Shown one piece after another: positions 1 through 34,444 of a stretch of 34,444 nucleotides of DNA (the first letter of the stretch is position 1; the number at the start of each line of letters is the position of its first letter). Below the pieces are notes generated by a model. That model was not told the DNA's origin. It did not search any database and was given only the letters and a program-made list of their open reading frames with translations. A program made the position numbers and the translations under genes. This DNA comes from a virus: positions 1 to 34,444 of the IMG/VR virus record IMGVR_UViG_3300027759_000246, one strand, 5' to 3'.

Positions 1-1
1 C

Positions 2-799
2 GAACGTGATAAGTCAGGCAATGGTTCAGCGGTCATCCGCTTCCTGCCTACTCCTGCGGTAGATGGTGATGATGGTCTGCCTTGGGTTCGTTATTTCGAC
101 CATGGATTCAAAGGCCCAACCGGTAAGTGGTATATCGAAAACTCTCTCACCTCTCTTGGTGATAAGACAAAAGATCCACTCGGTGAGTTCAATTCATATC
201 TCTGGAATCTTTCAGATGATGACAACTCGTGGTCTCGTAAGCAGGCCCGTGCCCAAAAGCGCCGCTTGCACTATGTTTCAAATATTATGGTCATCTCTGA
301 CCCTAAGCACCCCGAAAACGAAGGCAAAATCTTCCTCTATAAGTTCGGTAAGAAAATCTTTGATAAGATCACTCTTGCAATGAACCCTGAGTTCGAAGGT
401 GATAAGCCAGTCAATCCATTTGATTTATGGAAGGGTGCAAACTTCAAGCTTCGCATTCGGACTGTTGATGGTTATCCAAACTATGATCAGTCATTGTTTG
501 ATGCTGTTAACCCATTGAATGATAATGATGATGAACTTGAGCGTGTTTGGAACAAAGAGTATTCTCTGAGGGAGTTTACTGATAGTGGTGCCTATAAGTC
601 ATATTCTCAACTCAAGGCTCGCCTTGATGAAATCTTGGCTGAAGATCGTGGCTATCAAGACTTCTGTGGTAATACTCGCCCTGCGGCACCTGTTGCGGCC
701 CCAGTCGCTAAGGCGGTTGCAGCAAGTGAACCTTCATGGAATAATTCATCTACTGAAGATGATGACGACCTTGAAGCCTTCCGTAAATTGGCGGTCTAA
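2..799 (+). CDS. gp32: gp32 single-stranded DNA-binding protein (5' end missing)
   Basis: Phage single-stranded DNA-binding protein, which coats DNA during replication, recombination and repair. The gene is open from base 2 and runs off the left edge, so the N-terminal cooperativity region is absent. The visible 265 residues contain typical gp32 core signatures: VIRFLP, HGFKGPTGKWYIE and HPENEGKIFLYKFGKKIFDKI-like stretches, then an Ala/Pro linker and an acidic C-terminal tail (STEDDDDLEAF). In T4 that tail recruits replication partners. T4 gp32 binds zinc with one His and three Cys. Here the matching region keeps the His of HGF, but no Cys is present at the three cysteine positions. The gene ends at a strong terminator and converges with the minus-strand operon. 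Confidence 0.93.
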   Translation, partial: ERDKSGNGSAVIRFLPTPAVDGDDGLPWVRYFDHGFKGPTGKWYIENSLTSLGDKTKDPLGEFNSYLWNLSDDDNSWSRKQARAQKRRLHYVSNIMVISDPKHPENEGKIFLYKFGKKIFDKITLAMNPEFEGDKPVNPFDLWKGANFKLRIRTVDGYPNYDQSLFDAVNPLNDNDDELERVWNKEYSLREFTDSGAYKSYSQLKARLDEILAEDRGYQDFCGNTRPAAPVAAPVAKAVAASEPSWNNSSTEDDDDLEAFRKLAV

Positions 800-803
800 G
801 ATT

Positions 804-830
804 AAAGGGGACCTTCGGGTCCCTTTTTTT
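804..830 (+). terminator. Rho-independent terminator after gp32
   Basis: A 10-bp stem (804-813 with 818-827, one G-T wobble) is capped by a TTCG tetraloop, and a run of seven T residues (824-830) begins inside the 3' arm. It starts five bases after the gp32 stop codon. The stop codon of the convergent minus-strand gene (829-831) lies in the T run. In the minus direction the same hairpin is followed only by CTTTAAT, so any bidirectional activity is probably weaker. Confidence 0.93.
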
Positions 831-2976
831 ATGATACTGTTGCTGATGATGAGAAGTGATTGCCTGATGCGGAATCACCAGAGATATCAAATCTAGCCCT
901 TGACATAGCACGATGGAAGCTAGGGTCTTTGAACATGTTATCGGTCAGAGTTAAGGTTGTATCAAAAGAACTCATGCCGCTACTCTCTGGGATTGGCACT
1001 TGCGACTGTTTAAAGGTAGACTGCTGGTCTAGTGACAGTTCTTGGCCGCCATCATCTTCTTTTTTGGCATTATTATTAGTGGCATTATTATCAACATTCT
1101 CTTTCTTGGCATTAGGATCAACTGAGACCTTGCCTGTATTTGGATCGTAGTTAGCAGATTCTTCTTTGGTATTCATGGTGAAGAGTGGTTTACTGTCTTT
1201 ATCTACAACGACCGAGTTATCGTTCTTCATAGCACCAATTGGTAGTGCTTTAATCTCACCTTCATTGACATTAGCCTCACCACCTTCAGCCATTGCGGGG
1301 ATAGGTTCACCGGTTTGAGGTTCTGGTTGAGGCATGCCACGAGTATACAAATCTTGATATGCTCTCTTTGACATATGAACACCGTCTTGTGCATCGGCTG
1401 TCACAGATGAGTTGTCAACATATCTGAATCCATTGGTTCTAGCTGAATCACCTAATAGCTGATTAACAGTACCAACATTGCCTGACCATTGTTTACCATT
1501 CGATTGGTGCGGACCATGAATACTTACATTGAGACCGCGCTCTTCGGCAATCTGTTTGAGTTCCGCCATTCTAGCTTCATAGGTTTTAGGATCTAGTCGA
1601 TTGCTGGCCGCATCATTGGTACCAGCATAAAGTTGGACTGTAGAACCCTGTGGCACATTCTTTAATTGTTGAACCATTCTAGGGTCAGTAAACATTAGAC
1701 CACCTTGAGCCACACTCGGTGTTTTATTTGATTGACCTACACCCACACCAATACTATCACCAGCGGTGTAAATGGTTTGACCTGTTGTTGCACGTTCTCT
1801 ACTCTGAGGGTCAGTATTATTGTTTCTCTGAGTATATTCTTGTTTCTGACCCTCATTTCTTTGGATGGATAGAGCCAGATTCTTCTCACGTTCTAGACCC
1901 ATCTCACCTTTTCTCGCGGTGATTTGTTCCTGCGTAGGTTCAGCACCTGTTGGTATAATAGTGCCTTCCTGAACCGACATTTGTTTCAAATGGCCCATAC
2001 GGTTTCTTACACCACCGGCCACATCTCTAGGTCTTTCGAAGTCACCTACAACCGTATTCATTCTTTGTTCGGTGGTGAGATTTTCATCGTTCAGGTCACG
2101 CCATGATTTACCGTAATGAGACTTCATTTCCCAAATAGCCGCTTTAGTCTGTTGAGCGACTGTCATCTCTTGTGGGTATTGACCAAACTGTTCTTTGATT
2201 CTTGCCGCACGAGTTTGATCCCACTGAGCAATACCATGAGCTTTCTGATTTGGATTACTACCAGAAGGATCGGGGTGAACATCTTGAGGTACATGTAGAC
2301 CTTCACCAGATAGGTTAGCAACTAGAATCTTAGCCGCACTATCAGATAGACCTTCTTGTCTGGCTGCCGCATAAGCCTCTTGCTGGTTCTGCTTTAACGT
2401 GCCACCTTTGGTGCCTGCTGTTCTATTCTTTAAATCTTCGGTAACTTCAGCTTCGGATATCTGTGTTCCTTTATATGATAACTTACCATCTTCACCTGTA
2501 ATTTTTTCAATACCAGCCTTCTTCAAATCTTCAGGTGATAGCTTCTCTAAGAATTTCAATCGAGGATCGTCGGCGGAAACTTGACCATTTTTCAATTCTT
2601 CGTAAACTTTTTTCTGTTCATCGGAAAGATTTGCCAGTTTTTCTTTGGCGGCTACTGTTGAAGTTTTTTTACCTGTAGAAGGATCAAATTTAGATCCGGA
2701 TTTATCCAACTGATCGACACTCATCTGTTGATTGGCTTCACGACGACTCAATGGTTTAAACTCATCAGACATAACACTCTTCAGAGCCTTACCAACGTCA
2801 GGCAGTTTCTCTTGATAGTATCTTGGAAATAGACCAGGCAACTGAGAAGGATCTACATTCGCTAAGATGTTTAGACCATCTTGTGATTGAGCTAGTCTCA
2901 GCCTCTCGGTAACGGACATTTTACCGAGCATAGTCTTATAATCTACAGATACCGTAGACAGTCTTTTAGTAGCCAT
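829..2976 (-). CDS. Tail-associated two-enzyme protein: phage tail lysozyme-like plus SGNH hydrolase
   Basis: A 715-residue protein, last gene of the minus-strand operon. It probably remodels the cell envelope during DNA entry. Residues 1-200 are a charged, mostly helical leader. Residues about 205-335 look like a phage tail lysozyme domain: SGEGL at 223-227 supplies a candidate catalytic Glu225, and HGIAQWDQTR lies at 248-257. Residues about 400-545 carry all SGNH hydrolase blocks: GDSIGVG (Ser408 nucleophile), GTNDA (Asn454) and DGVH (Asp531, His534). The C-terminal 170 residues are low-complexity, rich in Asn, Lys and Ser. Start ATG overlaps the upstream stop as TAATG. Family knowledge places SGNH enzymes among esterases that can remove acetyl groups from sugars. 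The substrate here is unknown. The context with gp26 and gp51 suggests a hub or virion component. Confidence 0.75.
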   Translation of the reverse strand: MATKRLSTVSVDYKTMLGKMSVTERLRLAQSQDGLNILANVDPSQLPGLFPRYYQEKLPDVGKALKSVMSDEFKPLSRREANQQMSVDQLDKSGSKFDPSTGKKTSTVAAKEKLANLSDEQKKVYEELKNGQVSADDPRLKFLEKLSPEDLKKAGIEKITGEDGKLSYKGTQISEAEVTEDLKNRTAGTKGGTLKQNQQEAYAAARQEGLSDSAAKILVANLSGEGLHVPQDVHPDPSGSNPNQKAHGIAQWDQTRAARIKEQFGQYPQEMTVAQQTKAAIWEMKSHYGKSWRDLNDENLTTEQRMNTVVGDFERPRDVAGGVRNRMGHLKQMSVQEGTIIPTGAEPTQEQITARKGEMGLEREKNLALSIQRNEGQKQEYTQRNNNTDPQSRERATTGQTIYTAGDSIGVGVGQSNKTPSVAQGGLMFTDPRMVQQLKNVPQGSTVQLYAGTNDAASNRLDPKTYEARMAELKQIAEERGLNVSIHGPHQSNGKQWSGNVGTVNQLLGDSARTNGFRYVDNSSVTADAQDGVHMSKRAYQDLYTRGMPQPEPQTGEPIPAMAEGGEANVNEGEIKALPIGAMKNDNSVVVDKDSKPLFTMNTKEESANYDPNTGKVSVDPNAKKENVDNNATNNNAKKEDDGGQELSLDQQSTFKQSQVPIPESSGMSSFDTTLTLTDNMFKDPSFHRAMSRARFDISGDSASGNHFSSSATVS

Positions 2977-3176
2977 TAGTTTCTCTTATTCTGTTTGATT
3001 GAGGCTTGATCACGCATTTGTTGTTCTACCTGTGCTATATGTGCCTTCAGAAGGCTTATATAGATATATCTTTCCCATGGTATCATGTTTTCCAAGTCTG
3101 AAAGACTATATTTGTGGTGGTGCATCAATGCGAAGTTGGTCTTATAATAAGATTCCAAATTCTCGTAACCAAGCAT
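2976..3176 (-). CDS. gp51: gp51-like baseplate hub assembly protein
   Basis: A 66-residue protein that I match to the short gp51-type baseplate hub assembly catalyst of T4-like phages. The pattern is an N-terminal YENLESYY, a His-rich MHHHKYSLSDLENM and then PWERYIY, followed by a polar helix. gp51 acts during hub assembly and is not known as a virion enzyme. The start codon overlaps the gp26 stop (TAATG) and its own stop overlaps the start of the next gene in the same way, so translation is probably coupled along three genes. The upstream region on this strand is a run of eight T residues rather than a Shine-Dalgarno sequence, which supports coupling. Confidence 0.7.
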   Translation of the reverse strand: MLGYENLESYYKTNFALMHHHKYSLSDLENMIPWERYIYISLLKAHIAQVEQQMRDQASIKQNKRN

Positions 3177-3901
3177 TAGTAAAAAAAACTTTCGAAATCC
3201 GAGTATTCGATAGAGTGATTATAACCACACTTACCACATATCTTTTCTAGATTGACGGCAAAATATGGGAAGTTTGAAGTGAAACTCTCCAGCTTCTTAT
3301 AGTTCTCTTCAGTTAGATTCTCGACGAACTCTCTCAAATCTTCTTTGGTGTAGTCTTTGGTTGAATAGACCTTCTCACCCTTGACAATCTGATCGATACA
3401 GTTAACGATGACATTGATCTTACGCTCAAGCGGATTACCCTTTGCATCAATCACCTTTAAGATAGAATAGCTAGGGTATTTCATCTTGACAGAGACCTTA
3501 CCACCTAATTCAAACACCATTGGTGTATCTGGTTTAATGATCTCTGCATTGGAGATATCAATCTCCGCATTAAATTCGTGATTACATGTAACACCTGTCT
3601 CAGGTACCACATGTTTACAGGCGAAACCAATCTCAACCGATTCTGATATAGACTTGGCCCTCAATGCAATGAACAAGTAATCAATATCAAAGAACGGCAG
3701 CTTATCTATATCCACATCACCTTCAATTACACAGTTACTAATGATCTGCTTGGTTGTTCTGATGATCTCGTTAATGTCATTAGATTCTGCTGCCATTAAC
3801 AGTAGTTTTTCTTCTTTAACCAGAAAAGGTCTAATCGTGATCTCTTTTCCGCTAGATGGTATTCTCAACTCATAGGTAGGTACATCGACCGTAGGTAGCA
3901 T
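3176..3901 (-). CDS. gp26: gp26-like baseplate hub assembly protein
   Basis: A 241-residue homologue of T4 gp26 (T4 baseplate protein family), needed to assemble the central hub. T4 gp26 is about 208 residues, so this one is slightly longer. Recognisable parts are the N-terminal LRIPSSGKEITIRPF strand region, the helical KEEKLLLMAAE segment and LPFFDIDYLFIALRAKS near residues 68-83. Residues C95, H97, C106 and H108, with C222 and C225 in a C-terminal CGKC knuckle, look like zinc ligands. This zinc-ribbon-like feature is seen in the sequence; metal binding is inferred. The gene ends in eight T residues on its coding strand followed by a TAATG junction with gp51. Confidence 0.8.
   Translation of the reverse strand: MLPTVDVPTYELRIPSSGKEITIRPFLVKEEKLLLMAAESNDINEIIRTTKQIISNCVIEGDVDIDKLPFFDIDYLFIALRAKSISESVEIGFACKHVVPETGVTCNHEFNAEIDISNAEIIKPDTPMVFELGGKVSVKMKYPSYSILKVIDAKGNPLERKINVIVNCIDQIVKGEKVYSTKDYTKEDLREFVENLTEENYKKLESFTSNFPYFAVNLEKICGKCGYNHSIEYSDFESFFY
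3181..3188 (-). other. U8 run at the gp26/gp51 junction (possible -1 slippery site)
   Basis: On the coding strand the last gp26 codons read AGT TTT TTT TAC TAA, which contains a U UUU UUU heptamer in the zero frame. A -1 slip would read TTA CTA ATG and continue into gp51, giving a fusion of roughly 310 residues. The TAATG overlap already explains gp51 expression by coupling, so a role in frameshifting is speculative. Confidence 0.25.
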
Positions 3902-3930
3902 TATAAATCAACCTCTCATTAAAAAACGTA

Positions 3931-4572
3931 TTAAACGTATTTGTTATAGTATGTTACGATATCAGGTACATTTATGGGACCGCCACTAGCCAACTTATTG
4001 GTCGAGTCATCCATGCGAGGCCTGACCCATTTGTTATATGTGAATGTGATACCGAGTCTAAGGAACTGGTCATCTGCCCATGTTAATTGCTGTGGGTTAA
4101 CTAGCACTGGAAATGCATCCAGTAGTGAGAACTGATAGTTAACTTTATTATCATCACCATACTGAAATATCTGAATCTCACATGAGTATTGGTCACGATA
4201 GCTAAAGTCATATGTAGTGGTTGGATTGATGAGGTTCATCCAGTCATCAAAGAACTTACGCTCAGGTGACTCAGCGCGACACAGAAAGGTCAGCGTCATA
4301 TCTTCGTATGAGGTCTGAAAAGGCACCTTGAAATTGCTACCGTAGTAGCGGACATCCATTGTATTCAGACCACGACCTGGATATTCAGCCGCCTCACACA
4401 GATATATAAGGTCTCTTATGATATCACCATATTGGGCTAAGTATGAACTGGATGGTATAATACGAACAGCAAATTTACATGACTTAGCCAAGCCACCAAA
4501 TTTTTCAGAAACAGACTTGAAGTCAAGCATGTTGAAATCTTTATGCACATTTACAAAATTAAATATTGCCAT
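3931..4572 (-). CDS. Tail tube-fold protein of the gp19/gp54 family (probable tube initiator)
   Basis: A 213-residue protein resembling the T4 gp19 tail-tube fold. It has an N-terminal KSCKFAVRI strand, then RDLIYLCEAAEYPGRGLNTM, VPFQTSYEDMTLTFLC, FFDDWMNLINP and a closing strand with AFPVLVNPQQLTWADDQFLRLGITFTY. This is the classic order of the tube proteins: a strand, the AEYPGRG loop, the FFDDWMN helix and a final strand. The main tube gene usually sits beside the sheath gene. Here it lies with hub genes, which favours gp54, the baseplate protein that starts tube polymerisation. T4 gp54 is about 320 residues, so this copy is shorter. A second tube-like or gp48-interacting role cannot be excluded. 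Confidence 0.7.
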   Translation of the reverse strand: MAIFNFVNVHKDFNMLDFKSVSEKFGGLAKSCKFAVRIIPSSSYLAQYGDIIRDLIYLCEAAEYPGRGLNTMDVRYYGSNFKVPFQTSYEDMTLTFLCRAESPERKFFDDWMNLINPTTTYDFSYRDQYSCEIQIFQYGDDNKVNYQFSLLDAFPVLVNPQQLTWADDQFLRLGITFTYNKWVRPRMDDSTNKLASGGPINVPDIVTYYNKYV

Positions 4573-4584
4573 TTGTTTTAACCT

Positions 4585-5091
4585 TTATTTCCTATAAACA
4601 AATTGTGCTACAGGTAGATTGATAGCTTTTTCCCACTCTTCTGGTAGCACCTCAATAAACTTACTATAGCAATGGTCAAACAGATAACGCTTGATGCATG
4701 GTCGAGTGGTATTGGACAGTTTCTTGGTTGATTGAAGAAGGTCATAGGTCAGATTCAATACAGTGGATCTGTCAAACATAGCATTATTTGAGAATTTTGA
4801 CAGACGCCCTAACAACCATGATCTTTCACTCTCAGCTAGATAGTGTAGATTCAATCCTAAGAAACCATTACCATATCTCTCAATAGGGAATACCAAAGGA
4901 AAGTTATCATATACTGGTAGCTTATCCTTATACTTCGGATCATATGCAAAGAAATACATCTTACCAATAACGGTGTGATCACGACCACGAGTATCGTTAT
5001 GGATAATGTTCTTTCTATAGCCAGCCGCAGAGCGAGCCTTGTCTATAAACCAGTCAGTAGATTCTTTTGTTTTTTGCGTTTTTGTAGCCAT
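4585..5091 (-). CDS. Conserved T4-like phage protein, possibly gp2 DNA end protector
   Basis: A 168-residue protein lying eight bases after gp4. It contains a signature I associate with a family in aquatic T4-like phages: KMYFFAYDPKYKDKLP at 44-59, YDNFPLVFP near 61-69, then GFLGLNLHYL at 76-85. Some such proteins are annotated as the DNA end protector gp2, which blocks RecBCD on packaged ends, and T4 gene 2 lies near gene 4. I cannot confirm the equivalence from sequence alone, and T4 gp2 is longer (about 274 residues). No transmembrane segment or metal-site motif is visible. Its place beside gp4 supports a head-completion or packaging-end role. Confidence 0.55.
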   Translation of the reverse strand: MATKTQKTKESTDWFIDKARSAAGYRKNIIHNDTRGRDHTVIGKMYFFAYDPKYKDKLPVYDNFPLVFPIERYGNGFLGLNLHYLAESERSWLLGRLSKFSNNAMFDRSTVLNLTYDLLQSTKKLSNTTRPCIKRYLFDHCYSKFIEVLPEEWEKAINLPVAQFVYRK

Positions 5092-5098
5092 AATCTAT

Positions 5099-5545
5099 TT
5101 ATTTAATCCCTAGATGGTCTTCCGTGATAATTGCAAATTCCCAGCCTCTATTCTCACAAAAATCTCTAGCATACTGCCACTTAGCTTGGTTCACAGCCCA
5201 TGTAGTGACCTCTGTGATATATCGCCTGGTTTTATTGGCCTGCACTTTAGGTTCTTTGGTCTGTGCCTTTGGTTTGACCTCAATGACGACAGTCTTGATA
5301 CCACCATCTGGCTTACGCATCTTAGCCACAAAGTCAGGGAAGTATCTATGCTTCATACCATCAACTGGTGAGATATAAGGCACGATTAATTCTTCGCTAG
5401 ACCACTCAAGGACGTTAGCGTTTTCATCTAAATATCTCATGACCCTAAGTTCCCATGTTGATCGCCAGATGATATTCATCGGATCACCATTGTATTTGGC
5501 TGGATTCTTTGGGCTGAATCTTCCTTTGTATGCTTTGTGTGCCAT
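5099..5545 (-). CDS. gp4: gp4 head completion protein (PD-(D/E)XK nuclease fold)
   Basis: A 148-residue homologue of T4 gp4 (head completion, about 150 residues), which acts on the filled head before tail joining. The N-terminus KGRFSPKNPAKYNGDP matches the family. Residues E32, D71 (in YFPDF) and E89-V-K91 (in VIEVK) form an apparent PD-(D/E)XK endonuclease triad, and WAVNQAKW follows near the C-terminus. It is the first gene of the minus-strand operon and its leader shares a 39-base divergent region with gp48. No convincing Shine-Dalgarno sequence is seen upstream. The A of its ATG is opposite the first T of the plus-strand late-promoter box. Confidence 0.9.
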   Translation of the reverse strand: MAHKAYKGRFSPKNPAKYNGDPMNIIWRSTWELRVMRYLDENANVLEWSSEELIVPYISPVDGMKHRYFPDFVAKMRKPDGGIKTVVIEVKPKAQTKEPKVQANKTRRYITEVTTWAVNQAKWQYARDFCENRGWEFAIITEDHLGIK

Positions 5546-5552
5546 ATAAATA
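5545..5552 (+). promoter_or_regulatory. T4-type late promoter TATAAATA before gp48
   Basis: A perfect match to the T4 late-promoter -10 box lies 32 bases before the gp48 ATG, in the short space between divergent gp4 and gp48. In T4 this box is read by the gp55 sigma-like factor with the gp45 clamp, and transcription starts about 12 bases further on, which here leaves room for the AAAAGGA Shine-Dalgarno sequence at 5566-5572. It would drive the whole plus-strand baseplate cluster. Confidence 0.75.
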
Positions 5553-5584
5553 TGTATAATACGAGAAAAGGATAAATCCCTTCA

Positions 5585-6679
5585 ATGCTTATTTTAGATG
5601 CTTTAGAAGAATATGCTCGATCTGGTCAGGTTCCATTGCCAACCGCTGAGATGGCTGGTAATAACGTAGCACCAAACCTTAGTTCACCAATCTTAGGTAG
5701 ATCCAACCAGTATGATTTTGAGTACCGTGTATTCCCAAGCGATCTTGGTACTGATGCAAACAAACACTATGTGGTGTTCAATATCAATGTACCAATTCAT
5801 TCTACAGGACCTAATAAAGGTAAACCTAAAAATGGATCATATGATACGGCCGACTTCACATCTATAAAAACAACAGGTGATTTTTCTAAGGTCGATCAAT
5901 TAAGAGGTGCTAGTTTTTTTTCTAACCTTGGTGCCGATGGCGCCAACGCCAATGTACCGAGATACACTATGCGTATTGCAGAATCTATTGCAATGCACAT
6001 GCCAACACCTTTAACATTCACATCAACCAATATATATGAAGATATTTCATTGACACAATTTGCTGCCGGCACTGGTAAATTTGCAGCTAGTCTGGTTGGT
6101 AAAGCGATGATTGAAGGTGGCAACGCAAGAAAAGTGTTTGATCGGTTTGGTAATGTTATTTCTGCTAGTGGTGACCTTCTTGGTTCCGCATTGAAATTGG
6201 GTGGTAATCCAATCAATCCTCGTATCGAAGTTCTATTTGCTAATACATTACAGAGACAGTTTGCATTCGAATTTCTAATGGCTCCTCGCACAGAAGAAGA
6301 GTCATATGTGATGGACAGAATCATCCGCACATTCAAATTTCACTCGGCACCGGCTATTAATCAGGCGAATCTAGGAGATGTTGATTTTTTAGACTCGGCA
6401 CCCGGTAGTTTCGAGGGTCTTATTGCTGAGTTCGGCAAGTATCTCATTCCTTTCTATGTACCTCCAGCAGAATTTGATATTACATTCTTCAATAATGGTG
6501 TAGAAAACGATAGAATACCGCGCATCAATACATGCGTCTTAGAAAGAATTGAAGTGGATTATGCACCGCAGGGTATGTATGCGACCTTCAGTAATGGTTA
6601 TCCAGTAGCCTGCCGTCTATCCATGTCATTCAGAGAAACCGAAGTTGTTCATAAACAGCGCGTTGCACAGGGCTTCTAA
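5585..6679 (+). CDS. gp48: gp48 baseplate tail tube cap protein
   Basis: A 364-residue protein, the same length as T4 gp48, which sits on the hub and with gp54 starts the tail tube. Supporting regions are the C-terminal QRQFAFEFLMAPRTEEE, the long helix VMDRIIRTFKFH, FEGLIAEFGKYLIPFYVPPAEFDITFF with its break at YLIP, and the final CRLSMSFRETEVVHK strand. The end region, with a FEFLMAPR strand, helix and SMSFRE strand, is the tube-fold core shared with gp19. The ATG follows an AAAAGGA site 12 bases upstream. Its stop overlaps the start of gp53 as TAATG. Confidence 0.85.
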   Translation: MLILDALEEYARSGQVPLPTAEMAGNNVAPNLSSPILGRSNQYDFEYRVFPSDLGTDANKHYVVFNINVPIHSTGPNKGKPKNGSYDTADFTSIKTTGDFSKVDQLRGASFFSNLGADGANANVPRYTMRIAESIAMHMPTPLTFTSTNIYEDISLTQFAAGTGKFAASLVGKAMIEGGNARKVFDRFGNVISASGDLLGSALKLGGNPINPRIEVLFANTLQRQFAFEFLMAPRTEEESYVMDRIIRTFKFHSAPAINQANLGDVDFLDSAPGSFEGLIAEFGKYLIPFYVPPAEFDITFFNNGVENDRIPRINTCVLERIEVDYAPQGMYATFSNGYPVACRLSMSFRETEVVHKQRVAQGF

Positions 6680-7617
6680 TGTCTAATTTTTTTGATAAGT
6701 TCCCAAAAATACCATATAACATCTCAGGTGATAAGCTTGGTAATTATCAGGCTGTCACCAATATTATGTTCCGTTTTGGATTTCTTCGAGATGTTATTAA
6801 TAATGTGTCTGCATATGAAAGCTATGAGATTCAAGAAGGTGATACACCCGAAATCTTGGCTCACAAGTATTATGGAGGATCTGAAGCCTACTGGCTCATT
6901 CTCTATGCTAATGACATATATGACCCACAATATGACTGGCCACTAGACCGCAGAAGCTTTGTTAATTACATCGAAAGTAAATATGGTTCAACAGCCAATG
7001 CACATGCTCAGATACATCATTATGAAAAGGTTGTTGGTCGTCAGGTAGAAAACACACAAGAGTTCTTCTTTGATAAGTATGAGATTGATTATACACCTGT
7101 GACTATTACAATCATTGATGTGGCCACATATACTGGTGCATTAGATCCTAATGATATTGTATATCAGAGTGCAGATCGAACCTATGCAAATTCATCTTTC
7201 ACCGGCAAGATTGTAAACTTCTCAGGCTCGAACAATATCATGTTCTTAGCCAATACAGTTGGTAATTACTTAGTTGCATTGCCTACATATAACTATACAA
7301 AGGCTGGTTCACCGGCGGCTAATGTTTCATCTCTAGGGTTCACATCTAACGAAGTATTATACCCAGACCCCGATGTTCCTCACGATTTCTATGTCAATCT
7401 ACCAGCCACACCAACCTCTACTGATTATACGCTAGATGGTAAGACAATCACCGAAGTCATTGGTCGCCGTGCTATAAGTTGCTATGACTATGAGAATGAA
7501 AGAAATGAGGCTAAGCGTAGTATTAAACTTATTCATAAACAGTATCTAGGTCCAATTATGTCCGAATTTGGTAAACTTACTAATTCTATTCCAGGTTATT
7601 TAAGAAGGTTGAAGTAA
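6679..7617 (+). CDS. gp53: gp53 baseplate wedge protein
   Basis: A 312-residue relative of T4 gp53 (196 residues), a wedge subunit that helps join wedges to the hub. The diagnostic core is YESYEIQEGDTPEILAHKYYGG, then SEAYWLILYANDIYDPQYDW at about residues 69-88, a LysM-like element also present in T4 gp53. The extra length is a beta-rich insertion at roughly residues 130-255, after DKYEIDY. The C-terminal helices (YENERNEAKRSIKLIHKQYL) end the protein. Translation is probably coupled to gp48 through the TAATG overlap. Confidence 0.85.
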   Translation: MSNFFDKFPKIPYNISGDKLGNYQAVTNIMFRFGFLRDVINNVSAYESYEIQEGDTPEILAHKYYGGSEAYWLILYANDIYDPQYDWPLDRRSFVNYIESKYGSTANAHAQIHHYEKVVGRQVENTQEFFFDKYEIDYTPVTITIIDVATYTGALDPNDIVYQSADRTYANSSFTGKIVNFSGSNNIMFLANTVGNYLVALPTYNYTKAGSPAANVSSLGFTSNEVLYPDPDVPHDFYVNLPATPTSTDYTLDGKTITEVIGRRAISCYDYENERNEAKRSIKLIHKQYLGPIMSEFGKLTNSIPGYLRRLK

Positions 7618-8850
7618 TTGGCAGGCTTAACTGAACCCACCAACTGGAATGAGGTAATGGCTCATTGTGGCATCGAGATTACCGGTGCCACTGAAGCAGA
7701 AATGGAAGACCTCAGCGTTGTCGAAGTCATGCTGGGTGAGAGTCTATTAACTCCAGGGTTACAGACCTCGGTGAGAGTGCAAAGCTACACACAGAATTTG
7801 CGTGTTAAGAACTATGATAACTTTAAGAAGTCTGATTTATCGATATCGATAAAGAGGCCTATTCTAGAGCGTTACAATTTCATAGATACTATTGATGTTA
7901 TACAGACTGTTTATCGTGTTGATAAACGTAGGTTGATCAGTAATACTACAGAAGAATTTACTATTCGTGCATGTGACCCTTCGTTGCTTAATGATGCTGA
8001 AACACTGGTGTCCAAGTCATGGAAATGCACCACACCATCAGAGATTGTTCAACATGTATTGGGATCATGCGTAGGGGCCACTAACCCTGATATTGAATTT
8101 TCAGATCCGGCCAGAGATTATATCGCAGAGAATATCCATCCGTTTCAGGTTATTCAACAGCAGGCTAATTATGCTCTAGCAGATGGTTATGATCCATCAT
8201 TCTTGCATTATATGACATATGAAAACTACGGTACGCATCACTTCAGGTCATTATCAAGCCTTTGCTCAGGTAACCCTATCGCTACATTTATCTATAACGA
8301 AACTGGTTCAACCTATCAGAATCCGCACTCAGCACTCACATATAATTTCCCATGCGATTTTGATATCTTAGCTGATATCCTTAACGGTGTCGATGCATCT
8401 GGCCGTAATATCAGCACCGTAGCACTGTTTGACCCTAATCTCAAAGCGTTCAGTTTGATGGGTGACACCACATTTGGATGCGGTAATGGTGCTGGCGTAT
8501 TCAGATATGCTATTACCAATCAAAACTCAGCAATGAGTATGGATGCCTGCCCCGATTATGCAAAAGAATACCTGCTAAAGAGGCAGGCTAGAATGGGCCT
8601 ACTAGAGAAAGATCGCATCGCACTACGCTTGGTTGTACCATTCAATGCATCACTCCATGCTGGCAAGATCATCCGTTTCGAGATATATAATAAAGACCAG
8701 TTACTACAAGGAAATGGTGGTGATGAGACATATAATTATGGTTCAGGCGATTATCTAATATTAAATATGTTTCATCATTATACGGCTGGTGGTTATGCAA
8801 CAACTGTAATGGATTGTGTATCGACCAATATTGGATTTACTGGGTTATAA
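7618..8850 (+). CDS. gp27: gp27 baseplate hub protein (TTG start)
   Basis: A 410-residue protein with the size and position of T4 gp27 (391 residues), the trimeric hub ring that binds gp5. Regions matching hub proteins of the gp27/VgrG type are VEVMLGESLLTPGLQTSVRVQS near the N-terminus, a central FHPF-like NIHPFQVIQQQANYAL, then FLHYMTYENYGTHHFRSL. A C-terminal strand region ends in GDYLILNMFHHYTAG. The reading frame begins with TTG directly after the gp53 stop. An AGAAGG site nine bases upstream supports it, whereas the first ATG would be codon 14 and poorly spaced. Start assignment is therefore inferred. Confidence 0.8.
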   Translation: MAGLTEPTNWNEVMAHCGIEITGATEAEMEDLSVVEVMLGESLLTPGLQTSVRVQSYTQNLRVKNYDNFKKSDLSISIKRPILERYNFIDTIDVIQTVYRVDKRRLISNTTEEFTIRACDPSLLNDAETLVSKSWKCTTPSEIVQHVLGSCVGATNPDIEFSDPARDYIAENIHPFQVIQQQANYALADGYDPSFLHYMTYENYGTHHFRSLSSLCSGNPIATFIYNETGSTYQNPHSALTYNFPCDFDILADILNGVDASGRNISTVALFDPNLKAFSLMGDTTFGCGNGAGVFRYAITNQNSAMSMDACPDYAKEYLLKRQARMGLLEKDRIALRLVVPFNASLHAGKIIRFEIYNKDQLLQGNGGDETYNYGSGDYLILNMFHHYTAGGYATTVMDCVSTNIGFTGL

Positions 8851-8861
8851 GGGAGTAGAAT

Positions 8862-10079
8862 ATGTTACCAAGAAGTTCAGCGAGTAGTTCACAGGTATAT
8901 GGTATCGTTGTTGGTGGTCATGATAATGATCCTGCTGGTGATGAATCAGGCAATCTTCGTGTTTATTTTCCCGGAATACATGGTAGAGATGTTAATGTTC
9001 AGCACTTGAATTTCAGCCCACGATTGATGAGCCCAACTAAGTCAACTCAGCAAGAATTTCCAGGTGGTCTAGACCCCGGTACTCTAGTTGTGGCTATGAA
9101 AGACACTGGTTCCAACTATTGCCAGATCATCGGTGTGGCTAATGATACCAACCTCAGCGAGAATCAGATTGCTGGTAATACAGACTTATTACAGTTTGTT
9201 CGTATGTTTCTCAGCACCAATATTAATGTTCGCATACCTCCGACCATTCAAGAAACTATGGTGGGTGGTGTTAGAGTTCGTAAGGCTGTAGAAAAAGGTC
9301 AGTTGCATAATCATAATCTATTGCAGGGTTTGCCAACTCACGGTGCATTATATCCAATGTCTGGCTCGGTGCTACCTCGTGTGTCTGGTGTTAATACCGC
9401 ACAGACTGGTTTTGATAGCCTCATGTCAGGCGATATTCTTGGTGCAATTCCAGGTGTATTCATGACACTAGGTAAGATGTTCAGCATCTTACAGTCAACA
9501 GGTGCATTGAGAAACCTGAAGGTATCGAGAGAAGTTGGTCTAGCATTAGGTAGTATTAGCCTGCTTATTCAGCAAGTTGAGACGATGGAGAAGGCTGGCT
9601 TCAATGTTGGTGGTCGTGTGCATCAAGATACATATCTTAGCAATGCCACGCAGTTACTATCACAAGCTCAAACCGTATCGGATATCACACGTTCACTAAG
9701 CAGACTACAGAATGATAGAACATTATTTGGCCACAGTAATCTAAAAAATGGTATCAAATCTCAGAATACTCATTATGGAAGCAGTAAAGTGTCGATATCA
9801 CCTACTGGTTCTATTATGCGCTACTTACCACCTCAGACTAGACAGGCTATCAGTGCTGGTTTCCAAGTTCTATCATTGATTAATAGTGTATATCCAGGTC
9901 AGAAGATATTTGGTGATTCGGCCGCTAAGATATACAGGATGATCAACAGGCTTACACCATTATCTCTAGCCTTTCTGTTATTCAATCTAGCAAGGCAGAA
10001 TGTTGGACCTCAGGCTATCCGACACGGAACTATTAATACTATCACCAATACGGGTGGAAACCCGTTTCTAATACCATAA
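8862..10079 (+). CDS. gp5: gp5-like hub protein, OB-fold part, no lysozyme domain
   Basis: A 405-residue protein just after gp27. Residues 11-95 read as a gp5/VgrG-type OB fold: QVYGIVVGGHDND, NLRVYFPGIHG, PGTLVVAMKDTG and YCQIIGVAN. T4 gp5 next carries a lysozyme domain and a beta-helix. Neither is found here. Instead residues 150-400 are mostly hydrophobic and Gly-rich helix-forming sequence (for example LGAIPGVFMTLGKMFSILQSTG) without a recognised fold. The beta-helical portion is a separate gene nine bases downstream. GGGAG lies six bases before the ATG. The hub assignment rests on the OB fold and the gene order; the function of the C-terminal half is unknown. Confidence 0.75.
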   Translation: MLPRSSASSSQVYGIVVGGHDNDPAGDESGNLRVYFPGIHGRDVNVQHLNFSPRLMSPTKSTQQEFPGGLDPGTLVVAMKDTGSNYCQIIGVANDTNLSENQIAGNTDLLQFVRMFLSTNINVRIPPTIQETMVGGVRVRKAVEKGQLHNHNLLQGLPTHGALYPMSGSVLPRVSGVNTAQTGFDSLMSGDILGAIPGVFMTLGKMFSILQSTGALRNLKVSREVGLALGSISLLIQQVETMEKAGFNVGGRVHQDTYLSNATQLLSQAQTVSDITRSLSRLQNDRTLFGHSNLKNGIKSQNTHYGSSKVSISPTGSIMRYLPPQTRQAISAGFQVLSLINSVYPGQKIFGDSAAKIYRMINRLTPLSLAFLLFNLARQNVGPQAIRHGTINTITNTGGNPFLIP

Positions 10080-10088
10080 AGGTTTATA

Positions 10089-11291
10089 ATGGCTACTGAG
10101 AGTGAAATTGCACAGGTAAAAGAGTATTACGGCAATCAGGCTGAAGCTGGTACCTATCAGCTTGATGGTAAAAACATTGAATATGGTGGGCCATCCGCTC
10201 AACCAACCGCAGATAGCACCGCTGAAGATATAGATAAGAAAACCACACCAGATTCATGGGATGGCCCTGAAGATGCTCGTTCGATGGAAGGTGCTGGTCA
10301 ATACCCTAATTATTATTCACATAAGACCCGTTCTGGTCATCTCTTTATGATGGATGATAGTAATGGTGCAGAGCATGTCACAGTGCAACACCGCACCGGT
10401 TCTATGATACAATTTGGTCCTGACGGTAAAGTTAATATCACCTCACATAATGGTCAGTATAATATTGTTTTTGGTGAGAATCGTATGCTAGTCACAGGCG
10501 CACATGATATTACCGTTAATGGTGATGCCTCACTCAGAGTTGATGGTGATTATAATGTGGCTGTTCAAGGTGATGTTAATTTCTCAGCGCAAGGTGATAT
10601 AAACTTCACCTCTAAGAATGTCAATACAGTCGCTCGTGGTAATATCGATATCTCAGCTATCAACAGAAGCGAGAAAGTATCAGGTTCTATTACACAGCAG
10701 GCTCAGGGTGCTATGAGTATTCTAGCCGAGACTGGTATGACTATTGGTGCAACCACTGGTGGTGTCGCCATAATGGCAGGGACGATGATTGGTATGGTTG
10801 CTAAGGCTGGTGCCATCATGATGAAAGCACTGGCCTCTATTAGTATGAAAACCGAAGGTTACTTCTCTAGTGAAGCTAAAGGTGCAACCTCTATTGAATC
10901 TATAGGTGCCGTTATTATCAATTCTGGTGCTGAAACTTCTATTGGCGCACTAGGTGCAGTAGCGATTGAAGCAGTCGGTGTAGTGTCCGTTTCATGTGAA
11001 GGTGCTATTGGTATCGAGGCATCAGGTGCTGTAGATATTCTGGCTGGTGGTATAGCTTCTTTCGGAGCCGAAGGTGTGGTCAATATCGATTCGGGTGCGG
11101 CCTTAAATCTATGGGGAACTCCAATATTACAGAATGTGGCTCCCGCCACAATAGGACCTATCTATATACCAGCTTTACCTTCTATACCAGCATTAGACCC
11201 ACTGGTAGCTTTCGTTCACTTGCCTGCACCACCTGCTATCCCGGATCCAGAAACAGTCTTATCGGCCGCTGGTAAGTTCGGTCGAAACTAA
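10089..11291 (+). CDS. Baseplate central spike, gp5 C-terminal-like beta-helix
   Basis: A 400-residue spike protein equivalent to the needle part of T4 gp5. Residues 80-115 (RSGHLFMMDDS and HRTGSMIQFGPDG) match the joint found in VgrG and gp5 proteins ahead of the needle. From about 115 to 345 the chain is a run of short repeats of the V-x-G-D/A type, such as DITVNGD, YNVAVQGDVNFSAQGD and later Ala/Gly/Ile-rich repeats. This pattern is expected for an intertwined triple-stranded beta-helix. The C-terminal 60 residues are Pro-rich and may form or dock the tip. No lysozyme motif is present. AAAGG lies seven bases before the ATG. It probably forms a trimer on the gp27/gp5 hub. Confidence 0.8.
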   Translation: MATESEIAQVKEYYGNQAEAGTYQLDGKNIEYGGPSAQPTADSTAEDIDKKTTPDSWDGPEDARSMEGAGQYPNYYSHKTRSGHLFMMDDSNGAEHVTVQHRTGSMIQFGPDGKVNITSHNGQYNIVFGENRMLVTGAHDITVNGDASLRVDGDYNVAVQGDVNFSAQGDINFTSKNVNTVARGNIDISAINRSEKVSGSITQQAQGAMSILAETGMTIGATTGGVAIMAGTMIGMVAKAGAIMMKALASISMKTEGYFSSEAKGATSIESIGAVIINSGAETSIGALGAVAIEAVGVVSVSCEGAIGIEASGAVDILAGGIASFGAEGVVNIDSGAALNLWGTPILQNVAPATIGPIYIPALPSIPALDPLVAFVHLPAPPAIPDPETVLSAAGKFGRN

Positions 11292-11318
11292 CCTCTAACA
11301 GGTAATCTAAATAATCAT

Positions 11319-11717
11319 ATGGCAATCACAGCAAGAAAATACAATTACTCTGATCTGGATCTAGACTTCATCGCACACCCTGCCACAGGTGATGTGGTTC
11401 GTAAGTTTGGTCAAGATGCTATCAAGCGTTCACTTCGTAATCTTGTTCTTACAAACTTCTATGAGAAACCATTTAGACCTGGTATTGGTTCAAATGTAAC
11501 CAAGCTATTGTTCGAGAATGCTACACCGATTGTATCTAATCTTATTTCCGATGCTATCAGAAACATAGCTATGAACTATGAACCTCGTATCGATATTCAG
11601 CAGGTATCAGTGAAGTTTAGTGATGCCGAAAATGGCTATAATGTCTCAATCGTTTTCGTCATACTTAATAGAAATGAACCAGTAAATATAAACCTTTTCT
11701 TAGAGAGAATCCGTTGA
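11319..11717 (+). CDS. gp25: gp25 baseplate wedge protein (lysozyme-like fold family)
   Basis: A 132-residue protein, the same length as T4 gp25, with the conserved family motif YEPR (E88-P89-R90) followed by paired strands. It links inner wedge and hub and nucleates the sheath in contractile systems, including type VI secretion. The N-terminal YSDLDLDFIAHPATGDVVRKF and the FRPGIGSNVTKLLFE segment are typical. The ribosome site is weak (AGG about 16 bases upstream). It sits one base ahead of gp6, the usual arrangement. Confidence 0.93.
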   Translation: MAITARKYNYSDLDLDFIAHPATGDVVRKFGQDAIKRSLRNLVLTNFYEKPFRPGIGSNVTKLLFENATPIVSNLISDAIRNIAMNYEPRIDIQQVSVKFSDAENGYNVSIVFVILNRNEPVNINLFLERIR

Positions 11718-11718
11718 T

Positions 11719-13797
11719 ATGACTACAGCAAACACAGCACTCAGAGTCACAGAACTGGACTTTGATTCAATCAAGAACAACCTCAAGACCTATCTAAGAA
11801 GCCAGACAGAGTTTCAGGACTTTGACTTTGAAGGTTCTGGTATGGGCGTATTGCTGGATATCCTAGCCTATAATACACATTATATGGGCTACTATCTCAA
11901 TATGACAGCCAATGAAATGTTTCTTGATACCGCACAGCTTCGTGGTTCGGTTCTCTCTCATGCTAAGATGATCAATTATATTCCTACAAGTCGCCGTGGT
12001 GCGAAGGCTGTGGTCAATATTCAGGTCACACCTTCAATCACAGAAGATAGATTAACCAATACAATTACCATACCAAAATATAAGAAGTTTATCGGCAGTG
12101 ATATCGACGGTCAGAACTATGGTTTCGTTACACTATCAGCAAACGTTGCATCAAAAAGTTCAAACACATTCATCTTCAGCAATGTAGCCATCTATCAGGG
12201 TGATGTTGTTACACGACAGTTCATCATGGATCCAGGCAATACAAAAAGATCATTCCCCTTACCATCTGCTAACATTGATACTAGCACACTTACTGTAACA
12301 GTTCAAGAGTCAACATCAAATACATTCACATCAGAGTATTTCATTGTAAATGATATCACTAGCATCACATCAAATGCTGAAGTATACTTCATCGAAGAAA
12401 ATCAAGATTTAAACTATACCATATATTTTGGTGATGACGTTATCGGTAAGAAACCTAAGAATGGTAGCGTCATCACCGCTACATATCTAGATACAATCGG
12501 CGAGAGAAGCAATAACATCTCTAAGTTTGTGGCCAGCGGCGGTATTGCACAATATACTGATAATGTTTCTATCACCTCTATTCAGTCATCATTTGGTGGT
12601 AGAGAGAAAGAGACAATCGAGCAGGTTAAATTCCGCGCACCATATTACTTTGCAACACAGAATCGTGCGGTTACCGCTGATGACTATGCGGCTATTCTCA
12701 CCAAAGACTATCAGAATATTGATTCGGTATCTGTATGGGGCGGTGAGCAGAATGATCCACCTGTATATGGTAAGGTCTATATCTCACTCAAGATGAAGAA
12801 TAACTTCTATCTAACTAATATCGAAAAAGAAACCATCAAGCAAGAGTTGATCAATACCAGAAACGTCTTGACAGTTACACCCGAGATTGTCGATCCAGAT
12901 TATACATTCATTCTTGTCAATGGTAATGTTTATTATAATCCAGCACTGACAACGGCCAGTGTCGATACTATCCGCCAGTTTGTTGTTGCATCGGTTGTCG
13001 ATTATGAAGCGGCTGAATTGAACCGTTTTAACTCTACATTTAGAAAGTCGAAACTACAGAACTATGTGGAGGCGGCTGAGAAATCTATTACAGGTTCAGA
13101 AATCAGAGTGTATCTACAAAAGAGAATAGTTATTGATCCTACCATTACAACAAACTATTATATCCAGACAAAGGTACCTATTAAGAGGGGTGATCTTGTC
13201 ATATCTCGTATCTCGTCATTCCCACAGGTTAATGTGTATGATGCCAGTAGTGTTCTTCGCCCAGTATTCTTCGAAGAAGTTCCGGAAGTTCTAACAGGTT
13301 TAGATTCGATTACTGTTAAAACAACTGGTCAAAGTTATAGATCAGTACCAACTGTTACCATTATTGGTGATGGGTCAGATGCTACGGCAGTGGCTAAGGT
13401 GGTTGGTGGTCGTGTTACAGGTATTGTTATCACAAACCCTGGAACAAACTATACCAGAGCCGCCATAAGTATTACTGGTGGTAATGGTTCTGGTGCATCA
13501 GCCACATCTATTCTACAATCAAAAACAGGTAGACTTAGAACATATTATAATAAGAATACTGGTGAAAAGATCATTGTAAATGGAAATGCTGGTTTGATCA
13601 ACTATGACACAGGTCTTATTCAGCTTACTGCACTAAACACAACTGGTACAGTCACTAACGATCTATATGATACTAATGTATTAACATTCAATATTCCTAT
13701 TGATAGAGAAGTTATTTCACCGTTGAGAAATCGTATTCTGTCAATCGACCAGAATAATCCATTCAGCGTTCAATTACAAGTCGTACCTGAAGCATAA
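11719..13797 (+). CDS. gp6: gp6 baseplate wedge protein
   Basis: A 692-residue homologue of T4 gp6 (660 residues), the wedge subunit that forms the continuous ring around the hub (baseplate J family). The N-terminus is typical: NLKTYLRSQTEFQDFDFEG, then LLDILAYNTHYMGYYLNM and NEMFLDTAQLRGSV. The central part carries the AEIYFGD-like YTIYFGDDVIGKKP and the RAPYYFATQNRAVTADDYAAIL signature. At residues about 528-600 there is a Gly-rich module (GQSYRSVPTVTIIGDG and ITNPGTNYT) that also occurs in gp7 and gp8 and looks inserted compared with T4. It overlaps no neighbour; three A residues separate its stop from the gp7 ATG. Confidence 0.92.
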   Translation: MTTANTALRVTELDFDSIKNNLKTYLRSQTEFQDFDFEGSGMGVLLDILAYNTHYMGYYLNMTANEMFLDTAQLRGSVLSHAKMINYIPTSRRGAKAVVNIQVTPSITEDRLTNTITIPKYKKFIGSDIDGQNYGFVTLSANVASKSSNTFIFSNVAIYQGDVVTRQFIMDPGNTKRSFPLPSANIDTSTLTVTVQESTSNTFTSEYFIVNDITSITSNAEVYFIEENQDLNYTIYFGDDVIGKKPKNGSVITATYLDTIGERSNNISKFVASGGIAQYTDNVSITSIQSSFGGREKETIEQVKFRAPYYFATQNRAVTADDYAAILTKDYQNIDSVSVWGGEQNDPPVYGKVYISLKMKNNFYLTNIEKETIKQELINTRNVLTVTPEIVDPDYTFILVNGNVYYNPALTTASVDTIRQFVVASVVDYEAAELNRFNSTFRKSKLQNYVEAAEKSITGSEIRVYLQKRIVIDPTITTNYYIQTKVPIKRGDLVISRISSFPQVNVYDASSVLRPVFFEEVPEVLTGLDSITVKTTGQSYRSVPTVTIIGDGSDATAVAKVVGGRVTGIVITNPGTNYTRAAISITGGNGSGASATSILQSKTGRLRTYYNKNTGEKIIVNGNAGLINYDTGLIQLTALNTTGTVTNDLYDTNVLTFNIPIDREVISPLRNRILSIDQNNPFSVQLQVVPEA

Positions 13798-13800
13798 AAA

Positions 13801-16404
13801 ATGACAGCAGCCAATACACGCATATCAAATCTCATTAGTAGTCAGGTACCGTTTTATGTTAGAAACGATCACCCGAACTTTATCCGTTTCTTAGAGTCAT
13901 ACTATGAATATCTAGAACAAGAGAACAAAGACCTTGATACACTCAAGAGTATGCGTGAATACTCGGATATTGATACAACACGAGATGATTTTCTAAACAA
14001 ATTCTATAATAACTTTATGAAATTGTTTCCTGATGGTACAGTTGTCGATAAGACTCTTGTCCTGAAACATATCAAAGAGTTCTATCAGTCTAGAGGTTCA
14101 GCTAAGTCCGTTAAGTTCTTACTTCGTATTCTCTATAACCAAGAGATTGAAGATATCTATCTACCAAAGCAAGATATTCTTAGAGCCTCTGATGGTAAAT
14201 GGCATATCGAGAAAGTATTGCTGTTAGGTGATGTTCAGGTCAATAACATATCTAATTCGATGGCCTCAACGATTAATTACTTCGTGGCCAACCGAGTTGT
14301 AGGTCAAACATCAAACGCATTTGCTATTGTTGAAAAAGCATCATCATACTATAACCGTGACTTTCTAATCAATGAACTTTCTATCTCAAACAAATATAGA
14401 AACTTCGATGGCGGTGAGAAAATCTATTGCTTCTTTGAAGAGAATGGCCAACAGAAATTTCTCTCAGCTAACCTATTCTCTGGATTTATCGACACTGTTA
14501 GTGTAATCTATGGTGGCACCGGCTATTCGGTTGGTGATAATGTTGTCATCGAAAGCAATACAGGCTCAGGTGGTCTTATCGTTGTCGATACAGTAATGAC
14601 AGGTAACGTTAAGACGATATATCCTGATGTTAATCCTGAATTGCGTGGTGCAGGCTTTCAAGTCAATCAACAGATATTGTTTACTGGCGGTAGCGGTGGC
14701 TTCGGTGCTAATGCTCGTATCTCAGCCGTATTAGCGGATTCATCTGTTCATCCTAATTCATATGTTATGATCGCATCTGTTATCTCAGATGAGGTCAATA
14801 CACGCATCGGAAATACTATTATCTCATATGAAACTTTTGCATATCAAAACCTAGCTACTCAATATATTCGATCATCAAATCTAACGATTGGCACAGGCAC
14901 AGGCAATTCTGTTAACGTAATCAATCTCAGCGCACAGAAAGCTAACTCAAATACATTCTTTGAAACATATGATAGTTTGAATGTCAATGGTGTTATTGTG
15001 TTGGTTACATCATCCAATACAATCGCCAATACGATTACAGTAAGACCTGGTCTCACCGGTAATTTAATAGCCAATTCTTTCATTGTTATTAAGAAAGCTA
15101 ATGATTACACCACTATCGCTAATGCGGTTGTGAGTTATGTCTATGCTAATACTGGCCCTATGGATCAATTACAGCTAGTAGCACATGGCGATTATTATCT
15201 GACCACTCCAGTAACTTCAGTTGTAGCCAATACACGAATTAGATCACTTGGTGTATTAGGTAGAATGAAGATTCATAATGGTGGTACCGGATATGCGGTT
15301 GGTGATACGATTACCTTCACTAATGTTCCATTTGGTTATGGAACTGGGGCGGCCGCCAATGTTACGAGTGTGGCTGCAAACGGTATGATTCGACAGGTTA
15401 GATTTAAACCTGTCACAGGTCAGATCACCGGTGGTTCTGGTTATGAGATGAACTTCTTACCTCTGGCTAGTGTAACATCCGCTAATGGTAATGGCGCCAA
15501 CATTATGGTGACAACACTACTAGGTCAAGGTGAATCTATATCAACCATCATGAATAAAGCTGGCACATTGATGACACTAGCTGTTGTGGCATCCGGATCT
15601 GGATATGATACAATACCGACTTTGAATCTATCTAATAGCGGTGACGGTACCGCTCAGGCGGCCGCCACAATAATCAAGGGTGAATATAATTACCCCGGTC
15701 GTTACCTCAATGATGATGGCCATATATCTGGTTATAACTTCATTGAGGATAGAGATTATTATCAGTCCTTCTCATATGTTGTTAAGTCTCGCCAGTCCGT
15801 AGATTCATATCGTCAAGCACTTAATCAGCTTGTTCATCCATCAGGTATGAAGCTATTTGCCGAATATCTATATGATAATACTGGAGACAATAATAACGTC
15901 TCTATCCAGTCGTCCAATGGTATATACAACCAGTCAACACGCAGTGGTAAATATGTGGCGACAAGTAATGCCAATGGTATCACAATCGTGGTTAATGCCG
16001 ACTCTAATACAATCAATTTGACCTCATTATCGAACGTATATATCGAGTTTGTTACAGGTGATATGGTTAACTTGAGCAATGCAATCTATAGAGCGAATGT
16101 CATTAATACCACCTCATTCAGCGTCTATAGGGCGAATGTTCGAACAGGTACCGTAAGAGCTAACTCAGGTAATGGTAACACATTCTCACTAATGGGTACC
16201 GGAACAAACTTCAAGTCTGATCTAGCTGTTGGTGATGTGATCAAGATTGGTGGTTGGTCTAATACATTCTATGTTGGTGTTTTATCGAACGCCAGCAATC
16301 TGTATGTTACAGATACATTACCTCCATACATCACAGGTAATACATATGGTAGAGTTTACACTCCTTCGAACAGTAGCGGTACAATCTACTTTACCAGCAT
16401 ATAA
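13801..16404 (+). CDS. gp7: gp7-like baseplate wedge initiator
   Basis: An 867-residue wedge protein in the gp7 position between gp6 and gp8. T4 gp7 is 1032 residues and starts wedge assembly. The N-terminal 130 residues are the most recognisable: NFIRFLESYYEYLEQ, a conserved helical segment, then FYQSRGSAKSVKFLLRILYNQEIE. The middle carries several Gly-Thr-Gly-Tyr modules, at about residues 232-270, 486-530 and 597-627. The last 80 residues (about 787-857) match a segment of the downstream 2211-residue protein. Only a poor ribosome site precedes the ATG. The stop codon is embedded in a late-promoter box at 16400-16407. Confidence 0.8.
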   Translation: MTAANTRISNLISSQVPFYVRNDHPNFIRFLESYYEYLEQENKDLDTLKSMREYSDIDTTRDDFLNKFYNNFMKLFPDGTVVDKTLVLKHIKEFYQSRGSAKSVKFLLRILYNQEIEDIYLPKQDILRASDGKWHIEKVLLLGDVQVNNISNSMASTINYFVANRVVGQTSNAFAIVEKASSYYNRDFLINELSISNKYRNFDGGEKIYCFFEENGQQKFLSANLFSGFIDTVSVIYGGTGYSVGDNVVIESNTGSGGLIVVDTVMTGNVKTIYPDVNPELRGAGFQVNQQILFTGGSGGFGANARISAVLADSSVHPNSYVMIASVISDEVNTRIGNTIISYETFAYQNLATQYIRSSNLTIGTGTGNSVNVINLSAQKANSNTFFETYDSLNVNGVIVLVTSSNTIANTITVRPGLTGNLIANSFIVIKKANDYTTIANAVVSYVYANTGPMDQLQLVAHGDYYLTTPVTSVVANTRIRSLGVLGRMKIHNGGTGYAVGDTITFTNVPFGYGTGAAANVTSVAANGMIRQVRFKPVTGQITGGSGYEMNFLPLASVTSANGNGANIMVTTLLGQGESISTIMNKAGTLMTLAVVASGSGYDTIPTLNLSNSGDGTAQAAATIIKGEYNYPGRYLNDDGHISGYNFIEDRDYYQSFSYVVKSRQSVDSYRQALNQLVHPSGMKLFAEYLYDNTGDNNNVSIQSSNGIYNQSTRSGKYVATSNANGITIVVNADSNTINLTSLSNVYIEFVTGDMVNLSNAIYRANVINTTSFSVYRANVRTGTVRANSGNGNTFSLMGTGTNFKSDLAVGDVIKIGGWSNTFYVGVLSNASNLYVTDTLPPYITGNTYGRVYTPSNSSGTIYFTSI

Positions 16405-16407
16405 ATA
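16400..16407 (+). promoter_or_regulatory. T4-type late promoter TATAAATA before gp8
   Basis: A perfect late-promoter box overlaps the gp7 stop codon (the TAA is inside the box) and ends 23 bases before the gp8 ATG. The expected start site leaves space for the AGGAT ribosome site before gp8. It would give extra transcription of gp8 and the tail protein downstream. Confidence 0.65.
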
Positions 16408-16430
16408 TAATGGAATAATAGGATATAAAA

Positions 16431-17762
16431 ATGCCGTCCATCTTTACTGAAAATCTTCGTGTCTATAATGCTGAACAGTTCAAACAGTCAATCTCTGATG
16501 TGGGACCGACTAATATCTATTTGACATTTGGTAGAACTAGACCTTGGGATAATGAGAGTGTTCCACCTCAGGCCAACTCATCTGTTGAAGGGTTCAATGA
16601 TGTATGGAGAAACATGATCGGTGCAAAACTGGTCACAGGTAATGATGTTCGCCATGCTATTCCTAGACGCGATTGGACCTCAGGTACAACTTATGCTATG
16701 TATGATAACGAAGAACAGGTTGGATATCTATTTTCTGATAATGTATCTTTTTTCGTTGTCACATCGGATTGGAATGTATACAAGTGTCTGATGAATAACT
16801 ATGGTAAACCATCGACGGTCATGCCAACTCAGACCATTCTGAACTCACCTGTTAAAGAATCTGATGGTTATATTTGGAAGTATATGTATACTGTTGCGGC
16901 TGAAGAAAGACTTAGATTTACAACCAGTGCATATATTCCTGTTAGAACACTGGTCAATAATAACAACTCGATGCAGTGGAGAGTCCAACAAGCCGCAAGA
17001 GAAGGCACTATTGATGTTGTAGAGGTGATCAGCGGTGGTTCTGGTTACATGAATGCTAATACGATCATTGTCACTATTACTGGTGATGGTCTCGGCGCTC
17101 AAGCATTTGCTAGTATCAATACTATATCAAATACAGTTAATACTGTTACAATCACAAATCCAGGTACCAATTATACATATGGTTTCGTTGATATTGTTGA
17201 TTCAGGAACAGGAGCTAATGCTATTGCTAAACCTCGCATTCCTCCTCCAGGTGGTCATGGTAGTGACCCTATGAGAGAATTAGGTGGTTCATATATCATT
17301 ATCAATCCGAGAATCATTAGAACTGAAGATGGTCAGTTACCTGTCACGAACGAGTTCAGACAGATTTCTATCTTGCAAGACCCTCATGAAAGAGTTGCAG
17401 ATAACGTAGCTAATTCTCTAGTCTATACACAGACAACTAGAATGATCCTAAGTACCGGTTCAGTGGACTATTACCATGATGAAACGGTCTATCAAGGTTC
17501 ATCTCTAGCTGAAGCATTATTTACAGGTATCGTATGTGCATGGGATGCTCCAAATAATTTCATTCAATTAACAAATACAACAGGAACTCCGGCAGCGGAC
17601 GTTCTTGTTGGTGCTAATAGTGCGGCAGCCCGATTCGTCGAATCTATTACAGATAAAGAACTAAAAGACTACTCAGGTCATCTACTATATACCGATAATA
17701 TCAGTCCTATCACTCGTGCAAACGATCAGACCGAGGACTTTAAGATCGTATTGAAATTCTAA
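16431..17762 (+). CDS. gp8: gp8-like baseplate wedge protein
   Basis: A 443-residue protein in the gp8 position (T4 gp8 is 334 residues and dimeric). The N-terminal half is diagnostic: IYLTFGRTRPWDNE, WRNMIGAKLV, HAIPRRDWTSGTTYAMYD, VYKCLMNNYGKPS and SDGYIWKYMYTVAAEERLRF. The extra length is mainly a Gly-rich module at residues about 194-273 (VISGGSGYMNA and ITNPGTNYTYGF), also found in gp6 and gp7. An AGGAT site lies just ahead of the ATG and a late promoter just before that. Confidence 0.88.
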   Translation: MPSIFTENLRVYNAEQFKQSISDVGPTNIYLTFGRTRPWDNESVPPQANSSVEGFNDVWRNMIGAKLVTGNDVRHAIPRRDWTSGTTYAMYDNEEQVGYLFSDNVSFFVVTSDWNVYKCLMNNYGKPSTVMPTQTILNSPVKESDGYIWKYMYTVAAEERLRFTTSAYIPVRTLVNNNNSMQWRVQQAAREGTIDVVEVISGGSGYMNANTIIVTITGDGLGAQAFASINTISNTVNTVTITNPGTNYTYGFVDIVDSGTGANAIAKPRIPPPGGHGSDPMRELGGSYIIINPRIIRTEDGQLPVTNEFRQISILQDPHERVADNVANSLVYTQTTRMILSTGSVDYYHDETVYQGSSLAEALFTGIVCAWDAPNNFIQLTNTTGTPAADVLVGANSAAARFVESITDKELKDYSGHLLYTDNISPITRANDQTEDFKIVLKF

Positions 17763-17779
17763 AAAGGAACGATAAGAAA

Positions 17780-20700
17780 ATGGTTGATCCAGTATTAACA
17801 GCCGCACAGAACGCCTCTGGGAACACTACGAATCTAGGAAACACGGGGTTAACGACTAACTTTAACGTCACACCCTATTATGATGATTATGATCCCAATG
17901 ATCAGTATTATAGAATCTTGTATAAACCAGGATTTGCAGTGCAGGCTCGTGAACTCACTCAGATGCAATCAATGTTGCAGAGCCAAATCTATAGAATGGG
18001 TCGGCATGTATTCAAAGATGGTACTATTGTTCTTCCAGGTGGTTTTCGCGTTCGCACCAATGCTGGTGAGAAAAAAGGTGAACCCATCGACTATGTTAAG
18101 ATTAAGACAACGAATGCTTCAAACGTTTCTGTGAATGTTAATGATCTTGTTGGTTCAACGCTTACTGGTGCAACCAGCAATATTAAAGCCTATGTTATTG
18201 ATGTGGCCGATAGCGATGGTACAACACAAAATACAAAGACAGTCTACGTCAGCTATATGAGTGCGTCATCCGTTGATTCAAATGTTCGCACATTTCTTGC
18301 TGGAGAAACTCTAACAAGTGCAAATAATGGTGGTGCTATTGTTCTCGATAGTGATCCTGTAGCCAACACAGGATATGCTGGTTGGTTCCAGATTCAAGAA
18401 GGTGTTTACTTTGCTAAAGAACATTTCATCTATTTCCCAACTCAGTCGGTGGTTCTTGACCGCTACAATCCTAATCCAACCTGTAAGGTTGGCTTCATTG
18501 TATCAGAAGAAATTGTCAACTATAACCAAGATTCAAATCTTCTTGACCCCGCTCTTGAAGCATCTAACTATTCTGCCCCAGGTGCTGACCGATTTAAACT
18601 TGCATCAACACTTAGCGTTCTAAGTATTGATGATGCAGCCGGTCTACCAGATTTCGTGACATTGTTTACCATTAAAGATGGTATTATGCAAATATCTCGT
18701 GAAAAGACTGATTATAACATACTTGGTGATGCTATTGCTGAAAGAACCTATAATGAGTCAGGCGATTATGTTGTTCGCGGACTTAACGTTCAGGTTCAAG
18801 AGCATGATCGTGTAGAATCTCCTGTCAATAACCAAGGGAGATATGCTAACGGTAACAATCAACTTCTTATTGTTAACGTAGATCCGGGTATTGGCTATGT
18901 TAAAGGTTATCAGATCAGCAACCAAGACATTGTTTCTATCGAAGTTGAAAAACCTACAGAATATAACAATGTCGCATCTCAGATCACATCAACTTCGATG
19001 GGTCAATATCTAAGAGTTAATGAAGCTGTCGGTTCATGGCAACTCGATCAAGGTGCTAGAGTTAACTTTTATGATGTGGTTCAGAAAAGAATCACTAATA
19101 ATGATGTGACAACAGGTCAAAAATGGTCAGTTGGTGCCCAGACTGGTAACCTTATCGGTTCCGCTGTCGTTAACTCTGTCCAGTATACGGGTTCAGGCAC
19201 CCTTGGCTATGACGCTCAATATGATATCTTCTTATCAGATATCAAGATGATCGGCGCTAATAGCACAGCAAACATTCGAAGCCTGTATTATGATAACACT
19301 CCACACTCAGATGTTGGTGCTGACGTTGTTGGTGCAAGTAATTCAACATCAAATACTACGCTCAGAGGTCTTGATCAAGCAGCATTACTTTATTATGTAG
19401 GATCAAACTCTGTAAAAACTGCTAGAGATATTAATGGTAATCCTACTACAATCTATAACTTCAATAGAACTGACGGTATTGCGGCGGCTCTGACATTCAG
19501 CACAAGCGGTACAACAACTATCACTCTTTCGGGCAACACAACTTCCCAGATTCCATATGGAACTGTAGCGTCATTGTCACAGGCCGATAAGACACAAGAT
19601 TTCTTAGTGACACTGAATCAGACCTTTAATATTGGACCTCTCTGGTCAGCAACTATAACATCAAACGGTACAAGATATCTAACTAGTGCTAATGCTAACT
19701 TCACTAGAATGAATGTCGGTGATAAGATCGAACTTGCAGGAAACCCAAATACATGGTATATCTCAGCTATCTCTGATGATAATCATATCATGGTATCAAA
19801 CACAGTTCCTTCATATGCTTCAGGCAATCTTGCTTTCAAAGCCTACAAGACCGGCGACATTATCAATATGTCAGGTAAAGGTGTGCTTGTTGGTACTGAA
19901 AGAAATATTGCCGCAACACCGACTAGCCTCGCATTTGATCTGAAAGAAACTTTCCCATCAACTGTAGCGGCCACAATCACATATCAGATTGCATCAAAAC
20001 AGTCTACAGAAGTTGCTAAAATCTTGAAACCAAACCGCTTCGTCAAGATTAACTGCTCAACGGCAGGTACATCTGGACCATTCTCTCTTGGTTTTGCTGA
20101 TGTGTATCGGATTCGTAATGTTATTAAGAAAACTGGTTCAGCACCGAGTTCACTATCTGATGGTACAAACGTAACTAGATACTTCACTCTCGACAATGGT
20201 CAGAAAGATACTTTCTATGATATTGCCAAGCTGAAGAAATTTAATGGCTACACTCTCGGCGCCACAGACTTCTTGCTAATCGAACTCGATTACTTCGAAC
20301 CAAGTTTCTCAGGTCGTGCAGGTTTCTTCACTGTAGATTCATATCCAATTCAGGATAATGATGCTAATAGTTCAAATTCAACTATCAGAACCGAAAATAT
20401 TCCACTATACATCTCACCAACTACTGGTCAGAAGTATGACTTGCGTAATAACATCGACTTCAGACCTATTAAGGCTGCAACTGCTACCGATACAACTGTT
20501 GTCGCTTCTGCTACAATCAATCCATCATCTAACTCATCTACATATAGCTTCGGCGCAAGTGGTCTAAAATTCCCTGTGCCTTCAACCGAAGTTATCTATG
20601 ATTACTCATACTATCTCGGTAGAAAAGATGTTGTTATAGGCACAAAAAATAATAGATTTGCTGTTGTTAAAGGTGCATCATCAGCGACTCCATTGATTCC

Positions 20701-23700
20701 AGAAACATCCGATAACAATATGATTCTTGCGGTTATCAATGTTCCTCCATATCCAACTGTATCACCAACATATGGTAATAATCTTGGTAGAAGAGACCTT
20801 GCCTGTTCTGTTCAGAAGGCCTCAAATCGTAGATATACCATGCGTGATATTGGTGTTCTAGAAAATAGAATCAAAAACCTTGAGTATTATACAGGGTTAA
20901 CGATGCTTGAAAAAGATGCATTGAATCTGAAGATCACTGACGATGCGGGTAATGATCGTTTCAAAAACGGTATCTTCTTAGACACATTTAAGGACACCTC
21001 GCTCTCTGCTAAAGGTGCGAATCCAGATTTTAGAATTGTTGTTGATCCTAATGAATTGAGCCTTGTGCCTCTATATGTTCAAGAATCATGGAAGCACGAA
21101 TATCTTTCAGGCTCTACAACTGGTACGGCTGTTGCTGTTAATAATAATATCATAACCTTTGCATATACAGAAACTTCACAGTTCGTGCAACCAAAAGTTA
21201 CTGATCATAGATTGCTTGAAAGAGGTACGTTCCTTTATAGAGGAGCATTAAATATTCTTCCAAATCAAGATATGTGGATTGATACGACTTATGCTCCTGA
21301 TGAAATAGTTAAAATTGAAGCAAATAACTCCGGACTAAGTATCAGTGTAGGCAATTCAGCAAACGGCTGGACTGATGATAAAGACGCACAGGTCACTAAG
21401 AGTCTTCTGAATACCGACTGGGAATCTTGGAAACAACACATTACTGGTTATAAGCTCTATAAAGGTGAAGGCGCTTCTAAGGTTCTTTATGGAACGTATG
21501 CAAATGAAGAAGAGGCTAGGGACGCTGCCGCTACTTGGACAACAAAACAAAATCAAGGTTCGGCCACACTCGAAACACTTTATTATAATGATAGAATTGG
21601 CACAAGCTACTACGCCAACTATAGCACAGATGATGCCGCCGGCTCATATAAGATGATCTCAAGCACGAAGATTCCATATATTAGACCTCAGACACTCTAT
21701 GTTATAGGTGTAGGTCTGAAACCTTATAGTAAAGTCAAAGTATTCTTTGATGGCGTTAGCGTATCTGCTTATTGCAGGCCTTTGACCTACAAACAATTCG
21801 CGGTGCTTGCGGCCGGTTATTCGCCTATTGTAGGTGAATATTATGGAAGTCTTGGTGATCCGCTAATTGTTGATGATATTGGAAGAACTTTCTTTGAGTT
21901 CCATCTCACACAGGATGGTCCTCGTTTTAGAACTGGCGAAAGACGACTGTATGTTCTCGATGGTGATCAGATTGATCCTCAGCAAATCTCAGCCGAACTC
22001 GATGCATCTACAACCGCATCCGGTATCTTCGTTGCTGATGGTACTGCTCAGACATTACAGAGAACAGTCTATTCAACGTCAGGTTATGAAAGAACATATG
22101 GACCTGCATATGACAGGGCAAAAGAAGAATCTTCATATGCGGTTATGCCTAATACATGGACACCACCACCCAAGCATGGTCACTGTTGCTTCAATCCAGA
22201 AGCTAAGGTTCTCATGGCTGACAAGACATGGAAAGCTATCCAAGATATTGTAGAAGGTGAAAAAGTTCTTGGTGATAATGGTCAGGTCAATACTGTTCAG
22301 AAGGTTAATGCACCTCGTATCGAAGATAGAAAACTGATCAAATTTGAAGGTATTGATGGTACCACATTCTTCTCAACCGATGATCACTTGTTTATGACCG
22401 ACAAAGGTTGGAAAACATGGGATATTGAGGCTGTTAAGAAGTCTTATGATGATGGATTCAAGATCGATTATGTGTTCTTGGAAAATGACAACAAGACATG
22501 CAGCATCGACCATAATGACAAACTGAAAGTTATTAAACCTGAAACTCTATCTTATGACTTCGTTCCTTATGAAGGTGAGATAGGTATGCATGGTTATACC
22601 TCAGAAGATTTGGTCTATGACTTGACTCTTGACGGTAATATGACCTATATCGTTGAAGGTTATGTCGTTCATAACTGTTGCGTAGCATATGTTGTGTTCA
22701 TCAAAGCACCTGATGAAGAAGAAGGTATATTCGTAACAAGTATGGATGTATTCATACATTCCAAATCTACAACAAGAGGCCTATGGTTTGAAATCAGGGA
22801 AGTTGATAAGGGTGGAGGTATTACACCTACAACAATTCCAGGAAGTTCGGTACACTATGAGAATGCAGATATCGTCGTTTCACCAAACGGTAAAGATAGC
22901 CCAATGCATGTTGTGTTCCCAAGACCAGTATTCTTGTTCAAGGACACCAACTATGCATTTATCGTCCATTCCGATAGCCCAAGCCCGCTTGACGTTGATC
23001 CTGACACTTCAATCTGGATCTCTAGACTTGGTGAGACTGATATTAACACTGGTCAGAAGGTATCTGATAGGCAAGCTACAGGTACATTCTATCAGACACT
23101 CAATAACCGCTCATGGGATCTAATTGATGGTCTAGACTTGACCTGCAACATCTATAGAGCCGTGTTCCCGAAAGATACTACAGCCAACTTCATCATTGGT
23201 AATGAACCAGTCGAAAAGTTCTTCATGGCCAATGCTTCTACTTCACTGAGTGGTAAAGTTGGTAGCTGGTTTACAACAGGTGATACTCTGACTGTAACTG
23301 GTGCTAACGGAACTATCGCTCTAACAGATAGAGTTCAAGGCAATACCTCAGTAGCTAATGCTAACGGTAATGTCGTAAATGTTATTAGTGCGACACAGTT
23401 TGCTGTATCTAAAACAAGATATCAGATTGGTGAGAAAGTAAACATCTACTATTCATCAAATAGCACATACAAGTGTTCTGCTACTGTTACAGCCATCTCA
23501 AACAGTTCAGCTAAGTTGTCTTACTATAATGAATCGGCCTCTAGTATCTACGGTGAGTTTAAAAATTCTACTGGCGGATTCAAAGTAGGTTCTGTGATTA
23601 GTGATATGATAGAAGGTACTACATATAGTGCCCAAGTAACTACTATTGATGATTATGCATATGGCGCCTTCAGTTATGAGCCAACTGTTCTCGACTTTGT

Positions 23701-24415
23701 TAAGACAAATATAAAATATGAAATGAGAACATATGCTAACGGTTCAACCTCAGTAGGCAGCTATAATTATATCAGCCCTTCTGATACAACATATCTCTCT
23801 GATGAAAGGTCACTCTATAGCAGAACAAATGAATTGATCAATATTGGTGGTAACAAGTCAAACCAAATCAGAGTGACTCTTATCACAAACTCTGAATATG
23901 TTTCACCCGTATATGACCTAGATACTTCACATACAATTTTCTTAGATAGTCAGATTAACTCAGACTACTCAGGTGAAGATGGAAAATCTGGTGGTAATGC
24001 CATCAATAAATACATCTCACAGATTGTAACTCTTGCTGATGGTCAAGATGCGGAAGACCTGAAGGTCTATCTGACAGCATATAGACCACCAAATACAGAT
24101 GTTAAGGTCTATGTCAAGTTGCTTCATGCAAGTGATACCGATCCTTTCGACCAGAAATACTGGATTGAAATGACCAAAAATGGTACTGGCGAGTCATTAT
24201 ATTCATCTATCTCCGATAGAAATAACTTCAGAGAGTTTGTATATAACTTACCAACCTCAGTAATGGTCGGACCTGATGGGCAATCTCAATATACTAGCAA
24301 TGGTATAGCGTTTAACGGCTACAAACAGTTCGCTGTTAAAGTTGTATTGCTTGGCGACAACTCAGCCGTCTATCCAAGAGTTGCTGATTTGAGATGTATC
24401 GCGGTACAGATGTAA
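17780..24415 (+). CDS. Giant tail structural protein (DUF4815-type N-terminus) containing an in-frame intein
   Basis: A 2211-codon open frame, the largest gene here and probably a peripheral baseplate or fibre-attachment protein. Residues 25-95 (FNVTPYYDDYDPNDQYYRILYKPG-type region, then QARELTQMQSMLQSQIYRMG) match the DUF4815 family of T4-like aquatic phages. Residues about 627-694 resemble the C-terminus of gp7. Residues 1470-1632 form an intein-like domain listed separately. After it comes GIFVTSMDVFIHSK, a region I recognise from tail proteins of related phages where it follows a VAQ-type motif. The C-terminus (SPVYDLDTSH, ISQIVTLADG, FAVKVVLL and VADLRCIAVQM) also fits that family. If the intein splices, the mature product is 2048 residues. 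AAAGGA lies 11 bases before the ATG. Confidence 0.82.
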   Translation: MVDPVLTAAQNASGNTTNLGNTGLTTNFNVTPYYDDYDPNDQYYRILYKPGFAVQARELTQMQSMLQSQIYRMGRHVFKDGTIVLPGGFRVRTNAGEKKGEPIDYVKIKTTNASNVSVNVNDLVGSTLTGATSNIKAYVIDVADSDGTTQNTKTVYVSYMSASSVDSNVRTFLAGETLTSANNGGAIVLDSDPVANTGYAGWFQIQEGVYFAKEHFIYFPTQSVVLDRYNPNPTCKVGFIVSEEIVNYNQDSNLLDPALEASNYSAPGADRFKLASTLSVLSIDDAAGLPDFVTLFTIKDGIMQISREKTDYNILGDAIAERTYNESGDYVVRGLNVQVQEHDRVESPVNNQGRYANGNNQLLIVNVDPGIGYVKGYQISNQDIVSIEVEKPTEYNNVASQITSTSMGQYLRVNEAVGSWQLDQGARVNFYDVVQKRITNNDVTTGQKWSVGAQTGNLIGSAVVNSVQYTGSGTLGYDAQYDIFLSDIKMIGANSTANIRSLYYDNTPHSDVGADVVGASNSTSNTTLRGLDQAALLYYVGSNSVKTARDINGNPTTIYNFNRTDGIAAALTFSTSGTTTITLSGNTTSQIPYGTVASLSQADKTQDFLVTLNQTFNIGPLWSATITSNGTRYLTSANANFTRMNVGDKIELAGNPNTWYISAISDDNHIMVSNTVPSYASGNLAFKAYKTGDIINMSGKGVLVGTERNIAATPTSLAFDLKETFPSTVAATITYQIASKQSTEVAKILKPNRFVKINCSTAGTSGPFSLGFADVYRIRNVIKKTGSAPSSLSDGTNVTRYFTLDNGQKDTFYDIAKLKKFNGYTLGATDFLLIELDYFEPSFSGRAGFFTVDSYPIQDNDANSSNSTIRTENIPLYISPTTGQKYDLRNNIDFRPIKAATATDTTVVASATINPSSNSSTYSFGASGLKFPVPSTEVIYDYSYYLGRKDVVIGTKNNRFAVVKGASSATPLIPETSDNNMILAVINVPPYPTVSPTYGNNLGRRDLACSVQKASNRRYTMRDIGVLENRIKNLEYYTGLTMLEKDALNLKITDDAGNDRFKNGIFLDTFKDTSLSAKGANPDFRIVVDPNELSLVPLYVQESWKHEYLSGSTTGTAVAVNNNIITFAYTETSQFVQPKVTDHRLLERGTFLYRGALNILPNQDMWIDTTYAPDEIVKIEANNSGLSISVGNSANGWTDDKDAQVTKSLLNTDWESWKQHITGYKLYKGEGASKVLYGTYANEEEARDAAATWTTKQNQGSATLETLYYNDRIGTSYYANYSTDDAAGSYKMISSTKIPYIRPQTLYVIGVGLKPYSKVKVFFDGVSVSAYCRPLTYKQFAVLAAGYSPIVGEYYGSLGDPLIVDDIGRTFFEFHLTQDGPRFRTGERRLYVLDGDQIDPQQISAELDASTTASGIFVADGTAQTLQRTVYSTSGYERTYGPAYDRAKEESSYAVMPNTWTPPPKHGHCCFNPEAKVLMADKTWKAIQDIVEGEKVLGDNGQVNTVQKVNAPRIEDRKLIKFEGIDGTTFFSTDDHLFMTDKGWKTWDIEAVKKSYDDGFKIDYVFLENDNKTCSIDHNDKLKVIKPETLSYDFVPYEGEIGMHGYTSEDLVYDLTLDGNMTYIVEGYVVHNCCVAYVVFIKAPDEEEGIFVTSMDVFIHSKSTTRGLWFEIREVDKGGGITPTTIPGSSVHYENADIVVSPNGKDSPMHVVFPRPVFLFKDTNYAFIVHSDSPSPLDVDPDTSIWISRLGETDINTGQKVSDRQATGTFYQTLNNRSWDLIDGLDLTCNIYRAVFPKDTTANFIIGNEPVEKFFMANASTSLSGKVGSWFTTGDTLTVTGANGTIALTDRVQGNTSVANANGNVVNVISATQFAVSKTRYQIGEKVNIYYSSNSTYKCSATVTAISNSSAKLSYYNESASSIYGEFKNSTGGFKVGSVISDMIEGTTYSAQVTTIDDYAYGAFSYEPTVLDFVKTNIKYEMRTYANGSTSVGSYNYISPSDTTYLSDERSLYSRTNELINIGGNKSNQIRVTLITNSEYVSPVYDLDTSHTIFLDSQINSDYSGEDGKSGGNAINKYISQIVTLADGQDAEDLKVYLTAYRPPNTDVKVYVKLLHASDTDPFDQKYWIEMTKNGTGESLYSSISDRNNFREFVYNLPTSVMVGPDGQSQYTSNGIAFNGYKQFAVKVVLLGDNSAVYPRVADLRCIAVQM
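22187..22675 (+). other. Mini-intein (Hint domain, 163 residues, no homing endonuclease)
   Basis: Protein-splicing domain inside the tail protein, residues 1470-1632. All expected splicing positions are visible. Intein residue Cys1 starts block A (CFNPEAKVLMAD). Block B has T64-D65-D66-H67 (the TxxH motif) in FFSTDDHLF. Block F reads VYDLTLDGNMTYIVEG, and block G ends VVHN with penultimate His162, terminal Asn163 and a Cys at +1. The space between blocks B and F is about 75 residues, with no LAGLIDADG or HNH motif, so it is a minimal intein. The flanks are HGHC before Cys1 and CCVAYVVF after Asn163. Because Cys1 is preceded by another Cys, the boundary could be one residue earlier. A cleaving rather than splicing Hint domain is the main alternative. 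Confidence 0.87.
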
Positions 24416-24424
24416 GGTGTGATT

Positions 24425-24622
24425 ATGAGTATTAAGACTGATGTTCCTGGTGTCTATAAAGATGGTGAGGGAGTTCTTATAAATAAAGATAACGAAGCCC
24501 TTCGCGCTTATAGACACCAGAAAATGCAACGAAATAAGTATGTTGAGATTGAAGAAGAGGTGAAGGTCATCAAAAGTGACCTTCACGAGATAAAAGAACT
24601 TCTAAAAGGATTGATAAAGTAA
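24425..24622 (+). CDS. Small coiled-coil protein between tail and adhesin genes
   Basis: A 65-residue protein of unknown function. The N-terminal half (MSIKTDVPGVYKDGEGVLINKDNEAL) is a short polar arm. Residues about 40-65 (VEIEEEVKVIKSDLHEIKELLKGLIK region) have a regular heptad pattern that predicts a coiled coil. An in-frame GTG at 24419 could add two residues, but AAGGTG at 24414-24419 is well spaced for the ATG at 24425. The gene carries a perfect late-promoter box (24478) and a 10-bp hairpin (24560-24586) within its coding sequence. Its stop touches the next start. A small trimerising or adaptor protein is a guess only. Confidence 0.75.
   Translation: MSIKTDVPGVYKDGEGVLINKDNEALRAYRHQKMQRNKYVEIEEEVKVIKSDLHEIKELLKGLIK
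24478..24485 (+). promoter_or_regulatory. Possible intragenic late promoter TATAAATA
   Basis: A perfect box inside the 65-residue gene, 138 bases before the fibre gene at 24623. It could start a separate transcript for the adhesin array. Being in coding sequence of an AT-rich genome, it may also be chance. Confidence 0.35.
24560..24586 (+). repeat. Perfect 10-bp inverted repeat (hairpin) within the 65-residue gene
   Basis: GTGAAGGTCA at 24560-24569 is exactly complementary to TGACCTTCAC at 24577-24586, with a seven-base loop that can close by one further wobble pair. No T run follows, so it is not an ordinary terminator. It could be a processing site or leader structure for the adhesin transcript, lying 36 bases before the next gene. 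Confidence 0.6.
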
Positions 24623-25267
24623 ATGGCAATCGCAAATGTAACGCTTAATGATACGTTCGATGAGTGGAGAACGAAAACTAACCAGCTTATCAATATCTAT
24701 GATGAGACAAATCTTCTTGCGAGATCGTCATACAATGCTACCAATCTGTCTGTTGCAACAGCGGCTAATATTGCGGCTAACATTCTCGTAACAAACACTA
24801 TCTATACAAATATTATCTATACTGCTACGAATACAGCACTACCAATCGTTCTAACATCTAATACACTACTGATTGCTACGATTGGTTCTTATGTCAATAC
24901 AGCGGCTAACAACTTCCTATCTAACTCGAACCTAGGGCTTGCATGGCGTGGTGCCAATACCGCTCAGACAGTTGCTAATCTAGCATTTGATAAGGCCAAC
25001 ACCGCAGGTCTCATCGCTAACCTAGCCTATGACAAAGCTAACACAGGCGGAGGTGGTGGAGGTGGTGTTGGTGGTTACTTCGTAGGTAATGATGGTCGTG
25101 TTGGTGCGGCTAATACGGTCAATAACATCTTCACTATTACAACACCATATCTAAACACTAATGTATACTTCTCAACTGCTGAAAACTCATTCGCTGTTGG
25201 TCCTATCTATTTGAATGCGAATGCTTCAATCACAATCAATACTGGCGCCAGAGTCGTTATTATCTAA
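24623..25267 (+). CDS. Short tail fibre or adhesin protein with ANxA/DKAN repeats
   Basis: A 214-residue probable virion protein. The N-terminus VTLNDTFDEWRTKTNQLI is a pattern I recognise at the start of structural proteins in aquatic T4-like phages, probably an attachment segment. It is followed by Ala/Asn/Thr-rich helix (TAANIAANI). Near residues 112-142 come repeats of the type NLAFDKANTAGLIANLAYDKANT, which look like a trimeric coiled-coil stalk, and then a run of seven Gly residues. The last 60 residues form a beta-rich head ending in SFAVGPIYLNANASITI, shared with the next gene. It starts immediately after the previous stop, with AAAGGA about 12 bases upstream. Confidence 0.7.
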   Translation: MAIANVTLNDTFDEWRTKTNQLINIYDETNLLARSSYNATNLSVATAANIAANILVTNTIYTNIIYTATNTALPIVLTSNTLLIATIGSYVNTAANNFLSNSNLGLAWRGANTAQTVANLAFDKANTAGLIANLAYDKANTGGGGGGGVGGYFVGNDGRVGAANTVNNIFTITTPYLNTNVYFSTAENSFAVGPIYLNANASITINTGARVVII

Positions 25268-25284
25268 AGAGGTTATAGAAACAA

Positions 25285-26064
25285 ATGTCAATTTTAAGAG
25301 TAGATAGTTTACAACTCAATGCCGCAGGCAATGCTGGTGTTTCTATATCAAATACTTGGAATGTATCGATTAGTGCAGGCGGTCTAGAAGGTCTAGTTGT
25401 TCAGACAACTGGTGATGTTGTTGTTAATAACCGACTGATCATCAAAGCATCAGGTCTTAACTATGCTGTCAACACAGCTATCGAAAGCGCATTCAGCACA
25501 GCAAACACAGCACTATCTGTAGCCAGCAACTCTGGTGCAACTATTGCTATTGCGGCTTTTAACCAAGCAAACGTAGCATCTGCATCAAACCCTGTGGCGA
25601 ATGCTGCATATACTCAAGCCAATGCGGCTTATGCTCAGGCTAACCTTGGCGGTAACAAACTCGGTGTTTCAGGTTTCTTCAACTTCAATGATGTTGAGCT
25701 TGGTGAAAACGTAAACATTTGGTCTAAGAACTTCACAGTAAGCATTGTATCAGCCAACAATGGTTCAGGTAACATCACAGCAAACGCTCATACATTTGTT
25801 GTCAATGATGTGGTTCAGTTCACCTCAACAGGCGGTACACCAGCTAACGTTAATACGAATGCTAACTACTACATCGTAACATCTACCTCCAATGTCATTC
25901 AAGTGTCATCGACAAGAGCAGGTTCAACACTAAATCTACAGAACATTGGTTCAGGAACAATCGTAATCTACAAACCAGTCAATGCTTCTGCTGTAGGTCC
26001 AGTTTCACTCGCTAACGGATTTACTATCAATGTGGCCACTGGCTCCACACTAGCTGTATTGTAA
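25285..26064 (+). CDS. Tail fibre/adhesin protein with MSILRVD adaptor and VGP C-terminal strand
   Basis: A 259-residue probable adhesin. The start MSILRVDSLQLNAAG resembles the MST(F/L)KVD adaptor of the following genes. Residues 60-125 are Ala/Asn-rich with the periodic NAAYTQANAAYAQAN motif of phage fibre stalks. Residues about 130-235 are beta-rich with no assignment. The end ASAVGPVSLANGFTINV parallels the end of the preceding gene, so the two are probably modular relatives sharing stalk and tip closure. It lies in a same-strand array with gaps of 9-17 bases. Confidence 0.68.
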   Translation: MSILRVDSLQLNAAGNAGVSISNTWNVSISAGGLEGLVVQTTGDVVVNNRLIIKASGLNYAVNTAIESAFSTANTALSVASNSGATIAIAAFNQANVASASNPVANAAYTQANAAYAQANLGGNKLGVSGFFNFNDVELGENVNIWSKNFTVSIVSANNGSGNITANAHTFVVNDVVQFTSTGGTPANVNTNANYYIVTSTSNVIQVSSTRAGSTLNLQNIGSGTIVIYKPVNASAVGPVSLANGFTINVATGSTLAVL

Positions 26065-26073
26065 GAGGATTAA

Positions 26074-26466
26074 ATGAGTACCTTTAAAGTAGACGTATTA
26101 CAAAGCAGAAGTGGTGGAGCTACCACATTTACTGGTCAATATACAGCAAAAGCATGGGTAAACCTTAATGCTTCATCAGGAACACCTACCGCTCGTTCTA
26201 GTGGAAATGTTACCAGTTTAACCGATAATGGTGTTGGAGATTTTACTACAAATTTCACAAACGCACTTTCAAGCGCAAATTATTCTGTGTCAGGATCTGC
26301 TAGTGTTTTTTCCGTTGGGGCTGGCGGGGCTACTGTTGTGGAAATATATGATGCGGCAGGAGGAGGGACTAACCCTACTACGACTACCCTTCGGATTTAT
26401 GTTCATCGTAGCGGTGTAAGTGCTGTAGACCAAACATATGTTTGTGTTAACATTATAGAAAATTAA
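26074..26466 (+). CDS. Small adhesin: adaptor plus AKAWVN knob domain
   Basis: A 130-residue protein made of a short adaptor (MSTFKVDVLQSRSGG) followed directly by a beta-sandwich-like domain starting AKAWVNLN. Other landmarks are SLTDNGVGDFTTNFTNALSSANYSVSGSA and a closing strand VCVNIIEN. I know this knob as the tip of tail fibres in many environmental phages, where it may bind host surface or stabilise the trimer. Here it is almost the whole protein. The next gene and the end of the 564-residue fibre carry the same domain. AGAGGA precedes the ATG. Confidence 0.7.
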   Translation: MSTFKVDVLQSRSGGATTFTGQYTAKAWVNLNASSGTPTARSSGNVTSLTDNGVGDFTTNFTNALSSANYSVSGSASVFSVGAGGATVVEIYDAAGGGTNPTTTTLRIYVHRSGVSAVDQTYVCVNIIEN

Positions 26467-26475
26467 GGAACCGTT

Positions 26476-26865
26476 ATGTCTACATTCAAAGCAGATTACA
26501 TCATCGCAAGACAGGAAGAAATAGCTGGTAACACCAGCTCTATTCCAGTGAAAACCGTTGTCAATGGTACAGCAAAAGCATGGGTAAACTTTAACGGAAC
26601 TGGTACGATTGCGATTAGATCGAGTTTCAATACTTCAAGTATTACAGATGGTGGTGTTGGTATATACACATCAAACTTCACAAACGCATTGAGTGATGCT
26701 AACTTTTGCCCAAGTGGTTCTGCCGGAGTGCCAGCAGGGTCAATAGGACAATTTCAGACTTACTGGGTAGCACCCACCGCATCGACTTGTAGTGCTTCTA
26801 GTCGCAACAATGCCGGTTCGTTTGCGGATTTTGATTATGTTGCCTTGTTGATTATGTATCGCTAA
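26476..26865 (+). CDS. Small adhesin paralogue with AKAWVN knob domain
   Basis: A 129-residue paralogue of the protein just upstream. It has the adaptor MSTFKADYIIARQEE, a 15-residue spacer with KTVVNGT, and the same knob (AKAWVNFNGTGTIAIRSSFN, SITDGGVGIYTSNFTNALSDANF). The DNA encoding the first knob strand is also nearly the same in both genes, so the pair probably arose by tandem duplication and divergence. The C-terminal halves differ, as expected if the tip contacts variable receptors. The knob tip here has cysteines (FCPSGS and TCSASS) missing from its twin. AAGGA lies seven bases before the ATG. Confidence 0.7.
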   Translation: MSTFKADYIIARQEEIAGNTSSIPVKTVVNGTAKAWVNFNGTGTIAIRSSFNTSSITDGGVGIYTSNFTNALSDANFCPSGSAGVPAGSIGQFQTYWVAPTASTCSASSRNNAGSFADFDYVALLIMYR

Positions 26866-26895
26866 TAAATATAAGAAAGATTCAGGAGTAAGTTA

Positions 26896-28533
26896 ATGTC
26901 AATTACAATTAGTGGTTCATCAGGTATCGTAGGTGCAAACGGAAGTGCAATCGCACCAGCCTTAACTGGTGGTGATTTTGATAGTGGCATTTTCTTTCCA
27001 AATCCAAATACAGTGGCCTTTTCAGCAGGTGGTACTGAAGTGTTTCGGGCGAATACTGGCGGGCTTTTTTCATCAACGACTGGTCTAATAGTTGGTGCCT
27101 CAACCAGTGTTATAGCCGATTATTTTAACGGTACAGGCTCTCAGACAGCATTCACACTTTCTGGAAATCCAGCAACTAAAAACAACACAAGCGTGTATAT
27201 TAGTGGCGTGTATCAGGCTAAGTCAACATACAGCCTAAGCACAACAACATTGACCTTCTCGACAGCACCTCCTTCTGGCACATCTAACATTGAGGTTGTG
27301 TGGAATCTACCGCTTTCTATTGGCACACCTAGCGATGGCACAATAACAGACGCAAAGATCAATTCTTCTAGTAAACTTTACAATCGAGTTAATGATATTA
27401 TTAGCGTTAAAGATTACGGTGCTACGGGTGATGGAAGCACAGATGATTCTGTTGCTATTCAAAACGCTATTAACGCAGCCGCAAATAAATGCTTGCACTT
27501 TCCTGCTGGAATTTATTTTTGTGGAACAGCATCGTTTTCAATTACATCGCCAATTGAAATTAAAGGTGTTGGCGGTCCAGCTTCATGTAAATTAGTCAGA
27601 AGTTCAAATTCTTTTGGCAATTCATTATTTTATGCAACTAATGTTACTGGCGTTAACATCCGTGATATATGGTGTCATTATTCAAATGCTGCAACTGTTG
27701 TAAGCGCAGATCATGCAGCCATTCAAACATACACTTGTAACAATGTTCTTATTGAAAACGTATGGGTTACTGGCCTTTGGTATGTTGGCATTGAAATAAG
27801 CAATTGCACAAAATCTGTAGTCAATAAATGCTCAGTTCGCGGTGTCCATAATCGCGCAATATATTGCTACCAAGCCTGTAAAGACACTATTTTTTCCAAT
27901 AACCATATAGATGGCGCAATTTATGGTGGTTCAACAAAGACAACAAGTTACGGAATAAATGTCAATCCAGCTTTAATAGGTACTATAAATAACATAGTAA
28001 TATCAGATAATACAATTCGTAATACAGTTTCTCAAGGAATTTCTACTGCTGAACAAACTTATGGAATAACTATTGTTGGCAATTCAATATCTGATGTTGG
28101 CACTTCTCATGGTATTCTTGTGCAAAAAGCTAATGGTTTTTCTACTACTCAAGTAATAGTGGTTGGTAACAACGTAAGTGGATGTGGGCAATATGGAATT
28201 TATTTGACCGAAAGTTATTACGTTACTTGCACTGGAAACGTATCACAAGGAAACACATTAGCAGGAATAGCTGGTAATTTTATTCAAAATTCTGTAATAA
28301 GCGGGAATATATTAGATGGTAATGGTGGAGATGGAATTTATTTAGGTAATAATTCTAATCGCAACATAGTTACTAGCAATATGTGTGTTGTGAATGTAGG
28401 TTATGGGTTAAAAATAGATGGAGCTACTAGTTTTTACACTAGATATAATGATAACTATTTTTACACAAACACTGCTGGATCAGTTTCCGATACAGGAACA
28501 GGTTCTAGTGCCGGAACAAATCTAACAGTTTAA
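26896..28533 (+). CDS. Tailspike with pectate-lyase-type right-handed beta-helix
   Basis: A 545-residue tailspike, possibly a polysaccharide-binding or degrading enzyme. Residues 1-70 hold a fibre-type adaptor (TGGDFDSGIFFP and GGTEVFRANTGG). Residues about 75-155 are a beta domain (YFNGTGSQTAFTL to SIGTPSDGTITD) common in phage spikes. From residue about 168, IISVKDYGATGDGSTDD marks the start of the Pectate_lyase_3 fold, with many short N-I-V/I repeats typical of parallel beta-helix coils (VVVGNNVSGCGQYGIYL, NSVISGNILDGNGGDGIYLG). I cannot identify catalytic residues. The beta-helix part is richer in A+T than the baseplate genes, which suggests recent acquisition. AGGAG precedes the ATG. Confidence 0.8.
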   Translation: MSITISGSSGIVGANGSAIAPALTGGDFDSGIFFPNPNTVAFSAGGTEVFRANTGGLFSSTTGLIVGASTSVIADYFNGTGSQTAFTLSGNPATKNNTSVYISGVYQAKSTYSLSTTTLTFSTAPPSGTSNIEVVWNLPLSIGTPSDGTITDAKINSSSKLYNRVNDIISVKDYGATGDGSTDDSVAIQNAINAAANKCLHFPAGIYFCGTASFSITSPIEIKGVGGPASCKLVRSSNSFGNSLFYATNVTGVNIRDIWCHYSNAATVVSADHAAIQTYTCNNVLIENVWVTGLWYVGIEISNCTKSVVNKCSVRGVHNRAIYCYQACKDTIFSNNHIDGAIYGGSTKTTSYGINVNPALIGTINNIVISDNTIRNTVSQGISTAEQTYGITIVGNSISDVGTSHGILVQKANGFSTTQVIVVGNNVSGCGQYGIYLTESYYVTCTGNVSQGNTLAGIAGNFIQNSVISGNILDGNGGDGIYLGNNSNRNIVTSNMCVVNVGYGLKIDGATSFYTRYNDNYFYTNTAGSVSDTGTGSSAGTNLTV

Positions 28534-28545
28534 AAGGAATATGCT

Positions 28546-28890
28546 ATGTTCGCTCTTGTAAAAGATCAAAAGATATTAGCGGTTGAGCATAGTGAACTTG
28601 CTCTTGCCCCTGAGATAGAACTTCATGGCGGAAAAATACTTCCTGTAATTCAATTTGTTCCACCGACTGATCATATTGCAGATGGTTCTGCTTGGTACGA
28701 ATTATCAGGTGATACAGTCTATCAAAAAGCAAACTCAGTTTTTGCATTTTCCAATTATGCAGAAGCAAGAAAATTAGCATATCCCCCAATCACTGATTAT
28801 ATAGACGGCATTGTGAAAAATGATACGGCGCAAATAGCTGCGTATATATCTGCATGTTTAGAAGTGAAAGTTAAATATCCTAAATCTTAA
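28546..28890 (+). CDS. Small tail-associated protein with YPPITDYIDG C-terminus (XkdW-like)
   Basis: A 114-residue protein downstream of the tailspike. The C-terminal 40 residues (YPPITDYIDGIVKND, then a helix ending VKVKYPK) match a motif I know from small genes beside phage tail fibres, sometimes called XkdW-like or assembly-helper proteins. The N-terminal part (FALVKDQKILAVEHSE) is beta-rich and not assigned. A role in folding or attachment of the neighbouring spike is inferred from position only. AAAAGGA precedes the ATG. Confidence 0.62.
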   Translation: MFALVKDQKILAVEHSELALAPEIELHGGKILPVIQFVPPTDHIADGSAWYELSGDTVYQKANSVFAFSNYAEARKLAYPPITDYIDGIVKNDTAQIAAYISACLEVKVKYPKS

Positions 28891-28912
28891 TTTTGCACTG
28901 GAGGCTAAGTAA

Positions 28913-30004
28913 ATGGCACTGACACAAGTAACCAACTCAATGCTAGCCTTTGATGGTGGCCCTCTTGGTATGCGCAACCGCATCATCAATGGGAACATGG
29001 CAATTGATCAGCGCAATGCTGGGGCGCAGATTACAGCGGCTAATTTGACCAGCAGCACATATATGGTTGATCGCTGGCAGTATTTTTCGTCTCAAGCTGC
29101 AAAATTTACCGCGCAGCAAAACGCTGGAGCTGTAACAACGGCGGTAGGTTTTCCAAACTATCTTGGAATGACGGTTGCATCCGCAGTCACTGTTGGCGCA
29201 ACTGATTATTTTTCCATTAGTCAACCAGTCGAAGGGTTTAACTTTGCAGATTTCGCATGGGGAACGGCAAGCGCAAAAACCGTAACTCTTTCATTTGTTG
29301 TTTATAGCTCTTTGACAGGAACTTTTGGCGGCACTTTAAAAAATTCTGCCGGAACAAGGTCTTATCCATTTACATATTCAATCCCGTCTGCAAACACTTG
29401 GACAACAATATCAGTAACAGTTGCAGGGGACACAAGCGGCACATGGGTAGGGGCAACCAATGGGATCGGATGTTATGTTCAATTTGGTCTTGGGGTTGGT
29501 TCAACTTACAGTGGCACGGCGGGTGCTTGGGCGGCAACAAACTATGTATCAGCCACTGGCGCAGTCTCCGTAGTCGGCACTGCAAGCGCAACATTCTACA
29601 TCACAGGCGTTCAGCTTGAAGTTGGCTCTGTTGCTACCCCATTTGAACGCAGACAGTATGGTCATGAAATCACTTTGTGTCAAAGATATTATCAAAAAAG
29701 TTACAATATTGATGTGGCCCCAGGTACGGCAGGTGCTGCTGGAGCCATAGGTAGTATATTAAATTCAGGAGGAGCTGGATATACAACCGCTCATCTTAAA
29801 GTGCCTATGCGAACAACTCCAACAACAGTAACAATATATAATGGATCGTTTACAGGTTCAACCGGAACGTGGACGGACGGTGGAGCCGGAGCTCCCGCGA
29901 CCAGCGCAAATCTTACTGGTGCAAGTAACATTGTATTTTATACAACTGGTGGTGCCGGATCATCAACAGTATTTGGCCATTTCACAGCAGCCGCGGAGCT
30001 TTAA
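28913..30004 (+). CDS. Tail fibre with carbohydrate-binding-like beta domain
   Basis: A 363-residue fibre protein. The N-terminus (LAFDGGPLGMRNRIINGNMAIDQRNAG, then YMVDRWQYF) and the end of its middle domain (FYITGVQLEVGSVATPFERR and LCQRYYQKSY) are highly characteristic of a tail-fibre family with a jelly-roll, carbohydrate-binding-like domain at residues about 20-245. After the RRQYGHEI linker comes a variable tip domain of about 115 residues, which in this family changes between phages and is the likely receptor contact. GGAG lies before the ATG. Its gene is followed after two bases by a 59-codon gene. Confidence 0.78.
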   Translation: MALTQVTNSMLAFDGGPLGMRNRIINGNMAIDQRNAGAQITAANLTSSTYMVDRWQYFSSQAAKFTAQQNAGAVTTAVGFPNYLGMTVASAVTVGATDYFSISQPVEGFNFADFAWGTASAKTVTLSFVVYSSLTGTFGGTLKNSAGTRSYPFTYSIPSANTWTTISVTVAGDTSGTWVGATNGIGCYVQFGLGVGSTYSGTAGAWAATNYVSATGAVSVVGTASATFYITGVQLEVGSVATPFERRQYGHEITLCQRYYQKSYNIDVAPGTAGAAGAIGSILNSGGAGYTTAHLKVPMRTTPTTVTIYNGSFTGSTGTWTDGGAGAPATSANLTGASNIVFYTTGGAGSSTVFGHFTAAAEL

Positions 30005-30006
30005 TT

Positions 30007-30186
30007 ATGTATTCAAATGCAAAATATATTAAAACGATGGGTCAAAATGTAGTCATTGAAGTTCAGTTTAATAACGACATTATTTGCGTTCCTATATATG
30101 ATGAAAATCCTGTTTATCAAGAGATTATGCAACTTGTTGAAGAAGGCAAACTTACAATCGCACCAGCCGATGAGGTATCTAACTAA
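30007..30186 (+). CDS. Small conserved protein of 59 residues next to fibre genes
   Basis: A 59-residue reading frame beginning MYSNAKYIKTMGQ and ending KLTIAPADEVSN. The pattern (start with YxNAKYI, an acidic ENPVYQEIMQLVEEGKLTI helix, then IAPAD) resembles very small proteins often found beside fibre genes in environmental phages. I know no function. Its stop overlaps the next ATG as TAATG, which strongly suggests a real, coupled gene. Confidence 0.65.
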   Translation: MYSNAKYIKTMGQNVVIEVQFNNDIICVPIYDENPVYQEIMQLVEEGKLTIAPADEVSN

Positions 30187-30734
30187 TGTCCACGATCAGA
30201 ACACAATTTGTAGGTCCTCTAACAGGTAACACAACACCGATTGGTGCTGTTTCTCCGACATTGATGGATGCACAGGCATCTACTAGTGGAACAGCTATCA
30301 ACTTTACAAGCGTCATTCCTACTTGGGCAAAACGAGTTACAATAGCGTTTAACGGTGTATCCACAAGTAGCACAAATAATCTTATTGTTCAATTAGGCGT
30401 AGCTGGCACCTATGTAATTACAGGTTATTCCGCACAAACCACTGGTATTGCAAGTTCAGTTGGGGCAACATCTTCTTCAACCGTTGGCTTTCCCATTTAT
30501 CACAATGTCGCAACATACGCTTGGTCTGGCGTTATTACATTGCAAAATGTTTCTAGTAACATTTGGGTAGCATCAGGTATTCTTGGTAACGCGACTACCA
30601 CTCCACTTTCTGCAATGACCTCTGGGGTTATATCATTAGCGGGTGCTTTGGATAGTGTCCGTGTAATTGCTAGCGCAACAGGATCGCCATCAGATACTTT
30701 TGATGCCGGCTCTATCTCTGTAATGTATGAATAA
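30186..30734 (+). CDS. Beta-rich fibre tip or adhesin protein
   Basis: A 182-residue probable adhesin. Its start MSTIRTQFVGPLTGN resembles the adaptor of other array genes. The domain SGTAINFTSVIPTWAKRVTIAFNGVST, then FPIYHNVATYAWSGVI and finally DTFDAGSISVMYE, matches a fibre-tip family I recognise from phages of aquatic bacteria. No enzyme motif is visible. Coupled by TAATG to the small gene upstream. Likely a trimeric surface-contact module, by analogy with the array. Confidence 0.65.
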   Translation: MSTIRTQFVGPLTGNTTPIGAVSPTLMDAQASTSGTAINFTSVIPTWAKRVTIAFNGVSTSSTNNLIVQLGVAGTYVITGYSAQTTGIASSVGATSSSTVGFPIYHNVATYAWSGVITLQNVSSNIWVASGILGNATTTPLSAMTSGVISLAGALDSVRVIASATGSPSDTFDAGSISVMYE

Positions 30735-30748
30735 AAAGGGTATATATT

Positions 30749-31237
30749 ATGAATCTACTAGATAGATTAATGTGGGCTTCTGAGAACCTAGAACCAGTTC
30801 AGACAAAGTATAGGATCGTCTATGAAGATCCATCTTTCCCTGATGAAGTCGCTAAGGTTGTTGTAGCATCTGGTGAATGGTTAGCATGTGCTTTGCATGG
30901 CGGACTACTCCCACCAGTCGAGTCATATCATAACATGACTCTTGAATTGGTCACAGATACAGGTGAGAAGATCGTCTGCAATTACTTAGAAGCACAGCAA
31001 CATCGACTAGATCATAAGATTGTTGGTGAGAGAGTTCTTAATGACCCCTGCAATACAGATGAACCATTGGGACCTATGACTGAAGAAGAAGCGATTGAGT
31101 ATCTTCTGATGAAAGATGTTCCAACCAGAGTATGGTCATCTGATTATAAATACAATAGAACGTTGTTTAAGATTTGCACAATAGAACAACTACCACAGAC
31201 AAGAAATTATCGGAACGCTTGGAAGCTGGCGGCATAA
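30749..31237 (+). CDS. Uncharacterised protein ending in an FRDAW-type motif
   Basis: A 162-residue acidic protein of unknown function. It starts MNLLDRLMWASENL and has a region around residues 40-75 (ASGEWLACALHGGLLPP). It ends QTRNYRNAWKLAA, which is related to the NRKFRDAWTL segment near the start of the 116-residue protein downstream and to FFDAWRL in the 130-residue one. It has no signal peptide or membrane segment. AAAAAGGG precedes the ATG. A chaperone or attachment role beside fibres is possible but not shown. Confidence 0.62.
   Translation: MNLLDRLMWASENLEPVQTKYRIVYEDPSFPDEVAKVVVASGEWLACALHGGLLPPVESYHNMTLELVTDTGEKIVCNYLEAQQHRLDHKIVGERVLNDPCNTDEPLGPMTEEEAIEYLLMKDVPTRVWSSDYKYNRTLFKICTIEQLPQTRNYRNAWKLAA
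31145..31152 (+). promoter_or_regulatory. Possible intragenic late promoter TATAAATA
   Basis: A perfect late box inside the 3' part of the 162-residue gene, 165 bases before the next ATG and about 90 bases before the inverted repeat at 31238-31280. It may be chance. Confidence 0.3.
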
Positions 31238-31280
31238 TGCATATAAGTTGGCTGCCAAAACTTATCATGGTGAATATGCA
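31238..31280 (+). repeat. Nested inverted repeats in a 79-base intergenic gap
   Basis: TGCATAT (31238-31244) pairs with ATATGCA (31274-31280), and inside it ATAAGTT (31243-31249) pairs with AACTTAT (31259-31265). The two arms overlap by two bases. The gap (31238-31316) is the longest non-coding stretch on this strand after 5585 and has no open frame. No T run follows closely, so a classical terminator is unlikely. A leader or processing structure is possible. Confidence 0.45.
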
Positions 31281-31316
31281 AGTTTTTAAAAGCATACAGA
31301 TTAAGGATAAAAGAAC

Positions 31317-31667
31317 ATGACTACCTACATTCAGGTAAACGGGCAAACGGTAGACGCATCAGCGGTTACAGTCCCAGCAAATAGAAAATTCAGAGATGCT
31401 TGGACCTTGTCAGGTGATGTTATCTCTATTGATGTTGATAAAGCAAAAGACATTTGGAAAGACAAGATGAGAGCGGCTAGAGCCGAAAGACTCGTTGCTC
31501 TCGATGCACAGTTCTTCCTTGCTCTCGAAAATAGTGATGATGTAAAGAAGGCTGAGATTACAACTAAGAAACAACTTCTTAGAAACGTAACAGAATTGCC
31601 TGAGCTTCTTAATGCAACGACAGTGGAAGAAATCGAAGCCGTTTGGCCATCATACCTGAACGCATAA
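31317..31667 (+). CDS. FRDAW-family small protein near fibre genes
   Basis: A 116-residue protein with a pattern I have seen in small genes next to phage tail fibres: a beta strand start (TYIQVNGQTVDA), then NRKFRDAWTLSGDVISIDV, then a charged helix (KAKDIWKDKMRAARAERL) and a C-terminal helix (ATTVEEIEAVWPSYLNA). The family may be assembly or capping helpers but the function is not established. AAGGA lies nine bases before the ATG. A related protein lies at 33376. Confidence 0.65.
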   Translation: MTTYIQVNGQTVDASAVTVPANRKFRDAWTLSGDVISIDVDKAKDIWKDKMRAARAERLVALDAQFFLALENSDDVKKAEITTKKQLLRNVTELPELLNATTVEEIEAVWPSYLNA

Positions 31668-31677
31668 GGATCAGTCA

Positions 31678-33372
31678 ATGTCAACCCTAAGCGTTAATAA
31701 GATTACCGATCTTACAGACTTCACATTCCCACCTACGACGACACTTAGTTTGGTCGGTTTTAATGCCAGTGGTACCATTAACACGGCTAATTTAAATATC
31801 ACAAGTACCAGTGGTCGTATCACTGGTGACTTCGGTAATGCGACAAATGCTAACCGTGTTATATTCCAAAATAGCACGGTTAATGGTGGTTCGCGTGTCA
31901 GCGTTATGCCAAATGGCACAGCATCAAGCTCAGGTTTTGAGGCATACAGCGGGCCAAGCACCGATCCTAATAATGCTTCTATTGCCGTAATGGCGGCGCA
32001 AGGAACAACAGATGCTCGTTTTTCGTCAACTATTTCTGGCACAGGCACATATCTGCCTATGACCTTCTACACTGGCGGGTCAGAGCGTGTGCGTATTGAC
32101 ACCAGCGGCAACGTGGGAATTGGCACCCTCTCTCCAACCTATGCCTTAGATGTCTATAGATCAGCGGCCGCTGTTAAACGCATTTATTCTGACACATCGG
32201 CAACTTCAATTATTGCAAACTATTCCACCGATACCGTTGGTGGGATAGCGGCATTTTATAAATACCGGGGTACTAATGCAGCACCAACAACGGTTGTAAA
32301 CGGAGATATTGCAAGTCGGGTTGTATCTTATGGATACGATGGAACATCGCTTGGGCAAGTTGCTGAAATTCGGTCAAACTTAGATGCTACGGTTGGCACT
32401 GGTAGCACTGCTGGACGGTTAACATTTTACACCACATCAAGTGGATCTAACACTGTTACTGAGCGTATGCGCATTGATTCCAGCGGTAATATGGGTATTG
32501 GAATGACTCCATCTCTTCCTCTAGATATTACGGCGACAACGGGAAATATACGTTTAACCTCTTCAACAGGCACAAATTACGCTCAATTACAAACCATCAA
32601 CGGAAGTGGTACGGCTCGTTTTGGCGTAGAGGGTTCTGGTGGAGGTAGTATTACTGCAAATTCTACTGCGTATTCCGCTGTAGTAAACCAAGCAGGCGCA
32701 TATAGTTTGCACTTTGGTACAAATAATACTGTTCGTGCAACCATCGACTCCAGCGGTAATATGGGTATTGGAACAAATTCGTTAGGTGCAGGATACAGAG
32801 TTTCGATTGTTGGTTCTGCCGCATCATCTGTACCGCTTTATCTGCATTCTGATGCAACTAATGGATATGTGTATTCTCCAAATCCTCTAGTTATTGGATC
32901 TACTGGTGCATATACACTTAGTTTAGTAACTAATAATACCACAAAATTCTTAATTGGTTCCGCAGGCCAGCTAGGTATTGGTGGCGCAACATATGGTACA
33001 TCAGGTCAGGTTCTAACCTCTGGTGGTGCAAGTGCCGCTCCTACATGGTCAACCGTTTCTGCCGGATCAAGTGCAAAAGCATGGGCGCGTTGGGATGGTG
33101 CAAGTGGAACCAGAACATCATCTTATAACGTAAGTTCGATCACACGAAGTAGTGCCGGTCAGTATATTGTAAACTTCACCACGGCGATGGCAGATGCTAA
33201 CTATGCTCCAATTATGTCATGTGCGGGCGATTCCACTGTGTATAATGGGTATGGAGTTTTTCCAGGTATGACTTCTGCTCCAACCACTACTAGCTTTGCT
33301 ATGTGGACTAAATCTTATAATGGGACGGCTACTGATCCCGCCAGTGTTCAAATTGCAGTATTTGGGAATTAA
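31678..33372 (+). CDS. Long tail fibre with SGNxGIG repeats and AKAW knob
   Basis: A 564-residue fibre. Adaptor MSTLSVNKITDLTDF starts the chain. Next comes a beta domain (residues about 15-130), then at least four copies of a repeat ending in the SGNVGIG or SGNMGIG motif (VRIDTSGNVGIG, MRIDSSGNMGIG, TIDSSGNMGIG, LIGSAGQLGIG). The repeat is known from many phage and prophage fibres. Such fibres often end in an S74 self-cleaving chaperone. Here none is visible, and the C-terminus is instead the knob AKAWARWDGASGTRTSSYN, also seen in the genes at 26074 and 26476. AAGGAT precedes the ATG. Confidence 0.75.
   Translation: MSTLSVNKITDLTDFTFPPTTTLSLVGFNASGTINTANLNITSTSGRITGDFGNATNANRVIFQNSTVNGGSRVSVMPNGTASSSGFEAYSGPSTDPNNASIAVMAAQGTTDARFSSTISGTGTYLPMTFYTGGSERVRIDTSGNVGIGTLSPTYALDVYRSAAAVKRIYSDTSATSIIANYSTDTVGGIAAFYKYRGTNAAPTTVVNGDIASRVVSYGYDGTSLGQVAEIRSNLDATVGTGSTAGRLTFYTTSSGSNTVTERMRIDSSGNMGIGMTPSLPLDITATTGNIRLTSSTGTNYAQLQTINGSGTARFGVEGSGGGSITANSTAYSAVVNQAGAYSLHFGTNNTVRATIDSSGNMGIGTNSLGAGYRVSIVGSAASSVPLYLHSDATNGYVYSPNPLVIGSTGAYTLSLVTNNTTKFLIGSAGQLGIGGATYGTSGQVLTSGGASAAPTWSTVSAGSSAKAWARWDGASGTRTSSYNVSSITRSSAGQYIVNFTTAMADANYAPIMSCAGDSTVYNGYGVFPGMTSAPTTTSFAMWTKSYNGTATDPASVQIAVFGN
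32479..32503 (+). repeat. 25-base direct repeat (copy 1) inside the 564-residue fibre
   Basis: This 25-base segment, encoding SSGNMGIG, recurs identically at 32749-32773, 270 bases later. It is the DNA core of the fibre repeat and a possible site for repeat-number change by recombination. Confidence 0.8.
32749..32773 (+). repeat. 25-base direct repeat (copy 2) inside the 564-residue fibre
   Basis: Identical to 32479-32503. Recombination between the copies would remove 270 bases, 90 codons in frame, leaving a shorter fibre. Confidence 0.8.
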
Positions 33373-33375
33373 AAC

Positions 33376-33768
33376 ATGACACAAGTTATTATATACACCA
33401 ATGAAAATGGCAATGTCTCGGTTTGCTATCCGACCGGCGAGTTACCGATTGAAGATGTATTGACAAAAGATTGCCCAGAAGACGCGATCATTATCGATGC
33501 CGACACTTTGCCACAGAGCGATAATGATTTCTTCGATGCTTGGCGACTAATCAATGGTGTAGTTGTTGTTGATCTTGAGGCGGCAAAAAATATACTGTTT
33601 GATAAGTTGAATGCACTTGCAAAAATGACGGTTGATCAACGCAACATGAATAAGGCCATCGGTATAGAAAACGTAGTGTCCGATGCTGACTTTATCGCCA
33701 GCCTGACCGCTAAACGCGCCGCTATTGCGGATGCTACATCGACTGCCGAACTTCGCACTATACTATAA
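33376..33768 (+). CDS. FFDAW-family small protein near fibre genes
   Basis: A 130-residue protein. It starts with a strand (TQVIIYTNENGNVSVCYP), followed by an acidic middle (LTKDCPEDAIIIDAD) and the motif SDNDFFDAWRLINGVVVVDLEAAK. The last 50 residues are helical. The FFDAWRL segment and the helix after it parallel the 116-residue protein at 31317, so the two are probably distant paralogues flanking the long fibre. No function is known. The stop codon lies inside the late-promoter box at 33764. Confidence 0.65.
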   Translation: MTQVIIYTNENGNVSVCYPTGELPIEDVLTKDCPEDAIIIDADTLPQSDNDFFDAWRLINGVVVVDLEAAKNILFDKLNALAKMTVDQRNMNKAIGIENVVSDADFIASLTAKRAAIADATSTAELRTIL

Positions 33769-33771
33769 ATA
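33764..33771 (+). promoter_or_regulatory. T4-type late promoter TATAAATA before the 112-residue gene
   Basis: A perfect box overlapping the stop codon of the upstream gene, the same arrangement as before gp8. It ends 20 bases before the next ATG, which leaves just enough space for a start site and a short leader. Confidence 0.6.
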
Positions 33772-33791
33772 TATAAAAATCAGGTAATCTA

Positions 33792-34130
33792 ATGGCATCA
33801 TATGTAGAACTTTATGTAGATCAAGGCACAAACTTCAAGAACGTCATCTATATTACAGATGACTTGACGAACGCCTATGTCAATATCTCTGGTTATGTCA
33901 TAAAGAGTCAAATTCGCCGTTCATATTACTCAGCAAATACTTCAGCCAATATTAATTGCCAGATTACCGATGCCGCTAACGGAGAGATCACTCTAACACT
34001 AGCACCAGGCGTCACATCAAACATCAGAGCTGGTCGATATCTATTCGACGTTACTGCAACAGATTCAAATCAATTTTCTTCTAGGATACTTGAAGGTCTC
34101 ATAACACTTACGCCAAGGGTTACAGTATAA
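33792..34130 (+). CDS. Small beta-rich structural protein (BppU-N-like)
   Basis: A 112-residue protein whose features recall the N-terminal domain of phage baseplate upper proteins and related proteins of aquatic T4-like phages. These are VELYVDQGTNFKNVIYITDD at the start, NISGYVIKSQIRRSYYS, then ANGEITLTLAP and AGRYLFDVTATD before a final strand LITLTPRVTV. The predicted fold is an immunoglobulin-like sandwich. It may anchor adjacent fibre or wedge parts. It is followed directly by the truncated last gene. A weak AGG lies ahead of the ATG. Confidence 0.65.
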   Translation: MASYVELYVDQGTNFKNVIYITDDLTNAYVNISGYVIKSQIRRSYYSANTSANINCQITDAANGEITLTLAPGVTSNIRAGRYLFDVTATDSNQFSSRILEGLITLTPRVTV

Positions 34131-34444
34131 ATGAGAATAGTCTTAGGTTCTGAAGCAAATAGACTACAGATTAGAACTGTTACAACCAGACCTGAAACTC
34201 CGGTTACATATCTCTATGGTCTGTATGATGTTGACTTTGATAGATTTGCATTATCTAACGGGCAAATACTCATATATAATACAGAGAGTGAAAAGTGGAA
34301 TGCGGTTGACAGATTTGTGGCAGCCAGTTTACCACCAGATGAACCGCACTATGGTGATATATGGTATTATACCGTAGAAAACAAACTGCTCATGTGGGTT
34401 ACAGATGGTGTTGGTGAGTTCTGGTTTGACTTTTTACCTCCAAT
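34131..34444 (+). CDS. Tail-associated protein, truncated at the window edge
   Basis: An open frame of 104 complete codons that continues past the end of the window, starting MRIVLGSEANRLQIRTV one base after the previous stop. The part seen is rich in aromatic residues: ILIYNTESEKWNAVDRF and then GDIWYYTVENKLLMWV, with Trp-Tyr spacing typical of short beta-hairpin repeats in phage structural proteins. No catalytic motif is visible. Identity cannot be decided without the rest of the gene. Confidence 0.6.
   Translation, partial: MRIVLGSEANRLQIRTVTTRPETPVTYLYGLYDVDFDRFALSNGQILIYNTESEKWNAVDRFVAASLPPDEPHYGDIWYYTVENKLLMWVTDGVGEFWFDFLPP

Follow-up and report, generated by a model that had tools for sequence, protein, structure and literature searches.

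The question raised by this locus is whether, in a T4-like phage, a domain within a tail protein removes itself from the chain by splicing. The window, by which we mean the whole 34,444-nucleotide stretch analysed (IMG/VR record IMGVR_UViG_3300027759_000246), contains on its plus strand a gene of 2211 codons (17780–24415; ATG start, no internal stop) with an intein-like insert of 163 residues. Inteins are mostly viewed as parasites that occupy conserved sites of nucleic-acid enzymes and are maintained by homing. The insert described here has a virion-type host, lies behind a hypervariable linker, has no endonuclease of its own and belongs to a family in which one subclade appears to record a recent transfer. 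In our view, the sequence comparisons and the predicted fold are most consistent with a class 1 cis-splicing mini-intein without an endonuclease, a reading to which we give a probability of about 0.84.

The annotation of some homologues and the solved structures of one point to a host that is a tail protein of virion type. It belongs to the DUF4815/phrog_358 (VrlC-like) group, with PF16075 matching at 159.6 bits (cut-off 30) and phrog_358 at an E value of 0. Homologues in other T4-like phages are labelled VrlC, structural or hypothetical protein, and structures have been solved for one DUF4815 homologue (9euf and others; the best match covers residues 237–400), in keeping with the tail structural role proposed in the first-pass annotation. 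The gene follows a baseplate block of T4-like type, consisting of a gp53-like gene, gp25-like and gp6-like genes with a further wedge gene in the gp7 position (11319–16404, plus strand) and a gp8-like wedge gene immediately upstream of the host gene (16431–17762, plus strand), the last two intervals being assigned by profile matches. Positions 16187–28675 recur without any difference over 12,489 bases of IMG/VR contig 3300009183_000050 (140,865 bases), and a blastn search with the DNA of positions 21500–23800 (2301 bases) gave no match in the phage collection. Elsewhere in the window, the minus strand encodes a 715-residue protein (829–2976) with a Phage tail lysozyme match over the cut-off and a GDSL-lipase match under its own, and a 148-residue protein with a TnsA-like endonuclease domain (5099–5545) adjoining T4-like tail genes, which may be a head-completion nuclease like T4 gp4.

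The insert occupies residues 1470–1632 (22187–22675), precisely where the first-pass annotation placed it. It is preceded by an N-extein of residues 1–1469 (17780–22186), which ends in a variable linker (TPPPKHGHC), and is followed by a C-extein of 579 residues (22676–24412) that is a gene of its own in some relatives. The motifs reported in the first-pass annotation are all present in frame: Cys1, the N-terminal nucleophile (22187–22189); the block B sequence T64-D-D-H67 (22376–22387); the block F aspartate D145 at position F:4 (22619–22621), the role of which is taken from the available part of PMC4031507; the penultimate H162 and terminal N163 of block G (22670–22675); and Cys+1, the C-extein nucleophile C1633 (22676–22678). 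In an alignment of the window with ten relatives that are 41–53% identical to its insert, three of which are almost the same as one another in this region, C1, T64, H67, D145, H162 and N163 are invariant (11/11 rows).

The profile search of residues 1470–1632 that had been suggested as a check gave a divided result. NCBIfam intein_Cterm reached 19.2 bits on the whole protein, above its cut-off of 15.6, whereas intein_Nterm, at 23.9 bits on the domain alone and 18.9 on the whole protein, stayed under its cut-off of 24.5. The Pfam families Hom_end_hint, Hint, Vint and Intein_splicing, with PF14890, PF01079 and PF05203 among their accessions, match the insert only below their gathering scores, and rSAM_Rv_intein matches with an E value of 1e-9 but far below the cut-off for the whole family. 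None of the homing-endonuclease profiles matched the 163 residues, in agreement with the absence of an endonuclease noted earlier. An AlphaFold2 model built with the 11-sequence alignment has a pLDDT of 91.0 and a pTM of 0.86 (a run with three sequences gave a pLDDT of 48.9 and was set aside), and this high-confidence model is a Hint fold. It superposes on BIL2 (6y75; Z 16.8), the Mtu RecA intein (2in0; Z 15.7), Npu DnaB (Z 15.3) and gp41-1 (Z 15.2), in all four cases over 124–136 residues.

As a protein query the insert matched 103 phage records at E values up to 10; among the 40 matches listed the best E value is 2e-3, many are called 'hypothetical protein' and none is annotated as DUF4815 or baseplate, and two matches of 60–80% identity fall among the other 63. 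A search of genome_contigs (one genome per species, 84,980 species) with the intein alignment yielded just two weak matches, to the N-terminal part (L154 and L155; related loci carry L numbers).

The features of a class 1 intein are thus found together in the window: Cys1, TxxH, Asp F:4, His-Asn, Cys+1, the predicted Hint fold and exteins that are contiguous in homologues. The first five of these are the same in the class 1 mini-inteins Mtu RecA (splicing domain), Npu and Ssp DnaB and gp41-1, with which the model shares its fold (Z about 15) and the absence of an endonuclease that is usual for natural mini-inteins; a homing intein, in contrast, has an endonuclease domain within it. The differences are that the hosts of these mini-inteins are nucleic-acid enzymes, whereas the host here is a tail protein with a hypervariable N-side flank, and that the insert is just distantly related to them in sequence (best phmmer match E 0.07). 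BIL domains (Clostridium thermocellum 2lwy, Tetrahymena BIL2 6y75) are among the best structural matches to the model, and the resemblance extends to a variable host region and to sister domains of the family without Cys, Ser or Thr at +1. According to the available part of PMC4031507, however, BIL domains are defined by having no nucleophile at +1, and the copy in the window has Cys+1. A parallel as to host is the portal intein of mycobacteriophages (PORT, for example in phage Pier), likewise an intein in a phage virion protein, although a different one; its N-terminal part is 37.8% identical to residues 1–70 of the insert (E 8e-3).

Comparison with relatives indicates that the protein family does not carry the insert as a constant feature. 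Relatives were retrieved with an extein query made exclusively from sequences that carry the insert, and the best 80 of at least 539 (at least 600 stretches) were retained, near-copies included; 74 are readable at the site and six end before it. The insert is present in 11 of these 74 loci and missing from 63, which is not to be read as a frequency because the query came from carriers, only the best rows were kept and near-copies are counted. Within the same 80, the ten closest matches carry the insert and L077 carries a variant. The first-pass annotation had held that a domain fixed in all homologues would not be a splicing intein, and had proposed aligning the flanks to intein-free homologues. 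All 13 rows of the window's own clade carry the domain, yet the exteins meet directly in the 63 loci without it, as in L060 (...PPPRGKHC-SAYSFL), and in seven of the eight named phages that were fetched, the eighth, Stenotrophomonas phage DLP6, having a gene break at the site. In those seven, which include Ochrobactrum phage vB_OspM_OC and Pelagibacter phage HTVC008M, the junction reads DP-x-[AS]Q, and in most nearer intein-free relatives it reads C-x-[AG]Y. The corresponding motif of the window, C-V-A-Y (22679–22690, plus strand; DP-x-AQ here in other lineages), opens the conserved C-terminal domain, and its cysteine is kept in 39/39 intein-free relatives of the conservation profile.

An extein tree (FastTree, 65 rows) places the insert in all 13 rows of the window's clade (support 100) and in three distant rows, L130, L135 and L120, which suggests no fewer than three gains or losses at this one joint; a single gain with two losses may account for the three. 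L135 covers 21% of the columns, so that its placement is unsure. The tree takes in six of the eight named phages, those with split genes being left out, and lacks nine loci in which a motif filter found no ORF (L077, L092, L093, L095, L101, L103, L105, L108 and L109) and 18 rows dropped for an identical middle segment (or first 100 residues). By eye, the linker of L077 is like that of insert-free relatives such as L076.

The two sides of the site differ sharply in conservation. Measured over the 39 intein-free relatives, the 10 and 20 residues upstream of the insert both lie in the 2nd percentile of the protein, the final 20 residues of the hypervariable linker being encoded at 22127–22186 on the plus strand; the C-side flanks of 10 and 20 residues are in the 77th and 87th percentiles, and the centred flanks in the 30th and 17th. 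The accessible text of PMC2814812 places inteins in conserved sites and BIL domains in variable regions of the host protein. A conserved host site is a usual rather than a defining trait of inteins, and the N-side flank of the insert does not fit it, whereas the BIL trait fits on the N side only. We count the variable N-side flank against the splicing reading.

This flank is one of several observations that would suit an autocleaving, BIL-like domain, which would excise itself and leave the tail protein as two chains that stay together in the virion. Other such observations come from relatives in which the two halves are encoded separately and presumably stay together in the virion. In L120, L121 and L137 the DUF4815 N-half gene (L121:1807-7560, and the same in the other two) has at its end a tandem pair of Cys+1 inteins, with CGGGGCGC between the two, together with a third Hint domain that lacks His-Asn; the following gene encodes the C-half and starts with MTKPIAQTF at the same joint. 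In L135 the N part lies in two ORFs; its closing Hint domain is followed by Lys and a further 17 residues, and MSLSSINPIAQTF is the start of the following gene, at the joint. The DLP6 gene is split there without any Hint domain, and versions with Lys at +1 are also found at the joint. What speaks against cleavage is the +1 position itself. We collected 45 distinct Hint domains, of which 14 fall outside the end pattern and were left out of the +1 counts (in one of these, the first domain of L149, Cys follows by eye). The 31 with readable ends have Cys in 17 cases, Lys in 13 and Ser in one, and Asp is found at F:4 in 17/17 Cys+1 domains and 0/13 Lys+1 domains, counts that are not independent because the rows are related. 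A DNA pattern blind to the +1 residue gave 25 stretches, all from contigs already fetched, with Cys in 19, Lys in 6 and no other residue. Asp is the commonest residue at F:4 and is thought to activate the +1 nucleophile (PMC4031507, as far as its text was available), so the coupling supports splicing by the Cys+1 kind; cleavage alone would need neither residue, and the window has both. We therefore consider autocleavage of the window's copy quite improbable.

It could also be proposed that the insert is no longer reactive and is kept as a folded decoration. A linker position would tolerate such an insert, the window's copy has a long end branch, and every row of its immediate clade carries the insert, so that a fixed function without splicing is possible. 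However, the catalytic residues have stayed invariant across the 11 rows of the alignment at 41–53% identity to the window's copy, and dN/dS is 0.04–0.07 in three close pairs, none of which includes the window. An inert insert is, in our estimation, very improbable indeed.

The Lys+1 domains lead to a broader suggestion, which we regard as tentative and rather unlikely: that, within a group of T4-like phages, the joint preceding the C-terminal domain is a site dedicated to self-processing, at which one Hint family would act in several modes. These would be splicing (Cys+1 with Asp F:4), a Lys+1 mode without Asp F:4 in which the domain would cleave, or ligate through Lys without Cys, Ser or Thr, and Hint domains that close an N-half encoded separately. 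The 13 distinct Lys+1 domains are those of L186 (residues 1167–1314), L185, L190, L192, L164, L135, L134, L181, L136/L140, L138, L168, L176 and L184, and the +1 nucleophile is missing at this same joint in L077/L186, L185, L190, L192 and L164, which suggests that something other than ordinary splicing is tolerated there. After the invariant Lys the sequence varies (KKSC, KDNS, KSGS, KSNA, KGGG, KASD, KDDG, KKGI or a stop), and some of these domains end the protein as VHNK-stop (VVHNK-stop). Because the Lys is kept even where the protein stops right after it, it should take part in the chemistry. Work by Aranko from 2013 is said, by its title, to describe ligation by BIL domains without a nucleophilic side chain, and by analogy the Lys+1 domains may ligate, or they may cleave. 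If Lys did take part, this would be a new reaction class; if the joint were dedicated to self-processing, a tail of one chain or of two would be the outcome of the reaction there. Where the window has its insert, at a flexible joint, related phages have no insert, a variant that is not expected to splice in the usual way, or a gene break, which may point to a site in phage tails at which self-processing recurs.

For the window itself the cis-splicing reading is preferred, and we infer the following course. After translation, a thioester would link Cys1 to the N-terminal half of the protein; this half would then pass to Cys+1; the terminal Asn would cyclise and free the intein from its place between the variable linker and the conserved C-terminal domain of about 580 residues; and an S-to-N shift would leave a continuous protein with the junction HGHC-CCVAY. 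Its predicted length of 2048 residues, as given in the first-pass annotation, agrees with the arithmetic (2211 − 163). Splicing may be a late step in the maturation of the tail.

In the window's clade the insert appears to have been inherited with the gene. Between the window and L002 the insert is 52% identical and the exteins 55 and 54%; the corresponding values are 46% against 58 and 53% for L124, and 51% against 61 and 55% for L116, so that insert and exteins have diverged to much the same extent with L002, and the insert further than the exteins with the other two; this fits such a descent. In the intein tree no other insert of the clade is as diverged as that of the window (end branch 0.84). 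This divergence and the lower conservation in some pairs count against the splicing reading, as do the profile scores under their cut-offs and the relatives that lack a +1 nucleophile at the joint. The intein tree has six of its 21 inner branches starred and is too weakly supported to order transfers; it places L116 with the L114 group (87/89), in conflict with the extein tree, where L116 groups with the window (99).

In the wider family a purely vertical history was rejected, since the inteins of L114, L115 and L129 are far closer to each other than their exteins are. The three pairs have intein nucleotide identities of 97.3, 93.1 and 93.3%, while the maxima over 1742 overlapping extein windows of equal length per pair are 91.0, 86.0 and 82.6%, all below the intein. 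Intein dS is 0.12–0.35 against 0.65–1.25 in the exteins, and the tract of high identity stops near the intein borders. Intein dN/dS in these pairs, 0.04–0.07, points to purifying selection there. Similarly, the L130 intein is 40–53% identical to those of the window's clade and its N-extein 29–33%. An intein so much less diverged than its host gene suggests a recent move in L114, L115 and L129 without an endonuclease of its own, and the element seems to move between genomes, rarely, in this way. Recombination could have carried it between genomes at the joint, as could homing assisted by a factor in trans. A Pfam scan of the 27 window ORFs showed no homing endonuclease. In eight records, all genome fragments, a search for free-standing endonucleases gave no HNH_3 match (0/8), one weak GIY-YIG match (1/8, none over the cut-off) and one HNH match over the cut-off, in the record of L121; none of the three families was found in the fragmentary records of L114, L115 and L129. 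A helper acting in trans is possible, since the records searched are fragments.

The low divergence in L114, L115 and L129 might instead reflect constraint on the intein DNA of an element that is not mobile. The pattern is confined to one subclade of three genomes, and the missing endonuclease matches in their records would suit such an explanation. But third positions between the window and L002 are 43% identical in the intein and 40 and 39% in the exteins, and between L130 and L131 dS is 1.02 in the intein and 0.99 and 1.07 in the exteins. Because third positions elsewhere diverge about as they do in the exteins, there appears to be no general constraint on the intein DNA, and we consider this explanation improbable.

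The view in the first-pass annotation that phage inteins usually lie outside structural tail proteins accords with the available text of PMC5050341, in which all intein hosts of mycobacteriophages, the portal included, are said to bind nucleic acid and the portal is the one virion component noted among them. A search by title and start of abstract, mostly within literature open without subscription, brought up no account of an intein hosted by a DUF4815 or baseplate protein. Within the literature searched, three things seem to be new: the kind of host protein, a variable joint that has several end states, and the sister class with Lys+1. The system makes it testable whether inteins can serve a host function, here tail maturation, and how inteins without endonucleases move, and the presence at one site of versions with Cys+1 and with Lys+1 could reveal how a domain passes from splicing to cleavage or to another form of ligation.

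Hint domains of this family also occur in other proteins. A profile scan of seven ORFs carrying them identified one DUF4815 protein (L121), a collagen-like tail fibre protein (L126), a Gly-rich protein with matches of tail-fibre type (L134), a match to Phage-tail_3 (L140), a match to a DNA-ejection family (L132) and a PA14 match with a weak head-protein match (L133); L138 gave no match in the same scan. At least some of the weaker relatives (L005, L032/L141, L154 and L155) look like enzymes by eye, so the wider family extends beyond virion proteins. Of the five matches on contig 3300025598_000027, three lie in the DUF4815 gene, one in the fibre gene and one in the gene adjoining the fibre gene. 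The fibre protein of L126 (L126:5458-6543) carries a Cys+1 intein before a Gly-rich tail, and the ORF after its gene, at 6531, opens with a Hint-like domain that lacks Cys1. In Achromobacter phages 2-1 and JWF (L156:2583-4025 and L158:2577-4028) a Hint domain lies near the end of a protein encoded next to tail genes and is preceded by a Cys-rich stretch of the NCNCDCNC type; both phages are cultivated and might provide a bench system.
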